This document shows positions 1 to 64,000 of a DNA stretch of 64,000 nt, one piece after another (the stretch's first letter is position 1; every line of letters starts with the position of its first letter). Source of the DNA: Ruegeria sp. HKCCD7303 (GTDB lineage: Bacteria; Pseudomonadota; Alphaproteobacteria; Rhodobacterales; Rhodobacteraceae); assembly GCF_013111185.1 (NCBI RefSeq), contig NZ_WVRE01000001.1:310001-374000 (forward strand). Direction: 5' to 3'. The position numbers and the translations under genes were made by a program. A model generated the notes under the pieces. It saw only the letters and a list, made by a program, of their open reading frames with translations. It searched no databases and was not told the origin of the DNA.

Positions 1-179
1 TCTCCGGATGGGACAATGCGACCGTCTACGCGTGTCACATCGTCAAGCTCGGTTAAGTGTGCCCAAACAATGGCAGATACCAGGCAGGACAGGATCACCA
101 ACAACAGCAGTGAACCGCGAATAGGGGAGCGCCCTTGCATTTCGCGTGCCAGCGCAGCCAGATCAGGATGCTGCGACAT
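1..179 (-). CDS. HlyD-family membrane fusion protein of a type I exporter, N-terminal part only
   Basis: The reading frame starts with ATG at 179 and runs off the left edge, so only about 59 residues are seen. They read MSQHPDLAALAREMQGRS, then a hydrophobic stretch (GSLLLLVILSCLVSAIVWA), then LTELDDVTRVDGRIVPSG. A short cytoplasmic head, one membrane anchor and an E-x-D-x-V-x-x-x-G-R-I-x-P-S-G start of the periplasmic barrel are the standard beginning of HlyD/LapC adaptor proteins. These link the inner-membrane ABC exporter to the TolC channel. The start overlaps the end of the ABC gene by 17 bases, so it is the next gene of the same operon. The substrate is probably the adhesin encoded at the head of the operon. 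The class is clear; the rest of the protein is outside the window. Confidence 0.85.
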   Translation of the reverse strand, partial: MSQHPDLAALAREMQGRSPIRGSLLLLVILSCLVSAIVWAHLTELDDVTRVDGRIVPSG

Positions 180-2310
180 TCAGGTGTCTCCTGCTTTGAC
201 GCGCGTGTTGTGTCAACAGGCTCTTGGGCCCATCTGCCGCGATTTCACCGTCTTCAAGTATGATGACCCGATCAACCAGCTCCAGCAGGCTGGTCCGGTG
301 TGTCACAATCACCATAGTGGTTTCGGCAGCGGTCTTCTTCAAACGTTGGATCACCTGAGCTTCGGTTTGAACATCCATTGCACTGGTCGGCTCATCCAGC
401 AATAGGACTGGCGGTTGCCCGATTAGGGCCCGGGCAAGTGCAATGGCTTGCCGCTGCCCGCCAGACAGCCCTTCTCCACGCTCAGCCAATTGAAGATCAT
501 AACCACTTGGATGCTTGGTGACGAAGTCTTCAACTCCAGATGTACGACCAGCTTCGATAAGGTCTTCGTCTTTCGGCCGGATTGCGCCGCTGGTGATGTT
601 GTCCCTGACTGACCCCGAGAAAAGCCAAACGTCTTGTAAAACCGAGCCGATATTGCGGCGCAGGTCTCCAGGATCGATCTGGCGGATGTCCAACCCGTCA
701 AGCGTGACCGATCCGACGCGGGGCGTGTAGAGCCCCAAAAGCAGACGGGCAATTGTGCTCTTCCCGCATCCGATTTGGCCGAGGATTGCAACCTTTTCGC
801 CCGGCTCGATTGAAAAAGAGATTCCCCTAAGTGTGTCGACACTTTGATCCGGGTACGAGAAATGAACGTTATTGAAAGAGATTGACCCTTTGAACGACAG
901 CCGGTTCACCCACGTACAACCTTCTGGTCGTTCGCTTTCGGCCACCATTAGCGTGTTTAGGTTTCGATATGCACTTCGAGCTTGATTCATGCGCGTAAGC
1001 GTTTGTGCCAGTTGACCCAAGGGGGCCAATGCACGACCGGTCAGCATGACAGAGGCTACAAGTGCTCCCATACTGGCCTGACCATCGGTGATTAGAAAAA
1101 CGCCATAGAAAACGACGAACACCTGGGCCGCTTGCTGCGTAAAACCCGTCAAGTTCAGAGCAAACTGCGTGATGGCCCTGCTTTGCGCTCCATGTGCTGA
1201 TTGCCGTTCAATCGCCTGTTCCCACCGGGCGCGCATTCGCTGACCTGCCGCCGTTGTTTTCAGGGTCTCGATGCCAGAGACGGCCTCGACCAGAACAGAT
1301 TGCTTGGACTGCCCGTCAGTAAGGCTTTTTTCAGCTATTCGCGACAAAAAAGGCTGCACAGCCAAACCGGTCAAAAGCACTACTGGAACGGCTAAAGCAG
1401 GTACAATTGCGAGTTGCCCTCCGACCAGGTAGACCACAAAGATAAACAGCCCTATGAACGGCAAGTCTACAACCGCGACAAGCGTCGCAGATGTGAAGAA
1501 CTCACGCAGCGTTTCAAACTCTCGGATGGTGCTTGTCATGGCCCCGGTCGAACCTGTGCGGGACTTCATCTGAATGTTCAGCACCTGATCGAAGATACGC
1601 CTTCCCATCAGCAAATCAGCTTTTTGACCGGCCTTGTCGATAAAGCCCGCTCGGAGAAGTTTTAGAACGAAGTCGAAAAACAGAGCCAGGGCGACGCCTC
1701 CTGTCAGTGCGATCAGCGACTCGGTTGCCTCGTTTGGCAAAACTCGATCATAGACGACCATAATGAAAATCGAGGTTGTTAGGCCCAGTAGGTTTGCCAT
1801 GGCAGCCGCCAGAACGACTTGGATATAGCTCCATCGGCTAGCGGCAAGAGCCGCCCGAAACCAGTGCCCGTCGTAAGAAGTATTTTCTGTAGAAATATCG
1901 TTGCCGTAGTGGCGTCGAAACAAGATAGCGTAACCAGTATAAGTTTCGCGAAAACTATCTTCAGGAACTTCACTGATCCCTTCGCCGATTTCCGGGTCGA
2001 AAATCAGCAACGTGCCGTTGCCTGTGCGACCATGGTAAACAACGGCTTGTTTTCCAGTCAGCAGTAACATCGCCGGAACGAGTCTGCCGTCAAATTCGGA
2101 CAGGCGTCGCTTGCCGTATCCCGCCTGCAGCTTTGCATGCTGAGCCACTGAAATGATATCGCGTATGGTCAATTCCCCACCTGGCCCGGTTTGCGCGGCG
2201 TGAAGAGAGGCTAATGTTATCGGCCGATCGAGGGTACTTGCGATATTAAGCAAGCAAGCCTCATAAGACGACAATTGAGGGATCGAGAATTTTGAATCGG
2301 CTATATTCAT
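163..2310 (-). CDS. Type I secretion ABC permease/ATPase, LapB-like
   Basis: 715 residues, the usual length for LapB/HlyB exporters. Order: residues 1-135 form a C39-peptidase-like domain that seems to lack the catalytic set, as in exporters that bind their substrate without cleaving it. Residues 155-440 are the transmembrane region, and 475-715 the nucleotide-binding domain. That domain has Walker A GQIGCGKST (511-519), signature LSGGQ (615-619), Walker B VLLLDE (635-640) and the switch histidine in VTHRT (671). It uses ATP to push a protein substrate through the inner membrane, working with the HlyD-like and TolC-like neighbours. Its start overlaps the upstream TolC gene by 4 bases (ATGA), showing translational coupling. 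Family assignment is firm; the link to the adhesin is inferred from the operon. Confidence 0.93.
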   Translation of the reverse strand: MNIADSKFSIPQLSSYEACLLNIASTLDRPITLASLHAAQTGPGGELTIRDIISVAQHAKLQAGYGKRRLSEFDGRLVPAMLLLTGKQAVVYHGRTGNGTLLIFDPEIGEGISEVPEDSFRETYTGYAILFRRHYGNDISTENTSYDGHWFRAALAASRWSYIQVVLAAAMANLLGLTTSIFIMVVYDRVLPNEATESLIALTGGVALALFFDFVLKLLRAGFIDKAGQKADLLMGRRIFDQVLNIQMKSRTGSTGAMTSTIREFETLREFFTSATLVAVVDLPFIGLFIFVVYLVGGQLAIVPALAVPVVLLTGLAVQPFLSRIAEKSLTDGQSKQSVLVEAVSGIETLKTTAAGQRMRARWEQAIERQSAHGAQSRAITQFALNLTGFTQQAAQVFVVFYGVFLITDGQASMGALVASVMLTGRALAPLGQLAQTLTRMNQARSAYRNLNTLMVAESERPEGCTWVNRLSFKGSISFNNVHFSYPDQSVDTLRGISFSIEPGEKVAILGQIGCGKSTIARLLLGLYTPRVGSVTLDGLDIRQIDPGDLRRNIGSVLQDVWLFSGSVRDNITSGAIRPKDEDLIEAGRTSGVEDFVTKHPSGYDLQLAERGEGLSGGQRQAIALARALIGQPPVLLLDEPTSAMDVQTEAQVIQRLKKTAAETTMVIVTHRTSLLELVDRVIILEDGEIAADGPKSLLTQHARQSRRHLNVAAS

Positions 2311-3650
2311 TTCAAACTGCCCCAGGTCCCAAGTGAAACCCCAAGCAAATCAAGTATATCGCCGGTCAGACTCAGTGCGGCATAGTTGGTCAGAAAAAAG
2401 CTCTGTTCAGCCAAAATAAGACGTTCCTGTGCATTTACGTAGTCGCGCTGCGCATCAAGGATTTCGATCAGGCTGCGTCGTCCGATAGAAAACTGTGCGC
2501 GTGATGCTGTCACGTTTTCAGCGTTGGCGGTGACTGCTGCCTCAGCAGCGCGTAGTCGATCAGCGCCCGCTTTTTGGTCCGAGCGAATAAAACCCAGTTC
2601 CCGCGTGATTTCGCGAATAAGTTGCTCGCGAACGTATTCTGCCTCTTTCACTTGCGCTTCAGCGGCAGCAATCGATGCCCGACGTTGACCGGTGCTGTCC
2701 AATTCGTAGTTGACCGAGAGGTCAACGCCGAAATTTGCATCCCTGTTGTCATCTTGATTGGCAAATGCCGCCAAGCGAACGTCCGGCCGGCGGCGGGCTT
2801 GTGCCGCGGACCAATCTGCCTTGGCCGCCAAAAGGCTCGCATCTGCTTGGCGAATTTGAGGGCTGGCTAATATGATTTGAGAGTCACTTCTATCCAGGTC
2901 AGGTGCTGACACAGGAGGGCTTAGAGCGCCGGGAGCTGATCCAAATACTTCACGGAACCGTGCTTCAGCGCGATCTGTGCGTGCCTGGGCGTCTGCAAGC
3001 CGTGTTCGCGCATCTGCCATACGCGACTGCGCCGTCAAAACATCTGCATTGGAACCCGCCCCGCTGGCGGTGCGATCCAAGATTTGGCGCACAAGTTGTT
3101 CATGCACCATGACATTTTTCCGCGAAATGTCCTGTATTCTGCGCTGATCAAGGACAACTACATATGTTTCGATCGCAGCCAGAGCGGTCGCCGAGGCTGT
3201 TTGAATCTGATTGCCCCGGCTTTCCAAAACTCGGGCTCGCGCTGCTGCCAAGTCTCCCGCCGCTGCGCCGCCATCATACACCATTTGCGACACCCTCAGA
3301 TAAGGTGAAACATCAGCGATATCGGAATCAACCCTCTCAGAGCGGGCGTTAATCCCTAAGGAAACTTGGGGCAAAAAAGCGCCTTCTGCTGCATCTTGAT
3401 TGGCTATTGCGATGTCCATCCTCGTATCGCTTTGCGCTAAATTTGGGCTGGATTCCACAGCTGATCGCACCCTTTGCCCAAATGCACTTTGGCCAAGTAA
3501 CTTAGAAGGTTTTGCGGCGCCCGCTCCGGCCGTTCCTGTTGAAAACGACATCGATACAGGCGTCAAATCTGGTGGAGAGGTACAGGCGGCAATCAGAGTT
3601 GCGCATAGAACAAGCATAAGAGGTTTTAGTGTTTTACCATAGGGTCGCAT
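2307..3650 (-). CDS. TolC-family outer-membrane channel lipoprotein
   Basis: 447 residues. The first 23 form a lipoprotein signal with lipobox LIAAC, so the mature protein probably starts at a lipidated cysteine. The rest is long amphipathic helix rich in A, R, Q, E and D, with two related halves. Segments such as SQMVYDGGAAAGDLAAARARV and FSIGRRSLIEILDAQRDYVNAQ are the hallmark of the two TolC/OprM repeats. It forms the trimeric outer-membrane duct for type I export. It overlaps both neighbours (17 bases with the SapC gene, 4 bases with the ABC gene), so the operon is tight. Confidence 0.92.
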   Translation of the reverse strand: MRPYGKTLKPLMLVLCATLIAACTSPPDLTPVSMSFSTGTAGAGAAKPSKLLGQSAFGQRVRSAVESSPNLAQSDTRMDIAIANQDAAEGAFLPQVSLGINARSERVDSDIADVSPYLRVSQMVYDGGAAAGDLAAARARVLESRGNQIQTASATALAAIETYVVVLDQRRIQDISRKNVMVHEQLVRQILDRTASGAGSNADVLTAQSRMADARTRLADAQARTDRAEARFREVFGSAPGALSPPVSAPDLDRSDSQIILASPQIRQADASLLAAKADWSAAQARRRPDVRLAAFANQDDNRDANFGVDLSVNYELDSTGQRRASIAAAEAQVKEAEYVREQLIREITRELGFIRSDQKAGADRLRAAEAAVTANAENVTASRAQFSIGRRSLIEILDAQRDYVNAQERLILAEQSFFLTNYAALSLTGDILDLLGVSLGTWGSLK

Positions 3651-4479
3651 ATTGGCCCTCGTGATTGTGATGTTCCAAAGTGCTTTCTGCTTCTTGGGCT
3701 GTCACCAAAGCGTCTAAAAAATCCGGAAGCTTCGAAGCCGGGTGTTCCGCTTTTTTGTCTGTCAATAGAACAGCCTGCTTTTGCGCCTGCGACAGCCACG
3801 TGAAATGGGTCAGCGAAACCTGATGAGCGTGTATCAGGCGAAGCCCTCCGGTTTTGGCAAGCAACGACATGTTGGCTGCATGAGTTTTTTGCAAAGCGCT
3901 CGCGTTGATGCCGAAAAGCCCGTTTGGAAGTGGCATGCCCTGAAAAGAGGAGAGCGGAGCAAAAAGACCCATCTCTGAAAGGACCTTGCACAAATGCAAT
4001 GTGTCCTGCATCGATTTGGAGAGCGCTTGGAAGAATGCCTGAACTTTTGCCAATTCTGGTCCTAGATTGCCCTCCTGATCGAAAAATAGCTCATCTGCCG
4101 GTTCGTTGGTGACAAGGCCCGAGCTTTCGTCGACCAGCAGATCGAAATGCAAAGGGTTGGTTTCATGATTATGTTCAGGCAGTTCATACCGAAACGGGAA
4201 GCAACGCAGACCAGATGGGACATACATGGCAAGCCACTTACCTTGTGTTGACACGAAGGGCGTCGGGCAATTGGCTTCCATTGAAAGCATGGCCACGGGA
4301 TAGTGGCATTGGTCAGATCTTCGAAAAACGATCGGAAAAGAGGCTGCTATTTGGAGGATTTCCGCGTCCACAACGGCACACTCATTTATTTTGCGTGCAA
4401 AATCGAACGAGGAAAATCGCTTCCAGAACTTACCCTTATGCCGTTGCCGGGTGACCGGAATTAGGCTATTCTGCACCAT
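3634..4479 (-). CDS. SapC-family protein within the type I secretion operon
   Basis: 281 residues from the ATG at 4479. I chose this start because GAGGTGA lies just upstream; an upstream in-frame ATG at 4563 would run into the adhesin gene. The sequence (VVDAEILQIAASFPIVF, then MLSMEANCPTPFVSTQGKW, then YVPSGLRCFPF) matches the SapC family, named after Campylobacter S-layer genes. No signal peptide or membrane segment is visible. Members in other bacteria often lie next to type I secretion or S-layer genes, but their molecular role is not settled. Here it sits between adhesin and TolC and overlaps the latter by 17 bases, which suggests a role in export or surface display of the adhesin (inference). 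Confidence 0.8.
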   Translation of the reverse strand: MVQNSLIPVTRQRHKGKFWKRFSSFDFARKINECAVVDAEILQIAASFPIVFRRSDQCHYPVAMLSMEANCPTPFVSTQGKWLAMYVPSGLRCFPFRYELPEHNHETNPLHFDLLVDESSGLVTNEPADELFFDQEGNLGPELAKVQAFFQALSKSMQDTLHLCKVLSEMGLFAPLSSFQGMPLPNGLFGINASALQKTHAANMSLLAKTGGLRLIHAHQVSLTHFTWLSQAQKQAVLLTDKKAEHPASKLPDFLDALVTAQEAESTLEHHNHEGQYATLW

Positions 4480-4525
4480 AATCACCTCATGATTTTTAAA
4501 GTTCTCGCTGCGGCCTGAATGTCGT

Positions 4526-7500
4526 TCAGGCGGAAGCCCCAGTTGGGTCGGTGTGCAAAACATTGTCTGTGTGCAAGTTGCTCAGATCGTTCAGGCCCTG
4601 GAACGAGGCGACGGTTTGAACGCTGGCGTTGTCAGAGGCTACGAAATCGGCCTTAACCAGAACACTGTCCGTCCCGTCGGTGGCCATAACGTATATCTCG
4701 TCCCCTACCACCGCGCCGGAAAAGCTTTCCACTGCGTTCTCTATCGTGTTCAAGTTTAGATCAATCAAAACTGAGTCCAGACCAACAAATCCGGTGTTGG
4801 CACCGATACTGTCGCCAGCTGACAGCAGCTCGAACCCGGTGCCATCGCCACGCAGAGTGCTGGCGTCTAATCCACTGAACATCAATGCATCAGACATTTC
4901 GGCTGCAGGGCCGATCGTAAAGCCAGTTACGGTATCTGAACCGTTGTTAACTGAGTCCGCTTCGAAAACAACGACATCGCGCCCTGAGGCAGAGACATCG
5001 ATCGTATCATCACCGATGCCGCCTTGAACAAAAGTATCGATTCTTGATGCGGTTAGGCTGTCATCGCCGTTAGTCCCGATTTGCAGAATAGACGGCCCGC
5101 CATCAGGTGTTTTTATTGTCAACACTATGGGTTGGTTCGGATCCTGGACCGTCATCGTGAAAGTGACAAGCGGTTGAGACACATCTGAAAAGACAGTCGC
5201 GGCGCCGGCAAAATTTATGATATCTCCGGTTCCAGGGCTGGCCAGAAACAAATCAAACGCGTTGTGCTCCACCGCAGATCCATTATCGAATGTGACCACG
5301 GAAGAGTCGAATTCCAGTTCTGCCGTAATGGCAAGACCGCTTGAGATATCACGATCTGCATCTGCGTAAATCTCAAAGGTAATGGTTGAACCGGTCCGTC
5401 CTGCTTCAGTGATTACATATGCAGCGGGTTCATGGGCCGTGACCTGATCATTAACGGCTAACGGATTAGGTCCCCCAGACACCGTGGCTTGCGCCGAAAA
5501 CAAAAGGTTGTCTCCGGCATTTATGGCTGAGAATTCAGTTGAAGCGATGGCCGATGACCAAGAGCCATCTGCGGCCACCGTAGCAGATCCTACAGCGTTT
5601 CCATTAAGTGTGATGTCTATCGTCTGACCATTTGATAGGCCCACAGATGAGCCGGTGATTGTCAATCCGGACATCTGCGCGTCATTCAACGCCACAGCGT
5701 CGTTTACGCCAATGTCGTCCATGGTCAGGATGGGGCGAAAATCGGTTGAGATTGAGCTGCTTGCCGTCGCCGAGTTGTTTCCCGCAAGGTCATCAACTGT
5801 TGCGGAAACTGTGTATGTTGACCCGTCTGAAAGAGCGCTCAGATCGCTGGAGGGTATGCTAATCGACCAGGCGCCCGAAGAAACAGTGCCTGCATAAGTC
5901 TGCCCCCCAAACGTGACAGAAACTGTTCGCCCGTCTTCAGCTGATGTGGTGCCCGAGACTGTCAGGTCAGCGCCTTGTTCTGTCACATCCAACACTGGTC
6001 CTACGGGAAGAGCGTCAATTGTAATCACTGGAACTGTAAAGTCGGTGGCGAAATTCACGGTGGCGAGATTATTGTTCCCTGCAGTATCCGAAATCGACGC
6101 GTTGATGCTGTATGTCTCAGCATCTTGAAGAGCAGAAAGCTCAGCGCCTGTTGCGGTATATGTCCAGGTCCCGCCTGTAACGGTTGCGGTTCCGCTAACG
6201 TCGGTGGTTCCATCACTACGCGAGATGTTGATGTTCACTATGGTGCCGTCCGGTGCATCGGAAGCTCCTGACACTGTCAGGTCCGTTCCCTGTTCCGCGG
6301 CGTTCATGATGACTCCGTCTGACACGTTTGTGATATCCAAACTGGGGGGTGTGAAATCTGTATCAAAACTGCTGCTGGCCTGTGCTGCCGGGTTTCCAGC
6401 CGCATCTGAGACATCTGCGGTTACAATTACGGTGACTGCATCTGATAAAGCGGTCAAATCTGAGGCCGTTACCGCGACGCTCCATGCTCCGGCGGAAACC
6501 GTGCCCGAATACGATTTCCCGCTCATGTCAACGCTTACAGTCTGCCCGTCTTCAGCCGTAGTTGCACCCGAAATGATAAGGTCAGTTGCCTGCTCAGCCG
6601 CATTCATAACTGCGCCATCTGAAAAGCTGTCGATGCTTAGCGTCGGTGCCGTCAGGTCAGTACCCAGAGACACATCTGCCTGAGGTGCGGGCAAACCGTT
6701 GGCATCAGAGATATCTGCTGTGACCGAAAAACTGCTTCCGTCAGCAAGCGCGACCAAATTGGCGGTGGGTATGGTTACTGACCACGCGCCACTTGTCACT
6801 GTGCCGGTATAAGTTTGCCCGTCCAAGGTGACGGTGACTTGCTGCCCGTCCTCAACGTTCCCGGTCGTGCCGCTGACCGTCAAGTCAGCCCCAGCTTCTG
6901 CTGTATTCAGCACCGCGCCGACAGAAAGAGGAGAAATGAAAACGGACGGGCCCGTAAGATCCACCGGGACGGATACGGCGACCGGAACCGCCTGATTGCC
7001 TGCTGCATCCTCTACGACGACTGTGATCGTCGCGGGGGTGCCAGTGACAAGACCGCCAAGATCGGCGTTAGGGATTGTCGCATTCCAGCTTCCGCCCGAG
7101 GCTACGCCTGTGTAGGGCTGACCATTGAATGTAACGTTGACGGGTTGACCGTCCGCAGCCGTTGTTAAGCCAGTGAGCATCAGATCGCCTGCGACGTCAG
7201 CCAACTCAATCGAGCCACTGGCAACGGGGTCAAGGGTTATAGTCGGCGCTGTGAAATCAGTATCAAAGCTCCCACTGGCTTGCGAGGCAGGGTTGCCCGC
7301 TGCATCCGTTACGTCAGCGGTTAACGAGACAGTTGCGCCATCAGGCAGGGCTGTCAAAGCCGAAGCTGGTACAGTGACACTCCATTGTCCGCCACTTACC
7401 GTTGCAGAATAGGTTTGGCCATTTAGCGAAACGGTTACAACTTGCCCGTCTTCGGCATCTGTTGAACCAAAGACAGTCAGGTCTGTCGCCTGTTCTGCCG

Positions 7501-8371
7501 AGTTCAGCACAGCACCGTCAGAGAGGCCAGTAATCGCCAAAGTTGGAGGGATCGTATCAATGTCAAACCGGACCGTCTGAACCGATAATTCTGTGCCCGC
7601 ATCGTCCAAATGCCGCACTGAAACGGCTGTTACCCCTTGGGGCAGAGCTGCGGCTTCTGCTGCGGTCAGAGAGAGGCTCCAGCTACCGTCAGCATTGGGT
7701 GTCATGGAATTGACGAGCGATCCGACCGTTACTTCCACAGTCGACGTACCTTCGGGTGCGGCAGAATCAGTGCTGACGTTGTTCAAGGCGGCAGTTTGAA
7801 GCTCGGCCAGATTGAGGCTTGTATAGGTCGGTTCAGGTTGGGGCGTATTGTCAACACCTCCAACATCCCCGCTATTTTCAACATCATCGTCACCGCCGCC
7901 GCCACCTGCTGCAGCGGCCGCTCCGGCCAGGCCCAACCCGCCAAGAGCAGCTCCCGTGCCACCGATGCCACCGGTGGCAGTTGCACCGGCCTCAGCCGCA
8001 CTGAATTGAACGATTTCGGCGACAACGTCCTCTGCAATCATGATCGCACCGCTGTCCAGAACCTGAACGTTTTCAGCAGTGACGATCATTGTTCTACCGT
8101 CGGCGAGCTTTAGAAGCACATCGCCGTTTTTCATCAGTTTTGCCGAGCGGACACCTGGGATGGTTTCCGCAAACTGAAAAGCGTAAAGTTCTTCTATGGA
8201 AGCTTGCGACAGGGCGGGCAGCGCCATTACCGTCGACAAAAGACCACCAGCTGCACCACGACCAGCCCAACGACCGAGTTTTCCGTCGATCCATTGGCGA
8301 ATGCTTCGCTTGCGGTCCGTATCCGAGGATTCCGCTGTCGGATGGTTGTTGGACTCGGTTGCTTTGGTCAT
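4526..8371 (-). CDS. Large Ig-repeat adhesin exported by type I secretion, with a cohesin-like module
   Basis: 1281 residues from the ATG at 8371, chosen for the GTGAGGG upstream; an in-frame ATG at 8440 is the alternative. In this numbering, residues 60-145 resemble the BapA/LapF-type prefix domain (NGDVLLKLADGRTMIV). A glycine/alanine linker ending GGGGGDDD follows (130-163). Then come about eight bacterial Ig-like repeats of roughly 100 residues (180-970) with recurring DGQTVSV, GAWSV and DAAGN patterns. Next is a cohesin-like module (about 983-1093), one RTX-like nonapeptide (GGIGDDTID, 1117-1125) and a C-terminal domain expected to carry the export signal. No Sec signal is seen. It probably mediates attachment or biofilm formation. 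It is the first gene of the operon that encodes its exporter. Repeat number and ligand are unknown from sequence alone. Confidence 0.88.
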   Translation of the reverse strand: MTKATESNNHPTAESSDTDRKRSIRQWIDGKLGRWAGRGAAGGLLSTVMALPALSQASIEELYAFQFAETIPGVRSAKLMKNGDVLLKLADGRTMIVTAENVQVLDSGAIMIAEDVVAEIVQFSAAEAGATATGGIGGTGAALGGLGLAGAAAAAGGGGGDDDVENSGDVGGVDNTPQPEPTYTSLNLAELQTAALNNVSTDSAAPEGTSTVEVTVGSLVNSMTPNADGSWSLSLTAAEAAALPQGVTAVSVRHLDDAGTELSVQTVRFDIDTIPPTLAITGLSDGAVLNSAEQATDLTVFGSTDAEDGQVVTVSLNGQTYSATVSGGQWSVTVPASALTALPDGATVSLTADVTDAAGNPASQASGSFDTDFTAPTITLDPVASGSIELADVAGDLMLTGLTTAADGQPVNVTFNGQPYTGVASGGSWNATIPNADLGGLVTGTPATITVVVEDAAGNQAVPVAVSVPVDLTGPSVFISPLSVGAVLNTAEAGADLTVSGTTGNVEDGQQVTVTLDGQTYTGTVTSGAWSVTIPTANLVALADGSSFSVTADISDANGLPAPQADVSLGTDLTAPTLSIDSFSDGAVMNAAEQATDLIISGATTAEDGQTVSVDMSGKSYSGTVSAGAWSVAVTASDLTALSDAVTVIVTADVSDAAGNPAAQASSSFDTDFTPPSLDITNVSDGVIMNAAEQGTDLTVSGASDAPDGTIVNINISRSDGTTDVSGTATVTGGTWTYTATGAELSALQDAETYSINASISDTAGNNNLATVNFATDFTVPVITIDALPVGPVLDVTEQGADLTVSGTTSAEDGRTVSVTFGGQTYAGTVSSGAWSISIPSSDLSALSDGSTYTVSATVDDLAGNNSATASSSISTDFRPILTMDDIGVNDAVALNDAQMSGLTITGSSVGLSNGQTIDITLNGNAVGSATVAADGSWSSAIASTEFSAINAGDNLLFSAQATVSGGPNPLAVNDQVTAHEPAAYVITEAGRTGSTITFEIYADADRDISSGLAITAELEFDSSVVTFDNGSAVEHNAFDLFLASPGTGDIINFAGAATVFSDVSQPLVTFTMTVQDPNQPIVLTIKTPDGGPSILQIGTNGDDSLTASRIDTFVQGGIGDDTIDVSASGRDVVVFEADSVNNGSDTVTGFTIGPAAEMSDALMFSGLDASTLRGDGTGFELLSAGDSIGANTGFVGLDSVLIDLNLNTIENAVESFSGAVVGDEIYVMATDGTDSVLVKADFVASDNASVQTVASFQGLNDLSNLHTDNVLHTDPTGASA
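5093..5425 (-). other. Cohesin-like module inside the adhesin
   Basis: After the Ig-like repeats the pattern changes to STITFEIYADAD, then LAITAELEFDSSVVTF, a variable stretch, GDIINFAGA, and finally QPLVTFTMTVQD. This order (beta strand, Y/F-D-x-S-x-V-x-F strand, G-x-I-x-F-A-G-A strand, P-L-x-T-x-x-x-x-V strand) follows cohesin and related jelly-roll modules. The call rests on pattern resemblance only. A profile search against the cohesin family or a structure prediction would decide it. Confidence 0.55.
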
Positions 8372-8597
8372 CTTGCCCTCACTTTTGGTGTCCACAGATG
8401 TTCGAAGAGGAAAGGACACATTATTTGACGATTTTCTCATCCGTCTTTCCCATCGGTAAATGCTGCGATCGGACCCAAAAAAATTGAGTTAAACTGAAAC
8501 CGAACTTCACGCTTTCACCACATTTCCGCTTTCGTTTCGGTCTGCGTTCTTTGCCAGTCTGTTGCCATTGCCAGGGGTGGCTCAGGAGGTGATGGCT
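8372..8597. promoter_or_regulatory. Divergent promoter region between adhesin operon and RTX/dockerin gene
   Basis: About 226 bases (157 if the adhesin starts at 8440) separate the two divergent starts, so both promoters must lie here. I see no convincing operator. A strong ribosome-binding site (AGGAGG, 8584-8589) serves the plus-strand gene. Shared control of the two surface proteins is plausible but not shown. Confidence 0.5.
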
Positions 8598-10649
8598 ATG
8601 AGGCTTCAATTCGAAAGCGTGGTTGCAACGGGGAGCACGGCGCTCGATTCAGGTATCGGCGATACGGCTTTAAAAACGTTTAACGGGACCACGTATCTCT
8701 ACACTGTCACCGGTCCGGGTGGAGGGGTCGCGGTTTGGCGGTTAATCGACGGCGCGATACCGCAGCTTGTCGATACGGAATACTACAGCGGCTCAATCAC
8801 CTTTCTGGTGGGGCGCAGTGGCACGCCGGTGGATTTTTCGGGAACGAGTCAACTTGTGTTGGACGTGAACACAGCCACTGGGCTGGTTGGATATGACTTG
8901 AACTCGAACGGAACCATCAGAGCGCTTCAGGAAACAGACACGTTGAGCGGCGGAGGCAACATCGGCGCGGTTGTTCAATTTTCCCTCGGTTCATCGGAAC
9001 TTGTCGTGTTATCGCATGGTGATACCAGCCAGATCGGGACGTATCATGTTAGCTCAGATGGGTCGCTCAACCTTGCCGGTCTGATCGCGGGTGAGGCAGA
9101 TTCGATGCAAGCTGTGCGCTCAGGGTCCGGCCAATTCCTTATTGCTAGTGATGCGGTGAACGACAGGATCGCCACATACCAAATTGACGATAGCACCGGA
9201 CTGCTGACCGAAATAGACAATGGTTCCACTTTAGGGACGCTTGGCGTTGCGACACCAACGGCCGTTGAAACGGTCGAGGCGTATGGAAAATCCTGGGTGG
9301 TTGTTGCTGGGTCGGGCAGCAACTCACTGAGCGTTCTTCAGGTGAATCAGGATGGGAGTCTGAAAGCAACGAACCATGTGCTGGATACGCTCGACACCCG
9401 CTTTGAATCAGTTCAGGACCTTGCGGTTGCGGAGGTGAACGGGCGTGTATTTGTAGTTGCCGGAGGTGGCGACGACGGCGTTAGTCTTTTCAATCTGACG
9501 CCTCAGGGCCAGTTGGTTTACCTCGACAGCTTTGCGGACACACTAGCAAGCGGGTTGCAAAATGTAGAATCGCTCAGCGTTGCGCATGTAGGGGAAGATC
9601 TGCAAATTCTCGTTACATCGCAGCAAGAGGCCGGAGTGACGGTTCTCACAGTTCCTGTTGACGAACTGGGGACTATAAGGACGGGCTTTGCCACTGTGAC
9701 CGGGACCGCATCAGATGACATGCTCAGCGGTAGCATTTTGGATACGACTCTGATTGGCGGCGGTGGGGATGACATCTTGATCGCAGGCGCAGGGGCGACA
9801 ACCATGTCGGGCGGTGCCGGGGCAGACATTTTTGTGATGCAATCTGGCAGTGGCGTGACCACAATTTCAGATTTTCAACCAGGCATGGATCGGCTGGACA
9901 TGTTCGATTATCTACTGTTGCGTTCGCCGCAGCAGTTGAACTTTACCAGCACCTCACAGGGTGCTCGGATCGAATATAGGGGCGAAGTGGTGGAGGTGAA
10001 GTCAGCCTTCGGCGGACCATTATCAAGTGCCGAGATTTTTGGTGCTGGATTCGCAGGCCCCGACCACATTCCGGTGGACTTCGGAAATTTCGGTGGTTTG
10101 ACCCCAAACAGTTCTGACGGTCTAGCCGGACTGGTCACAATAGACAGCGAAACGGCAAATCCTGGCCTGACCGATGCAGAGATCAGATTTACCCCTGACG
10201 GAGGTGGCACTGTCTCAACAACGGCTGACGCACAGGGGAATTTCGATCTGGAGTTACCAGATGGCACCTACTCTGGCTCCTTGGACGTGATCAAATACTA
10301 TTCCACGGCCAGCAACGAAATCGATGCCTTGGACGCCTTGCAGGTCCTGCGTATCGCCGTGGGTCTGGATCCGACATGGGGGCCAGCAACAGCTGAGGAT
10401 CTGATTGCAGCCGATGTTAACCAAAACGGTACGGTGAACGCTCTGGATGCGCTTGAAATCCTTCAGGTGGTTGTTGGGCAACCTTCAGCACCCGATCTGC
10501 AATGGGTATTTTTGGATGAAAACTCAGATTTGTCCGGCATCACCAAAGACAACGTCACCTACGACACGGGTACAAACGTCACTGCGGTAGATGGGGTAAT
10601 TGATGTGGATATGACGTCTATTTTGCTGGGCAATCTGGAAGCCGCGTGA
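8598..10649 (+). CDS. Secreted beta-propeller/RTX protein with C-terminal dockerin-like module
   Basis: 683 residues from the ATG at 8598; AGGAGG eight bases upstream decides this start over ATGs at 8562 and 8592. Residues 1-360 show repeated blade-like units (DRIATYQIDDSTGLLTEI, NSLSVLQVNQDGSL, DGVSLFNLTPQGQLVY), as in lactonase-like propellers. Residues 370-430 hold RTX-type calcium turns (GGGGDDILIAGAG, GGAGADIF) and a DFQPGMDRLDM element. Residues about 505-560 look like a carboxypeptidase-regulatory beta sandwich (EIRFTPDGGGTV, DLELPDGTYSG). Residues 573-628 are dockerin-like. No Sec signal is visible, consistent with type I export. It is divergent from the adhesin carrying a cohesin-like module, so the two may bind each other at the cell surface (inference). 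Confidence 0.82.
   Translation: MRLQFESVVATGSTALDSGIGDTALKTFNGTTYLYTVTGPGGGVAVWRLIDGAIPQLVDTEYYSGSITFLVGRSGTPVDFSGTSQLVLDVNTATGLVGYDLNSNGTIRALQETDTLSGGGNIGAVVQFSLGSSELVVLSHGDTSQIGTYHVSSDGSLNLAGLIAGEADSMQAVRSGSGQFLIASDAVNDRIATYQIDDSTGLLTEIDNGSTLGTLGVATPTAVETVEAYGKSWVVVAGSGSNSLSVLQVNQDGSLKATNHVLDTLDTRFESVQDLAVAEVNGRVFVVAGGGDDGVSLFNLTPQGQLVYLDSFADTLASGLQNVESLSVAHVGEDLQILVTSQQEAGVTVLTVPVDELGTIRTGFATVTGTASDDMLSGSILDTTLIGGGGDDILIAGAGATTMSGGAGADIFVMQSGSGVTTISDFQPGMDRLDMFDYLLLRSPQQLNFTSTSQGARIEYRGEVVEVKSAFGGPLSSAEIFGAGFAGPDHIPVDFGNFGGLTPNSSDGLAGLVTIDSETANPGLTDAEIRFTPDGGGTVSTTADAQGNFDLELPDGTYSGSLDVIKYYSTASNEIDALDALQVLRIAVGLDPTWGPATAEDLIAADVNQNGTVNALDALEILQVVVGQPSAPDLQWVFLDENSDLSGITKDNVTYDTGTNVTAVDGVIDVDMTSILLGNLEAA
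10314..10481 (+). other. Dockerin-like module (two F-hand type repeats)
   Basis: Two repeats are visible: NEIDALDALQVLRIAVGLD and ADVNQNGTVNALDALEIL. The second has the full calcium loop D-x-N-x-N-G-x-x-x-A-x-D followed by the L-x-x-L-x helix of type I dockerins. The first keeps the A-L-D-A-L-Q helix but lacks the first half of the calcium loop. They are about 30 residues apart, as in dockerins. Confidence 0.72.
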
Positions 10650-10870
10650 ACAGCCCCAAGATCGTCAATGCCGTATTTGACTTTCATGTGCCCTGACCGA
10701 AGGTCCGAGCCATGGGCAGGTATCTTAAAGTAAAGAATGCGAATTGAGAGTAAAAAACTGCAAGCTTTGGATGCCTCGAGCGCCATGTCCTTTGAACCCA
10801 AACGCCTGTGACTTTCGAAATACGCGGCTACAAATTGGGCTTTCTGGACACTCGAGAGAAACCAACAGAA

Positions 10871-12199
10871 TTACTGTTTCTTGGGTAGCGCATCATGAGT
10901 TGCTTGAAGATACGCAAACCCATACCTCTGATCGGGCTCCAGATGCGTTCCTTCCGCCCATTCATTCCAAGCGTTTATGAAAACGATCTTTTCATCAGCG
11001 CTGTATTTCTCTTGCGCCAGAACTTGGTTCCCCAAATGTGCTGTCCAGCGTTTGTAGGCTTCAATCGAGAACCTGCCCATTATGCGCGGTGCGTCTTGAT
11101 TACGAGCTGTATTGTCCCATGAAAGGGTAGAAGACCGGAACAGCTTGTACTCTGGTTCGCTCTTGGCAAGCTCGGCGTCCACTACCGTGTCATAATCTAA
11201 AATGGCACCGGTAAACTCGGGATTGTAAACGCCCATTTTATCTGTGATGTCGGTGCGCTTAACCTGATGCGGGGGAAACTCCATAGCCGCATCAAAGCCT
11301 AAGTCCTCGGGGTTTCCGATGTCAAAGGTCTGCGCCGCGACGAGGTAGAGGTCCCGCTCACCCCAACTTTGCGCCTCTTGCCGCCAGGCTTTTGTTGTTT
11401 CCCGGATGTCTGGAATAATGTTTGCACGATACACAATGAACACGGGCTTTCCGTCTATCCTGATATATCGAGGGTCTTCGATATACTTGCGGATATGTCG
11501 AAGAAGATTCACTGAATCTTCGATCGAGTGGTTCTGCCCAATGAGCACGTCATGTTCGCGCCCATCCCATCGCCGGGTCCAGTTCTCGTTGGCCCAGGTC
11601 AGGCAGAAGGGCATGTCAACGTCAGGGTTGCCCAACATTTGCTCTAACGGGTCTTCCATCAGGGTCTTCCCGGCAAACCAATAATAGTAGTAGGAAAAGC
11701 CGCTGATACCGTATGCTTTTGCTATCCGGGCTTGCTCGACCATGATCTCTGGCACTCGCAAGTCGTAATAGCCCAAATGAATAGGGCAATGTGGCTGGTA
11801 GTGGCCCGGGAAGTTCGGGACCGCCTTGCCGACATTGGTCCATTCCGTGAAACCTTTACCCCACCATTCGTCATTTTCCTTGAATGGATGAAACTGAGGC
11901 AAATAGTGCGCGATTGCCCGCACCGCTAGTTCAGGCTTGGGCTGAGGATCGAATGGAACAAACTCATCGGCCCGACCAATACCTTCAAACCCCTGTCGGC
12001 CCCACTGCTGATTGGGTTTATCTGTTCGTCTTGGGTCTCTTTTCTTCGCCGAATTTCGAAACCGCCGCGCTGTACGTGATGAAAGCGGAGGGCTGAGTTT
12101 TGATGCTGCCGACAGCAGATAGAAAAGCAGGGTATCTTTGATAGGCATGGTTATTCTCGTACTGAAGCGCCTTGAGCCGTCTGTGAATGAGAGCGCCAT
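10871..12199 (-). CDS. WbsX-family glycan-associated protein (GH99-like fold)
   Basis: 442 residues. After a basic N-terminal stretch, the WbsX core starts near residue 95 (AIAHYLPQFHPFKENDEWWG), continues with FTEWTNV, GYYDLR and CLTWANENWTRRWDG, and ends with INAWNEWAEGTHLEPD. These are the conserved blocks of the family named after WbsX in O-antigen clusters. It is annotated as glycosyltransferase-like but resembles the glycoside hydrolase 99 fold. The enzyme activity is not established. A later in-frame ATG (12148) is an equally possible start. A paralogue follows upstream on the same strand, so the pair probably acts on the same surface polysaccharide. Confidence 0.82.
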   Translation of the reverse strand: MALSFTDGSRRFSTRITMPIKDTLLFYLLSAASKLSPPLSSRTARRFRNSAKKRDPRRTDKPNQQWGRQGFEGIGRADEFVPFDPQPKPELAVRAIAHYLPQFHPFKENDEWWGKGFTEWTNVGKAVPNFPGHYQPHCPIHLGYYDLRVPEIMVEQARIAKAYGISGFSYYYYWFAGKTLMEDPLEQMLGNPDVDMPFCLTWANENWTRRWDGREHDVLIGQNHSIEDSVNLLRHIRKYIEDPRYIRIDGKPVFIVYRANIIPDIRETTKAWRQEAQSWGERDLYLVAAQTFDIGNPEDLGFDAAMEFPPHQVKRTDITDKMGVYNPEFTGAILDYDTVVDAELAKSEPEYKLFRSSTLSWDNTARNQDAPRIMGRFSIEAYKRWTAHLGNQVLAQEKYSADEKIVFINAWNEWAEGTHLEPDQRYGFAYLQATHDALPKKQ

Positions 12200-12282
12200 A
12201 AGTTTTCGGATTGATCCGATCCAGGCTTTCTCAACAACATGTGCACAGTTGTTGAATTCTTATAACTCATCTCCTGTGTTTG

Positions 12283-13548
12283 TTATTTTGTACGGACCTC
12301 CGCCAACCACTCTTTGAGCAACCGACCGCTGACCGTGTCACGCAAAAGACGAAATGCCCGTTTGGGCAATGATTTATTCGCACCATATGGAAGACGTTTT
12401 GCGGATCCCTTGGTGGATTTGTTGCGGCGTGATTTTTCAGGTATGCCCACATGGGTCCAACACGTCATGTTTGACCCACGAAGCGCGGCCTGAGTAGCCT
12501 CCAAAAACGCATGCCCATATTCACGATCGGGCTCCAGATGACAGCCTTCTGCCCACTCGTTCCACGCGTTTACAAAAACCAAACGTTCCTGATCGGGAAA
12601 GTCCTGAGCCGTTTGGCGCACAGCGCGCGACAGCCAGTATTCATAGTTTTCCGGGGTCCCGTTCATCACAACCATCGCTTTTTCCTTACGTCTGGCTGTA
12701 TTGTCCCAGGACGGGAAAACCGAGCGATAAACATTGTTTTCCGGCCCATACTTGTGACCAAGGTATTGTTCTGCAATTGCCGAGAAGTCGACGCAGAGCC
12801 CTTGGAAATCATCGTGCAAATCCACCTCTACTGAAAAGTTTGGCACGGTGATGCCATGCGGCGGGAACTCTACGCCGGAATCAAACCCGAAAGAGGCATA
12901 GTCCCAATTTCGGTGAGTAAGCGCACATGTCAGATGAATCTTAGGAATTCCCACAGACGCGCAGTATTCACGCCAAACCTGCACGGACTTACGCGCATTA
13001 TTCAGGTGCTGAGGGCAATAAACGATCAGGATCGGAGCGCCGTCTACAGTGATGTAGCGTGGATCACGAAAGTAGGGTTCGATCGATTTGATGAACTTCA
13101 GGTCATCCTCAGGTTGGTATTCCTGCGCGATGAGAATCTCGTTCTCGTATCCGTCCCAACGTCGGGTCCAGTTTTCATTTGCCCAGCACAGGCAGAACGG
13201 CATATCGCTTTCGGGATCCGCCAGCATGTCGTCGACAGGACGTTCAAGAAGGCGTTTACCCGAGAACCAATAGTAGTGATAGCAGAAACCATCAATCCCG
13301 CTGGCTTTGGCCAGTGCGATTTGCTCATGACGCGTTTCACGTACCCGCAGATCATAGTAGCCCAGATCGCTTGGGAAATGCGGTTGGTAGTGCCCGGTAA
13401 AAACTGGTTTCGCCTTCGTTACGTTCGTCCACTCGGTGAAGCCTTTGCCCCACCATTGGTCGTTCTCCGGAATTGGATGAAATTGCGGTAAGTAAAAAGC
13501 AATCGTTCGGATGTTTTCGAATTCACGATCGAAGGTTTTCGTGGCCAT
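12283..13548 (-). CDS. Second WbsX-family glycan-associated protein
   Basis: 421 residues, with the same block order as its neighbour: IAFYLPQFHPIPENDQWWG near residue 16, FTEWTNV, GYYDLRV, CLCWANENWTRRWDG and NAWNEWAEGCHLEPD near the C terminus. It lacks the basic N-terminal extension of the other copy and instead has a basic C-terminal tail of about 55 residues. The start codon overlaps the stop of a small upstream frame (TAATG). The two copies are diverged, so this is an old duplication or a two-enzyme set. Family is clear; substrate and reaction are not. Confidence 0.83.
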   Translation of the reverse strand: MATKTFDREFENIRTIAFYLPQFHPIPENDQWWGKGFTEWTNVTKAKPVFTGHYQPHFPSDLGYYDLRVRETRHEQIALAKASGIDGFCYHYYWFSGKRLLERPVDDMLADPESDMPFCLCWANENWTRRWDGYENEILIAQEYQPEDDLKFIKSIEPYFRDPRYITVDGAPILIVYCPQHLNNARKSVQVWREYCASVGIPKIHLTCALTHRNWDYASFGFDSGVEFPPHGITVPNFSVEVDLHDDFQGLCVDFSAIAEQYLGHKYGPENNVYRSVFPSWDNTARRKEKAMVVMNGTPENYEYWLSRAVRQTAQDFPDQERLVFVNAWNEWAEGCHLEPDREYGHAFLEATQAALRGSNMTCWTHVGIPEKSRRNKSTKGSAKRLPYGANKSLPKRAFRLLRDTVSGRLLKEWLAEVRTK

Positions 13549-13778
13549 TAATTCATCCAGTCCAAACGCCGTGAAGGCGATTTCTTTTTGGTCAAAGGTC
13601 GTGATCTAATTACCGCTCTAGAGGCCGCTTCGACGATTGTAGAATGCAGGTCGATATCTTCAGAAAGGGGAAGATCCGCTTTCATGTTTATCCACGGCTC
13701 CTTCGTGTCTTTATCGAGTCGCTGAACGGGTGGAATCATCAAGTAGAGATCGTTTTCGTAGGTGTGTTTTCCGCTCAC
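13548..13778 (-). CDS. Small hypothetical protein coupled to the WbsX gene
   Basis: 76 residues from a GTG at 13778 with GGAAG seven bases upstream. Its TAA stop shares one base with the ATG of the WbsX gene, a typical coupled arrangement that suggests real translation. The product is charged (DKDTKEPWINMKADLPLSED, basic C terminus) with no recognised domain, signal peptide or membrane segment. It could also be the decayed end of a larger gene, since nothing continues upstream in frame. No function assigned. Confidence 0.4.
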   Translation of the reverse strand: MSGKHTYENDLYLMIPPVQRLDKDTKEPWINMKADLPLSEDIDLHSTIVEAASRAVIRSRPLTKKKSPSRRLDWMN

Positions 13779-14195
13779 AACAATACTTCCGTGACGCTAA
13801 TATCAATTTGAATGTGGCTGCTATATCTTTTGGGTTCATTCGGCAATCCCAGACTCTGAAAGTAAGTGTCCGCCTCCAGTCGGCCATCCAAATCGTCCTT
13901 GAAGAACCTCCTACACCTTCGCACAGATATTCAGGAACAACAATGTCTGCACTGCAGCATTCCAAGGTCCTTGTGGCCAACTGCGCGCAATATCGCCAAC
14001 AGTTTCATCATGACAGCGCGACGCCAGCAATATTTCTTAAACAACGGTTGTAGAAATACGGCTCGACTTCGCTCAAGACCGTTTTGGGTTCTGAAAATAG
14101 CGGTTAAAAAGGTGGCAGGACAGAAATGGGGTTGACCAGAGTGGTGTTTAAGATCACGAACCGGACACCTTTTCAGAATAAGGCAGCAGGCGCGT
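13779..14195. other. Intergenic stretch without a supported gene
   Basis: About 415 bases between the minus-strand WbsX group and the plus-strand glycosyltransferase. Short open frames exist on both strands, but none has a good ribosome-binding site together with protein-like composition. It must contain promoters for both divergent groups; I could not place them. Confidence 0.5.
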
Positions 14196-15053
14196 TTGTC
14201 ACAAATTACGATCATAAGTGTTTGTTTTAACAGCAGCGGTGTTTTGCCCGAAATGCTAAGCTCCATCCCAGATGGCGTACGCACGATCTTGGTGGACAAC
14301 GCGTCAGATGATGTTGACGCAGTTCAGCACCTGGCACAGTCGCACGGGGCTGTTTTGCTGAAGAATGAGAAAAACACCGGATTTGGCACTGCCTGTAATC
14401 TGGGTGCTGAACACGCACAGACCGATCTGCTTTTGTTTTTGAACCCGGATTCGCAACTGTTGCCCGGTGCACTGGAGGCGATGCAGGCAGGAGCGGATCG
14501 TTATCCATCAGCGTCGGCCTTTAACCCGAGGATTTTGAGTAAATCCGGCAAGCCAAGTTTCCGCCGTTCCAGCGTCATCACTCCGCGCAGTGAAGCGCTA
14601 CGCTCCAAAACAGCTGAAGGTGATCTGGAACTTCCCGTTCTTCTTGGCGCAGCTTTATTGGTTCGCCGTTCTGCTTTTGAAGCGATCGGCGGGTTTGATC
14701 CGGAAATCTTCCTATACCACGAAGACGACGACCTAAGCCTTCGACTCAAGGCGGATTGTGGGCCCTTGTATTACATTCATGACGCGCAAGTGACGCATGT
14801 TCAGGGCACGTCTTCGCCCAGCAGCGCAGCGGTCGCCGGGATAAAGGGTTTGTTTATGGGACAGTCCAGAGTGTACGTGGCCAGAAAACACAAGGTTCCC
14901 TTTGCCTTCACCCGAGCGCTTGCCTCCGCTCTTTTGCAAATGCTGTCCCCGGTCGTTTTGTTTTCAGCAAGAAAACGTTCAAAGCAGTGCTCTTTTTTGC
15001 GGGGCGTCTGGCAAAGCCGTAACGTTCATCCGGTTCCCTTTGAACCTTCTTAG
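14196..15053 (+). CDS. Glycosyltransferase family 2, rhamnosyltransferase-like
   Basis: 285 residues from a TTG at 14196; the family N terminus (ITIISVCFNSSGVLPEML) begins three residues later, so no longer start is needed. GT-A motifs: ILVDNASDD (nucleotide binding), NTGFGTACNLG, LLFLNPDSQLLPGALEAM (metal-binding D-x-D-like block) and FLYHEDDDLSLRLK (acceptor side/base). This layout is typical of cytoplasmic WbbL-type rhamnosyltransferases that extend a lipid-linked glycan. It lies next to, and convergent with, the dTDP-rhamnose operon, which would supply its likely donor. Sugar specificity is inferred from context. Confidence 0.85.
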   Translation: MSQITIISVCFNSSGVLPEMLSSIPDGVRTILVDNASDDVDAVQHLAQSHGAVLLKNEKNTGFGTACNLGAEHAQTDLLLFLNPDSQLLPGALEAMQAGADRYPSASAFNPRILSKSGKPSFRRSSVITPRSEALRSKTAEGDLELPVLLGAALLVRRSAFEAIGGFDPEIFLYHEDDDLSLRLKADCGPLYYIHDAQVTHVQGTSSPSSAAVAGIKGLFMGQSRVYVARKHKVPFAFTRALASALLQMLSPVVLFSARKRSKQCSFLRGVWQSRNVHPVPFEPS

Positions 15054-15107
15054 GCCTGAACACACGCCCGGCAATGCGCTCGCCTACAGCGCGTCGGGAT
15101 TTCCGTT

Positions 15108-15974
15108 CTAGTCGAGCAACTTCTTCAGATAGGCCCCATAAGTGGATTTGGCGAAAAGACGCGCGCGTTCTTCAAGGGCTGCATTGTCGATCCAGCCATT
15201 CGCCCAGGCGATTTCGTCGAGGCTCCCGGTTTGCATACCCTGACGTGCTTCGATGGTCCGAACAAAGTTGCCTGCATCCAAAAGGGAGCCATGCGTGCCC
15301 GTATCCAACCATGCAAATCCGCGCCCCATGGTCTGCACATCCAGTAGTCCTTCCTGTAGGTACATCTCGAGAAGCGATGTGATTTCCAGTTCGCCACGCT
15401 CTGACGGCTGAACTTCATGAGCGCGGGCCGGAGCATCTCCATCAAGAAAATAAAGCCCTGTCACCGCATAGCTCGATGGGGGAACTTCGGGTTTCTCGAT
15501 GATCGCGCGTGCCTTGGTGCCTTCAAAATCCACCACTCCATAGCGTTCGGGATCGGCCACACGATAGGCAAAAACAGTCCCTCCCCGCTTCTGGGCATCC
15601 GCTTCCAACAGCAACCTTGGCAGTCCGTGACCAAAGAAAATATTGTCCCCCAAAATCAGGGCGGATGGGGCGCCAGCCAGAAAGTCCTCGGCCAGGGTAT
15701 ATGCTTGTGCCAGACCGTCAGGGGAAGGCTGGACAATCCACGTGATCGACAGCCCGTACTGACTGCCATCTCCCAACATACGTTGGAACTGTTCCTGATC
15801 CTGAGGTGTTGTGATGATGGCAATCTCGCGGATTTGCGCCAACATCAGAACGCTCAGCGGATAGAAGATCATCGGCTTGTCATAGATCGGCAGCAACTGT
15901 TTGGAAACCGCCATGGTGATCGGATAAAGCCGGGTGCCGGACCCTCCGGCAAGAATAATGCCTTTACGTTGCAT
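15108..15974 (-). CDS. rfbA: Glucose-1-phosphate thymidylyltransferase
   Basis: 288 residues, full length. It joins dTTP and glucose-1-phosphate to give dTDP-glucose, the first step of dTDP-L-rhamnose synthesis. Visible motifs: the N-terminal GGSGTRLYPIT nucleotidyl loop with KQLLPIYDKPMI, LILGDNIFFGHG (metal-binding Asp), EKPEVPPSSYAVTGLYFLD and FAWLDTGTHGSLLDA. It is the last gene of rfbCBDA and follows rfbD after 18 bases. Also called rmlA. Confidence 0.95.
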   Translation of the reverse strand: MQRKGIILAGGSGTRLYPITMAVSKQLLPIYDKPMIFYPLSVLMLAQIREIAIITTPQDQEQFQRMLGDGSQYGLSITWIVQPSPDGLAQAYTLAEDFLAGAPSALILGDNIFFGHGLPRLLLEADAQKRGGTVFAYRVADPERYGVVDFEGTKARAIIEKPEVPPSSYAVTGLYFLDGDAPARAHEVQPSERGELEITSLLEMYLQEGLLDVQTMGRGFAWLDTGTHGSLLDAGNFVRTIEARQGMQTGSLDEIAWANGWIDNAALEERARLFAKSTYGAYLKKLLD

Positions 15975-15992
15975 GCTCTGTCCTTTCAGGGG

Positions 15993-16856
15993 TCAGCCAG
16001 TTGCTGAATTCAACTCGCGCAAAACGTCACTCAGACCAGTTTTCCAGTCCGGTCTGGGAATTCCAAACACGGTGTTCAGGCGATCGCAGTTCAGGCGCGA
16101 ATTCAGTGGTCTTGGGGCCGGGGTAGGGTAGTCCGTCGAAGGGATGTCATCGATCTGAGTTGTCAGGCCGGACTGCACAGTGATTTCGCGTGCGAAGTCC
16201 GCCCAGCTGGTATCCGGAGTGCCGGAAAAATGAAATAGCCCGCCTTCAGTGCCTGCTTTGCTTTTCGCCATAATAAGAAGAGCATCGGCAATGTCAGCTG
16301 CGGGTGTTGGTCCGCCGATCTGGTCGGCAACAATTGTCAATCTGTCGCGGGTTTCGGCAAGTCTGAGAATGGTTTTGACAAAATTATTCCCATGGGCCGA
16401 AAACACCCAACTGGTTCGCAGAATGGCGTGCCATCCTCCCGCTTGAGCGATCTGGCGTTCTCCGTCCAACTTGGTTTTGCCGTAAGCGCCTAAAGGTGCT
16501 GTCGAGTGATCGGGTGTCCAAGGGGTTGTGCCCGATCCGTCGAATACGTAATCCGTTGAGATATGCAGAAAGGGCAGGCTCCGTGCCGTGGCTGCGCGCG
16601 CCATTGCTCCGGGCGAGTCTGCGTTAATAAGTTGCGCAAGATCGAGGTCTTCTTCGGCCTTATCCACTGCTGTGTATGCCGCCGCATTGATAATGACGTC
16701 GGCATCAGTGCCTTGGATAGCGTCCGCACATTGCGAAGGGTTCGACAAGTCCGCTTCGGTGCGATCCAGCGCTTCAACCTCTATACCATGGCCATTCGCG
16801 CGGCGGCGCAGTTCGGTTGCCACTTGGCCACTATGGCCGAATATCAGCGCCTTCAT
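15993..16856 (-). CDS. rfbD: dTDP-4-dehydrorhamnose reductase
   Basis: 287 residues, an extended short-chain dehydrogenase. The N terminus has the nucleotide-binding [10 protein letters not shown], followed by [18 protein letters not shown], the catalytic Ser/Tyr/Lys region ([10 protein letters not shown] and YGKTKLDGE) and LRTSWVFS. It reduces dTDP-4-keto-L-rhamnose to dTDP-L-rhamnose, the last step of the pathway. The start overlaps the end of rfbB by 4 bases. Also called rmlD. Confidence 0.95.
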
Positions 16857-17893
16857 TTGCCAGTCCCCAAGCGTTCTCCTACACCGCTGCGTGCTTGCAA
16901 AGCGTTCAGCCAGTCTGTGTTGTCAAGATACCACTGCACGGTTTGCTCAAGCCCGGTTTCAGGGGTGTATGACGGACGCCAGTTCAGTTCCTCGCGGATA
17001 CGGGCTGGGTCGATGGCATAACGGCGATCGTGACCCGGACGATCCGTAACAAACGTGATCAGATCGCTGTAGGGCGCAGAGCCCGGTTTCAGCCGATCCA
17101 GTATTTTGCACAGCATCCTGACGAGGTCGAGATTGGTCATCTCATTCTCGCCACCAATATTGTAGCTGCGGCCAAGTTTGCCTTTTTCCAGCACCAACAA
17201 CAGCGCTTCGGCATGATCCTCAACATGCAGCCAGTCGCGAATGTTGTCACCTTTTCCATAAATCGGGATCGGCTGCCCGGACAGGGCGTTCAGGATCACC
17301 ACGGGGATCAGCTTTTCCGGGAATTGGTAGGGCCCGTAATTGTTAGAGCAATTCGTCAAAACAACAGGCAGGCCATAGGTTTCCCGCCAGGCGCGTACAA
17401 GGTGATCCGACCCCGCTTTTGACGCGGAGTAGGGCGAATTTGGTTGATATGGGCTGTCTTCGGTGAAAAAGCCGGTCGCGCCCAGAGACCCAAAGACCTC
17501 ATCCGTTGAAATATGGTGAAACCTGAAACTTTCCGGGCGGCCTGCGTTTTGCCAATAGGCGCGGGCAGCTTCCAGCAAGACGTAAGTGCCGGTAATATTC
17601 GTGTCGATAAAGGCAGCTGGCCCATCAATTGAGCGATCCACATGGCTTTCTGCAGCGAGATGCATGATTGTATCGGGCTGGTGCTTGTCCAGAATAGCGG
17701 ACATCGCCGCGGCATCGCGGATATCTGCATGTTCAAAAGCATAAGTCAGTGATTGGGCGACCGAAGCAACATTATCCAGGCAGGCAGCATAGGTCAGCGC
17801 ATCAACATTTACGACGGAATGTCCGTCTGCAATTGCGCGTCGAATAACAGCAGAGCCAATAAACCCAGCCCCACCAGTGACAAGAATTTTCAT
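16853..17893 (-). CDS. rfbB: dTDP-glucose 4,6-dehydratase
   Basis: 346 residues. Rossmann motif [10 protein letters not shown] at the N terminus, [28 protein letters not shown] (the Thr-Asp-Glu active-site triad of this dehydratase), and the [15 protein letters not shown] catalytic Tyr/Lys helix. It converts dTDP-glucose to dTDP-4-keto-6-deoxyglucose with tightly bound NAD. Overlaps of 4 bases at both ends couple it to rfbC and rfbD. Also called rmlB. Confidence 0.96.
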
Positions 17894-18459
17894 TGAGCAG
17901 CCTCAAATACAAAAGGGGAATCCAATTCACAAAGACGAGGCGCAACCTTGTCTTTCTCGGAAAGCTGGGGGGCTGAGTTACTGCTGGGCCAGCCAATTCC
18001 GATTTCAGGATCATCCCAAAGGACAGAACCTTCTGTCTCCGGTGCATAGGTGTCTGAACACTTGTAGACGATCTCGGTATCCGGCTCCAAGGTCACGAAG
18101 CCATGTGCAAAACCTGCGGGGACCAACAGCATCCGCCCATTTTCAAAGCTCAACTCTTCTCCGACCCACTGGCCAAACGTTGGTGACCCTTTGCGAATGT
18201 CCACCGCCACATCGAAAAGTTTGCCGCGCCCGCAACGCACCAGTTTCGCCTGTGCACGGGGGGGGGCCTGAAAATGCAACCCACGCACCGTGTTCACCGC
18301 GCTTGAGAGCGAGTGATTGTCCTGAACAAACTGGGTGGTAATCCCGGCAGCGGCAAAGCTGTCTGCATTATAGGTTTCTTCGAAGAACCCGCGATGATCG
18401 CCAAAACGTCTCGGGGTAATCAACTTCACGTCCGGAATGGAAAGCGCGACTATTTCCAT
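17890..18459 (-). CDS. rfbC: dTDP-4-dehydrorhamnose 3,5-epimerase
   Basis: 189 residues from the ATG at 18459; the open frame extends a further 80 codons upstream but that part is not protein-like. Cupin-fold motifs: [34 protein letters not shown] (catalytic His), [22 protein letters not shown] and [10 protein letters not shown] (active-site Tyr). It epimerises the 4-keto sugar at C3 and C5. It is the first gene of the operon, so the promoter should lie in 18460-18794. Also called rmlC. Confidence 0.94.
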
Positions 18460-18794
18460 CGTTACTAATTTCTTCTCTTTATGCGGTCTTTTCGTCTCAG
18501 AAGCTATGTCACATGTGGTCTGGTTTCGCCACATCCCATGTTCAAAAATAGGCAATTTTTGGCTGCAGGCCTTGGTTCCGGCGTTTTTTTCGCCGCTCAA
18601 GTTGCTGCTGCTGTTTGCTATATTTAATGGAAAGCAAAAACTCGGTCGTGGGGTTGGCAGTGTTCGGAATTGCGCCGACGACTTAGGCAGAGACTTCACG
18701 CAGACCTAGGATCTCGTGCCTCCTGAAGAACCAAACAAACGGGAAGAAATTGCTGAGCATTTAGTGACTGAGCAATTTCAAGTACAGCGGCCAA
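18460..18794. other. Intergenic stretch upstream of the rfb operon
   Basis: 335 bases between the rfbC start and the end of the protease gene, both on the minus strand. It should contain the rfb promoter. It is more T-rich on the plus strand than its surroundings. The frame at 18437-18709 is not protein-like and I do not count it. Confidence 0.5.
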
Positions 18795-21725
18795 TTACAG
18801 AAGGAAGCTGTCCTCTTCCAACAGGGTTGCAAGCAGCGGGTTGAAATCTTCCTCCTCTTCGGTCTTGGGAAGATTAAACCATGTCAACTCGACTTGGCCC
18901 TGAAAATCGCGAAGCTCAGGATCTCGGGTATTGTGCATTTCGACCAGCAAGTAAGAGTCTTCAACGTCTTCATCAACGCTCAATTCTGGTGCAAACTTCA
19001 GAAGATCGGCGGTCTCGTCCCAATCGGACAAATCCAATGTTTCGTCGGTGGAACCCAGTCTTTGTTCGGGCGCTGCCAGCCTCGGCAGGGCATTGCCGAT
19101 GCTACCGCTGCCATCAATGTCGGCACCGTAAAAGGCTTCGACATTCGCGACGTTGGAAACAACTCTGCCGCTGACGAATTGTCCGGCCGCGTCCACGGTC
19201 CATTCACTATAAGTGCCATCGGTTTTCTGCCAAAGCACCCGGAAGCCACTGCCATCAGCTTCGGCCTGCAGGGCCTGCCATCCGGGATAGCTGTTGGGGC
19301 CGGCGTCTGCCCCATTTCGGGTCAGATCGATGGTGCCATCGATCACATAGACACCACGGGTGGAGGAGGCGAGTGTCGTCGCGCCATTTGACTCGATGGC
19401 TGTTGTCACGTGACCGATCGTGTTGTCACCGTTCAGATCGATGTTGTAGAACGCCTCGACATCTACAACGTTGGAAACAACTTTGCCGCTGACGAATTGT
19501 CCGGCCGCGTCCACGATCCATTCACTATAGGCCCCGTTGGTTTTCTGCCAAAGGACCCGGAAGCCACTGCCATCAGCTTCGGCCTGCAGGGCCTGCCAAC
19601 CGGGATAGCTGTTGGGGCCGGCGTCTGCCCCATTTCGGGTCAGATCGATGGTGTCGTCGATCACATAGACACCACGTGTGGAGGAGCCGAGGGTCGTGCC
19701 ATTTGACTCGATGGCTGTTGTCACGTGACCGATCGTGTTGTCACCGTTCAGATCGACGTTGTAGAACGCCTCGACATCTACAACGTTGGAAACAACTTTG
19801 CCGCTGACGAATTGTCCGGCCGCGTCCACGGTCCATTCACTATATTTGCCATCGGTTTTCCGCCAAAGCACCCGGAAGCCACTGCCATCAGCTTCCGCCT
19901 GCAGGGCCTGCCAACCGGGATAGCTGTTGGGGCCAGCGTCTGCCCCTTTTCGGGTCAGATCGATGGTGCCATCGATCACATAGACACCACGTGTGGTAGA
20001 GGCGAGTGTCGAAGCGCCATTTGACTCGATGGCTGTTGTCACGTGACCGATCGTGTTGTCACCGTTCAGATCGACGTTGTAGAACGCCTCGACATCTACA
20101 ACGTTGGAAACAACTTTGCCGCTGACGTGCTGACCGTTCGCGTCCACGGTCCATTCACTATATTTGCCATCGGTTTTCCGCCAAAGCACCCGGAAGCCAC
20201 TGCCATCAGCTTCGGCCTGCAGCGCCCGCCATCCCGAAAAGGAAGATTTGCCCACTGCTTGTCCTTGGTAAACCAGGCCCAAGTTCAAACCACCTGCATC
20301 CAACACGTAAATACCATGAGCCGCATGCTTGAGTGTTGTCCCCTGAAGATCGATATCTTCAGTCAGTTGCATCGCTGCCTGGATATTGTCCTTGGTGTAT
20401 TTCTGCTTTCCGCCCAGAAACTGAATAAGTTCAACATCGGTTTCTACGGTAAAGGAAACACGCGCAACGACGTTGAGAAACTCATATGACGTCCCATTGT
20501 CGATAAAAAGGTAGCTGCTTATTGCGCTGGCGAACCTGACGGTATCCACTCCGGTTCCACCGGAAAATGAACCACTATTAACCGAGACGACAGCAAGGTC
20601 AGCCCCTCCGCCCCCAAACGCTTGGTCAGCCCCCGAGCCCCGGGCCAGATAGAGCGTGTCGTTGCCGCGACCGCCGTAGAGTGTATTGTCGTTGGTCCCA
20701 TTGGACTTTGATCTGATAACGTCGTTTCCGTTGTTCCCCCACAGAATATTCTGAGCGGCGTTGCCGATAATAATGTCGTCGCCTGATCCTCCGGACGCAT
20801 TCTCGATGACAACGCCATGCGCAATCGTAAAACCGCCCTTTATTCCGTTCACGTAAGAGACGAGACCGCCACCACTTGCAGTGTAATCCAGCGTAGCGGG
20901 CCTTAAGTCGATACGCGCACCCGAGCTGCCAACATGCTGAAGGGTGTCGTTGCCTCCTGCGTCCCAAATCGCCTCGTACCCGGTGCCCGCGACATTGGCT
21001 GAGGGCAGAACATACACGTTGTCACCCGTGTTATAGCTCATATTCGCACCATACATTGCCTGTAACGCGGCAATATCAAGTGCGCCAAAACCCGTGGATC
21101 CACCAAAAGTAGCGTTGGAATTTAGAACTCCGTTTCGAGACGTCCAGCCATCGTTATACGACATCACGGTGAACACGCCCTGATTGAGATTCCCAGTGCC
21201 AAACGAGTTGAACGCTGAGGTGACGCCCCTCATAACTGTTGTGCCCAGTCCGGTGTCATGCGGATGGCCCAACCCCAATGCATGACCCAATTCGTGGATC
21301 AGAGTGGTAAAGAAAAACCCGCCCGGATCCCCGTTGCCACCAAGGCCAGAATTGGCCTTCCAATACGCAGTGTTGTAAGCGCCATAAAAGGGGCCGGGGG
21401 TATAGATGCTAGTTGGCACAAAATGGTAGCCAAGGGTATTCGCGTTGTCGAAAAAACTCCTTGGCGCGATGACTTCTACTAAGTCAGCATTGGCGCGACT
21501 GGTTTCCACGAACCTTATGTTGGCGACCTTCTCTATTTCAGCCAGCGCCACGCGAAACTCGGCTTTGTAAGCTGCTGTCCAAGCTTGCGAACCGGACAGC
21601 GTAGAAAAGGAATAATTTATATAAGTGACCGTAGACGGATTCCCGTCACCATGTGCCACTCCGCCTTGAATCGAGCTGACAGGAGAATTGGAAGGGGGTT
21701 TCGGTATTGCCGTTAAGGAAGCCAT
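18795..21725 (-). CDS. Serralysin-like RTX metalloprotease with tandem Trp-rich repeats
   Basis: 976 residues without a Sec signal, as expected for a type I secreted protein. Residues 30-235 are an M10-type catalytic domain: zinc site HELGHALGLGH (144-154) and Met-turn VMSY (187-190). Residues 310-395 contain RTX calcium turns (SGGSGDDIIIGNA, GNNGNDVI, GGRGNDTL). Residues about 465-878 are four tandem copies of a roughly 105-residue Trp-rich unit (GWQALQAEADGSGFRVLW, YSEWTVDAAGQ), each ending in an EF-hand-like loop (DLNGDNTIG). This resembles the W_rich_C family. The acidic C terminus (about 890-976) may hold the export signal. It probably degrades extracellular protein or modifies the cell's own surface proteins. 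The exporter need not be the one at the left edge. Confidence 0.87.
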   Translation of the reverse strand: MASLTAIPKPPSNSPVSSIQGGVAHGDGNPSTVTYINYSFSTLSGSQAWTAAYKAEFRVALAEIEKVANIRFVETSRANADLVEVIAPRSFFDNANTLGYHFVPTSIYTPGPFYGAYNTAYWKANSGLGGNGDPGGFFFTTLIHELGHALGLGHPHDTGLGTTVMRGVTSAFNSFGTGNLNQGVFTVMSYNDGWTSRNGVLNSNATFGGSTGFGALDIAALQAMYGANMSYNTGDNVYVLPSANVAGTGYEAIWDAGGNDTLQHVGSSGARIDLRPATLDYTASGGGLVSYVNGIKGGFTIAHGVVIENASGGSGDDIIIGNAAQNILWGNNGNDVIRSKSNGTNDNTLYGGRGNDTLYLARGSGADQAFGGGGADLAVVSVNSGSFSGGTGVDTVRFASAISSYLFIDNGTSYEFLNVVARVSFTVETDVELIQFLGGKQKYTKDNIQAAMQLTEDIDLQGTTLKHAAHGIYVLDAGGLNLGLVYQGQAVGKSSFSGWRALQAEADGSGFRVLWRKTDGKYSEWTVDANGQHVSGKVVSNVVDVEAFYNVDLNGDNTIGHVTTAIESNGASTLASTTRGVYVIDGTIDLTRKGADAGPNSYPGWQALQAEADGSGFRVLWRKTDGKYSEWTVDAAGQFVSGKVVSNVVDVEAFYNVDLNGDNTIGHVTTAIESNGTTLGSSTRGVYVIDDTIDLTRNGADAGPNSYPGWQALQAEADGSGFRVLWQKTNGAYSEWIVDAAGQFVSGKVVSNVVDVEAFYNIDLNGDNTIGHVTTAIESNGATTLASSTRGVYVIDGTIDLTRNGADAGPNSYPGWQALQAEADGSGFRVLWQKTDGTYSEWTVDAAGQFVSGRVVSNVANVEAFYGADIDGSGSIGNALPRLAAPEQRLGSTDETLDLSDWDETADLLKFAPELSVDEDVEDSYLLVEMHNTRDPELRDFQGQVELTWFNLPKTEEEEDFNPLLATLLEEDSFLL
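19092..20333 (-). repeat. Four tandem near-identical units, period about 315-318 bp
   Basis: The units encode the Trp-rich/EF-hand repeats of the protease. Long blocks are almost identical at DNA level; the stretch beginning gtcacgtgaccgatcgtgtt recurs near 19409, 19724 and 20042. The central copies are more alike than the outer ones, as expected from recent unequal exchange. The length changes in whole codons, so the reading frame is kept. Short-read assembly of this stretch could be collapsed. Confidence 0.9.
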
Positions 21726-21859
21726 GTCACAGCCTTGAATTTCGCTGACTCTGTTCGCGCTCTAGTTGCTCGACCAAGTTGTTCTTAATGTGGCAAGCTC
21801 CAAAGGCGCATAAAGTATTTCAGGAGCCCACGTCGCATCCGATAAGCAGTCCCTGTCTA

Positions 21860-22281
21860 TTAGAAAACCTTTCTATCAGGACACTCGTCGCTACTGAATA
21901 CCATATGTTCAGCTTCGATGAGATTTTTGCGACTTTGTCTTGTGAAACGGTGAAAATTGTCAACCCGATCGTAGCCACAAGTGCCAAGATAGACTTCTTG
22001 CAAGCGGCTCACCTTAAGGCGACGATCATGTCGAATGTTTCAATCCCCGCCCAAAGTCGCGAAAGTCGGGTGCTATCCGACCCTATCGAAATGACATCGC
22101 CATGTGAAAGGCGCGTTTCAACACAATCCGCGAGATCCTCGGAGGTGACCAATGTGGCTAGGGTATTAACAACAACCATGGTCGAAAAACCACTATTAGG
22201 ACGATGTATCTGCAGTCTCCGTATCCAGTCGATTTGCGCTGTCGCAGCATTTGGATATGTGTAACAAGCTACAACTTTCAT
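21860..22281 (-). pseudogene. Possible frameshifted remnant of a small protein gene
   Basis: A 90-codon frame from ATG at 22281 (MKVVACYTYPNAATAQIDWI, later TLATLVTSEDLADCVETRLS) ends at 22009. A shift of one base there opens another protein-like frame (VSRLQEVYLGTCGYDRVDNF) running to TAA at 21860. Composition looks coding in both parts, which suggests one broken gene between the protease and the sulfotransferase. I do not recognise a family. It could also be chance; an overlapping plus-strand frame (21779-22264) looks less protein-like. Confidence 0.3.
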
Positions 22282-22351
22282 GAATCACCAAGATTCGACA
22301 AATCCGGGCAAGACATAGGTAACCCGACATCGACTAATACAGGAGCGACTG

Positions 22352-23452
22352 GTGACTAAGGGCATTGCGATTTCAGGATCTCACAGGAGTGGCACGTCTT
22401 CGATTGCACAGTATTTCCACTTCAATGGTGTACCTGCAGGGCTCGACCTGATAGATGGCAACGAATTCAACAAACACGGCTACTTCGAAGACTGGGAAGT
22501 CGTGAAGTTCCACGACGCCGTATTGGCGCGAAATGGACTGTCTTGGAATTCGGTCGCTCATGAACCTGTTCAGCTGTCGGGGGCCGACGTTGCGTTTTGT
22601 CAAGGATATGCAAGCCGACGCGCGTCAGCAGGCACCGCTTGGACCTTTAAGGACCCCCGAGTTTGTAAATTTGTCGAACATTGGGCCGAAGTTTTACCAG
22701 ACTTGCGGTTTTTGATCGTCTATCGGGCCCCCCACCTGGTTGCGACCTCGCAACTCAACCGGGCAGCTAAGGTAGTAGCTCGCTCAGCTGGCCGGGACGT
22801 AGAATACTCAAAGTTCATGGAAGATCCCGATCTCGCCTTGAAAATATGGTTGTCGGATAACTCGGCCCTGTTGAATCTGGCAAAAAGGTTTCCAAATAGA
22901 TGCGCTGTCATTTCTCATGAGAGTTATCTGTCTGGACTGGATCCGCTCGCGATCGCGCGAGAGCATTTGGGGCTAGAGCACGACTCCAAGAAAGCACCGA
23001 CCGTAACAATCGACCGGAAACTCATTCGGCGACAACAATCGAAGCTTTATGTTTCATCGGACGTGCTGGTCAAAAGGGCAAGAGCCGTTTACGAGGGTCT
23101 TCAAGCCCTTGATGTTTCACCTCAAACTCATTTGTCCACGGACATTGTTCTATCGAATCTTGAGATAGACCCAACGTGCGCGCGTCAAAAGCTCGATTTT
23201 ATGCAAAAGGTCTGGAATGAAGTGAGCCTGGGCATCAAGTCAACAGAAGTAGACTGGTCTAACGCCGTGGTGACAAATGAAGATGTTGCGCAGAGGCTTC
23301 GCGAAAGAGAAGCGCAACTGAAGTCTGTTCTGGAAGATGTAGGCCCAATTGTGAAGAAGTTGCGTAAGTCTCCGTTCAAATTCTATTTTAGAAAACTAAA
23401 AAAGCGAAAATACAAAGCTCCGTTGGACAGGCTGCTGAAACAAGTGAATTGA
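22352..23452 (+). CDS. Sulfotransferase-like P-loop protein
   Basis: 366 residues from a GTG at 22352 with AGGAGCG upstream. The N terminus has a P-loop of the PAPS-binding type (SGSHRSGTSSIAQYF, 8-22), followed by DPRVCKF and a FLIVYRAPHLVATSQLNRA block. That block corresponds to the 3'-phosphate-binding Arg/Ser region of sulfotransferases. The C terminal third is helical and basic. It would move a sulfate group onto a glycan or lipid. It opens a plus-strand group with FkbM, Caps_synth and GT2 genes, so sulfation of a surface polysaccharide is likely. Substrate is inferred. Confidence 0.75.
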   Translation: MTKGIAISGSHRSGTSSIAQYFHFNGVPAGLDLIDGNEFNKHGYFEDWEVVKFHDAVLARNGLSWNSVAHEPVQLSGADVAFCQGYASRRASAGTAWTFKDPRVCKFVEHWAEVLPDLRFLIVYRAPHLVATSQLNRAAKVVARSAGRDVEYSKFMEDPDLALKIWLSDNSALLNLAKRFPNRCAVISHESYLSGLDPLAIAREHLGLEHDSKKAPTVTIDRKLIRRQQSKLYVSSDVLVKRARAVYEGLQALDVSPQTHLSTDIVLSNLEIDPTCARQKLDFMQKVWNEVSLGIKSTEVDWSNAVVTNEDVAQRLREREAQLKSVLEDVGPIVKKLRKSPFKFYFRKLKKRKYKAPLDRLLKQVN

Positions 23453-23554
23453 GGCGACGTGTGTTGGTCAAAAATTCCGCACACAATCTAACAAGAGAGC
23501 CTGAGCATACTGACCCGACTGGGTTCTGCATTGTCGATATGAGGAGGCCACTGC

Positions 23555-24403
23555 GTGTTTAAAAAGAAAGCTGCAACTTCGGATTCCTACTTCCCGCTTG
23601 GATCAGACATAATGCGCAGGACCGGCAATCGCCTGCGGAAGCATCTAGCCTCCCTTGGCGAGACTGACCTTTTGCGCGCTTTTGAAGAAATTTACTCTCT
23701 AAACGAAGGGTACATTAATACCCAATTTCGGATTCGCCCATTCGTAATCGAAGCGCATCAAGAAAACCGTGTGCTCTCGTTTCCGCGACCACTGCCGTTG
23801 ATCTGCCTCGAGCATATAAGTTTCGGTTACGTCGAATGGCTAAGGCGAAAGTACACCTTGCCGGGATTCGTGGAAGTAGAAAAAGGCGATGTAGTTATCG
23901 ATTGTGGTGGCTTCGTTGGCGGCTTCACTGTCGCTGTGGCGCCGCTGGCTAAGCGGGTTCTTGTGGTGGAACCGGCGCCGACGAACGCCGCATGTATTCG
24001 GCTCAATACTCGCGACAATGCCAACGTGGAAGTTCTGCAGCTTGGTTTGTCCAACCATGACGGCTTAGCAACCTTGCACTTATCTTCGAGCGGGGTTGAG
24101 CATTCGATACTTGCCGTAGATGATGGAGAAACCGTCGAAAGTATCGAAATTGCTTCGGCGCGCCTCGACACCCTGTTGCTAGAGCGGGATATCAAGCGCC
24201 CCGATTTCCTAAAGCTTGAAGCTGAGGGCTTCGAGCCAGAAATCTTCGAGGGAACAGAACACGCGTTGCCGCGCAAAATGGCGATCGACATCAGCCCAGA
24301 ACGGGACGGGGAAAGCGCCGGACCGTTGTTCGAGAAAGTCCTGACTGGGCTGGGCTACAGCGTGCGGGTGCGTAGAAACGTTTTGTTTGCGCGAAAAGAC
24401 TAA
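23555..24403 (+). CDS. FkbM-family methyltransferase
   Basis: 282 residues from a GTG at 23555; GAGGAGG seven bases upstream supports it. The SAM-binding fold is visible at about residues 108-180: GDVVIDCGGFVGGFTVAV (motif I), VLVVEPAPTNAACIRLN (motif II) and NVEVLQLGLSNHDGLATL. The FkbM hallmark DFLKLEAEGFEPEIFEG lies near residue 212. It would O-methylate a sugar or other group. Its stop shares one base with the ATG of the next gene (TAATG), so the two are co-translated. Likely decorates the polysaccharide built by its neighbours. Confidence 0.87.
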   Translation: MFKKKAATSDSYFPLGSDIMRRTGNRLRKHLASLGETDLLRAFEEIYSLNEGYINTQFRIRPFVIEAHQENRVLSFPRPLPLICLEHISFGYVEWLRRKYTLPGFVEVEKGDVVIDCGGFVGGFTVAVAPLAKRVLVVEPAPTNAACIRLNTRDNANVEVLQLGLSNHDGLATLHLSSSGVEHSILAVDDGETVESIEIASARLDTLLLERDIKRPDFLKLEAEGFEPEIFEGTEHALPRKMAIDISPERDGESAGPLFEKVLTGLGYSVRVRRNVLFARKD

Positions 24404-25251
24404 TGAGCTTTAGAGCCGAGCTGCCAAAAAGGATATATGCATACTGGGACCAAGGTGCTGCAGCGGCACCCCCACTCGTGCAGATGAACTTATGGCGTTG
24501 GCAGGCGTTGAACCCAGATTGGGAAATGATTGTTTTTGATGAAGACAGTCTGCACACGGCGATCGCCTCAAAGCACGTGATGCAAAATGTGCCGACGCGA
24601 CAGGCAATGTCTGATTTCCTTCGCGTTAACCTATTGGCGCAGTTCGGCGGCGTATGGGTGGATGCATCGTTATACCCTTCACGACCATTGGAGGACTGGT
24701 TGTATGATTATGTTGACCGTCAACCTTTCTTTGCGTTCAGCCAACCTGCGCATGATAGATTGATCTCATCGTGGTTTCTTGCCTCTGTCGCACCTTGCAG
24801 CCTTGTTTCCAGATGGTTGGAAGTGTGCACTGAGTTCTGGTCGCAGCCCAGAAATCTTCACGAAGAACCTTCGCGCGAAACAGGGAAGATGGTCTTGCCT
24901 TGCCAGCCATGGTCAGTGATCGCGGCAGATCTTGCTGCCACTTTTAATTCTGGAAAAGCCCCATTACAATTCCCGTATTTCTGGTTCCACTATCTTTTCG
25001 AGCACGTAGTCAGGACAGACGAAACAGCAAAAAAGGTTTGGGCGCACTGCGACAGGCTGCCTGCGGAACCGTGTCACACACTACAACTCTCGTTTAAGGC
25101 AAGGCCTACAATCGCATCGCCAGAGATAACGCAAATCCTTTGCACCGCACCAGTACACAAGCTGGATTGGAGAATGAACTTAGACAATACTCAGATACTT
25201 GAATTGCGCACCCGTTATCCGACCACTACGCACATGCATTCAGGTACTTGA
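24403..25251 (+). CDS. Capsular polysaccharide synthesis glycosyltransferase (Caps_synth type)
   Basis: 282 residues. The N terminus KRIYAYWDQGAAAAPPLV and the core RQAMSDFLRVNLLAQFGGVW followed by VDAS match the Caps_synth/Gly_transf_sug families. In these the S-D-x-x-R block and the D after G-G-x-W are the sugar-nucleotide and metal site. No membrane segment is visible, so it is cytoplasmic or peripheral. It is coupled on both sides: one-base overlap with the methyltransferase and a four-base TTGA overlap with the following GT2. Confidence 0.83.
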   Translation: MSFRAELPKRIYAYWDQGAAAAPPLVQMNLWRWQALNPDWEMIVFDEDSLHTAIASKHVMQNVPTRQAMSDFLRVNLLAQFGGVWVDASLYPSRPLEDWLYDYVDRQPFFAFSQPAHDRLISSWFLASVAPCSLVSRWLEVCTEFWSQPRNLHEEPSRETGKMVLPCQPWSVIAADLAATFNSGKAPLQFPYFWFHYLFEHVVRTDETAKKVWAHCDRLPAEPCHTLQLSFKARPTIASPEITQILCTAPVHKLDWRMNLDNTQILELRTRYPTTTHMHSGT

Positions 25252-26510
25252 GCAACGGTTTTGAGTACGACGACGTGTCCCATCCCTCGATCACTGCAAT
25301 CATTCCGAACTACAACCATGAGGCGTTCCTTGCGCAGCGCATCGAATCTGTTCTGTTTCAAACCATTAAAGACATTTCCATTTTAATCCTCGATGACGCA
25401 TCGACTGATGGAAGCATGGAAGTGGCTTCTTCTTATGCGCGACAATATCCTGGGCGGATCCAGATTATTCGTAACGAGGTGAACACCAATTCAGTTTTTA
25501 CGCAATGGTCCAAAGGAATCAGTCGCACTGACAGCGACATTATTTGGATCTGCGAAAGCGACGATTATTGCGAACTCGACTTTGCAGAGCGGCTGGTGTC
25601 CGCATTTCGAGATCCTGCGGTCGAGCTTGCATTCGGTGATATCACGATGGTCGACGAAGACGGCCGCGAACTGGACAGTGAAAATGCGTATGTCGATGCT
25701 GTCTTGCCCGGATATTTCGGGACCCCACTTTCAGCTCCGGCGACCTGGTGGTTTGCGAACGGTTTTTCGATGCGCAACATTATTAAGAACGCCAGCGGAG
25801 CAATGTTTCGCAATAACGCCCGCACGCGTACAGCGGTTGCCGAGGTGACCGGGTTCCGTGTGTGCGGAGATTGGGTCTTCTACTCACTTGTGGCGGGCAT
25901 TGGACGGATAAACTATGTACCTGGTGCGGTTTCTTATTTCCGACGCCACGCGAACGCCACCTCTATAGATTACTCAAAGGCTGTTGAAGATATTCGCCAA
26001 CTATACGACGGTTACATCAAAATCTGTTTGAAGCGTGACATTCCGTTTGATTGTCGTATGGCCTTTCTGGATCGTTGCCACGAAGTGTTTTCCGAACGAA
26101 GCACAGGGTTATGGGAAGATAAACGGTTGATCCAGCTACAAGGCAGGATCTTGGCGCAGGGTCGAGATATAACAAATGTGGCTGTTTTGTTTCCACCGCA
26201 GGACGGATTGGCGTGGCGTCGGTCACTTGATATGGTTCGTGCTCTCGCGACTCAAGAGCATTTCGTTTGTGCGCTTTTGCCTTCGGACTCCACACAAATA
26301 GCTACGAAGGTAAAGCAGTCCTCTGGAGGGCTTCCGGTTTATCACCTCGGTCCAATACCCGGGATAACCAGATGGCCAAGCGCAAAACTACCAGATCTAG
26401 ATCGTATCTATGTTGACGAAGAAACCGCGCGCGGACCACTCGGAACGCTTGTAAGGGCGGTCGGTGAACCAGAGTTGAAGTTATTCGGCCCAGCAGGACT
26501 TGAGACGTGA
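25248..26510 (+). CDS. Glycosyltransferase family 2
   Basis: 420 residues from a TTG at 25248 that overlaps the stop of the previous gene (TTGA). GT-A motifs: ITAIIPNYNHEAFLAQRIES, ISILILDDASTDGSMEVA and WICESDDYCELDFAERLVSA with the metal-binding acidic cluster. Later HANATSIDYSKAVEDIRQLY is typical for this subgroup. The domain ends near residue 300. The last 120 residues form an additional domain of unknown type (NVAVLFPPQDGLAWRRSLDM). Acts in the same surface-glycan pathway. Donor and acceptor are not evident. Confidence 0.88.
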   Translation: MSNGFEYDDVSHPSITAIIPNYNHEAFLAQRIESVLFQTIKDISILILDDASTDGSMEVASSYARQYPGRIQIIRNEVNTNSVFTQWSKGISRTDSDIIWICESDDYCELDFAERLVSAFRDPAVELAFGDITMVDEDGRELDSENAYVDAVLPGYFGTPLSAPATWWFANGFSMRNIIKNASGAMFRNNARTRTAVAEVTGFRVCGDWVFYSLVAGIGRINYVPGAVSYFRRHANATSIDYSKAVEDIRQLYDGYIKICLKRDIPFDCRMAFLDRCHEVFSERSTGLWEDKRLIQLQGRILAQGRDITNVAVLFPPQDGLAWRRSLDMVRALATQEHFVCALLPSDSTQIATKVKQSSGGLPVYHLGPIPGITRWPSAKLPDLDRIYVDEETARGPLGTLVRAVGEPELKLFGPAGLET

Positions 26511-26838
26511 ATATTGGGCGCTATTCAGCAAACTGTTGCCCCGCGTGCGCATACGAAGATTGAAGAATGCTCGATAAGCAGTCATGAAATGTCATTTAGA
26601 AACGCTCTTCGCTGCGAAATGAGACACGACCTTCAATGACAATACAGGCCGAACGGAAGCTGAAAACAAGAATCATGCAAGACTAGAAGGCCTTCGGCAG
26701 AGCAGTATTTGAGCACTGAAACATCGTTTAGTACTTGCAAGCACAGAGCTATGCCCCCCAAGCAGTGCCATGATAAGTTTTGCGTCTGAATAAGCCTTCT
26801 ACAGTTCCGGTTAAGGTTGGCAAAAGGTGATGAATTAG
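26511..26838. other. Intergenic stretch without a supported gene
   Basis: About 330 bases after the glycan gene run with stop codons in all frames. It precedes the integrase remnant and may be decayed element DNA. Confidence 0.5.
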
Positions 26839-26991
26839 GGCGCGCCGATACATCAGATCGACAAGGCCTTTCGTGCGGGTGTCCAGAGGACCGGTCTTAA
26901 GGACGTGACGTCGCACACCCTAAAGCACGCAGCGGGAACAATGGACTGGATGATATCACGTTCTAATTCGGTAGTTGGTGGTTGCCGGTAA
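26839..26991 (+). pseudogene. Tyrosine integrase, C-terminal remnant
   Basis: An open stretch of 50 codons bounded by stops and without a start. It reads FRAGVQRTGLKDVTSHTLKH followed by AAGTMDWM. This is the box II region of tyrosine recombinases (normally D-V-T-x-H-x-L-R-H-x-x-A). The catalytic Arg of the L-R-H motif is Lys here, and the box after it, with the nucleophile Tyr, is missing. A dead fragment of an integrase, 100 bases from a tRNA-Pro fragment. Confidence 0.7.
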
Positions 26992-27054
26992 TGAGCAAAC
27001 TGAGCTCATCTATCGAACGAAACGTTGCGGATTTCGTTTCGGTCGATCTGCTGA

Positions 27055-27082
27055 AAAAACAAAAGGCACCCTCAGGCGCCTT
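27055..27082 (-). terminator. Rho-independent terminator
   Basis: Eight-base arms with one mismatch (AAGGCRCC type, 27063-27082, loop ctca), followed on the minus strand by a T-rich run. It lies directly after the CCA end of the tRNA-Pro fragment, so it is probably the original terminator of that tRNA gene. It may also end mdeAB transcripts. Confidence 0.8.
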
Positions 27083-27089
27083 GTTTTAT

Positions 27090-27134
27090 TGGTCGGAGTG
27101 GCGAGATTCGAACTCACGACCCCTGCCTCCCGAA
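27090..27134 (-). pseudogene. tRNA-Pro 3' fragment (probable attachment-site scar)
   Basis: Read on the minus strand, 45 nt match the tRNA 3' half exactly in layout: anticodon loop TTCGGGA (anticodon CGG), 3' anticodon stem GGCAG, variable GGGTC, T arm GTGAG-TTCGAAT-CTCGC, acceptor CACTCCG, discriminator A and CCA. G72 with A73 fits tRNA-Pro. The bases before the loop do not pair with GGCAG, and no 5' half (D arm, CGGAGTG) is present. So it is a partial duplicate ending inside the anticodon loop, as left by tRNA-targeting integrases. Confidence 0.8.
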
Positions 27135-27332
27135 GACCGGTGCAGAGGGCCAAGCTATTGATTTTTAGTCAAAGGAGCCCTGTTTTTCAGGCGTTATCGC
27201 CAATCAAGCCAGCCAAGTTCAGGTTCGGCAGGTTCATTGAACCTAAGAGCACTGTCTACTTGGTCCGCTAGTTACCTTGGTCTATGTTCAGTGCTCGTTT
27301 GTTCTCCGCGTTTTTGCCCGGACCCGGCCCAC

Positions 27333-29705
27333 TTATGCACGGTGAAGAGTTCTGCCATGGGTCAGGCCATTCACTTTCTCCAAGATTGCGTCTGTGTCAA
27401 TGCAGTGATGGCGATAGAGATCGCCGATAGTTCCGGTCTGACCAAAGTGCTCGACACCCATTGGAATAGTCTGATGTCCAAGCACTGCCCCGAGCCAGGA
27501 TAGAGTTGCAGGATGACCATCTATAACGGTGACAAGCTTGCAGTGTGGCGGAAGGTCGGACATCAGGGTTTCGATGTGGGAGCGTGCCGCTTGGTTACCG
27601 CGAGAACGCGCTCGTTGAGCAGCGGTCCATCCGGCATTTAGGCGATCTGCAGATGTCACGGCCAATACACCTATGTCGCGACGGCCTTCACCAATCATAC
27701 CGGCGGCCTTGATTGCCTCCGGCGCGACCGCTCCTTGATAGGCGACTACAACTTCGCAATTGGGCCCGGGTTTTCGTAACCAATAGGCCCCATCAATGGC
27801 ACCTTGGCGGAACTCTTGGTCGACACGTTTTCCGGGCTGTTCAATCGGGTTGGTGGTCAAGCGCATATAGACGGAGCCTCCGGTTTCATCGCGCAGCCAT
27901 GTGCGCTCATCCGGTTGCCCTTCGCCGTCGCGCTGCATGTAATCAAAGGCCCATTCCATGATCACCGCCAGTTCGTCGGCAAAGGCGGGTTCAAATGCGG
28001 CCAGCCCGTCTTGGCTCATCCCGATCAGCGGTGTTCCAACGGATTGGTGTGCTCCACCTTCGGGTGCGAGTGTGACACCCGATGGTGTGCCAACCAGCAT
28101 GAAGCGCGCGTCCTGATAACAGGCGTAGTTCAGCGCATCGAGACCGCGGCTGACGAATGGATCATAGACGGTGCCAATTGGGATCAGCCGCTTACCGAAC
28201 AGGGAATGCGACAGACCCGCCGCTCCCAGAAGCAACATGAGGTTCATTTCGGCGATACCAAGTTCGATATGCTGCCCCTCCGGCGTGAATTCCCATTTCG
28301 CCGTCGAAGGGATCCGGTGTTCTATGAAGGCGTCGGCTTGCTCGGATCGGGCGAACAGTTTGCGCCGGTTCACCCAAGGACCAAGGCTTGTCGTGCCTGT
28401 CACATCCGGAGAGGTTGTCACTATGCGTTCAGCCAATGGGCTGTCGCCTTTTGATAGATCGTCTAGGATCTTGCCAAACGCCATCTGGGTCGAGATTTCG
28501 CGACTGGTGTCGATTTCGATTGGCGGCACATCCAATTTGTCATCAAAACAGCGGCGCGGACCTTTGGCAAAGAACGGGATGCTGGCCAGAAAATCTTTGA
28601 ATGCGTCTGGATCTTGCACCGTCGCAAGCGGCTCCCACTCTTCGCCTTCTGGCACGCCCATATGCGACTTCCACGTGGCAAACTGACTATTGTTCATCAG
28701 CCCGCCGTGATTGTCCTTGTGGCCTGCAATGGGGGTGCCCCATCCTTTGACTGTGTAGGCCAGGAAACATGTTGGACGATCATGATCGATTTCGGCAAAT
28801 GTTTGGGCCATGGTCTCGACGCAGTTGCCACCGAGGTTCTCCATAAGTGCTGCGAGCTCTGCATCCGTGCGCCGTTCGATCAGAGCAGTCACATCCCCCT
28901 GATCCCCCAGATCGTCCATGAGACGCTGTCGCCAATTCGCACCACCCATGAAAGTCAAAGCGGAGTAATCCTGGTTGGGGCAAGCATCAATCCAGTCGCG
29001 CAGTCGGTCGCCGCCGGGCTCGTCGAAGGCAGCGCGTTGCAAGACACCATATTTCACGCGAACGACATCCCAGCTGAAAGCATCGAAGATTTTCTCGATC
29101 CGTTCAAAAAGTCCTTCCCGGACAATACCGTCCAGCGACTGTCGGTTGTAATCGATGATCCACCACGTGTTTCGCAGGTCGTTTTTCCAGCCTTCTTGTA
29201 ATGCCTCATAGACGTTGCCTTCATCCAGTTCGGCGTCGCCCACCAGGGCTACCATACGTCCCATTGGCGCGTCTGAGCCCCAGCTTTTGGCCTTGATGTA
29301 GTCTTGAATGATCGAGGCAAACGAGGTGATCGCGACACCTAAACCCACAGACCCGGTCGAGAAATCAACATCATCAATATCCTTTGTCCGGCTGGGATAA
29401 CTTTGCACACCCCCAAATCCGCGGAAATTCTCCATCTTCTCGCGGGTCTGATTACCCATGAGATACTGCATCGCATGAAACACCGGCGACGCATGGGGTT
29501 TGACTGCAACCCGGTCCTCAGGGCGTAAGGCCGAGAAGTAGAGCGCGGTCATGATCGACACCATCGAAGCAGACGAAGCCTGATGGCCACCAATCTTGAT
29601 CCCATCCACCTTTGGTCGGACATGGTTGGCATGGTGGATCATCCAATGAGACAACCACAGCAGGCGCTGTTCGACTATCTTTAGTTGGGTGGGATCAATG
29701 TGCAT
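27333..29705 (-). CDS. mdeB: AceE-like homodimeric 2-oxoacid dehydrogenase E1, probably 2-oxobutyrate-specific
   Basis: 790 residues, the length of homodimeric PDH E1. Thiamine-diphosphate region: GDAELDEGNVYEALQEGWKN with IIDYNRQSLDG. Other blocks are VRPKVDGIKIGGHQASSAS near the start, and GQHIELGIAEMNLMLLLG with GTVYDPFVSRGLDALNYACY in the transketolase-like second half. It starts 15 bases after the methionine gamma-lyase gene. The same arrangement is known in Pseudomonas putida, where mdeB encodes an E1-like 2-oxobutyrate dehydrogenase component beside mdeA and mdeR. It would process the 2-oxobutyrate made by the lyase. No E2 or E3 genes are nearby, so these must be shared. Substrate is inferred from context. 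Confidence 0.85.
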   Translation of the reverse strand: MHIDPTQLKIVEQRLLWLSHWMIHHANHVRPKVDGIKIGGHQASSASMVSIMTALYFSALRPEDRVAVKPHASPVFHAMQYLMGNQTREKMENFRGFGGVQSYPSRTKDIDDVDFSTGSVGLGVAITSFASIIQDYIKAKSWGSDAPMGRMVALVGDAELDEGNVYEALQEGWKNDLRNTWWIIDYNRQSLDGIVREGLFERIEKIFDAFSWDVVRVKYGVLQRAAFDEPGGDRLRDWIDACPNQDYSALTFMGGANWRQRLMDDLGDQGDVTALIERRTDAELAALMENLGGNCVETMAQTFAEIDHDRPTCFLAYTVKGWGTPIAGHKDNHGGLMNNSQFATWKSHMGVPEGEEWEPLATVQDPDAFKDFLASIPFFAKGPRRCFDDKLDVPPIEIDTSREISTQMAFGKILDDLSKGDSPLAERIVTTSPDVTGTTSLGPWVNRRKLFARSEQADAFIEHRIPSTAKWEFTPEGQHIELGIAEMNLMLLLGAAGLSHSLFGKRLIPIGTVYDPFVSRGLDALNYACYQDARFMLVGTPSGVTLAPEGGAHQSVGTPLIGMSQDGLAAFEPAFADELAVIMEWAFDYMQRDGEGQPDERTWLRDETGGSVYMRLTTNPIEQPGKRVDQEFRQGAIDGAYWLRKPGPNCEVVVAYQGAVAPEAIKAAGMIGEGRRDIGVLAVTSADRLNAGWTAAQRARSRGNQAARSHIETLMSDLPPHCKLVTVIDGHPATLSWLGAVLGHQTIPMGVEHFGQTGTIGDLYRHHCIDTDAILEKVNGLTHGRTLHRA

Positions 29706-29719
29706 GGTTGTCTCCGGGT

Positions 29720-30919
29720 TTAGGCGGCGCTGCGAGCAGGGTAGGGCAAGGCCTGCTCTAGGTCTGCAAGGATATCTTCGACATCCTCTAGCCCGACAGA
29801 CAGACGGATCAGGCCATCGCTTATCCCATGCTCGGCACGCTCTTCTGGGGTATACGTCGAATGAGTCATGGACGCTGGGTGTTGGATCAGTGTTTCCGCG
29901 TCGCCCAACGACACCGCACGCTGGATCATGTTCAAGCGGTTCATGAATTCAATTCCTCCGGACAGACCGGATTTGATCTCGAACGCTATCATAGCGCCCG
30001 GTTGGGACATCTGTCGCTGCGCTACATCGTGCTGTGCGAAGCTCTCAAGACCGGGGAAATAAACCTCGTCGACGGCAGGATGCGCTTCGAGGAAGTCCGC
30101 GACGACCCTGGCAGAGTCACAATGACGATCCAGACGAAGGTTCAGTGTTTTCAGACCACGCAGGATCAGCATCGCGTTGAAAGGGGCCATTACCGCGCCG
30201 GTCATGTCCTTCATCCCAACAAGGCGGATCTCAGCAATCTGTTCGGCGGACCCGACAACCAGACCGGCAACCACATCGCCATGCCCACCGAGGTATTTGG
30301 TGGCGGAGTGCAGAACGATATCTGCCCCGTGCTCGATCGGGCGGGTCAAATACGGGCTAGCGTAGGTATTATCGACGACGACCGTTGCACCGACCGAATG
30401 CGCAATTTCGGCGCTCGCGGCGATGTCCACCAAGCGCATATTCGGATTGGCCGGAGTTTCGAAATAGACAACGCGGGTTTTGTCAGAAACGGCAGCTTTC
30501 AGGTTCTCAGGGTCTGTCATGTCGACGTGCGTGATCGTGACTCCCCATTTTGCCAAACCGTGACGCATGAAGGCGAAAGTGCAGCCATAGAGCGTTTTGT
30601 CCACGATGACTTCATCACCTGGCGACAGCAGGGTCCAAAGCACTGCCGTAATCGCGCCCATTCCGCTTGAGAGAGCTAGACCGGCCTCGGCTCCTTCAAG
30701 CACTGCAATACGTTGTTCAAGAAGGTCGCATGTGGGGTTTGAAATACGGCTGTAGATATGACCTTCACGCTCTCCAGCGAACATCTCTCCGCCAGCCTCT
30801 GCGGTTTCAAAGGTAAACGTGGACGTCAAATGTAGCGGTGGTGTCAGAGCGCCGTCATTCTCTAGAGGGTCATATGCGTGGTGAATAGCGCGCGTGGCAA
30901 ATCCGGTTGAACGAGTCAT
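29720..30919 (-). CDS. mdeA: Methionine gamma-lyase
   Basis: 399 residues from the ATG at 30919, set by AGGAG six bases upstream and by the family N terminus (TRSTGFATRAIHH); longer frames upstream are not real. It is a PLP enzyme of the Cys/Met metabolism family. PLP lysine is K208 in SATKYLGGHGDVVAG. Y111 and C113 in LYGCTFAFMRHG match the Tyr and Cys that mark methionine gamma-lyases rather than cystathionine enzymes. It splits methionine into methanethiol, ammonia and 2-oxobutyrate. Followed by mdeB and divergent from the Lrp-type regulator, with 115 bases between. Confidence 0.92.
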   Translation of the reverse strand: MTRSTGFATRAIHHAYDPLENDGALTPPLHLTSTFTFETAEAGGEMFAGEREGHIYSRISNPTCDLLEQRIAVLEGAEAGLALSSGMGAITAVLWTLLSPGDEVIVDKTLYGCTFAFMRHGLAKWGVTITHVDMTDPENLKAAVSDKTRVVYFETPANPNMRLVDIAASAEIAHSVGATVVVDNTYASPYLTRPIEHGADIVLHSATKYLGGHGDVVAGLVVGSAEQIAEIRLVGMKDMTGAVMAPFNAMLILRGLKTLNLRLDRHCDSARVVADFLEAHPAVDEVYFPGLESFAQHDVAQRQMSQPGAMIAFEIKSGLSGGIEFMNRLNMIQRAVSLGDAETLIQHPASMTHSTYTPEERAEHGISDGLIRLSVGLEDVEDILADLEQALPYPARSAA

Positions 30920-31034
30920 TGCAAGCTCCTGATTCATGTTGAAGCCAGTTTGCGCCTTTACTTTGGGCCAATGGTTGCGAATTATACCAAACCGAGCATC
31001 TATATTGGCAGATTCTGCTAAGAATGAGGGTGAA

Positions 31035-31490
31035 ATGGACGCTAAGGACAGGCAGATTATACGAGCGCTGCAGCGTGACGGGCGCATGACGAACCAGGAT
31101 CTTGCCGATGAGGTGAACTTGTCTCCCTCACCGTGTTTGCGCCGGGTCAAAAACCTAGAAGCCAAAGGAGTGATAAAGGGATACAGCGCCGACGTTGACG
31201 CTGCCGCGTATGGGATGGCCATTACCGTCTTCGTGCGTATCAGATTGGAGCGACACAACGAAACGGACGTTCAGAACTTCGAGAAACGAGTTCGGATGAT
31301 CGATGAAGTTCTTGAATGCCACGTGCTGACCGGGGCAATGGACTACCAGTTGCGGGTTTTGGTATCGGATCTCGAGGCCTACGAGGAATTTATTCGCCAC
31401 CGAATTCATCCGATCGGTGGGATAGCCTCGATCGATACCAGCTTTGTCTATGGAACAGTAAAAAAGACTTCTGTTTTTCCGCCCGGATAG
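31035..31490 (+). CDS. mdeR: Lrp/AsnC-family regulator of methionine degradation
   Basis: 151 residues from the ATG at 31035 with GAGGGTGAA just upstream. N-terminal helix-turn-helix: DRQIIRALQRDGRMTNQDLA and LSPSPCLRRVKNLEAKGVI. The C-terminal RAM effector domain includes VLECHVLTGAMDYQLRVLV. It is divergent from mdeA, as mdeR is in P. putida, and probably senses methionine or a related amino acid and activates mdeAB from the shared 115-base region. Confidence 0.88.
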   Translation: MDAKDRQIIRALQRDGRMTNQDLADEVNLSPSPCLRRVKNLEAKGVIKGYSADVDAAAYGMAITVFVRIRLERHNETDVQNFEKRVRMIDEVLECHVLTGAMDYQLRVLVSDLEAYEEFIRHRIHPIGGIASIDTSFVYGTVKKTSVFPPG

Positions 31491-31593
31491 ATGGACCCAG
31501 TTAGAATGAGTTGTTGCCAATCAGCTAAACATTTTAGTTAATTGATTTTTTCCCTCCGCAATTTCCCATTCTCATCGTCGCTATATCAAAGAC

Positions 31594-31611
31594 ATGCAGC
31601 GCGTGCTGCAT
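31594..31611. promoter_or_regulatory. Inverted repeat upstream of the HTH gene, putative operator
   Basis: ATGCAGCGCGTGCTGCAT has perfect 7-base arms (ATGCAGC/GCTGCAT) around four bases. It ends 19 bases before the start of the HTH gene. Position and symmetry suit an autoregulatory operator, but binding is not shown. Confidence 0.5.
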
Positions 31612-31630
31612 CACTTCTGAGAGGATAGCG

Positions 31631-32032
31631 ATGACAAATAGACCGTATGGAGACACCCGGATGGCGACTTATGTCGAACGGAGGGTGCTCGAACTGAAAC
31701 CTACCAAGAGCCAAGCCGAGATCGCGGCGCAGGTGGGATACGTCAATCCGAACATGATCACGATGATCAAGCAGGGTAGTTCCAAGGTGGCATTGGATCG
31801 CGTCCCGGCTTTGGCGAAAGCTTTGGAATGCGACGCCGCCTACCTTATGCGCCTCGCAATTGAGCAGTCGATCGGCCTGACCGCAGCCGAGGCAGTTGTC
31901 GAGGTGTTCGGAGAACCCGTCACGTCGAATGAACTTGGCTGGCTGAAAGCAATTCGCAAGGCCTCTAACAACACAGATCCTCGGCTGACCAGTCGGTCAG
32001 CGACGGCGATCAAGACTATCTTCGGGAGGTAG
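31631..32032 (+). CDS. Small helix-turn-helix DNA-binding protein
   Basis: 133 residues from the ATG at 31631 with GAGAGG seven bases upstream. Residues about 15-65 are XRE-like: TKSQAEIAAQVGYVNPNMIT, then MIKQGSSKVALDRVPALAKA, then LECDAAYLMRLA. The C-terminal half (VEVFGEPVTSNELGWLKAIR) has no known domain. It reads like a phage- or plasmid-type repressor. A 49-residue frame follows five bases after its stop, and a repeat-rich non-coding stretch follows that. Probably a regulator of this small cassette. Confidence 0.75.
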   Translation: MTNRPYGDTRMATYVERRVLELKPTKSQAEIAAQVGYVNPNMITMIKQGSSKVALDRVPALAKALECDAAYLMRLAIEQSIGLTAAEAVVEVFGEPVTSNELGWLKAIRKASNNTDPRLTSRSATAIKTIFGR

Positions 32033-32037
32033 GAGCC

Positions 32038-32187
32038 ATGTGTGACCAGAAAGACGTCCTGACATTGAATGAGCGCGCCTGGTTGCGGTTCCTCCGTGAC
32101 ATAAGCAACGGAAGCGATCCTGAGCCTACGTTGCGGCGGGTGCAGCTTCTACGTCACCTCTGCGTGGCTCGCAGAGCTATGAAGTAG
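32038..32187 (+). CDS. Small basic protein downstream of the HTH gene
   Basis: 49 residues: ATG at 32038, TAG at 32185-32187, with GGAGGTAGGAG immediately before the start. It lies five bases after the HTH stop, so the two are co-transcribed. The sequence (LTLNERAWLRFLRDISNGSD, LRRVQLLRHLCVARRAMK) is helical, Arg/Leu-rich and basic at the C terminus. No family recognised. The strong ribosome-binding site and tight spacing make translation likely. Confidence 0.6.
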   Translation: MCDQKDVLTLNERAWLRFLRDISNGSDPEPTLRRVQLLRHLCVARRAMK

Positions 32188-32253
32188 TCAGCATCAGCCC
32201 GCGGTTAGTAATGGCTGGTCCGTCCCGCCTCGTCGGATCCCGCGACAACGTCA

Positions 32254-32425
32254 AAAGGTTGCATAAGGTTGACAAAGGTTTACATCGCGCCGGCCGGGAT
32301 CGACGGAATGTAAACCTTATACCTCTCAAAACAGCCGATTTCGGGCCAAAAGGTTTACACTAAGTTTACATTAAGTTGACAGATCCGGGCCGAAATCAGG
32401 ATTTTTCCCAAGATATGTAAACCTT
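32254..32425. repeat. Cluster of AAGGTTTACA/TGTAAACCTT repeats
   Basis: Within 170 non-coding bases the 10-mer AAGGTTTACA occurs at 32275 and 32350. Its reverse complement TGTAAACCTT occurs at 32309 and 32416. Related forms are AAGGTTGCAT (32254), AAGGTTGACA (32265), AAGTTTACAT (32362) and AAGTTGACAG (32373). Such spacing and mixed orientation suggest a protein-binding array (operators or iteron-like sites). Confidence 0.7.
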
Positions 32426-32974
32426 TGAACCATACAAACCCATAAAAACAACGGATCTCGGAGAACACATATCCGAACCAAGGCTAGAAAAGCTCTCACA
32501 GCGACGAAGCACTGGCCAGACGACACCAGACACACAACTAAACACGGACGTAACTCAGGCCAGAGCTCAGCGCTCCTGAGAGAGAACCACATAGAGAGCG
32601 TAAGCACAGGTCTAGGCCAGGAAAGCTATTGAGCTGCTCCGGAGAGCAGAAACCGACGATTGCTAATAGTGGGGGAATAGTCGTGAATAGTGAGCTGCAC
32701 TGCGTAGAGGCTGACTGTGCCTTGATATACAAAGTAGTGCTAGTTCCGTCCTAAAAGCTGGTTGTCTAATAATGAGGCTGGTGATTGGGAGATTGTAGAG
32801 AGGAGCACTCAGAACCAAAAACTGTTCCCGAGCTCTAGTTCACAGGTGTGATGGATGCTCCGCAAGCAGAATTGAACTGGATCAGCTCAACCTGAAAGAA
32901 TGTGAGTTTGGGCATGTCATAGACCCGATCTATCGCGTAACACGTCAAAAGCAGCTTTTTCGAAGGGTGATAAC
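32426..32974. other. Long non-coding stretch, origin unclear
   Basis: About 550 bases with no frame that looks like protein on either strand and a base composition unlike the neighbouring genes (A-rich, many CA and GA dinucleotides). It could be decayed element DNA or hold an unrecognised RNA. The promoter of the LysR gene lies at its end. Confidence 0.5.
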
Positions 32975-33862
32975 TTGGACAAACTGTCAGTCATGCAAGC
33001 TTTTCGCCGCATCGTCGAACGCGGTAGCTTTGCCCGTGCGGCGGAAGACCTTGGTGTATCTCCTGCGCTTCTCAGCAGAGAAATCAAGCTTTTGGAGGAA
33101 AGTCTGGGAACCGTCCTTCTGACCAGAACGACCCGATCTATGTCGCTGACTGACACCGGCAGTCTCTATTACCAAGATGCAATTGGAATTCTCGACGCGG
33201 TCGAAAAAACGGAACAGACCATCAGGGAAGGCTCAAAAGCGATGCGTGGCCATCTTCGGGTGAATGCATCAGGTTCCTTCGGCCAAACCGTTATCGCACC
33301 GATGCTTCCAGAGTTCTTGGAAACCTATCCAGATCTGCGATTTACTCTTTCGATGGACGACAAGGTGATCGATATGGTCGAGGGCGGGTTCGATCTGTCG
33401 ATACGAATCCGAGCCGCGATGCCGGACTCGGCCCTTGTTGCGCGACGGATCGGCGTGATGCGACAGCGGATTTTTGCGTCTCCTGACTATTTGGAGCGAT
33501 GCGGGACACCGACCCAGCCGGCGGATCTGAAAAACCACGCGATCATTGGCTTTTTGCTTGCTGATCATTTGACGAGCTGGAAGCTCTCGGCCGCCGAAGG
33601 TGTCACAACATTAGAGCTTGATCCGCGCGTGCGCGTCGGCAACAGCCTCGTTTTGCGGGATCTACTGATAGCGGGGCAAGGCATCGGAACACTGCCCGAG
33701 TTCGTCTCTGATGCTCCCGAAGCCAGCGGGGCCTTGGTGCGAGTTCTTCATGACCACGAACTGCCTGCGCCAGAAGTATTCGCCGTTACAGCATCTCGCT
33801 TGGGAATGGACGCCAAGGTCACAGCCTTTCTTGATCATCTGCGCTTGGCTCTCAGGTCCTGA
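32975..33862 (+). CDS. LysR-family transcriptional regulator
   Basis: 295 residues from a TTG at 32975 with GAAGGG upstream. N-terminal winged HTH: VMQAFRRIVERGSFARAAED and LGVSPALLSREIKLLEESLG followed by LLTRTTRSMSLT. The effector domain begins near residue 90 (GHLRVNASGSFGQTVIAPML). It belongs to the CrgA-like subgroup. It is followed by wrbA and an EamA transporter on the same strand, which it may control in response to quinone or electrophile stress (inference). Confidence 0.88.
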   Translation: MDKLSVMQAFRRIVERGSFARAAEDLGVSPALLSREIKLLEESLGTVLLTRTTRSMSLTDTGSLYYQDAIGILDAVEKTEQTIREGSKAMRGHLRVNASGSFGQTVIAPMLPEFLETYPDLRFTLSMDDKVIDMVEGGFDLSIRIRAAMPDSALVARRIGVMRQRIFASPDYLERCGTPTQPADLKNHAIIGFLLADHLTSWKLSAAEGVTTLELDPRVRVGNSLVLRDLLIAGQGIGTLPEFVSDAPEASGALVRVLHDHELPAPEVFAVTASRLGMDAKVTAFLDHLRLALRS

Positions 33863-33968
33863 CATTATTCAATACAGGTAAAGAGTGATGTCAAAGAGCG
33901 CGCCTTAATTAGCGGCGCAACAAATTCCATTCTCTCAGGGAACAAGTCGCAGCCCTGAGAGGTATCCT

Positions 33969-34592
33969 ATGTCACGTATTCTCGTTCTCTACTACTCAAG
34001 CTATGGCCACGTCCGCACATTGGCCAATGCCGAAGCTGAAGGCGCCAGAAGTGTTCCCGGCACCGAAGTTGACGTTCGGCGTGTGCCCGAAACCGTCCCT
34101 GAAGAAGTCCGCCAGCAGAGTGGCTATTTCGTGGATGATACGCCTGTCGCCTTACCGGCAGATCTGGAAAACTATGATGCAATAATTTTAGGAACACCAA
34201 CCCGATTTGGCATGATGGCTGGCCAAATGAAGTCCTTCCTTGACCAGGCTGGCGGGCTTTGGGCCAGGAACGCACTGGTTGGTAAAGTCGGGGCGGTCTT
34301 TGCATCAACAGGTTCGCAACACGGTGGGCATGAGGCCACCCTTCTGACAACGCAAGTCCCGCTTCAACACTTTGGGATGCTGATTGCCGGAATGCCCTAC
34401 ACATTTGCTGGCCAGACTACATCAGAAGAAATCATTGGCGGCGCACCATATGGTGCCGGAACGATCGCCGGTGCTGATGGTTCCCGCACGCCTACCGAAA
34501 CTGACTTGGCCGGAGCGCGGTTCCAGGGCGCTCATGTTGCAAGGATTACAGCGTGCCTCGCTGGATCAAACCTGCAAGCGGAAGCAGCGTAA
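33969..34592 (+). CDS. wrbA: NAD(P)H:quinone oxidoreductase, WrbA type
   Basis: 207 residues, standard for WrbA. Flavodoxin-like FMN site: [14 protein letters not shown] near the N terminus and [20 protein letters not shown] around residue 77. The WrbA-specific part is [16 protein letters not shown], followed by PYTFAGQT and [16 protein letters not shown]. It reduces quinones by two electrons, avoiding semiquinone radicals, in the cytoplasm. Placed between a LysR regulator and an EamA exporter. Confidence 0.94.
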
Positions 34593-34650
34593 CCTGCGCT
34601 GCTCTGACGTCTCACTCAAATTCTCAAACGCCTTTGCCCGGAGACATACC

Positions 34651-35547
34651 ATGTCACGCTCAACCGATATTCTTCTCACCTCACTCGCCCCAGCGGTATG
34701 GGGAAGCACTTATCTGGTAACTACCGAAGCGCTCCCGGCTGGCTATCCGATTACCCTGGCTGCGTTACGAGCTCTGCCTGCTGGCTTGTTGTTGCTTGCA
34801 GTGACGCGCTGCGTTCCACCACGCGAATGGCTTGGTCGAGTTTTCGTCTTAGGCAGCCTCAATTTCGCTCTGTTCTGGGTGCTCCTCTTCGTTGCTGCGT
34901 ATAGGTTACCCGGTGGTGTGGCCGCCACCCTAGGATCGTTGCAAGCGATGATCGTGATTTTGATGGCGTGGGGATGGCTCGGAACCCCAATCCGACTTGG
35001 TGCTCTCGGCGCCGCCGCGACTGGCGTAATGGGTGTGTCTCTGCTGCTGATCGGACCAGAAGCACAACTTGATTGGATCGGTATAGCAGCGGGTTTGGGA
35101 GGAGCCGCGTCAATGGCTGCTGGCACTGTTCTCAGCCGGAAATGGCAACCTCCGGTCTCGGCGCTGAGTTTCACAGCGTGGCAATTAACAGCCGGTGGTT
35201 TGATACTGCTGCCAGTCGCACTGTTCCTTGAGCCGCCTCTGCCGGCGCTCAGCGCGACAAATGTCGCAGGCCTTATTTGGCTTGGGTTGATTGGTGCTGC
35301 AGCTACCTATGCTCTTTGGTTTCGTGGCATTGCGCGCCTGGAGCCCAGTGCAGTCTCGATGCTCGGCATGATGAGTCCTGTAACAGCTGTCGTGCTCGGC
35401 TGGGTATACTTGGGACAAACGCTTAGCCTCACTCAGTCTATAGGAGCAGCCATAGTTATCGGCTCTGTTGTGGTCGGCCAGAGCGTGAGTCGAAGGGACA
35501 ATTCGGGTTTGAAAAAATGGAGACCAGCAACTGCTGGATCTGTCTGA
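34651..35547 (+). CDS. EamA/DMT-family transporter
   Basis: 298 residues from the ATG at 34651; the frame is open further upstream only because it overlaps wrbA. Ten hydrophobic segments are arranged as two EamA repeats: APAVWGSTYLVTTEALPAGY opens the first, and AGLGGAASMAAGTVLSRKW the second. Probably exports a small metabolite across the inner membrane. Family members are too diverse to name the substrate. It follows wrbA by about 60 bases and may be co-transcribed. Confidence 0.88.
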   Translation: MSRSTDILLTSLAPAVWGSTYLVTTEALPAGYPITLAALRALPAGLLLLAVTRCVPPREWLGRVFVLGSLNFALFWVLLFVAAYRLPGGVAATLGSLQAMIVILMAWGWLGTPIRLGALGAAATGVMGVSLLLIGPEAQLDWIGIAAGLGGAASMAAGTVLSRKWQPPVSALSFTAWQLTAGGLILLPVALFLEPPLPALSATNVAGLIWLGLIGAAATYALWFRGIARLEPSAVSMLGMMSPVTAVVLGWVYLGQTLSLTQSIGAAIVIGSVVVGQSVSRRDNSGLKKWRPATAGSV

Positions 35548-36200
35548 TGGGTGCTGAGTTGCAAACAATGGGCCCGATCACGCAAGTGGGCGAGGAATGG
35601 CTCAGCGCCTCGCTCAAGCCCGTTCGCCAGATCCCTAGAATATCGAAGTCCTAGGTTTCTCGACGCATGAATAAGGGGAAGGGTTCTGGCGCCGCCGCGT
35701 CGCGGTGGTTGGATCCTCCCATAAACACGCTACGTCAAATTTTTTTTGGTTGTCTGGGTTCCCTCGCTCACATCATAAAAATCAAGATACCTCTCTCTGA
35801 GTGTCACATTGTCAGCGAAATCAGAAATGCTGCCGGAGTACAGATGCGACCGCTTAGGTGGTTTCCTCTTGTCGTCCCCATTGAAGCGCGGGTGCAACTG
35901 CCCATGTCCGGATGAAGTGCACTTTTGAACGGTCGCTGCCCGGTAACAATATCTCGGCCAAAGCCTTCCCGCACCGCAGCAAACACGAAAAGCCTGATTA
36001 GAAAGGCGTTTGCGCCGTGTTCAGATTATCGCATTCTGCGCCAGCAATAGGTTGTTTTTTAACAGAATGGGCGGACTGCTGCCATTCGTCGCTCTCTCAA
36101 CCAACGGCAGCTGTGCGCAGAAAGCTGACTTTGCAAACTTTGGCGGACGAGCCAGTGCGGACAATCACTACCTTTCTCGGATGTTGCGGTTGCGGCCCGC
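35548..36200. other. Intergenic stretch without a supported gene
   Basis: About 650 bases with several short frames on both strands, none with convincing start signals or protein-like content. It lies between a plus-strand and a minus-strand gene that converge, so it needs no promoter; it may be decayed insertion DNA. Confidence 0.5.
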
Positions 36201-36419
36201 TTATCCACAACAGAAGTCGCCTAACTGAATTGGCGGGCACGGGACAGTTGCGTAGGAACAAAAAACACAGCAATCGCCTTCCAATGGTTTCAAGACTGCC
36301 TTGCATGATTTGCATTCATAAAACCACTGGCACGAGTCAGTTGGCATTTTCTCGGTTTCAATGTGCCCGCATTCAGGGCAGGTCAAAATGCTATCTAGCA
36401 CCACAGTTTGTTTTGTCAT
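36201..36419 (-). CDS. GDCCVxC-domain small protein
   Basis: 72 residues, very Cys-rich: CPECG near residue 14, CKSC, and the signature GDCCVFCSY followed by VPCPP. This matches the GDCCVxC family, some members of which are selenoproteins; here every site is Cys and no internal UGA is used. The family is often found beside MerT-type genes, as here: it starts four bases after the merT stop. The thiol clusters suggest metal or redox binding. Function not established. Confidence 0.85.
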   Translation of the reverse strand: MTKQTVVLDSILTCPECGHIETEKMPTDSCQWFYECKSCKAVLKPLEGDCCVFCSYATVPCPPIQLGDFCCG

Positions 36420-36423
36420 TGTC

Positions 36424-36747
36424 TCACATCTGCATGATTAGATAATTGTTGATTTGCGCCTCATTGAACACGAGGACCCATGCCAGCGCGGTGATCGCCG
36501 TGCTTCCGACAAGCCACCATTTCAGATTTGCCAACGTCCCGTTTCGATGCGCTACGAACCACGAAACCGCGACCAGCACTGTTGAGATGGCGAGAACATA
36601 GTAGCTTGCTGCCGCAATTTTTCCGAATATCGCCAACCAACTGCCACCCAAGCCGAGCAACATCATGGCCATTGGAAGAACACAGCATGTCGCGACCCCC
36701 AAAGCGGAAACCGATCCCAAGTAGCTGAGGCTCACATATTTCTTCAT
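36424..36747 (-). CDS. merT: MerT-like mercuric ion transporter
   Basis: 107 residues, slightly short for MerT. Three membrane helices are visible. The first has the vicinal cysteine pair in ATCCVLPMAMMLLGLGGSW, the Hg(II) site of MerT. The second, cytoplasmic Cys pair of classical MerT is absent. It would bring Hg(II) into the cell. It is divergent from merR with a MerR-type promoter between them, and coupled to the GDCCVxC gene. No merP or merA lies nearby. Confidence 0.8.
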   Translation of the reverse strand: MKKYVSLSYLGSVSALGVATCCVLPMAMMLLGLGGSWLAIFGKIAAASYYVLAISTVLVAVSWFVAHRNGTLANLKWWLVGSTAITALAWVLVFNEAQINNYLIMQM

Positions 36748-36800
36748 CTTCTGCTCCCGAGGTACTCGATTTGATTGTGTTGAGGCACCGGCATTCAGAG

Positions 36801-36831
36801 CGTATAACTCCTGTAGTAACTACAGGATCAA
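36801..36831 (-). promoter_or_regulatory. MerR-type promoter/operator for merT
   Basis: On the minus strand, a -35 TTGATC and a -10 TATACG are separated by 19 bases, the long spacer typical of MerR-activated promoters. Inside the spacer lies the dyad CCTGTAGTAACTACAGG (36810-36826, 7-base arms). The site lies 54 bases before merT and 16 before merR. Confidence 0.85.
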
Positions 36832-36846
36832 GTGGAGGCACTTCAC

Positions 36847-37245
36847 ATGATTGCGATAGGTGAGGCTTCTCGGCAAAGCGGGGTCGGCATAGAAACTATC
36901 CGCTACTACGAACGCGAAGGTATCGTACCAAGACCCGCACGAGCTCTGAACAATCGTCGCCTCTATTCAGCAAACGATGTGGGTAGACTTCGGTTTTTGA
37001 AGAAATGCCGCGACCTGGGGTTTCCTCTATCTGACGCAAAGGCGCTTTTGGAGCTGTCAGAAGGAAGTACCGAAGACTGCCGATCAGTGAAAGAACTGGC
37101 CGAGGCACACATTGCCAGCGTTCGAAGCAAGATTGATGAGCTCAGACGTCTGGAGCGCGCCTTGAGTGAGCTTACGGCCAATTGTGATAGCGGAAACGTT
37201 CAATGCCCGATGCTGCAAAGACTTAGAACGATGGATGAAATCTGA
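36847..37245 (+). CDS. merR: MerR-family regulator, mercury type
   Basis: 132 residues from the ATG at 36847 with GGAGG eight bases upstream (an earlier ATG at 36832 lacks one). Winged HTH IGEASRQSGVGIETIRYYER, then the dimer helix. Cysteines at 78, 113 and 120 correspond to the three Hg(II)-binding cysteines of MerR (82, 117, 126), with the same 35-residue gap between the first two. It should activate merT when Hg(II) binds and repress it otherwise. Confidence 0.87.
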   Translation: MIAIGEASRQSGVGIETIRYYEREGIVPRPARALNNRRLYSANDVGRLRFLKKCRDLGFPLSDAKALLELSEGSTEDCRSVKELAEAHIASVRSKIDELRRLERALSELTANCDSGNVQCPMLQRLRTMDEI

Positions 37246-37348
37246 CTCTTGCCGCTGGGCGGAAGCAAAGAGTCTGAGATTTAGCCAGATCGCGTCAGAC
37301 CAAGGTCTGTGGTGCGGTAACAGATTGTCGTTCATAGTCGATTTCACG

Positions 37349-38752
37349 ATGAGAGTGAAAGTAGCTGACCTGACGATTGGCAATTGGTCGTTGTCGCGAG
37401 TGTTTCTTGCGGCCAGCATCGTTGTGATGGGCACTGCTACTGCAATCGTCGGGGTGTGGGTGTCAAATCGAATCCAGAACGCAGTCGTGCAAAACTCCGC
37501 TAACTCTGCGGCTCTATATATGGAAAGCGTAGTATCCCCGCTCAGCCAGGAATTGGCACATGGCGATCGCCTTTCAGAGCAAGCGAGTCTGGCGCTGGAC
37601 GAGATTTTTATGACCCAACCAATGCGTGACCGCATCGTTTCCTACAAATTCTGGAAGCAAGGCGGTGTGATTGCGCATGCCTCGGATACAGACATCATTG
37701 GAAACAGTTTCAATCCAACAGATGACTTAAGGCGGGCGTGGAGCGGTGATATCTCCGGCTCTTTCGAAGAGCTTGATCATGCCGAAAGCGCCGCAGAGGC
37801 GGCATTGGGAATACCATTACTTGAAGTTTACAGCCCCATCCGCGAACTCTGGTCCGGCGAAATCATCGCAGTTGCTGAGTTCTACGAAAGAGCTGATCAG
37901 CTTGAGTTAGACTTAGCCCAGGCCAGGCGAACAAGTTGGTTGGTCGTCGGTTCCGCATTTCTGGCATGTACGATTGTTCTGTATTCCATCGTTGCAATTG
38001 GCGACAAAACAATTCGACGACAGGGGGCTCTTCTTAAACAGCGCCTGACAGAAAGTGAGAGGATGGCTGAGCAGAATGCGCTGCTGCGGTCGCGTGTGGT
38101 CGAGGCGTCAGAAAGATATGCCACGCAAACAGATCGGTTCCTCAAGAATCTTGGAGCTGAGCTACATGATGGCCCTGCGCAATACCTGTCGCTCGCCGCC
38201 CTTAGACTGGAGGCGGCGTTTTCCAAAGGGTCCGAAAGACCTAAAGAGGCAGAGGAAATTCAGCAATCCCTGCAAAAATCTCTTGCTGAAATTCGTGCAA
38301 TATCGCGAGGGCTGTCCGCGCCAGATATCGACAGCCTGTCATTCGCCGATGTTGTGAAGAGAGCAGTGGAGGATCACGCCGAACACAGCCCGTTGCGACC
38401 GGAGATTTCGTTCTTGGGTAGCCAGGCCCCAGAGTTGTCATTGTCCGACAAGCTGTGCATTTTTCGGTTCCTTCAGGAAACGCTTTCCAATGCCGCGAGG
38501 TATGCCCCAGATTCCAACTGCACTGTTACTTCTGAGGTGCAAACCGACCGCATAATTATAAAGGTCAAAGACGACGGGCCTGGATTTAGAAAGTCAGAAG
38601 AATCCGCATTGCGTGACGATGGAGGCCAGGGGCTTATGGGCTTGCGAGATCGAGTCGAGAGCATTGGCGGCAAGTTTGAAGTCGTATCGAGACCGGGCGA
38701 AGGCACCACCATTGCTATGACACTCTTTCCCAGAAAGTTAGGCACATCATGA
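37349..38752 (+). CDS. Sensor histidine kinase, NarL-partner type (HisKA_3)
   Basis: 467 residues from the ATG at 37349; the frame is open upstream but overlaps merR, and no strong ribosome-binding site marks the start. Membrane helix at about 16-38, periplasmic sensor 40-195, second helix 196-217, then the kinase. Phosphoacceptor H273 in GAELHDGPAQYL, N box QETLSNAARYAP (N381), G1 KDDGPGF (407-413), G2 GQGLMGLRDR. It overlaps the response regulator by 4 bases. The signal is unknown; the sensor region has no recognised domain. Confidence 0.9.
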   Translation: MRVKVADLTIGNWSLSRVFLAASIVVMGTATAIVGVWVSNRIQNAVVQNSANSAALYMESVVSPLSQELAHGDRLSEQASLALDEIFMTQPMRDRIVSYKFWKQGGVIAHASDTDIIGNSFNPTDDLRRAWSGDISGSFEELDHAESAAEAALGIPLLEVYSPIRELWSGEIIAVAEFYERADQLELDLAQARRTSWLVVGSAFLACTIVLYSIVAIGDKTIRRQGALLKQRLTESERMAEQNALLRSRVVEASERYATQTDRFLKNLGAELHDGPAQYLSLAALRLEAAFSKGSERPKEAEEIQQSLQKSLAEIRAISRGLSAPDIDSLSFADVVKRAVEDHAEHSPLRPEISFLGSQAPELSLSDKLCIFRFLQETLSNAARYAPDSNCTVTSEVQTDRIIIKVKDDGPGFRKSEESALRDDGGQGLMGLRDRVESIGGKFEVVSRPGEGTTIAMTLFPRKLGTS

Positions 38753-39396
38753 CTACATCCGTCGTAATAGCTGATGATCACCCGATATTCAGGGATGGTT
38801 TGCGACGCACACTAGATGAAGCTGATGGTTTCAAAGTTTTGGCTGCCGGTTCCAATGCTGAAGAGGCAGTGTCGCTGGTCGGCACGCATCAGCCGGACAT
38901 AGCTATTCTTGACCTCTCGATGCCCGGTGGCGGGATAAGCGCGACACGTAAAATTGCGGCAATGGAAAATCCACCCGTCATTGCAATCTTGACGGTCTCA
39001 GAGAACAGCAGCGATGTCGCGGACGCCTTGGAGGCGGGCGCTATTGGGTACATTGTGAAGGGAGTAACCGCGAGCGAACTAACCGCTTCCTTACGCAGCA
39101 TCGCCGCAGGTGAAGGGTTCGTTTCTCCGGGCTTGGCCTCGCGGGTATTGCTGCAAATCAATGCTGACACCGGCATGTCTATTAACAGCAGCATTCTCGA
39201 TGACCTTACGCATCGTGAGGAAGAAATACTTCGACGCGTGGCCAAAGGACTGAGCAATCGTGAAATCGCTGACGAGTTAGACCTTCAGGAAAAGACCGTG
39301 AAGCACTACATGACGGCAATCCTGTCCAAGCTTCATGCGCGAAATCGGGTAGAGGCTGCAATCATCGCCCATGATGTATGGAACAAAGCAGAATAA
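38749..39396 (+). CDS. NarL/FixJ-family response regulator
   Basis: 215 residues. Receiver domain with acidic pair D9-D10, phosphoacceptor D55 in AILDLSMPG and the GYIVKGVTASELTASL switch Lys. LuxR-type HTH at about 148-200 (LTHREEEILRRVAKGLSNRE and KTVKHYMTAILSKLHARNRV). Coupled to the kinase by a 4-base overlap. The nearest candidate target is the Asp/Arg-repeat protein gene encoded convergently downstream, but that is only proximity. Confidence 0.93.
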   Translation: MTTSVVIADDHPIFRDGLRRTLDEADGFKVLAAGSNAEEAVSLVGTHQPDIAILDLSMPGGGISATRKIAAMENPPVIAILTVSENSSDVADALEAGAIGYIVKGVTASELTASLRSIAAGEGFVSPGLASRVLLQINADTGMSINSSILDDLTHREEEILRRVAKGLSNREIADELDLQEKTVKHYMTAILSKLHARNRVEAAIIAHDVWNKAE

Positions 39397-39470
39397 CTTC
39401 TTTTTCTTTCAAGACGATGGCGGCCCTCACCAAGAGAAGCCGCCAACGAATCTTCGACTGGAGTTGCTGT

Positions 39471-40292
39471 TCAGTTAGCAACCGCCTGTAGCCTCCGGCG
39501 ATCAGATGCCGTTGCGTTTCTCTCAACAACAGTCCGGTTGTACGGGTCTTTCAACTCGTAGCGCCCGAACTCGATCTCTTCCTTCCAACCATTGGCATAG
39601 TTAACTTCGATGTTGTTGCCTTGGATTTCCACTTTCGTGGGCCGACTTCCGGCAGTGCCGCCTTGCCCAGAGGAACGCACGCTGTCGATTGAGATACCAT
39701 TCGCTAAAGACCGAAGCCTAGAGACGTCAGCGCCAGTCGCGGGGCGCTCCTCAACGGTTCGGTTCTGAGCATTCTTTCTCTCATACCGACCGTTTTCGAT
39801 CTCTTCCTTGGTTCCGTCGGCGTAACGCACTTCAATGCCGTTAGCGCTTGTTTCGACCTTCGTTATCCCCGCCGAACCCGACGGTTTGCCCCCTGCTTGA
39901 GACCGATCCTTCTTTCCGCTAGCTTCATTGGAACGTTTGGAGTCATCATCGTCATCATCATCGTCGTCGCGACCACTTTTTCCTGACCCCGAATTGTCAT
40001 CACGGTCATCATCTCTGTCGTCGTCGCGATCATCATCTCTATCGTCATCACGATCATCATCCCGGTCATCGTCTCGGCCGCTGCTACCGGACCCTGAGTT
40101 GTCGTCTCGGTCATCATCTCTGTCGTCGCGACCATCCCCGTCGCTTCCCCTGCCGCTCTTGGCAAAGGCATATGACGGTTCAAAGTGTAGGCGACCATCG
40201 GCATCAAACGCTGGCACATAAGGCGTCGCCGCAATCAACGAAGCCAACGCCGCTGTACTAAGAAGTTGACCCAGCTTTCTTTGAATTTTCAT
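39471..40292 (-). CDS. Secreted Asp/Arg-repeat protein with two C-terminal DGT-type repeats
   Basis: 273 residues from the ATG at 40292, set by GGAGG five bases upstream. An N-terminal signal peptide (LLSTAALASLIAATPYVPAF) is followed at about 45-125 by a low-complexity run of D-R-D-D units and an uninterrupted Asp stretch. Then two related 45-residue units follow: EVRYADGTKEEIENGRYERK with VEERPATGADVSRLR, and EVNYANGWKEEIEFGRYELK with VVERNATASDRRRLQ. The acidic repeat should bind calcium or other cations outside the membrane. I know similar repeat proteins in Rhodobacterales but no function. Confidence 0.75.
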   Translation of the reverse strand: MKIQRKLGQLLSTAALASLIAATPYVPAFDADGRLHFEPSYAFAKSGRGSDGDGRDDRDDDRDDNSGSGSSGRDDDRDDDRDDDRDDDRDDDRDDDRDDNSGSGKSGRDDDDDDDDDSKRSNEASGKKDRSQAGGKPSGSAGITKVETSANGIEVRYADGTKEEIENGRYERKNAQNRTVEERPATGADVSRLRSLANGISIDSVRSSGQGGTAGSRPTKVEIQGNNIEVNYANGWKEEIEFGRYELKDPYNRTVVERNATASDRRRLQAVAN

Positions 40293-40451
40293 TTTCGCCT
40301 CCAATTCTGAGCATCACGTTTCGTGACGTTGGAGACAGGTTACTTCTGGTTCGGCTGTCCCACATCGGGCTTAAGTCTGACGAATTTCAAGCCGAACGTC
40401 TTAATCAGATCAGTCAAGCCGATAGTGTTTTTGTAGAGCCAAATGACCAGT

Positions 40452-41333
40452 TTAGTGGGATCTAACTCCGTCACCCTTCAATTCGTCATCAGGTTCGAGA
40501 TGAATGACAAAGACCGAACCCGGGTACAAACGCTCCAATTCTTCCTCGATGTCGTTGCATATATCGTGTGCCGCGCTGACTGGCATCGTGCCGTCCACAA
40601 CAAGATGAAACTCCACGAAGATGACATTTGCGGACCTGCGCCCTTTGAGGTCGTGGTACTCTAAGGCTGCGCCGAGATTTGCTTCGATTGCATTAGAAAC
40701 GGTCTGCAAGTCATGATCCGAAAGGGTCGCATCCATGAGGCCATCGACGGACGCCCGAATAACTTTCCAGCCCTCCCACAAGATGTTCAGCGCAACAAGA
40801 ATTGCCAAGATTGGGTCGAGGATCAACCAGCCGGTGGCAAGCGCCAGTATCAGACCTGCGATGACACCAACTGAAGTCATGACATCTGTAAAAATGTGCC
40901 GGGAGCTTGCCTCCAATGCAGGCGAACCCTCGCGCCTGCCGATTTTGAGCAATAGGCAGGCCCATGCGCCATTCACGCCCGTTGCAACGACGTTGACGAC
41001 GATTCCAAGAAGCGGCGCATCCTCAAGATGCGGGTTTGGGAGTGCCAATACAGCTTCTCTGATGATCAAGAACGCCGCCAGCACAATCAGTACGCCCTCG
41101 ACGACAGCGGAAAGATACTCGGCCTTTTTGTGACCAAAGGGGTGGTTTTCATCAGGGGGTTTATTGGCAACCCGAACCGCAAAGTATGCCAGCAACGCCG
41201 CAACGACATTCACGGTAGATTCCATTGCGTCCGACAACAACGCGACCGAGCCTGTCAGCCACCAAGCGAGAAGTTTCAGAGCCAGTACGGCAATGGATAT
41301 CGGAATGGACCAAAGAGCGATTTTTTGTGTCAT
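40452..41333 (-). CDS. Cation diffusion facilitator (CDF) transporter
   Basis: 293 residues from the ATG at 41333 with GAGGG upstream (a TTG seven codons earlier is possible). Six membrane helices. Metal sites: LLSDAMESTVNVVAALLAYF in helix 2 and RHIFTDVMTSVGVIAGL in helix 5 (His/Asp pair). The cytoplasmic domain carries ANVIFVEFHLVVDGTMPVSA and CNDIEEELERLYPGSVFVIH, typical of the dimeric zinc-sensing fold. It exports Zn(II), Fe(II) or similar ions by proton exchange. The exact metal cannot be read from the sequence. Confidence 0.9.
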   Translation of the reverse strand: MTQKIALWSIPISIAVLALKLLAWWLTGSVALLSDAMESTVNVVAALLAYFAVRVANKPPDENHPFGHKKAEYLSAVVEGVLIVLAAFLIIREAVLALPNPHLEDAPLLGIVVNVVATGVNGAWACLLLKIGRREGSPALEASSRHIFTDVMTSVGVIAGLILALATGWLILDPILAILVALNILWEGWKVIRASVDGLMDATLSDHDLQTVSNAIEANLGAALEYHDLKGRRSANVIFVEFHLVVDGTMPVSAAHDICNDIEEELERLYPGSVFVIHLEPDDELKGDGVRSH

Positions 41334-41491
41334 TTGGCCACGACCCTCAGTCAATCATGAACAGAAACTCGGTTGTTTGGTGAGCTCCGACGTTCAAAAC
41401 CTAAAACAGGTGTTTGATGAAAAGGGAATAGGCCTTACGGCTTCCTACCGGCGACAGCATCAGATCCCCGCGGCATGGCGCCAAACGACTG

Positions 41492-42400
41492 TTACTCAGA
41501 TGGAAGCCGCGTCGACGAAACGGGAACAGCTTTGAGATACGCGGCAATCGCCAAACGATCCTCATCCGTGAGGCGTGATGTGTTCTCGATGACCTCCACC
41601 ATCTCGCCACCTGCGCTGTCATAGTCCGGCGTGAAGCCGGATTTCAAGTACTCGGCGATGTCAGCCTCGGACCAATCAAGCTGGTCTGAGGTAAGGCCGG
41701 GGATGCGACCTTTCCCGTTTGGATTTGGTGCACCTGTCAGCCAAAGGTCTCGTTTCAGACCACCTAAGCCATTTCGCGGCGTGTGGCATTCGGCGCAGTG
41801 ACCCAACGCCTCCACCAGATACCGGCCTTGCCTTTGTTGGTTGGTCAGATCACCTTGGACTACCCAACCTGGCGACATGAACAAAAGCTTCCATCCCCCC
41901 AGTCCGCGTCGAATGTTGAAGGGAAAGTGAACCTCATGCGGAACGCTTGCAGTTGTGGCTGGTGGCAGAGTGCTGAGGAATGCTTGAAGCGAAACGATGT
42001 CATCCGCTGACATGTTGGTGTAAGATGTGTAGGGAAACGCTGGAAAATAGTGCTGCCCTTCGGCTCCGGTCCCATGGATCAAGGCGTTGGCCAGATCCAT
42101 GGCTGACCAGGACCCAATACCGACTTGTGGGTGACTGGAAATGTTGGGGGCGATGAACGTGCCAAACTCCGTCTCAAACCGGCGACCACCGGAGAGCATG
42201 AGCTTTTCTTCACCAACCGCGTCCGGCGCTGAATGACAGGATGCGCATCCTGCGGCGTGGAAAACGATTTCACCTCTGGCAAGATCTGGGTTCAAACCGT
42301 CAAGTTGAGATCGATCCATTCTTTGTGGTCGGGTCAGCACCAAACCGGCCAACCCAACCAAAAGTGCAACGAAAGCAGTGAAAAGGAAAAACCGCTTCAC
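41492..42400 (-). CDS. Diheme c-type cytochrome
   Basis: 302 residues. An N-terminal membrane anchor or signal (FFLFTAFVALLVGLAGLVLT) is followed by two cytochrome c domains. Heme sites are CASCH (52-56) and CAECH (about 202), each with a following Met-containing stretch. It resembles the cytochrome subunits of periplasmic alcohol/aldehyde dehydrogenases. It follows the small cytochrome gene after 13 bases on the same strand. No dehydrogenase subunit is adjacent, so its electron donor is unknown. Confidence 0.88.
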   Translation of the reverse strand: MKRFFLFTAFVALLVGLAGLVLTRPQRMDRSQLDGLNPDLARGEIVFHAAGCASCHSAPDAVGEEKLMLSGGRRFETEFGTFIAPNISSHPQVGIGSWSAMDLANALIHGTGAEGQHYFPAFPYTSYTNMSADDIVSLQAFLSTLPPATTASVPHEVHFPFNIRRGLGGWKLLFMSPGWVVQGDLTNQQRQGRYLVEALGHCAECHTPRNGLGGLKRDLWLTGAPNPNGKGRIPGLTSDQLDWSEADIAEYLKSGFTPDYDSAGGEMVEVIENTSRLTDEDRLAIAAYLKAVPVSSTRLPSE

Positions 42401-42413
42401 AGCTTTCTACCAT

Positions 42414-42881
42414 TTAGTCTTTCGGTGCTCTGTACGCTTTGTGACATGCCGAACAGCTTCCACCCAGATCGCCCATAGCCGCTTTCAGGGCATCAACATC
42501 TTGGCCAGCCGCAGCCTGCATCGCAACAGCGGCGTCTGCCATGGCCTGCCCTTTCGCACCAACGTCAGGGAAGTTTTCCCAGATTGCAGGTAGCGCTCGG
42601 GAGGACGGATCGGAAACATTGTCAGATCCCTGTGGCCACATTGCGGATTGGTCGATCTGCGTTAGTACAACAAGGTTGTTTGCAGCCCGTGTTGCGGCCT
42701 CGGCGTCATAATCCACCTCGCCTTTGGCCATGCCGCCAAGCGTACCAAGATTGAAGGCATAGAGCTGCATGATTGAGGTTCGAGCTTTCACAGCCGGGTT
42801 TTCACTTTCGTGGGCGATGGCTGTGCCAATTGCGGTCAATGACAAAAGACCCGCTGCGAAGATTGAGAACTGCTTCATCAT
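42414..42881 (-). CDS. Cytochrome c' / c556-type (class II)
   Basis: 155 residues: signal peptide to about residue 23 (ending IGTAIAH), a helical body (four-helix bundle), and a single heme site CSACH close to the C terminus, as in class II cytochromes. GGGAGA precedes the ATG. Members carry electrons or bind NO in the periplasm. Probably co-transcribed with the diheme cytochrome; divergent from a LysR gene with 86 bases between. Confidence 0.88.
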   Translation of the reverse strand: MMKQFSIFAAGLLSLTAIGTAIAHESENPAVKARTSIMQLYAFNLGTLGGMAKGEVDYDAEAATRAANNLVVLTQIDQSAMWPQGSDNVSDPSSRALPAIWENFPDVGAKGQAMADAAVAMQAAAGQDVDALKAAMGDLGGSCSACHKAYRAPKD

Positions 42882-42967
42882 GATGTGTCTCCCTGTTCAA
42901 TGCTCCGAATGTTAGCTTGAACGAATTTTCTTGTAATTGTTTGTTATTGGTCGTCTCTTGTTAATTT

Positions 42968-43813
42968 ATGAACAACGAAAACTGGGACGACATTCGATAC
43001 GCGCTGGCGGTAAGCAAATACGGCTCACTTAATGCAGCCGCAACGGCCATGGGCGTCACGCACGCCACAGTCTTGCGCAGAGTGGCCGCTTTCGAAGAGC
43101 GCAATGGCTGCCGGATTTTTCAAAAAAACCCGTCAGGATATTCCGTTCTGCCCGAAGCTAGTGCGATCTTTTCTGCAATGGAAAGCGTCGAAGACGCAGT
43201 GCTGTCGGTGGAGCGAGCGGTTGTCGGGGCAAACCGGTCTCCTATGGGTCACGTGCGAATTACGTCTACCGATAGTCTTTGTCAGATTGTTCTCCCTAGA
43301 ATACTCAACGAAATCTCACGCCTTTACCCAGGTTTGAACCTGACTCTGCTAAGCCAGAACAGCCACCATGATCTTTCCCGACTGACAGCAGACATTGCTG
43401 TGCGCCCTTCGATAAAGCTCGGGGAAGGGCTGATCGGGGAGCGTGCAGGAACGCTGTCCTTCGGTGTCTTTGACGATGGTAGCCCCAATCGCAGGTGGAT
43501 GAGGCTAGACGGGGCGTTGAGTCGTTCACTTCCTGCCAAATGGCTGGCGCAGAATGTAAGCGCCGACGAAATGACCAATGGAGCAGACAGTTTTCTGGTG
43601 CTACAGCAGATGGCGGCCTCGGGAGCTGGTAAAACCTTTCTGCCGTCATTTTTTGGCGACGTGGATACCCGCCTTAAACGGTCACAGGACGTGAATCCTA
43701 AGATCGAGGTTCCGCTGTGGGTCGCAACGTTAGAAGAAATCTCGCAAACTCCAAGGTTTGCTGTAGTTCAGAAGGCACTAGTCGAACGCATATCGGAAGC
43801 GCTAGCTAAGTGA
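42968..43813 (+). CDS. LysR-family transcriptional regulator
   Basis: 281 residues. HTH: IRYALAVSKYGSLNAAATAM and GVTHATVLRRVAAFEERNG. The effector domain begins near residue 90 (MGHVRITSTDSLCQIVLPRI). The C-terminal part is somewhat short for LysR. It is divergent from the cytochrome pair, the usual arrangement of a LysR regulator and its target, so it probably controls those genes. No clear ribosome-binding site precedes the ATG. Confidence 0.87.
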   Translation: MNNENWDDIRYALAVSKYGSLNAAATAMGVTHATVLRRVAAFEERNGCRIFQKNPSGYSVLPEASAIFSAMESVEDAVLSVERAVVGANRSPMGHVRITSTDSLCQIVLPRILNEISRLYPGLNLTLLSQNSHHDLSRLTADIAVRPSIKLGEGLIGERAGTLSFGVFDDGSPNRRWMRLDGALSRSLPAKWLAQNVSADEMTNGADSFLVLQQMAASGAGKTFLPSFFGDVDTRLKRSQDVNPKIEVPLWVATLEEISQTPRFAVVQKALVERISEALAK

Positions 43814-43914
43814 TTTTGGGCAACTGAGACTTTCGAGTTCTTAAATTTTTGACTTTCCAAGTTTGCAAAGCCCAGTCGGAAACGTTCGCATTGGGCTACT
43901 CCAATCAACTATGA

Positions 43915-44625
43915 TTGCTACTGAGAACGGCAAAACTGAGCCCAAACTGCACACGAGAAGAATCTAAGGCGATCCGGCTTGAATTGATCGATTCACAAGT
44001 TTCTAATCTTCGGGAATTTGGGAGATTTGCGAGAATGAGTATCCTCCGCAGTTTTGCCGCGTCACGGGGCGCAACAGTGTTTCAACCAGGTCAAGCATGT
44101 CCAGGCTTCATCATTCTGTCAGAGGGATCAATTCGTGTAACGCTTACAGGCCCGAGCGGACGCGAAGTGGTCCTTTATCGTGTCACGCCGGGCGATGTAT
44201 GCCTCCAGACTTTGTCATGCCTGATAAAGGACGAGGCCTACGGCGCCGAAGGTGTTGCAGAGACCGACCTGACCGGGCAACTCGTGCTAGCGCACGAGTT
44301 TCGAAACAAGCTCGCCGAGGACGCTGAGTTCCGAGATATGATTATGTTGTCCGTTTCCTCGCGGTTTTCGGAGTACCAGCAGTTGATTGAAGATGTGGCG
44401 CTTACGAACTTCGATGCGCGGCTCGCCAAGGCGTTGATAAGGCTTGCCTCTTCAGACAGCAGGGTGAAGGCAACCCACTCCGAACTCGCAAGCGAAACAG
44501 CCTCAGGTCGCGCCTACGTTACTCGCAGATTGGCGGCGTTCGCAAAGAAAGGCTGGGTAAAGCAGCATGAGGACGGCATCGCCATACTTGATCGCAAGGA
44601 ACTGGAACATGTTGCCGCAGGTTAA
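43915..44625 (+). CDS. Crp/Fnr-family regulator
   Basis: 236 residues from a TTG at 43915; the true start may be later, since the family core begins near residue 45. Cyclic-nucleotide-binding-like domain: ATVFQPGQACPGFIILSEGS, GREVVLYRVTPGDVCLQTLS. C-terminal winged HTH: THSELASETASGRAYVTRRL. No Fnr-type N-terminal Cys cluster is seen, although one Cys lies in the cupin domain (GDVCLQTLSCL). This subgroup is commonly found just upstream of a DUF2892 gene, as here (72 bases). Confidence 0.83.
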   Translation: MLLRTAKLSPNCTREESKAIRLELIDSQVSNLREFGRFARMSILRSFAASRGATVFQPGQACPGFIILSEGSIRVTLTGPSGREVVLYRVTPGDVCLQTLSCLIKDEAYGAEGVAETDLTGQLVLAHEFRNKLAEDAEFRDMIMLSVSSRFSEYQQLIEDVALTNFDARLAKALIRLASSDSRVKATHSELASETASGRAYVTRRLAAFAKKGWVKQHEDGIAILDRKELEHVAAG

Positions 44626-44697
44626 CGGTGACTCTGTCACCGTCTGTCGACGACGCAAAAGGTTAGAATTGGGCATCAATCAACCAAGGAGGATTTA

Positions 44698-44895
44698 ATG
44701 ATGTCCAGAAATGAAGGAACACTTGATCGCTCACTGCGTATCATTCTCGGCCTTGTGCTGCTGTCTTTGATCTTTGTCGGTCCTCAGACGATGTGGGGGC
44801 TTATTGGCATCATCCCACTCATCACAGGTCTATTTGGCGTTTGCCCGATCTACTCCGCTCTAGGGATCAAAACGTGCAGCGTGAAAACGAACTAA
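44698..44895 (+). CDS. DUF2892 (YgaP-like) small membrane protein
   Basis: 65 residues. AAGGAGGA precedes two consecutive ATGs. N-terminal NEGTLDRSLRIILGLVLLSL is the family signature, with two membrane helices and a conserved GVCPIYSALGIKTC end. The same domain is fused to rhodanese in YgaP. The two C-terminal cysteines suggest a link to sulfur chemistry. Probably controlled by the upstream Crp/Fnr regulator. Confidence 0.87.
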   Translation: MMSRNEGTLDRSLRIILGLVLLSLIFVGPQTMWGLIGIIPLITGLFGVCPIYSALGIKTCSVKTN

Positions 44896-45114
44896 TGGAA
44901 GCTGCATATCTCGGTATTGGGGGCGACGTCACGCCCTCATAGATTCTCAAGTTGAAGCCCAGTTCACCTTGGCGTTGTCGGTCCCAACTGGACTGAGGGC
45001 GATCTCAGAATCTTGCGAACCTCGTAAGTCCGCTTCGTCCCGCGAAGCCACATTCGCAGGGTCTTGTTTTGAATGTCCGCTTCGGGCTGATAGTTCTACT
45101 CTCGGGGTTCGCGC

Positions 45115-45138
45115 AAAAAAGGCCGCTCGAAAGCGGCC
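45115..45138 (-). terminator. Rho-independent terminator of the recombinase gene
   Basis: Perfect 7-base arms GGCCGCT/AGCGGCC (45121-45138, loop cgaa) followed on the minus strand by six T. It starts eight bases after the recombinase stop. Confidence 0.92.
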
Positions 45139-45145
45139 TGATGGA

Positions 45146-45778
45146 TCACACCTCGGTGGCTTCCGCGATGGCGAGTGCGTCTTCGATGTCTACACCCAGG
45201 TAACGCACTGTACTGTCCATCTTGGTGTGACCAAGCAATAGCTGCACTGCTCGCAAGTTACCTGTTCTACGATAAATCTGCGCCACTTTTGTGCGTCGCA
45301 TTGAATGGGTCCCATATTGGCTGGGATCAAGCCCAATCGAAGCGACCCATGACTGAACCAACCTCGCGTACTGACGAGTAGAAATATGCAGCCGATGCTG
45401 AAAACGCCCTGGCCACAAGTACTCGGATCTTTTCATCGCAGGTTGTTTCAGCCAATTCAAAAGCGAGTTTCGCGTACCACTACTAATTTCAAAACGAACG
45501 GGTATCTTTGTCTTGCTTTGGTTGACAGACGCGCGTTCCTTTACTTGTCCAGCGGCAAATACGTCTGCAACTTTAAGGCGAACAAGATCGCAACCACGGA
45601 GCTTACTATCTATTGCTAAATTGAAGAGTGCTAAGTTCCTATGATCTTCTGAAATTTCTAAGCGAACGCGTATTGCCCAGACATGCCTTGGCAAAAGCGG
45701 GCGCTTCTGGCCAATAACCCGACCTTTGTTCCACGCAGATCGGCCAACTCGAATGACGGGTAGATTTAAAGCTTGCAT
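45146..45778 (-). CDS. Tyrosine recombinase (short, catalytic domain only)
   Basis: 210 residues, corresponding to the catalytic domain without the usual N-terminal core-binding domain. Catalytic residues are all present: R61 in DSKLRGCDLVRLK, H158 and R161 in THSMRRTK, H184 in LLGHTKMDST and nucleophile Y193 in VRYLGVD. It should be an active site-specific DNA strand-exchange enzyme. No att repeats or other mobile genes are evident beside it. Similar solitary recombinases are widespread in Proteobacteria and may mark past integration. Confidence 0.87.
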   Translation of the reverse strand: MQALNLPVIRVGRSAWNKGRVIGQKRPLLPRHVWAIRVRLEISEDHRNLALFNLAIDSKLRGCDLVRLKVADVFAAGQVKERASVNQSKTKIPVRFEISSGTRNSLLNWLKQPAMKRSEYLWPGRFQHRLHISTRQYARLVQSWVASIGLDPSQYGTHSMRRTKVAQIYRRTGNLRAVQLLLGHTKMDSTVRYLGVDIEDALAIAEATEV

Positions 45779-45986
45779 GACGAATACTCCACACCGCCAC
45801 GCACCACCTCATCGCCCACACAGTGTCAGCGTCTATTGGTTACCATGCTTGGTCTCCGTCATGAAAAATCTGACTTTGTCGAAGCCTGACCGGCGCCTCA
45901 AATATGCGATTTGGTATAGGGCGAATAGCAGAACTATGGATTCAATAGATCAGGATGGATAATCTTGGGTCTAGGGGAGAACGGGA

Positions 45987-47867
45987 GTGGAACGCCGCCT
46001 TACCACTATCTTGAGTATTGACGTCGTGGGCTACTCGCGACTGATGGAACGCGATGAGGCAGCGACGCTGGCTGCACTAAAGTCGCATCGGTCTGAACTC
46101 ATTGACCCCTTTGCGGCGAGTTATGGTGGCAAGACGATCAAATTGATAGGTGATGGTGCTCTACTGGAGTTCGAAAGCACCGTACAGGCAATGAAATTTG
46201 CCGTTTCTGTTCAAAACGAAATGCTCTCTCGAAATTCGGACGTTCCAGAAAGCGAACGAATTGTGTTTCGGATCGGCATCAATATCGGAGATGTGATTGC
46301 CGAGGATGGAGACATTTATGGTGATGGCGTCAATGTCGCCGCTCGACTTGAAGGCTTGGCTGAGCCTGGAGGTATTTGCATTCACCGCAGCGTAAGGGAC
46401 CAGGTACAGGACAAGCTGGATCTGAATTTCGAGGATCTGGGTGAGACCGAAGTCAAAAACATAGAGAGACCAGTCCGAGCCTTCGAAATCGTTCTGGATG
46501 ACAAGGCCAAGGCTTTGGCTTTATCAAAACCAATTGCGCATACAAAACCAACGATATCCAAGTGGGTGCCAACTCTAATCGGTGCAGCATGCATCTGTTT
46601 GGTGCTGGTTTCGGTCGTATGGTGGCGATCCAGAGATGTGGCACCCCTGACCGAACAAGAGGAGTTTGCGCTTGCCATCCCAGACGAACCGTCCATCGTC
46701 GTTTTGCCCTTTGAGAACCGCTCAAAAATTGAAGAGGTCGGCTATCTGGCAGAAGGTTTTGGAGCAGCAATCACGACGCAGCTTTCGAAGTTTCCACAGC
46801 TATTTGTGATCGCTGGTTCTACTTCGATTACCTTTGCGGACAGCTTGGCCAAACCGCGAGAAATAGGTCGAGAGCTCGGTGTGCGATATGTTCTGTCAGG
46901 TAGCGTTCAGAGCGTTGGCGAGAATATTTCGATTAACTCAACACTGATAGAGACAGAGTCGGGGCACGCTCTATGGTCGGAACAATATGACGTTGGCGTC
47001 GAAGAATTGTTTTCCGCTCAGGCCGACCTTATTCGGGAAATCGCATCCACCCTAAAAATTGTAGTTGAGGAAGAAGAAATCGCTTCGCTTAGGAAACGGC
47101 CAACCGATGATCTAGAAGCGTATGAACTTTTTCTGAGGGCTGTCGCCAAAAGCAAGCTGCTGAATACTGCGAGTCGGCAAGAGGCAATTGAACTACTGGA
47201 ACGAGCCATAGTGCTCGATCCAGACTACCTTTCTGCACATATTGAATTGAGCGGTCGCTACCTTAGTCTTTGGCGCTTTGGTGGGTCGGACGATCCAGAA
47301 ACCGCGCTGAACAAAGCCCGCAGGCACGCACAGCGTGCGTTAGAACTGGATCAATCGGACTATCGCGTTCAACACCGCTTGGGCCAGCTACATTTGTTTG
47401 CTGACCACGATCATCAACTCGCATACCAGGCATTTCAGCGGGCAATACGGGAGAACCCCAATGATCCTGAGGTTCTATATGGTATGGGCTTTCTACGGTC
47501 GCTTATGGGTGAGCCAGCCGAAGCGATTGAGTGGAACAACAAGGCAAAAAAGGTCAACCCGCGTTATCCCGGCTGGTACAATTTTAACGCGGCCCTTTCT
47601 CATTTCTTAATCAGAGATTACAAACAGGCAATTCTGCTGGCAAAAACCGGTATCTCAACTTATCCAAAGTCGCTTCCTCCGCGCCGTATCTTGGTCGCAA
47701 CTCTTGCTGAAATGGGACGTCTGGAAGATGCACAGGTTGAAGCAAAGAAATTACTCGAAATCCGGCCGGACTTCCGTGTTTCTACACACAGAAACACACC
47801 CTTTATGCATACTGAGGACCGGGACCGGTATTTTGGTGCGATGGTTGCTGGTGGATTGCCCGAATAG
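45987..47867 (+). CDS. Class III adenylate/guanylate cyclase with TPR region
   Basis: 626 residues from a GTG at 45987 with GGGGAGAA upstream. Cyclase domain 1-170 has metal-binding D12 (SIDVVGYSRLM) and D56 (IKLIGDGALLEF) and GDIYGDGVNVAARLEGLA. One membrane helix lies near 192-210 (TLIGAACICLVLVSVVWW). It is followed by a TolB-N-like segment (IVVLPFENRSKIEEVGYLAE) and TPR-type helical repeats to the C terminus (ARRHAQRALELDQSDYRVQH). This architecture is common in Rhizobiales and Rhodobacterales. The helix places the C-terminal half outside the cytoplasm, where it could sense a ligand and steer cAMP production. Confidence 0.9.
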   Translation: MERRLTTILSIDVVGYSRLMERDEAATLAALKSHRSELIDPFAASYGGKTIKLIGDGALLEFESTVQAMKFAVSVQNEMLSRNSDVPESERIVFRIGINIGDVIAEDGDIYGDGVNVAARLEGLAEPGGICIHRSVRDQVQDKLDLNFEDLGETEVKNIERPVRAFEIVLDDKAKALALSKPIAHTKPTISKWVPTLIGAACICLVLVSVVWWRSRDVAPLTEQEEFALAIPDEPSIVVLPFENRSKIEEVGYLAEGFGAAITTQLSKFPQLFVIAGSTSITFADSLAKPREIGRELGVRYVLSGSVQSVGENISINSTLIETESGHALWSEQYDVGVEELFSAQADLIREIASTLKIVVEEEEIASLRKRPTDDLEAYELFLRAVAKSKLLNTASRQEAIELLERAIVLDPDYLSAHIELSGRYLSLWRFGGSDDPETALNKARRHAQRALELDQSDYRVQHRLGQLHLFADHDHQLAYQAFQRAIRENPNDPEVLYGMGFLRSLMGEPAEAIEWNNKAKKVNPRYPGWYNFNAALSHFLIRDYKQAILLAKTGISTYPKSLPPRRILVATLAEMGRLEDAQVEAKKLLEIRPDFRVSTHRNTPFMHTEDRDRYFGAMVAGGLPE

Positions 47868-48200
47868 AAAGGTTTTCATATCCCGGATACTGGCTGTATG
47901 CGCGGTTTCCACTTTTGGTAGCATCGTTGCATGAACGGACCAATCCGCTCCTCGGGATCAACAAACATCGCTGTTGAATGTCTGGTTTGGGCTGGCAGCG
48001 GCCTTTTCACCCGAACCGACGAACGGCAGCAAGGTCCGCACAGCGGTCATTGATGCATTACGCGACGAAAGACTGCTTTGAGCCCAATGTGACCGATGCT
48101 TCATGGCAAACAATTTTCGGAGTGGGTGAAATGCAGACGTTCGCTACACTTTGTCATCTCCCAGCAAAGCGGGACAAACTGGTCGCCATCCGAATTCAGC
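47868..48200. other. Intergenic stretch with a dispersed repeat
   Basis: 333 bases between convergent genes with no supported frame. It contains a copy of a degenerate repeat (GTCCGCA-GCGGTC type near 48035) and a GAATGTCTGGTTTGGGCTG element (47974-47992) similar to one at 45071. Confidence 0.5.
48035..48053. repeat. Degenerate dispersed intergenic repeat, copy 1
   Basis: TCCGCACAGCGGTCATTGA. It shares the core TCCGCA-two bases-GCGGTC with copies at 49279 and 59104. All three are in gene-free DNA. The core can fold as a short hairpin (CCGC/GCGG). Confidence 0.45.
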
Positions 48201-49022
48201 TCAATCTTTCAATGTTGCGAGATATGCAATGATATCCACGCGATCTTTTTCATTTTCAATTCCGAGCATCACTTTGGTCGTCCCGGGTACAAACTGATAT
48301 GGGCTAGCGAGATAGCTATTCAGTGTATCTGCATCCCACACCAAACCTAATTCGCGCAAATAACTTGAATAAGAAAACTCGGGATCGGACGCAGTGGGTC
48401 GTTCGAATACTCCCCAAAAGTTGGGCCCATTATCACCTGTTATCCCCGTCGACGAAGGTTTGCCGTGGCAGACTTCGCACCCCTTGGCTAGAAACTCTCC
48501 ATTTGAAACATTGGCACCTTGCAACTTATCGGCAATCGGTTGGCTCTCTACTCGCTGTGGCGCTCCCGCTTCGATGAGCACCTCGGCGATTTCTATGTGC
48601 CCCGCTCTCAGCGCCTGATGCAAAGGAGTTGAGATATATGGTTCATAGCTGGCTGGATCCGCCCCAGCCTCAATGAGCACTTTTACTACTTCGATATGAC
48701 CATACCCGGCCGCATGGTGGAGAGCGGTTCCAACCGTATAAATATCATTTCCCTGATAGAAAAAAATTGTGGGATCGGCACCTCGCTCAAGAAGAAGTTC
48801 AACCAACTCAGTATGGCCGAATTTTGCCGCAACAAAAAGCGGTGTAACGCCCGGTGCACTTGTCATGTTCGTACTGCGAAGTTCGAGCGGCACACCCTTT
48901 TCTAGCTCCGCGAGAACGCCCTCAATATTTCCACGTTTGGCGTGAAGATGGATGATTTCCGCCAATGCCTTCTCAAACGGAAAGATGAACAGCGACAGAG
49001 TAACTATAATTAGTCGAAACAT
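48201..49022 (-). CDS. Periplasmic ankyrin-repeat/cytochrome c fusion protein
   Basis: 273 residues from the ATG at 49022, set by GGAGG five bases upstream. Signal peptide 1-21 (IIVTLSLFIFPFEKALAE). Three ankyrin-type repeats at about 59-88, 98-127 and 131-157 (TPLFVAAKFGHTELVELLLE, TALHHAAGYGHIEVVKVLIE, TPLHQALRAGHIEIAEVLIE). Then a class I cytochrome c domain: heme site CEVCH (182-186), GPNFWGVFERPTA, and probable axial Met in GTTKVMLGIENEKDR (252), ending DIIAYLATLKD. It resembles mitochondrial-type c domains. The fusion suggests an electron carrier tethered to a protein partner in the periplasm. Partner unknown. Confidence 0.85.
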   Translation of the reverse strand: MFRLIIVTLSLFIFPFEKALAEIIHLHAKRGNIEGVLAELEKGVPLELRSTNMTSAPGVTPLFVAAKFGHTELVELLLERGADPTIFFYQGNDIYTVGTALHHAAGYGHIEVVKVLIEAGADPASYEPYISTPLHQALRAGHIEIAEVLIEAGAPQRVESQPIADKLQGANVSNGEFLAKGCEVCHGKPSSTGITGDNGPNFWGVFERPTASDPEFSYSSYLRELGLVWDADTLNSYLASPYQFVPGTTKVMLGIENEKDRVDIIAYLATLKD

Positions 49023-49508
49023 ATGCGCCTCCGAATTCAACGGCTTAAGCCAATCATAAGCAGATTGAGTCGTTGTACCAAATTCTACTGAAGAAATGGG
49101 TTCCTGTGCGACGTTCGCGCCAGTTCGTCAGCTTTGTGGTCGCTCGCAAAAGAAGTATTACCACCATCGCAACGCATGATGGCTAAGCGGGCTGCATCCG
49201 CAGCAATTGAGTCAATTTATGGATGTCGGCTCGGAGTCAATTTCGAGGGCCTGCTGCTTCGCACAGAACGACAGCATTTTCCGCACTGCGGTCGTTGAGT
49301 GGAATTCACTCAAAGTCTCCACTGAGCCCAAAGTACCGGATACTGCGCAACGATCACTTGGCGGGTTCTGCACCGTAGTCCGCCTCCGATCGGTCTCAGG
49401 TCGAAGGTGCAACATTTTTGGTGCATACTTCCCTGCCTGTTTGCATTTGCGCGCGCTTACATCGCCGTGTGCTAGCTACAACTGCGTGACACCGGCACCC
49501 GGCTCTGT
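49023..49508. other. Intergenic stretch with a dispersed repeat
   Basis: About 485 bases with no supported gene. A 194-codon plus-strand frame starting at 49207 is antisense to the Mur-ligase gene for most of its length and is not protein-like. Copy 2 of the GTCCGC-type repeat lies at 49279. Confidence 0.5.
49279..49297. repeat. Degenerate dispersed intergenic repeat, copy 2
   Basis: TCCGCACTGCGGTCGTTGA, differing from copy 1 at a few positions outside the TCCGCA/GCGGTC core. Confidence 0.45.
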
Positions 49509-51245
49509 TTATCCGTCGAGCATCGCGAGCACGGCGTCGCGTTCGGACAGGACCAACAGCAAGGCAAGATCACCCGGTTCCAGCTTTTCCAATATCATCG
49601 AGGCAGCTAGAGAGGGCGAAGATGCTCTCAGGACTTGTTGCGCGTCATATCCCTGTTCTAAGGCGGATTTTTTGATCAGGTCCGGGATTTCTCCCAATTC
49701 GCGACCTCTTAAATACCCTTCCAGTTCGGCTGCGACGACTACGTCGGGCTGGAAATTTAACGCCGTCGCGGTAACGTCCCGAATATCCTGATCCGACCGA
49801 TCGCCAGCATGGCTGAGCATAATGTAACGCCGTTTCGCCGGTAGGCTTGACAGCGCATCGCAAACGGCCGAAATCGAATGCGGGTTATGCGCAAAATCCA
49901 CAAAAACACGCGCATTATTGTAACTAAACTCGTTGCAGCGTCCGGGGTTGTCCTTGGCGTCGGGTTTGAACCCGGCCAACCCATCCCGAGCCCCCTGAAC
50001 GGGCAAGTCCAGTGCCAAGGCAAGGCACAGGGCCGCCAGCGCGTTCAGGATATTGTATTTCGCAGCGCCGCCCATGGTCAGGGGAACATCGGAAACTGCA
50101 ATGACTACCTGTTCGACCGCACCGTCGAAAAAGACGATATCTCCCTCCTGCACATAGGCGCAGCACTTGCCCGCATCACGCGCCTGACGGACAAGGTTGT
50201 TCTGCGCATCCAGCGAGAACCACCAGATATTTGCGGATGTATTTTCCGCTTCTGCGCGGACATACAAGTCATCGGCATTCAGTGCCAGCACGCCACCCTC
50301 GGCCAGCGTGCGATGCACGGCGAATTTGGCCTGAGCCAGTTCCGGCACCGTGTTGACCCCGTATTGCCCCAGATGGTCGTTTGCCACATTGGTGACCGCC
50401 GCTGCCGTTGCCGCGCGGGTCGGCAGCCCCCGGCGCAGGATTCCTCCGCGCGCGACTTCCAGACAGGCGACCTCCAGCCTTTTGTCACGCAACAGCATTC
50501 GCCCGCCGCCGGGGCCGGAATAATCGCCACGGTCGAGAATGTCGTCTCCCACCCGCACAAATTCGGTCGAGGTCAGCCCGGCAACCTTGCCCGAAGCGCG
50601 CGCGATCGCCTCAAGTAAACGGGTTGTGGTTGTTTTGCCGTTGGTTCCGGTTATGAAGGCCACCGGGATATTGTGCAGAGCCGACCAGTCCAAGTCATCG
50701 GGGGTAGGCAGCGCATCGACCGGCCAGGTCTGACTGCCAGTACCGTGCCCGATCGACACTTCGTCATCATCGCACAGGATATCCACACCATGCGCTTCTG
50801 CTGCCGCAATCAGGGCGATCAGCGCGGGATTGGCTTCTTTCTCCATAACGCTTTTGACATCCGCAACCATCTGATCGAAATCGCCGGGCTCGGATGCCAA
50901 CAGTTCGGCAGCACAGAAATGCCAGACGGTTTGCACCGCGAAGATAGCGGAATAGAGCTGATCCATCGGTGCTGAAATCGCCAGATTGACGCCACCGGTG
51001 AAACTGCGGTGGGTTACGTCCTGATCCTGCCAGCCAAGTGCGTCCAGCACGCGGCGCGCGTGTTTTTCCCACAAAGCAGTGACCTGCGCGGTGCCGGTAT
51101 CGGTGAAAAACACATCCATCACCGCGCCGGGGCGGTTCCACAACAGTCCCGGCCCAGTCAAGCGTCGGGCATCGTCTACCCGGACATGATCGGCGTACGC
51201 GCTTTCAATTGTCAGCGCGTTTTCAAGCTCTTCTATCCGGTCCAT
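49509..51245 (-). CDS. Mur-ligase-only cyanophycin synthetase-like protein
   Basis: 578 residues. The N-terminal 190 residues have no recognised domain and no ATP-grasp. From about 195 it is a Mur ligase: P-loop ITGTNGKTTTTRLLEA (198-213), LEVARGGILRRGLP, NVANDHLGQYGVNTV, and the C-terminal VFVDFAHNPHSISAVCDALS block. These parts are closest to the Mur half of cyanophycin synthetase, whose gene ends 14 bases upstream. It likely ligates an amino acid to an aspartate-type chain with ATP. It may make or modify a cyanophycin-like product with the full synthetase. It is the last gene of the operon. Confidence 0.82.
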   Translation of the reverse strand: MDRIEELENALTIESAYADHVRVDDARRLTGPGLLWNRPGAVMDVFFTDTGTAQVTALWEKHARRVLDALGWQDQDVTHRSFTGGVNLAISAPMDQLYSAIFAVQTVWHFCAAELLASEPGDFDQMVADVKSVMEKEANPALIALIAAAEAHGVDILCDDDEVSIGHGTGSQTWPVDALPTPDDLDWSALHNIPVAFITGTNGKTTTTRLLEAIARASGKVAGLTSTEFVRVGDDILDRGDYSGPGGGRMLLRDKRLEVACLEVARGGILRRGLPTRAATAAAVTNVANDHLGQYGVNTVPELAQAKFAVHRTLAEGGVLALNADDLYVRAEAENTSANIWWFSLDAQNNLVRQARDAGKCCAYVQEGDIVFFDGAVEQVVIAVSDVPLTMGGAAKYNILNALAALCLALALDLPVQGARDGLAGFKPDAKDNPGRCNEFSYNNARVFVDFAHNPHSISAVCDALSSLPAKRRYIMLSHAGDRSDQDIRDVTATALNFQPDVVVAAELEGYLRGRELGEIPDLIKKSALEQGYDAQQVLRASSPSLAASMILEKLEPGDLALLLVLSERDAVLAMLDG

Positions 51246-51259
51246 TCCGGTACCCCCGC

Positions 51260-54061
51260 TTAATCCGCGTCTTCGCTGATGTCGCGGGCCAGGCGCACGC
51301 CTCGCGCATCCCGGATCAGGTTCTGGTCGCTTTCGAACATGTCCTCGAACGAGGTGTCGATGGGGCTTGCCACCGGCGCAGCCTCTGTGACCGGCGCTTC
51401 GCTATCGGAGTTGAAATAGATGATCTGCTTCCAGCAGCGCGTTGTGTCATCACCGAAAATCACCAGCAGATCGCCCGGTGCGGCCCGTTCCAACGCTGCA
51501 GTCACCGCTTCGACCTCATCCGGGATGATCGTGATCGCGGCATCATCGACGCCGTTGTCGATCAGGGCCTGCCGCATCATTTGCGGTACTTCGTCGTGTC
51601 CACGGCCCCGGCGGCGGTCATCTGCCTTGCAGATGAAATGATCAAAATGCCCGGCCAATGCGGCGGCCCCGTCGATGATATCCTCATCGCGCCGGTCGCC
51701 GGGCATCGCAACAACGCACAGCCTTCGGCCCTTGACCTCCAACTGATCGGCCAGAGCCGCCATCGCCTTGAGCGCGGCAGGGTTGTGGCCATAGTCGAGG
51801 ATCACCTTGAAGGGATGCTCGTCATAGACATTCATCCGCCCGGGTGCCTGGAAATAGCTGGTGTCGAAGGTGCGCAGCCCATGGCGGATATTGTCCAGAT
51901 CCACTCCGAAACTATAGGCCATCGCGGCGGCGAACATCGCGTTCTGGACGTTGAAAATGGCCTTGCCTTCCAATGCCGCCGGGATCAGATGCGACCACAG
52001 CACCGGGATATGAAGACCGTTGTCATAAATGGTCAGCATGTCACCATTCATGCCCTTTTCAAGCACAATTGCCTTGCCGCCTGCCTTGATATGTTCCTTG
52101 ACCAGGCTGTGCCCCGGATTGGTGGTGACATAAAAGATCTGATCTGCACCGGCATAGTCGGCCATTTTCAAACAGTTGATGTCATCGGCATTCAGAACTG
52201 CCGTGTCGGTGGCGCTTTCCACCACCACGCGTTTGACAACGGCCAGTTCCTCAACCGTGTTGATGCCGCCAAGACCCAGATGATCTGCCGAGACGTTCAG
52301 GCAGGCCGCTACGTTCGAGCGCTGATAGCCCAGACCCGAGCGCACAAGTCCGCCGCGTGCGGTTTCCATCACCGCAAAATCGACAGCCGGGTCGCGCAGA
52401 ACGATCTGTGCCGACTTAGGTCCCGTCATGTCGCCCTTCACGCTCAGCTTGCCGTCAACATAAACGCCATCGGTCGAGGTCATGCCAACGGTCTTGCCGC
52501 TGGTTTTCATGATGTGCCCCAGCATCCTTGAAGTGGTCGTCTTGCCGTTGGTTCCGGTGATTGCCGCGATGGGAATGCGGGTTTCCTCGGTGGCCGGAAA
52601 CAGCATGTCGATCACTTTGCCCGCCACGTCGCGCGGCTGACCTTCGGACGGTGCCACGTGCATCCGGAAACCGGGGGCGGCGTTCACCTCGACAATCGCG
52701 CCGCCGATATCCTTGTAGGATTTGGTGATGTCGTCGATAAGGAAATCGACACCGCCCACATCCAGCCCGACGGCCATGATGGCACGCTCGGCCATGTCAC
52801 GGTTGTCAGGGTGCACCACATCCGTCAGATCAATGGCCGTGCCGCCGGTCGACAGGTTCGCGGTTGATCGCAGATAAAAGACCTCGCCGTCAGGCAGCAC
52901 AGTTTCTTCCGTCACGCCCGCATTTTCCATCAGGCGTTTGGCCTGATTGTCGATCTCCAGCATGGTCAGCACTTTTTCATGCCCGATGCCACGGCGCGGA
53001 TCCTCGTTCACGATTTCGACCAGTTCGGCAATCGTGTGCGTGCCATCGCCTGCCACATGGCCCGGCACGCGCTTGGCCACCGCGACCAGCTTGTTGTTCA
53101 CAACCAGCATCCGGTGATCGAAACCGGTGATAAAGCTTTCCACCAGAATGGCGCGGCTGCGGGAATGTTCCTTGGCTTCGGCAAAGCCTGCCTCGACCTC
53201 TTCATCCGAGTTCAGGTTAATCGAAACACCGCGCCCATGATTGGCATCGAGCGGTTTGACCACCACCGGGTGCCCGATCCGTGCGGCGGCGCGCACGGCT
53301 TCACGCGCGGAATAGACCATGCGTTGCTGCGGCACAGGCAGGCCCAGATCGTTCAGCAGATTGTGCGTGTCTTCCTTGTCGCAGGAAATCTCGACCGAGA
53401 TGTGCTTGGTCTCAGAGGTTATGGTTGCCTGAATGCGTTTCTGGTATTTGCCGTGCCCGAACTGAACCAGTGACCCAGAATTCAGCCTGATCCAAGGGAT
53501 GTCTCGCTCTTGCGCGGCCTTAACCAATGAGCCGGTTGAGGGACCAAATTCCTTGCGCTGCGCCCGCAGCACAAAGCTACGCAACTCGTCATCCCAGTTG
53601 AATTCCGGGTCGAAGTCGTAGTCCACCTGTTCCTTGAGGGATTGCGGCAATAGATGCATCAGCAGCCGCATTGCCAGCTTGCCTGCGTCCAGACCAACAT
53701 CGCGCTGGCGGTATTCGTAAACCATGTTGTATTGGCCGGGTTCGCCTGTGCCGCGCGTGCGGCCAAAAGTTACGTCCGAACCGGCCACGTTCTGCACTTC
53801 AATGGCACAATGTTCCAATACATGACCAAGCCAAGTACCTTCATCTTCGCGCAATCGGCGGATGAAACCACCGGGTTCGCGGTAGGAACAGCCATGTTCA
53901 GCCAGACCGGGAAGGGCCTGGGTCAATGCATCAATAAACTCGGAACCAATTTTGGCCGAAGGCCAATCTTCCAAAACGCCCAGATCAATGACGTGGCGAA
54001 TGACCGGAAAACTTGCCCAGACATTCGGGCCGACAAAGACATTGGTCGAGATTATTTTCAT
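51260..54061 (-). CDS. cphA: Cyanophycin synthetase
   Basis: 933 residues, standard or slightly long. N domain 1-160, ATP-grasp domain about 220-490 (VVVKPLDANHGRGVSINLNS near 267 and GAIVEVNAAPGFRMHVAPSE near 455), Mur-ligase domain from about 497 (P-loop GTNGKTTTS, 503). The latter has ETARGGLVRSGLGYQRSNVA and VILDYGHNPAALKAMAALAD. It builds the Asp backbone with Arg side chains (multi-L-arginyl-poly-L-aspartate), a nitrogen and carbon store. ATP-grasp adds Asp, Mur adds Arg. It follows cyanophycinase by 20 bases. Confidence 0.94.
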   Translation of the reverse strand: MKIISTNVFVGPNVWASFPVIRHVIDLGVLEDWPSAKIGSEFIDALTQALPGLAEHGCSYREPGGFIRRLREDEGTWLGHVLEHCAIEVQNVAGSDVTFGRTRGTGEPGQYNMVYEYRQRDVGLDAGKLAMRLLMHLLPQSLKEQVDYDFDPEFNWDDELRSFVLRAQRKEFGPSTGSLVKAAQERDIPWIRLNSGSLVQFGHGKYQKRIQATITSETKHISVEISCDKEDTHNLLNDLGLPVPQQRMVYSAREAVRAAARIGHPVVVKPLDANHGRGVSINLNSDEEVEAGFAEAKEHSRSRAILVESFITGFDHRMLVVNNKLVAVAKRVPGHVAGDGTHTIAELVEIVNEDPRRGIGHEKVLTMLEIDNQAKRLMENAGVTEETVLPDGEVFYLRSTANLSTGGTAIDLTDVVHPDNRDMAERAIMAVGLDVGGVDFLIDDITKSYKDIGGAIVEVNAAPGFRMHVAPSEGQPRDVAGKVIDMLFPATEETRIPIAAITGTNGKTTTSRMLGHIMKTSGKTVGMTSTDGVYVDGKLSVKGDMTGPKSAQIVLRDPAVDFAVMETARGGLVRSGLGYQRSNVAACLNVSADHLGLGGINTVEELAVVKRVVVESATDTAVLNADDINCLKMADYAGADQIFYVTTNPGHSLVKEHIKAGGKAIVLEKGMNGDMLTIYDNGLHIPVLWSHLIPAALEGKAIFNVQNAMFAAAMAYSFGVDLDNIRHGLRTFDTSYFQAPGRMNVYDEHPFKVILDYGHNPAALKAMAALADQLEVKGRRLCVVAMPGDRRDEDIIDGAAALAGHFDHFICKADDRRRGRGHDEVPQMMRQALIDNGVDDAAITIIPDEVEAVTAALERAAPGDLLVIFGDDTTRCWKQIIYFNSDSEAPVTEAAPVASPIDTSFEDMFESDQNLIRDARGVRLARDISEDAD

Positions 54062-54081
54062 GAGGTCCCTCGTTGGTTAGA

Positions 54082-54972
54082 TTATTGTTTCCCCCCGCTG
54101 GCGGCCTCATCCCCGGACAGATCCGGCAATGTGCAGAACGCCATATGCTCATCCGGCGGAAAAGCCTGGCGAGCCGTCAGATCATAACGGCACCCTTCAC
54201 CCAGAACGTCAAGCCGAAGTCCAAGAAGGCTGAGTGCTTCGCCGCGACGGGCATCCCACATCGAAGAATGGGTCAAATGGCTCGCATCCACCACGGTAAC
54301 CGTTCCGCTGCCGATTACTTCAAAGACGTTATCGGGCCCAATGAAGGCCGCCGTGTCTTCGTCAACGCCCAATCCGATTAGAAAAGGGTTAAAAGATGAA
54401 GCGGTTAGCAATCGACCCAGGCGGTTGCGTTGGGTGAAATGCTGATCAATGATGACGGCGTTGGTCAAACCCATACCGGGAGCCAGCGTGATGTTACCTT
54501 CGGCTGGACCAGAGTTGCTGCTGCCGCCTGCTACCATATGCTCGGACATGATCGAAGCACCGGCCGAGGTTCCTGCAACCGGCACCCCTGCCGCGTTTCG
54601 GCGCCGGATTTTCTGGGCGACCAGCGTGCCTCCAAGAATCGCTGACAGGCGCAACTGGTTCCCACCGGTCAAAAAAATCCCGGTAGCACGATCCAGCATC
54701 CCCGCGTAATCCGGGTTGTCGCAATCGGCGCGGCGCGAGATAGGCAGGAATTCAACCTTGCCTGCACCAAGCTCGGAAAAGATGCGGTTATAGTCCGGTC
54801 CGGTTTCTTCCAGCATCGAGGCTGTCGGGATTACGACGATATCAGCGTCGGCACCGCCGGACAGTTCTACGAACTTTCGGTGAATCTGCATTTCCTTTAC
54901 GCGGTCTTCACCGCCGCCGATCGGAATGATGAACCCGCGCGGGGTTTCTGCATCAACGGGTGCAGGGCACAT
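54082..54972 (-). CDS. cphB: Cyanophycinase
   Basis: 296 residues of the S51 peptidase family. Catalytic Ser136 lies in PVAGTSAGASIMSEHM, with the GGGEDRVKE start, IFLTGGNQLRL and the GLGVDEDTAAFIG block. It cuts cyanophycin to beta-Asp-Arg dipeptides. GGAAGG precedes the start. Sits between the isoaspartyl dipeptidase and cphA genes, so synthesis and breakdown are encoded together. Confidence 0.94.
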   Translation of the reverse strand: MCPAPVDAETPRGFIIPIGGGEDRVKEMQIHRKFVELSGGADADIVVIPTASMLEETGPDYNRIFSELGAGKVEFLPISRRADCDNPDYAGMLDRATGIFLTGGNQLRLSAILGGTLVAQKIRRRNAAGVPVAGTSAGASIMSEHMVAGGSSNSGPAEGNITLAPGMGLTNAVIIDQHFTQRNRLGRLLTASSFNPFLIGLGVDEDTAAFIGPDNVFEVIGSGTVTVVDASHLTHSSMWDARRGEALSLLGLRLDVLGEGCRYDLTARQAFPPDEHMAFCTLPDLSGDEAASGGKQ

Positions 54973-55027
54973 ATCTTAACTACCTTCCGGTGCTATAGCG
55001 GGCAGCCACCGGGGACCGCGCGGACGC

Positions 55028-56194
55028 TCAAACCTGTTCATACATGCCGCGTCGGGCTATCTGGCCGTCGCGTACATGCCATTCCCCCCGGGCCATCACA
55101 TGCCGCACGGCAGTGTTTTCGTCAAGAACGACCAAATCAGCGTCCATACCCACGTTCAGACGACCTTTTTGGTGCAGCTTCAGCAGGTCGGCGACATTTG
55201 AGGTCAGCGGAGCCAGCGCTTCGGGCATTGGTACTCCTCTGTTGGTGAGTTCGCGCAGCGTGTCCGGCAAAGTGTCCGACAAACCCACACCAAACCGTGT
55301 CAGATTGCCTTCATGGTCAAAGGCGGGCAGGCAGCCACCACCGTCAGAGCTGATGGTGAACCGGTCGGCGTGACCGCCCAAATCGCGAAACTGAATGTAG
55401 GCCTCAGTAGCAGAGATGCCCGGCTCGACATGTCCGCAGGGGAATGCGGTAGCGTCGATGTAACATCCGTGCCGTGCTAGCGCCACGGCCTGTTCGAAGA
55501 GTGGTTTGTTGCGATTGACATGGGTTGGATTGAAGACGCGTGCGGGGATTTCGCAGGTCGCGATAGCTTGTTCCAACATTGACAGCCCTCGCTCGCCATC
55601 TCCCATATGGCAATGCACAATCCCCGCCTTGCCAGTCATCAGGCCTGCGACATGCGCTTCGCTTGCGATCCGCAGAAACTCGTCCAATGTCGGTTGGCTC
55701 GACCGGTGATCACTGATCGCCAGTTCCCCAACACCGATGACCGGATCAAGGAACACAATGTCTCCACGGGCTGAACCGGTGAGGGTGGTCAGTGGGACGT
55801 GATAGCCACCGGTGTGACACCAGGCTGAAAGTCCTTCTTCGCGCAACCCATAGGCCTGTTGCACCAGCGTCTGCGTGTTGCGGGTCAGATCGTCCGTGCC
55901 CAATACTCCAACGACTGAAGTGACACCGGCACGCGTGAAAGAGGACAGGACAAGCGGCGGCACCCGACTGGCTGGTCCGGTTTCACCGCCACCGCCAGTT
56001 ATATGCGCATGCCCATCAATAAAACCCGGAACAACCGCTGCGCCTTCGACGTCAATGATCTCTGCCTGAAGCTGGACAGGCAATTCGGGTTTATTGCTGC
56101 CGAGGTAAATGATGCGTTCACCCGCAGTGAGAATATGGCCCAAACCAACAGGTTCAGGTGAATAGAGGCGCGCATTCTTGATGAGCTTCAACAC
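55028..56194 (-). CDS. iadA: Isoaspartyl (beta-aspartyl) dipeptidase
   Basis: 388 residues of the amidohydrolase family. Metal ligands: H62 and H64 in GFIDGHAHITGGGGE, H in VHCHMGDG and PTHVNRN, and D in TISSDGGG. At the position of the carboxylated lysine of E. coli IadA (K162), the sequence has Glu (E157 in VIGVGELAISDHRSS) with one extra residue; a Glu bridge is known from other amidohydrolases. It would split beta-Asp-Arg dipeptides released by cyanophycinase into Asp and Arg. First gene of the operon; the gap to cphB is 55 bases. Confidence 0.9.
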   Translation of the reverse strand: MLKLIKNARLYSPEPVGLGHILTAGERIIYLGSNKPELPVQLQAEIIDVEGAAVVPGFIDGHAHITGGGGETGPASRVPPLVLSSFTRAGVTSVVGVLGTDDLTRNTQTLVQQAYGLREEGLSAWCHTGGYHVPLTTLTGSARGDIVFLDPVIGVGELAISDHRSSQPTLDEFLRIASEAHVAGLMTGKAGIVHCHMGDGERGLSMLEQAIATCEIPARVFNPTHVNRNKPLFEQAVALARHGCYIDATAFPCGHVEPGISATEAYIQFRDLGGHADRFTISSDGGGCLPAFDHEGNLTRFGVGLSDTLPDTLRELTNRGVPMPEALAPLTSNVADLLKLHQKGRLNVGMDADLVVLDENTAVRHVMARGEWHVRDGQIARRGMYEQV

Positions 56195-56702
56195 GTTGCA
56201 AATCCGTCAGTAGGAGCGAAGACGTCCTTCTTTGCACCAAATGGCAGCAGAAGAACCATCCCCTTTTTCGGGGAAAGCGTAGATGTCGGTCGTACGCCAC
56301 TAGCAGACAATGAGAAAAATGAAGCGGATGGCAAGGTTGTCCGCGAAGTAGTCGTGTTTAAGGGTTGCGGCGAACGGTTGCTCCGAGCCCAATCTGTCTT
56401 ATGCTGCGGAACAGCCGAATGTCCGCTTTTCTCCCGGGCGACCATCACGGTACGCGCCATCGCAATGACCTTAAGCCAGCGTGGAATAAACCTCGGCAAC
56501 TCGCTGAAAGGTCCAATAGCAGGCGATAGCCGCACATCGTATACCGTTTGGGATCCGAGAACGTCTAGGGTGAATTCCAAATCCGGATTCCTGGACCCAA
56601 AACAATTGAGATTGTAGAAAAATTACGTCGCTTTCAGCCTCTTAGGTCGAAAACAGCGCAGCGCCATCTGTGCATCTTGGCAAAATTTAGTACCAATCAA
56701 AA
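56195..56702. other. Intergenic stretch upstream of the cyanophycin operon
   Basis: About 508 bases between divergent genes. Frames on both strands (for example 56188-56580 minus) lack protein-like composition. It must contain the cyanophycin operon promoter and that of the oxygenase gene. A CGAATGTCCGCTTTT element (56417-56431) recalls the dispersed elements elsewhere in the window. Confidence 0.5.
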
Positions 56703-57266
56703 ATGGTGTACAGAATGCTGGAAGTTCATTCGATTCCCGGTGCATTTACCGCGCGGGAATGTGAGCAGATTGTTGCTGCATCACAAAAAGCCCCGGCGAA
56801 CGAGGCTCTGCTTGTCGGGCAAAACAAGGATCATAATCTGCGCAGAGCGGATGTGACCTGGCTGGACGACGTCGAAGGCTCTGATTGGGTGATGTCACGC
56901 CTGATCAACGTTGTCCGTCGCTCCAACACCGACAAGTTTGGCTTTGATCTGAGCGAGTTCGCCGAAAGTCCGCAGATTGCCTGCTATAAAGCATCAGATG
57001 GTGGTCATTTTGCGTGGCATTCCGATATCGGCGACGGGTCAGTCGCCCGAAAAAGAAAGCTGTCGCTGGTCGTTCAACTCAGCAAACCCGGGATGTACGA
57101 CGGCGGTGACTTGGAGATTATGCCGGGTGCGTATGCTGTAACGGCCAGCCGGTATCAAGGGAGCGCGACCATCTTTCCCAGCTTCTTGTTGCACCAGGTG
57201 ACACCGGTTGAGAATGGTGATCGGTATTCGTTGACGGTCTGGGCGCATGGCCCGACGTTTCGGTGA
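56703..57266 (+). CDS. 2OG-Fe(II) oxygenase, PKHD-type
   Basis: 187 residues. Iron ligands H106 and D108 (HFAWHSDIGD) and H164 (FLLHQVTPV), with R174 (NGDRYSLTVW) for 2-oxoglutarate, form the complete facial triad plus cosubstrate Arg of prolyl-4-hydroxylase-like enzymes. It would hydroxylate a protein or small molecule in the cytoplasm. A second ATG at 56715 is possible. No informative neighbours; it lies divergent from the cyanophycin operon. Confidence 0.87.
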   Translation: MVYRMLEVHSIPGAFTARECEQIVAASQKAPANEALLVGQNKDHNLRRADVTWLDDVEGSDWVMSRLINVVRRSNTDKFGFDLSEFAESPQIACYKASDGGHFAWHSDIGDGSVARKRKLSLVVQLSKPGMYDGGDLEIMPGAYAVTASRYQGSATIFPSFLLHQVTPVENGDRYSLTVWAHGPTFR

Positions 57267-57471
57267 TGATTTCCGTACTCGTTTGATTAAGAGTCCGAGA
57301 CTACAAGGCTAACGGTTCGTTTCGTGTAGGAAACAGAGTCGAAAGAGTTAAGCTTGCCTTTAACACATTCGCTGAAATGGCATTTCTTGTAGTCCAACGT
57401 CTCTGCTAAATCCTAGAAGCTGCACGTTACTGACGCCTGAGTTGCTTTGGTCACTCAATGGCTGGCTTCTA

Positions 57472-58782
57472 TTATGTATCAGTCGGTAAGCGACTGGCGA
57501 CTGATTTCTCATGGACTAAGTTTGGCAGGCTCACCATATCAGAAGCAACTTTGCCAGCTTCCTTTGAAGTACTTTCGACAGATATGCGTGTCTGGCCCAA
57601 CCGGGGGTGCAGCTTACGAGCCAGAACCCACGTCCAAAGCAAACCTGCACCACCCGCGGCGAACACACCAGAGAGCGGTGCCACGAGAAGAACCAGCCAG
57701 GCGGCACCAGGTGTAATAATACCCGAAACATCGCGAAAACTCGCGTATATTGCTGACATCTCAGTTCGTTCGGAAGGTTTGACTGCGAGAAGGAACGGCA
57801 AACCAGCGGAAACATCGAGCAAGATCAGGAAAATCGAGCCCATCATTAAGAATGCGATTGTGACTTCAGGGATTCCGAATGGAACTCCAGCAAAAAGAAA
57901 CAGCAGCCCGGACATGAGGAATCCGGTTCTGACTGCTGCGCGTACCGAACTGCGCTGCATGAAACGAAGCATCAGTGGGGTGCAAAACAGGGCGGCATTG
58001 GAAATCGATAAAGCAATCCCTCCAAGCTGGCTGCCTAGCCCGTTCTGAACCGCATAGATGGGCAGGTATACGACATAAATCCACCACCCACAGGAACGAA
58101 CGACTGCGAATACCCATCCGGCAACCAATCGTGGTTGCGCAAAAAACCTCCCGAAATAGGCGAACGGATTTGCGGGAGCGCTTTGGCTTCTGGTGATGAG
58201 CCTGCCGTTTCCGAGGCGCATAACAAGAAAGATGAGCAGCATGACAATCGCCGCACCGGCTGCAATCAGGAACGGCGCAGGTTGCCACCGTTCGTACAAT
58301 ATCGCGCCAAGCGCAGGGCCTGCCGTCCAACCCAGCGCACTGTAGAAAAGCCGGGATGTCTCAAAACGTCCTAGTTCGATCTTAGCAACATGGTCGAGCA
58401 CATAGGCGTTGAAGCACACAAATGTCGTCACAACGGCGAATGTCGTGAGTGCGAGCCCCGCAATAACGGCAGCAGGGGTCGCAACGGTCGTCACAACCGC
58501 ACCCGCGACGTACGAAAGAGTGCCGAACACATAGACCAATCTCCTTGGGACAAACCGGATCAGGTAGGGAACCAGAAGACCGATCAAGAGTGAAACTGCG
58601 CCAATGGCGAAATAAATTTCGGATACAAATCGCGCATCCTTCAGCGCGTTGTACATCGCTACCGGAAAGACAGAGATCAAAATACCCCTGGCAATCGCCT
58701 CTGTACCCGCCAGAATGGCGAATCCCCGCACGCTGGGTGCTGGCGCATGGCGAAGCCATTCTGGTATTCGGCGTTCGTGCAT
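57472..58782 (-). CDS. MFS transporter
   Basis: 436 residues with about 12 hydrophobic segments in two halves. After helix 2 the loop YLIRFVPRRLVYVFG fits the conserved basic motif between helices 2 and 3. The long loop RLGNGRLITRSQSAPANPFA separates the halves. The C terminus has a 50-residue soluble tail. Efflux or uptake of a small molecule; substrate not evident. Confidence 0.85.
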   Translation of the reverse strand: MHERRIPEWLRHAPAPSVRGFAILAGTEAIARGILISVFPVAMYNALKDARFVSEIYFAIGAVSLLIGLLVPYLIRFVPRRLVYVFGTLSYVAGAVVTTVATPAAVIAGLALTTFAVVTTFVCFNAYVLDHVAKIELGRFETSRLFYSALGWTAGPALGAILYERWQPAPFLIAAGAAIVMLLIFLVMRLGNGRLITRSQSAPANPFAYFGRFFAQPRLVAGWVFAVVRSCGWWIYVVYLPIYAVQNGLGSQLGGIALSISNAALFCTPLMLRFMQRSSVRAAVRTGFLMSGLLFLFAGVPFGIPEVTIAFLMMGSIFLILLDVSAGLPFLLAVKPSERTEMSAIYASFRDVSGIITPGAAWLVLLVAPLSGVFAAGGAGLLWTWVLARKLHPRLGQTRISVESTSKEAGKVASDMVSLPNLVHEKSVASRLPTDT

Positions 58783-59182
58783 GAGAAGTGCTCAATGGAC
58801 TGGGAATCAGTCAAACCTGTTTCCTCATTTTTTCTCTCCTGGCAGCGACCCGATGTCGTTTTTGCTAATCGTGAAAGTTATAAAAATTCCATAACTGAAT
58901 TTCGTTTTTTCTTTTTGGGAACCCGCTTCGCTGGCGTTCAATTTTCAACGCTGATTACAGCGAAGGGATTGCTTGAACTCGGGCTGGATTGGCCCAGTAG
59001 AATGGCCGCAAACCGGAAATCATTGCTCGACCGAAAAATCTACCGCTGCGGATGCAAGCACTTTCAGTATGAGCAATAGTCGTGGCTACAAAAGTCGGTT
59101 TTGTCCGCAAAGCGGTCAGTTAAAGTCGGGAGTGCGATACCCGCCCGATCCAGGTATGGATGAAAGCCTTTGTGGCGCGCGG
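58783..59182. other. Intergenic stretch with a dispersed repeat
   Basis: 400 bases without a supported gene between the MFS gene and the end of the peptidase operon. Copy 3 of the GTCCGC-type repeat is at 59104. The MFS promoter should be near 58783-58900. Confidence 0.5.
59104..59122. repeat. Degenerate dispersed intergenic repeat, copy 3
   Basis: TCCGCAAAGCGGTCAGTTA, sharing the TCCGCA/GCGGTC core with copies at 48035 and 49279. Confidence 0.45.
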
Positions 59183-60574
59183 TCAGAGTGGCCTGGCAAG
59201 GTCACCAATATCCCAGAAAAGACCGGCCATTGCCCGCAATGCATCACGCGACACCGACTTCAACACGTGTTCGTTTGGCGCGTGCTGTGAACAGCCACGA
59301 TAGGAATGAGGCACCCAAATCGTTGGGAGGCCGAGCACATCGGAAAAGACCTCATTGGGCAGGGAACCGGCGAGATTTGGCAGAATATGTGGCCGCTTTC
59401 CAGACGTTTCTTCCAGCGAACGCGCGACAAACGACACCCAAGGATGCTCCGGCGATGTCCGCGTCGCATCGAAAAATCCGCGGTCGTGAGGTTTGATCTT
59501 AACGATCTGAAATCCTCTTGCATCAAGGTGGCGACGAAGGGCCGACAGGATACCGGCTTGATCGGTGCCAACAACGAAGCGGAGCTGACAGGCGGCCTTG
59601 GCATATCCCGAGATCGCGTTAACCGGCTCTTCGGGGACACCGCTTTTCATTGCGAGGATCGCAAAGCTGTTCCAGCCAAAGACCCGTTCGGCCGGTGTCA
59701 GACTTTCTTCGCCCCAGTCTTCGTCAATCTTCGGACCGCCATCTCCGCCTACCGGCAAATTGCGCAGGGTATGCCGGATGTCTTCGGTTAGGCTGGTCGG
59801 CCGCCACTCTGGTATTTGGATTTGGCCCCTCACATCGGTGATCGTCGAGAGGGCTTGCGCAAGGATCATCGCGGGGTCGGCAAGCAAACCGCCCCAGTTA
59901 CCGGAATGATGCGCGCCGTCTCGAAGGTCAACGATGAGGTCGAACGAATTGCCGCCCCGTGCTCCCATGAACATCGTCGGCGTGTCTGACTGAAGGCGTG
60001 GTCCGTCCGATGCGATCAGGACATCCGCGGCAAGGTTTTCTTTGTGCGTGGCGCAAAACTCCGACAGCCCCGGCGACCCCATCTCCTCACCCATTTCAAT
60101 AAGGATTCGAATGTTGAAGCCGAGTGATCCACGAGCGTCGATGACGGAGCTCAACGCAGCCAAGTTGATGAGGTGTTGTCCCTTGTTGTCAGCGGTACCG
60201 CGTCCGAAGAGGCAATCGCCCTCATCCACAAGACGAAACGGGTAAAGCCCGTTGCGCCACTGATCGGTTTGGGCGCGGATCACGTCGCCATGCCCATAGG
60301 ACAGGATCGTTGGGCCTGTGTCGTCCTCGATGCGTTCAGCGACAAGGATAGGACCTGCATCTGGCACAGGGTTCGGGTGTATTGCACAGGAGAACCCAAG
60401 ACTGTGCAGGCGCGGAACGAGGGCTTCTTCAAGATAGCGCGGAAGTTCCGCCGCTTTCTCTGGTGTCTGGCTCTCCGTCTCATGGGCAACCAGTTCGCTA
60501 AGATCGGTTGCAAATCGACCGCTGTCAAAATATTCGGCGACGTTGTCTATGGCAGCAGCGCGGGTCATGTTCAC
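59183..60574 (-). CDS. M20-family metallopeptidase (dipeptidase-like)
   Basis: 463 residues. Metal-binding and catalytic positions: ILSYGHGDVI (His, Asp), GRGTADNKGQHLINLAAL (bridging Asp), IEMGEEMGSPGL (Glu base and ligand) and IASDGPRLQ (Asp). The lid domain has GAHHSGNWGG (His). Its substrates would be dipeptides or N-acyl amino acids in the cytoplasm. It starts 6 bases after the second M20 gene and is the last gene of an operon with peptide ABC ATPases, so it probably processes the imported peptides. Confidence 0.9.
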   Translation of the reverse strand: MNMTRAAAIDNVAEYFDSGRFATDLSELVAHETESQTPEKAAELPRYLEEALVPRLHSLGFSCAIHPNPVPDAGPILVAERIEDDTGPTILSYGHGDVIRAQTDQWRNGLYPFRLVDEGDCLFGRGTADNKGQHLINLAALSSVIDARGSLGFNIRILIEMGEEMGSPGLSEFCATHKENLAADVLIASDGPRLQSDTPTMFMGARGGNSFDLIVDLRDGAHHSGNWGGLLADPAMILAQALSTITDVRGQIQIPEWRPTSLTEDIRHTLRNLPVGGDGGPKIDEDWGEESLTPAERVFGWNSFAILAMKSGVPEEPVNAISGYAKAACQLRFVVGTDQAGILSALRRHLDARGFQIVKIKPHDRGFFDATRTSPEHPWVSFVARSLEETSGKRPHILPNLAGSLPNEVFSDVLGLPTIWVPHSYRGCSQHAPNEHVLKSVSRDALRAMAGLFWDIGDLARPL

Positions 60575-60580
60575 TTTCCC

Positions 60581-61987
60581 TCAGACAGGTGGGCGCACGT
60601 CTGCAGGGATCGGACATGTGTACGGCGTTTCGCCCAGATGGTCTTGATGCGTCGCGCGCGCAGCATCGATGCGTGACGGGTCCTCAACCAGTCGACAGGC
60701 TGTCGCGGCCATTGCCTTTGCGGCGTAGATCATGCCTTTGTGCGCTGCGGGTGCCTTGCCTTGTGCAACTGTTTGCCAGGTATGAAATGGCGTTCCAATT
60801 GCGCAGGTCGCGACCCGAGCCTGAACCGTCGGAACAGCCCAACTCACATCCCCGACATCTGTTGAGCCTTCGCCACCATCGCTGTGGCGATCAAGAGGTG
60901 CGATGAAGTCGCAGAGTGCGAGATCCTTTCTGGGCTTAGCTCCGATCCGCTTGAAGGTCGTGTTGATGTCAGCCGTGGTCAATGTAGTCTGAATCTCACG
61001 GGCAAAGCTGAGGTCTGACTCGTCAAAGGCGACGGGTCCGAGTTTCTCTAGCTCGTGCTGCATGGTTTCTTCCAAAGGACGGTTTCCAAGCAGGTTTGAA
61101 ACGCCGGAAAAGACCTGACTTGTGACCTGCGTTCCGGTCATCAGCGCCGCACCATCTGCAATCTTTCTGACACGCGTAACCAGATCGGCGAGGTCGGGTA
61201 GCGAACTGGCGCGGACGAGCTGGCGCACCGTGGCCTTGGCCTGCACCACGTTCGGCGCAACACCACCTGCATCGAGATAGGCGTAGTGCACCCGGGCGCT
61301 GTCGGGCATGTGCTCGCGCAGGTAATTTACACCGATGTTCATCAGTTCAACCGCATCAAGCGCCGACCTACCCAATTCCGGTGCACCCGCCGCATGGGCA
61401 GCTTTTCCATGAAAAGTGAAATCGATCCGGGTGTTTGCGAGCGATCTGGCCTCATTCACGCCTGTGAAGGTCGCTGGATGCCACGAGATGGCTGCGTCGA
61501 CATCATCGAACAGTCCTTCACGCACCATGTATGTCTTGGCCGCGCCCCCTTCTTCAGCGGGGCAGCCATAGTATCGCACACGGCCCTTGATGCCGTTTTC
61601 GGCCAGCCAGTCTTTCACCGCCGTCGCGGCCAAGAGTGCGGCGGCCCCTAACAGATTGTGACCACACCCATGCCCGTTGCCGCCCTCTTCAAGCGGCTGA
61701 TGTTCAGCCACACCCGGCGCCTGGCTCAGATATGGCAGCGCATCGAACTCACCGAGGATGGCAATCACCGGACCCTCGTCTCCTGCTTCGCCAATCACGG
61801 CCGTAGGAATGCCAGCTGCGTTCTCTGTTATCTTGAACCCCTGAGCGCGTAACATCTGCACATGTTCGGCGACGGACTTGTACTCGGCATAAAGCGTCTC
61901 GGGCGTGTCAAAGACTCGATCTGACAAGGCGATAAAATCATCACGATGGCGGTCGACGTGGTCCCAGATCGGATCGGCGTTTTTCAA
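60581..61987 (-). CDS. M20-family amidohydrolase (AbgB-like)
   Basis: 468 residues from a TTG at 61987 preceded by CTGGAGAG; a TTG at 62038 would overlap the ABC gene by 31 bases. Motifs: AILGEFDALP (His replaced by Phe as in AbgB types), GNGHGCGHNLLGAAAL, YGCPAEEGGAAKTYM (Glu pair) and ISWHPATFTG. The lid domain starts at about 175 (TRIDFTFHGKAAHAAGAPEL). AbgB cleaves p-aminobenzoyl-glutamate; here a peptide or acyl-amino-acid substrate imported by the ABC system is more likely. Exact substrate unknown. Confidence 0.88.
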   Translation of the reverse strand: MKNADPIWDHVDRHRDDFIALSDRVFDTPETLYAEYKSVAEHVQMLRAQGFKITENAAGIPTAVIGEAGDEGPVIAILGEFDALPYLSQAPGVAEHQPLEEGGNGHGCGHNLLGAAALLAATAVKDWLAENGIKGRVRYYGCPAEEGGAAKTYMVREGLFDDVDAAISWHPATFTGVNEARSLANTRIDFTFHGKAAHAAGAPELGRSALDAVELMNIGVNYLREHMPDSARVHYAYLDAGGVAPNVVQAKATVRQLVRASSLPDLADLVTRVRKIADGAALMTGTQVTSQVFSGVSNLLGNRPLEETMQHELEKLGPVAFDESDLSFAREIQTTLTTADINTTFKRIGAKPRKDLALCDFIAPLDRHSDGGEGSTDVGDVSWAVPTVQARVATCAIGTPFHTWQTVAQGKAPAAHKGMIYAAKAMAATACRLVEDPSRIDAARATHQDHLGETPYTCPIPADVRPPV

Positions 61988-62007
61988 GGGGCTCTCCAGC
62001 TTCTCGT

Positions 62008-63012
62008 TCAAACGGTTTCGGCGTGTTCCAGCAGGCAAGCCGTTTCGCGCCCGCCGCGCCCCGCTTTCAGTTCAGGAACAGTGGTGCGGCACTCAGCGGT
62101 CGCCACGGGGCAACGCGGGTGGAAGGTACATCCAGATGGCGGATCTAGCGGCGACGGAATTTCCCCCTCAATCGGGGCAAAATCACGCCGGCGCTGATCA
62201 AGGCGCGGAGCCTCTGCAAGCAGCGCTTTCGTGTAGGGATGGCGCGGGTCCGAAAAAATTTCCTCAGTCGATGCGCTCTCGACAATGCGGCCCAGATACA
62301 TGATCGCCACGCGGTCGGCGATGTGTTCGACGACGCTCAGGTCATGGCTGATGAACAGATAGGTCAGGCCCAGCTCTTCGCGCAGATCCATGAACAAGTT
62401 GATAACCTGCGCCTGGATCGACACGTCCAGCGCAGCGATGGCTTCGTCGCAGACAAGGAACTTCGGCTTCACGGCGAGCGCACGTGCAATTCCAATCCGT
62501 TGCCTCTGACCGCCGGAAAACTGATGCGCGTAACGCCGCTTGAGCGACGGGTCGAGGCCGACCTTGCGCATCACGTCGTCCACGTATTCCGCACTCTCTG
62601 CTTTGCTGACGATCCCATGCATACGCGGTGCTTCGCCGATGATATCTTCGACGCGCATTCGCGGATTTAGGCTGGCAAAGGGGTCCTGGAAGATCATCTG
62701 AATTGCGAGGGTCGCCGCGCGTTTGTCGGTGCCGTTCAACGTCGCAACATCTTTGCCTCCGTAGAACATCTGTCCGTCACTTGCAGGGTGAATGCCGGCA
62801 ACAACACGTCCCAAAGTGGACTTGCCGCAGCCGGATTCGCCGACCAATCCCAGAACCTCACCCTTTTGAATCGACAGGTTCACGTTATCGACAGCATGGA
62901 CCGTTTCTTCCCGGATGTTTGCGCCAAGTCGCTGTGCGATTTTCCCCGCGACGTCCAAACGTTTGGTGAAGCGCTTCGAAACGCCTCGGATTTCAACGAG
63001 CGGCTCAGTCAA
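62008..63012 (-). CDS. Peptide ABC transporter ATP-binding protein, DppF/OppF type
   Basis: 334 residues. Walker A GLVGESGCGKSTLG, Q loop MIFQDPFASLNPRM, signature FSGGQRQRIGIARAL, Walker B FLVCDEAIAALD (DEA instead of the usual DEP) and switch LFISHDLSVV. The C-terminal oligopeptide-ABC extension is ALLAEAPRLDQRRRDF, with cysteines in GCTFHPRCPVA. It powers import of di- or oligopeptides with the DppD-type partner. Overlaps that gene by 4 bases. Confidence 0.93.
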   Translation of the reverse strand: MTEPLVEIRGVSKRFTKRLDVAGKIAQRLGANIREETVHAVDNVNLSIQKGEVLGLVGESGCGKSTLGRVVAGIHPASDGQMFYGGKDVATLNGTDKRAATLAIQMIFQDPFASLNPRMRVEDIIGEAPRMHGIVSKAESAEYVDDVMRKVGLDPSLKRRYAHQFSGGQRQRIGIARALAVKPKFLVCDEAIAALDVSIQAQVINLFMDLREELGLTYLFISHDLSVVEHIADRVAIMYLGRIVESASTEEIFSDPRHPYTKALLAEAPRLDQRRRDFAPIEGEIPSPLDPPSGCTFHPRCPVATAECRTTVPELKAGRGGRETACLLEHAETV

Positions 63013-63986
63013 AGCGTCGTCTCCTTGGTGCGTTGCGGATTGAAACAGCGAAGGCTGCGGCCATCCACGTCCTTAATCGGGGGGCGCTTGGAACACGCTG
63101 CCGTTAGGGCCTGACAACGCGGTCCAAAGGCGCATCCTTCAGGCAGGGCGAGCATGTTTGGCGTCATCCCTTCGATCTGGAACAAACGCTGCCCACGCCG
63201 GTTCGCCGTCGGAACCGATCCGAGAAGCCCGACCGTATAGGGATGCAACGGACGGTCGATAACATCGTCGATACCGCCTTGCTCAACGATCCGTCCTGCG
63301 TACATCACCGAAATCCGGTCCGCGAGCCCTGCCACAACGGCAAGGTCATGCGTGATCCAGATCATCGCAGTTCCCGTGCGTTTCGTCAGCTTCTGTGCCT
63401 CGTGGATGATCTGCGCCTGAATTGTCACGTCGAGCGCTGTCGTCGGCTCGTCGGCAATAATGAGGTCCGGCTGGTTCAAGAAGGCTGTCGCAATCGCCAC
63501 GCGCTGCCGCATCCCACCGGAAAGCTGATGCGGATAGGCTTGCAATCGCTCTTCCGGCGATGGGATGCCAACCAAACCAAGCGCATCACGGCTTCTTTCC
63601 CAGGCGGTTTGGCGGCTTACGTTTTCATGGGCGAGAATGGCCTCGATCATCTGCGTATCGACGCGCAGGACCGGGTTGAGCGTCATCATCGGATCCTGAA
63701 AGATCATCGAGATTCGGTTGCCACGCAAGGTCTTGAGTCGCTCTTCCGGTGCGTTCGCGATCTCGTCACCATTAAAACGGATTGACCCATCGACGATGCG
63801 CCCGGGAGGTTCGATCAGCCCAAGGATGGAAAACCCGGTGATCGACTTGCCCGACCCGGACTCACCCACCAGACCCATTACCTCGCCCTTGGAGACGGTG
63901 AAATCCACACCATCTACGGCCTTGACCACACCCGCGTGCGTGAAGAAGTGGGTCTTCAGCCCGCTGACTTCGAGTACTTCAGTCAT
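63009..63986 (-). CDS. Peptide ABC transporter ATP-binding protein, DppD/OppD type
   Basis: 325 residues. Walker [16 protein letters not shown] loop [14 protein letters not shown], signature [15 protein letters not shown], Walker [13 protein letters not shown] and switch [14 protein letters not shown]. The C-terminal extension is [16 protein letters not shown], with [23 protein letters not shown] precedes the ATG. The permease and binding-protein genes should lie beyond the right edge. The operon continues with two M20 peptidases. Confidence 0.93.
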
Positions 63987-64000
63987 CTCTTCAACCTCGG

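Follow-up and report, generated by a model that had tools for sequence, protein, structure and literature searches.

Comparative evidence on two genes of the window, the 64,000-nucleotide stretch of the Ruegeria sp. HKCCD7303 contig analysed here, suggests that an RTX adhesin and a divergently encoded propeller/RTX protein are likely a working pair, in which a cohesin-like module of the adhesin would receive the dockerin of its partner and the propeller would serve as an exchangeable adhesin head. We place the probability of this reading at roughly 0.78. The cohesin-dockerin pairing proposed by the sequence-only reading draws support from a cohesin-like predicted fold, co-occurrence and covariation of the modules, and further dockerin proteins in relatives. 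The relevant features are the following.

1..179, minus strand: 5' end of a HlyD-like gene that runs on left of the window, named by place and by eye
163..2310, minus strand: LssB-type ABC exporter with a C39-like N-terminal domain (TIGR03375, 828.9 bits, cut-off 693.1)
2307..3650, minus strand: TolC-like outer membrane channel of a type I system (OEP, 1.5e-40; TIGR01844, 160 bits, below the cut-off of 225)
3634..4563, minus strand: SapC family protein, the next gene after the adhesin (PF07277, 4.5e-36)
4526..8371, minus strand: RTX adhesin, 1281 aa from base 8371 (reading frame open to 8440)
4529..5077, minus strand: C-terminal RTX-like region of the adhesin (columns common to other family proteins; RTX lipases)
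5078..5425, minus strand: cohesin-like module of the adhesin, residues 1006-1121 (predicted fold, without a profile match)
5456..7573, minus strand: Ig-like extender repeats of the adhesin, residues about 290-995 (NF033510, NF012196, Big_13)
8598..10649, plus strand: propeller-RTX-X-dockerin protein, 683 aa, divergent from the adhesin
8598..9671, plus strand: beta-propeller (Lactonase, 7-bladed, by Pfam)
9684..10061, plus strand: RTX calcium-binding region (Pfam match below cut-off, plus another family scan)
10119..10301, plus strand: X-like Ig/carboxypeptidase-regulatory-like module N-terminal to the dockerin (by alignment)
10302..10478, plus strand: type I dockerin, with a canonical loop 2 and a degenerate loop 1
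10479..10649, plus strand: conserved tail, W-V-F-L-D ... I-L-L-G-N, common to most aligned dockerin proteins

The adhesin runs from a Gly/Ala-rich N-terminus through Ig-like repeats, in which a family scan matched eight Ca_tandemer stretches, to the cohesin-like module and an RTX-type C-terminus that is probably its type I secretion signal. Tandem calcium-stabilised Ig repeats, a C-terminal RTX region and an ABC-HlyD-TolC operon, its HlyD recognised by place and eye, together identify it as an RTX adhesin. The HlyD-like gene is complete, at 436 aa, in L090:5370-6680. The true start of the SapC gene may be later than listed, because its reading frame overlaps the 3' end of the adhesin by 38 bases. 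That a single type I system exports both proteins, as had been supposed, was not borne out, as a second ABC and HlyD pair adjoins the dockerin gene in several relatives; an exporter for the propeller/RTX protein can only be inferred.

The dockerin-like module expected at the end of the divergent protein was recovered by PF00404 above its curated cut-off (30.4 bits versus 22.9; 33.8 bits when the protein's own genome was searched, where two further matches at 16-17 bits were weak and left out of all counts). Both helices of the dockerin repeats are present, and loop 1 is without ligands at positions 1, 3 and 5 across the genus. This assignment rests on the profile and not on fold, because propellers filled the Foldseek matches of the whole protein. 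Family scans name no anchor domain in the protein, which is therefore probably released; what its propeller binds or cleaves we can only infer.

Analysis of the adhesin segment by structure prediction gave a cohesin-type jelly roll, in keeping with the strand pattern noticed earlier, and its closest folds include 2jh2 and 2vo8 from C. perfringens and 2xdh from Archaeoglobus. PF00963 did not match the adhesin, its own genome, the adhesin of Rhabdonatronobacter sediminivivens (G037) or seven other homologues, and neither phmmer nor a 19-sequence profile found a cohesin in the PDB. The label "type I cohesin" was consequently dropped as a sequence assignment, and cohesin identity rests on the predicted fold; modelled in this way, the module looks like a member of a cohesin family missed by Pfam.

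The expected co-occurrence of both modules was seen within the genus and across the family. The adhesin C-terminus is kept in 40 of 54 genus genomes, 39 of which encode a full-length dockerin protein. Of the 14 genomes that have lost it, four have no dockerin protein, nine have a broken one and one, G043, has an intact one despite the loss of the cohesin. Across 247 family genera, the three with a cohesin adhesin all fall among the four with Pfam dockerins. The block of X module, dockerin and tail was found in only 8 of 248 family genomes, with the best 14 candidates per genome scored, and in the class only our genome matched among 318, with the best 11 scored. No cohesin was found in the dockerin-bearing genera G041, G224 and G233 among the best 9 candidates per genome; all of these absences are provisional, because only the best 9, 11 or 14 candidates per genome were scored. 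Apart from contig L263, a block-bearing contig of a Verrucomicrobia MAG that is probably misbinned, the system was seen only in Rhodobacteraceae-type genomes.

Among 29 dockerin assemblies, 12 had no clear adhesin and six of the 17 strong adhesin matches (G620, G622, G626, G628, G629 and G631) involved adhesin RTX columns only. A cohesin-only profile was clear in G629 (E 2.3e-11) and marginal in G622 (0.029) and G631 (0.19), and did not match G620, G626 or G628. The source of this profile was 10 rows and 8 of 11 loci, which match it partly by construction because it was built from them; 31 controls do not match (best E 0.25). G056, G113, G086, G052 and G038 were rejected as cohesin carriers, their adhesin matches being by RTX columns only and without a dockerin. 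G236 likewise gave RTX columns only in the single-sequence search; a divergent cohesin-like segment was found there later, and it is counted in the profile tally only.

The 8-3-6-5 sheet is the established cohesin interface for dockerin. A simple test for a conserved interface failed, as the predicted binding sheet of the adhesin module is the more variable of its two sheets (entropy of outward residues 1.56 versus 1.05, with strands numbered by their order in the model and inside and outside residues guessed from hydrophobicity). This sheet covaries with helix 3 of the dockerin, but neither helix 1 nor the X module shows covariation with it. For the full set the sheet-helix 3 value was 0.63, at the edge of variability-matched cohesin columns (mean 0.42, maximum 0.64); it was 0.42 without nine genomes, again at the edge (maximum 0.45), and 0.49 without four, clear of the matched maximum of 0.34, in a partition of sheet and helix that was chosen after the whole-module covariation was known. 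Other pairings gave 0.40/0.33/0.25 (sheet with tail), 0.33/0.32/0.20 (sheet with dockerin loop 1) and 0.52/0.25/0.07 (cohesin loops with helix 3), and the cohesin with the RTX region gave 0.23. Covariation of the whole modules came mostly from a handful of divergent genomes, with a partial r of 0.15 and p of 0.053 without nine. The permutations behind these covariation tests, that of sheet and helix 3 included, ignore the tree.

In Rhabdonatronobacter sediminivivens the adhesin operon is the same and a single cohesin is detectable, whereas 19 proteins have one dockerin match each; these include propeller, RTX, M23 peptidase, VWD, CAP, RCC1 and cadherin-type proteins. Loop 1 is more canonical in several of these dockerins, and several of the related X modules match PF13620 below cut-off. 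One cohesin was found there by profile search and one in our own adhesin model, not the several of a scaffoldin, and no glycoside hydrolase appeared in the Pfam matches of our own client or of 18 of the 19 clients in this relative. With 19 dockerin proteins in one relative, the system looks wider than the two-part surface assembly first envisaged.

We propose that the adhesin would leave the cell by type I secretion as a fibre stiffened by calcium, with the N-terminus retained at the cell as the putative anchor, the Ig repeats adding length and the cohesin lying near the distal C-terminal end, where the ligand-binding domain of RTX adhesins is usually found. The propeller/RTX protein would be secreted separately, fold in sea-water calcium and dock onto the 8-3-6-5 sheet through its C-terminal dockerin, in which helix 3 of the second repeat would play the main part, presumably in a calcium-dependent manner; docked on the adhesin tip, the propeller would thereby become an exchangeable head. 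In some relatives one cohesin would serve many dockerin-tagged proteins, one client per adhesin molecule at once.

It is improbable, in our estimate, that there is no binding between the two modules and that their genes are mere neighbours, the jelly roll taking an outside ligand like the tips of other RTX adhesins and the dockerin having another purpose. Dockerin proteins unlinked to the adhesin occur in G037, G250, G251, G267 and G277, all five of which have a cohesin adhesin, although the four of four unlinked genus genomes with the adhesin are weak alone, since 40 of 54 have it; the cohesin also covaries with the dockerin, which is encoded at the end of the partner gene farthest from the adhesin, and not with nearer domains. 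Still less credible is the proposal that the X-dockerin-tail block has no part in docking and instead caps type I substrates for folding or secretion: its well conserved tail and its position at the C-terminus of the aligned proteins, the usual site of type I signals, would suit such a cap, but the cohesin adhesin, a probable type I substrate, has no block, and the block is as rare in the family as described above.

Docking between cells, as well as or instead of on one cell, is a variant of the paired reading that can hold alongside it, and one we consider possible but rather unlikely. Dockerin proteins released by one cell would then be caught by the adhesins of kin, as a biofilm device that is shared or bridges cells, and a variable, covarying interface would suit kin recognition; self-docking is simpler. 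For ANME consortia, a role of cohesin and dockerin proteins between the partner organisms has been suggested (PMC10553843, PMC9012536).

Cohesin-dockerin joints are known chiefly from cellulosomes, which digest cellulose. The pair of adhesin cohesin and propeller/RTX dockerin shares with clostridial and ruminococcal cellulosomes (type I/III) the dockerin family, the cohesin fold, the predicted use of the 8-3-6-5 face with helix 3 and, in Rhabdonatronobacter, one cohesin for many dockerin-tagged proteins. It differs in having no cellulase among the scanned clients, one cohesin and no string, type I secretion, a Gram-negative RTX adhesin and a cohesin unrecognised by PF00963. Noncellulosomal systems (Archaeoglobus, ANME archaea with sulfate-reducing partners, C. 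perfringens) likewise place docking outside cellulosomes, but differ in cargo, anchoring and, apparently, export, and here a fixed divergent gene pair accompanies a type I operon; such noncellulosomal modules are reportedly treated by Peer et al. 2009. LapA-like and ice-binding-adhesin-like RTX adhesins have the same Ig extenders, C-terminal RTX region and ABC-HlyD-TolC operon (PMC7493085, as excerpted), whereas the distal module here is a predicted cohesin for a self-made partner and not an outside-ligand domain. Saccharophagus degradans is also a marine Gram-negative with dockerin-like and cohesin-like ORFs, although the excerpt of that report assigns no pair and makes no type I link (PMC2386152). 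None of the titles and abstract openings listed in our searches of open-licence papers describes such a pair in Rhodobacteraceae.

Cohesins and dockerins occur outside cellulosomes, where their role is not known (PMC5244752, a review, as excerpted). Candidate partners, anchor, exporter and clients all lie at one locus, in a genus of which many strains have been sequenced, and the question of noncellulosomal function is therefore directly testable. The system looks like a cellulosome-like display based on type I secretion, with a cohesin family missed by Pfam. If this is true, it would show that RTX adhesins can bear detachable tips, and surface display could gain a new docking pair from it. 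For the family, we lean, somewhat cautiously, towards the view that a Gram-negative counterpart of the cellulosome, based on type I secretion, exists in Rhodobacteraceae. In it an RTX adhesin whose tip cohesin belongs to a new family, with a strain-specific and co-evolving interface, would capture a dockerin-tagged secretome, 19 proteins strong in Rhabdonatronobacter, as exchangeable surface heads on one fibre.

The adhesin is the first gene of a minus-strand series that continues with a SapC-family protein, a TolC-like channel, an LssB-type ABC exporter and an HlyD-like protein whose gene extends to the left beyond the window, and by its predicted products this series is a type I secretion operon. 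The features of the locus and its flank are:

4526-8371/8440, minus strand: adhesin with the cohesin-like module, 1281-1304 aa
8598-10649, plus strand: dockerin protein, 683-695 aa, divergent from the adhesin
10871-12199 and 12283-13548, minus strand: WbsX glycosyltransferase-like genes, two in tandem, next to the dockerin gene
15108-18699: genes past the WbsX genes resembling, by eye, the dTDP-rhamnose set
18795-21725, minus strand: 976 aa M10-type metalloprotease with RTX and four W_rich_C (tryptophan-rich) stretches

The WbsX and dTDP-rhamnose-like genes look like a surface polysaccharide region, and the metalloprotease is likely another type I substrate. The dockerin protein comprises, in order, a propeller, a short RTX stretch, an X-like module, the dockerin and a conserved tail. 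Named homologues of both it and the adhesin come mostly from Ruegeria.

The sequence-only reading had placed a dockerin-like module with a full calcium loop near the C-terminal end of this protein. The module was confirmed by PF00404, which scores the protein at 30.4 bits against a cut-off of 22.9 and finds no other dockerin protein above that cut-off in this genome. Similarly, a 23-sequence profile of the X-dockerin-tail block matched solved cellulosomal dockerins (best E 4.9e-5). Of the calcium loops, the second is canonical while the first is degenerate across the genus, a pattern compatible with one binding mode only, as reported for other dockerins (PMC5429695).

The proposed pair co-occurs in relatives. 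Among 54 genomes of the genus, the adhesin C-terminus was matched in 41 (in G268 as a fragment only) and the dockerin block in 50. Forty genomes carry the C-terminus in an open frame, and 39 of these encode a full-length dockerin protein (in one, G278, on another contig than the adhesin); in the remaining one, G285, it is split over two frames. In the 14 genomes lacking an open-frame C-terminus, the dockerin is absent from four (G269, G273, G276, G284), broken in nine and intact in one (G043), where the adjoining adhesin is truncated before the cohesin. The nine broken loci (L073-L080 and L082, from G249, G252, G255, G260, G274, G280, G286, G294 and G268) are deletion remnants at the same site in which a 3' part of the dockerin gene survives, its first retained residue differing between genomes (209 to 550). 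Their adhesin is missing or fragmentary and most of the operon is gone, with HlyD or a piece of it left in seven. The locus is a place of recurrent loss within one genus, with different pieces left each time. Repeated loss as a unit fits a joint function of the two proteins, but the co-loss can also reflect joint deletion of neighbours. Four genomes (G250, G251, G267, G277) have second, unlinked dockerin proteins (L084-L087), three of them propeller-RTX paralogues, and carry one cohesin adhesin; these proteins are possible competing clients for it.

Co-occurrence held in a family survey of 248 genomes from 247 genera. The single adhesin sequence reached the cohesin part in three genera (our own, G073 and G037), all of which are among the four with PF00404 dockerins (the fourth being G224; p 1.6e-6). 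Profile searches found the full-length cohesin adhesin in four genera and the dockerin block in seven, with an overlap of four that is less independent, since sequences from G037 and G236 had gone into the profiles; a further 31 genomes matched the adhesin profile from column 66 onward only. The profile search found no cohesin in three dockerin genera, G041, G224 and G233. In G233, two dockerin genes adjoin relatives of HlyD (62%), ABC (66%) and TolC (52%), where the contig stops. One of three dockerin genes close to a contig end in G224 encodes an M10-type metalloprotease ending in the X-dockerin-tail block (L173:12128-14335, minus strand). The Rhodobacteraceae-type dockerin block also occurs on one contig assigned to a Verrucomicrobia MAG (L263), a contig that is probably misbinned.

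In Rhabdonatronobacter sediminivivens IM2376 (G037), which has the same operon with a 1012 aa adhesin, one cohesin was found (profile A3) alongside 19 dockerin matches on 12 contigs, one per protein. When 18 of these proteins were scanned singly, 11 exceeded the Pfam cut-off for dockerins and seven fell short of it (18.1-22.1 bits). One (L160) is related to the propeller/RTX protein, and six of 573-759 aa, most containing RTX repeats, lie in a run; others bear M23 peptidase, VWD, CAP, RCC1, and cadherin or Ig domains. Named genomes were also scanned for this dockerin type; the 80 best of 97 relatives were retained, and they represent 77 loci from 30 assemblies, several bearing haloalkaliphile names. 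With Rhabdonatronobacter excluded, the adhesin C-terminus was matched at E <=1.1e-37 in 17 of 29 dockerin assemblies, although the cohesin columns were covered in only 10 of these (11 in a second search) and RTX columns only in six. A cohesin-only profile was clear in 9/29 assemblies, two of them (G632, G637) near-copies of known sequences, and in 0/31 RTX-only control loci. No clear adhesin was found in 12 of the 29, mostly MAGs but also Roseinatronobacter sp. HJB301.

We analyzed covariation in 39 genomes, 38 from the genus plus G073, in which the full pair shares a contig. Among the other domains of both proteins, distance matrices correlate at 0.36-0.78, as expected from shared descent. 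The cohesin shows weak correlations with these domains (0.08-0.30) but reaches 0.51 for the dockerin and 0.45 for the tail; the dockerin does not track its adjoining X module (0.09). With seven other domains controlled for, cohesin and dockerin correlated at 0.44 (p 0.001, the minimum), versus 0.06 for adhesin C-terminus-dockerin and 0.23 for cohesin-RTX region, and this cohesin-dockerin value fell to 0.21 (p 0.018) without the four most divergent genomes and 0.15 (p 0.053) without nine; because the test ignores the tree, these p-values are only indicative. Within the cohesin, the predicted dockerin-binding sheet 8-3-6-5, which is the known dockerin interface of cohesins (PMC5429695), correlates with dockerin helix 3 at 0.63, 0.49 and 0.42 in the three sets, versus 0.32, 0.18 and 0.15 for the other sheet. 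It gives near-zero values with helix 1 and the linker, and also covaries with loop 1 (0.33, 0.32, 0.20) and the tail (0.40, 0.33, 0.25). Variability-matched cohesin columns gave means of 0.42, 0.13 and 0.15 and maxima of 0.64, 0.34 and 0.45, so that the sheet stands out clearly only without the four genomes. Contrary to the expectation of a conserved interface, this predicted binding face is more variable than the other face, which fits a specificity interface changing along with its partner.

Noncellulosomal cohesins and dockerins are already known and are abundant in ANME archaea and their partners (PMC5244752, PMC9012536, PMC10553843). In the open-licence papers searched we found no description of a cohesin near the tip of an RTX adhesin exported by a type I system that is combined with a fixed dockerin partner and, in a relative, with a set of dockerin-tagged clients.

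In several relatives, another type I ABC and HlyD pair lies 3' of the dockerin gene (L073-L077, L080, L082, L083), 25-31% identical to that of the window (ABC aligned without its C39-like N-terminus), where the window has the two WbsX genes. In such relatives this second pair, like the exporter of the adhesin operon, is a candidate for secreting the dockerin protein. LapA-like adhesins are retained at the cell by their N-terminus. We propose as the most likely mechanism that the adhesin would be exported by its own type I system, fold in external calcium and, by analogy with these adhesins, stay attached to the cell through its N-terminus. Its distal cohesin would then capture the secreted dockerin protein, whose propeller would serve as an adhesive or enzymatic head.
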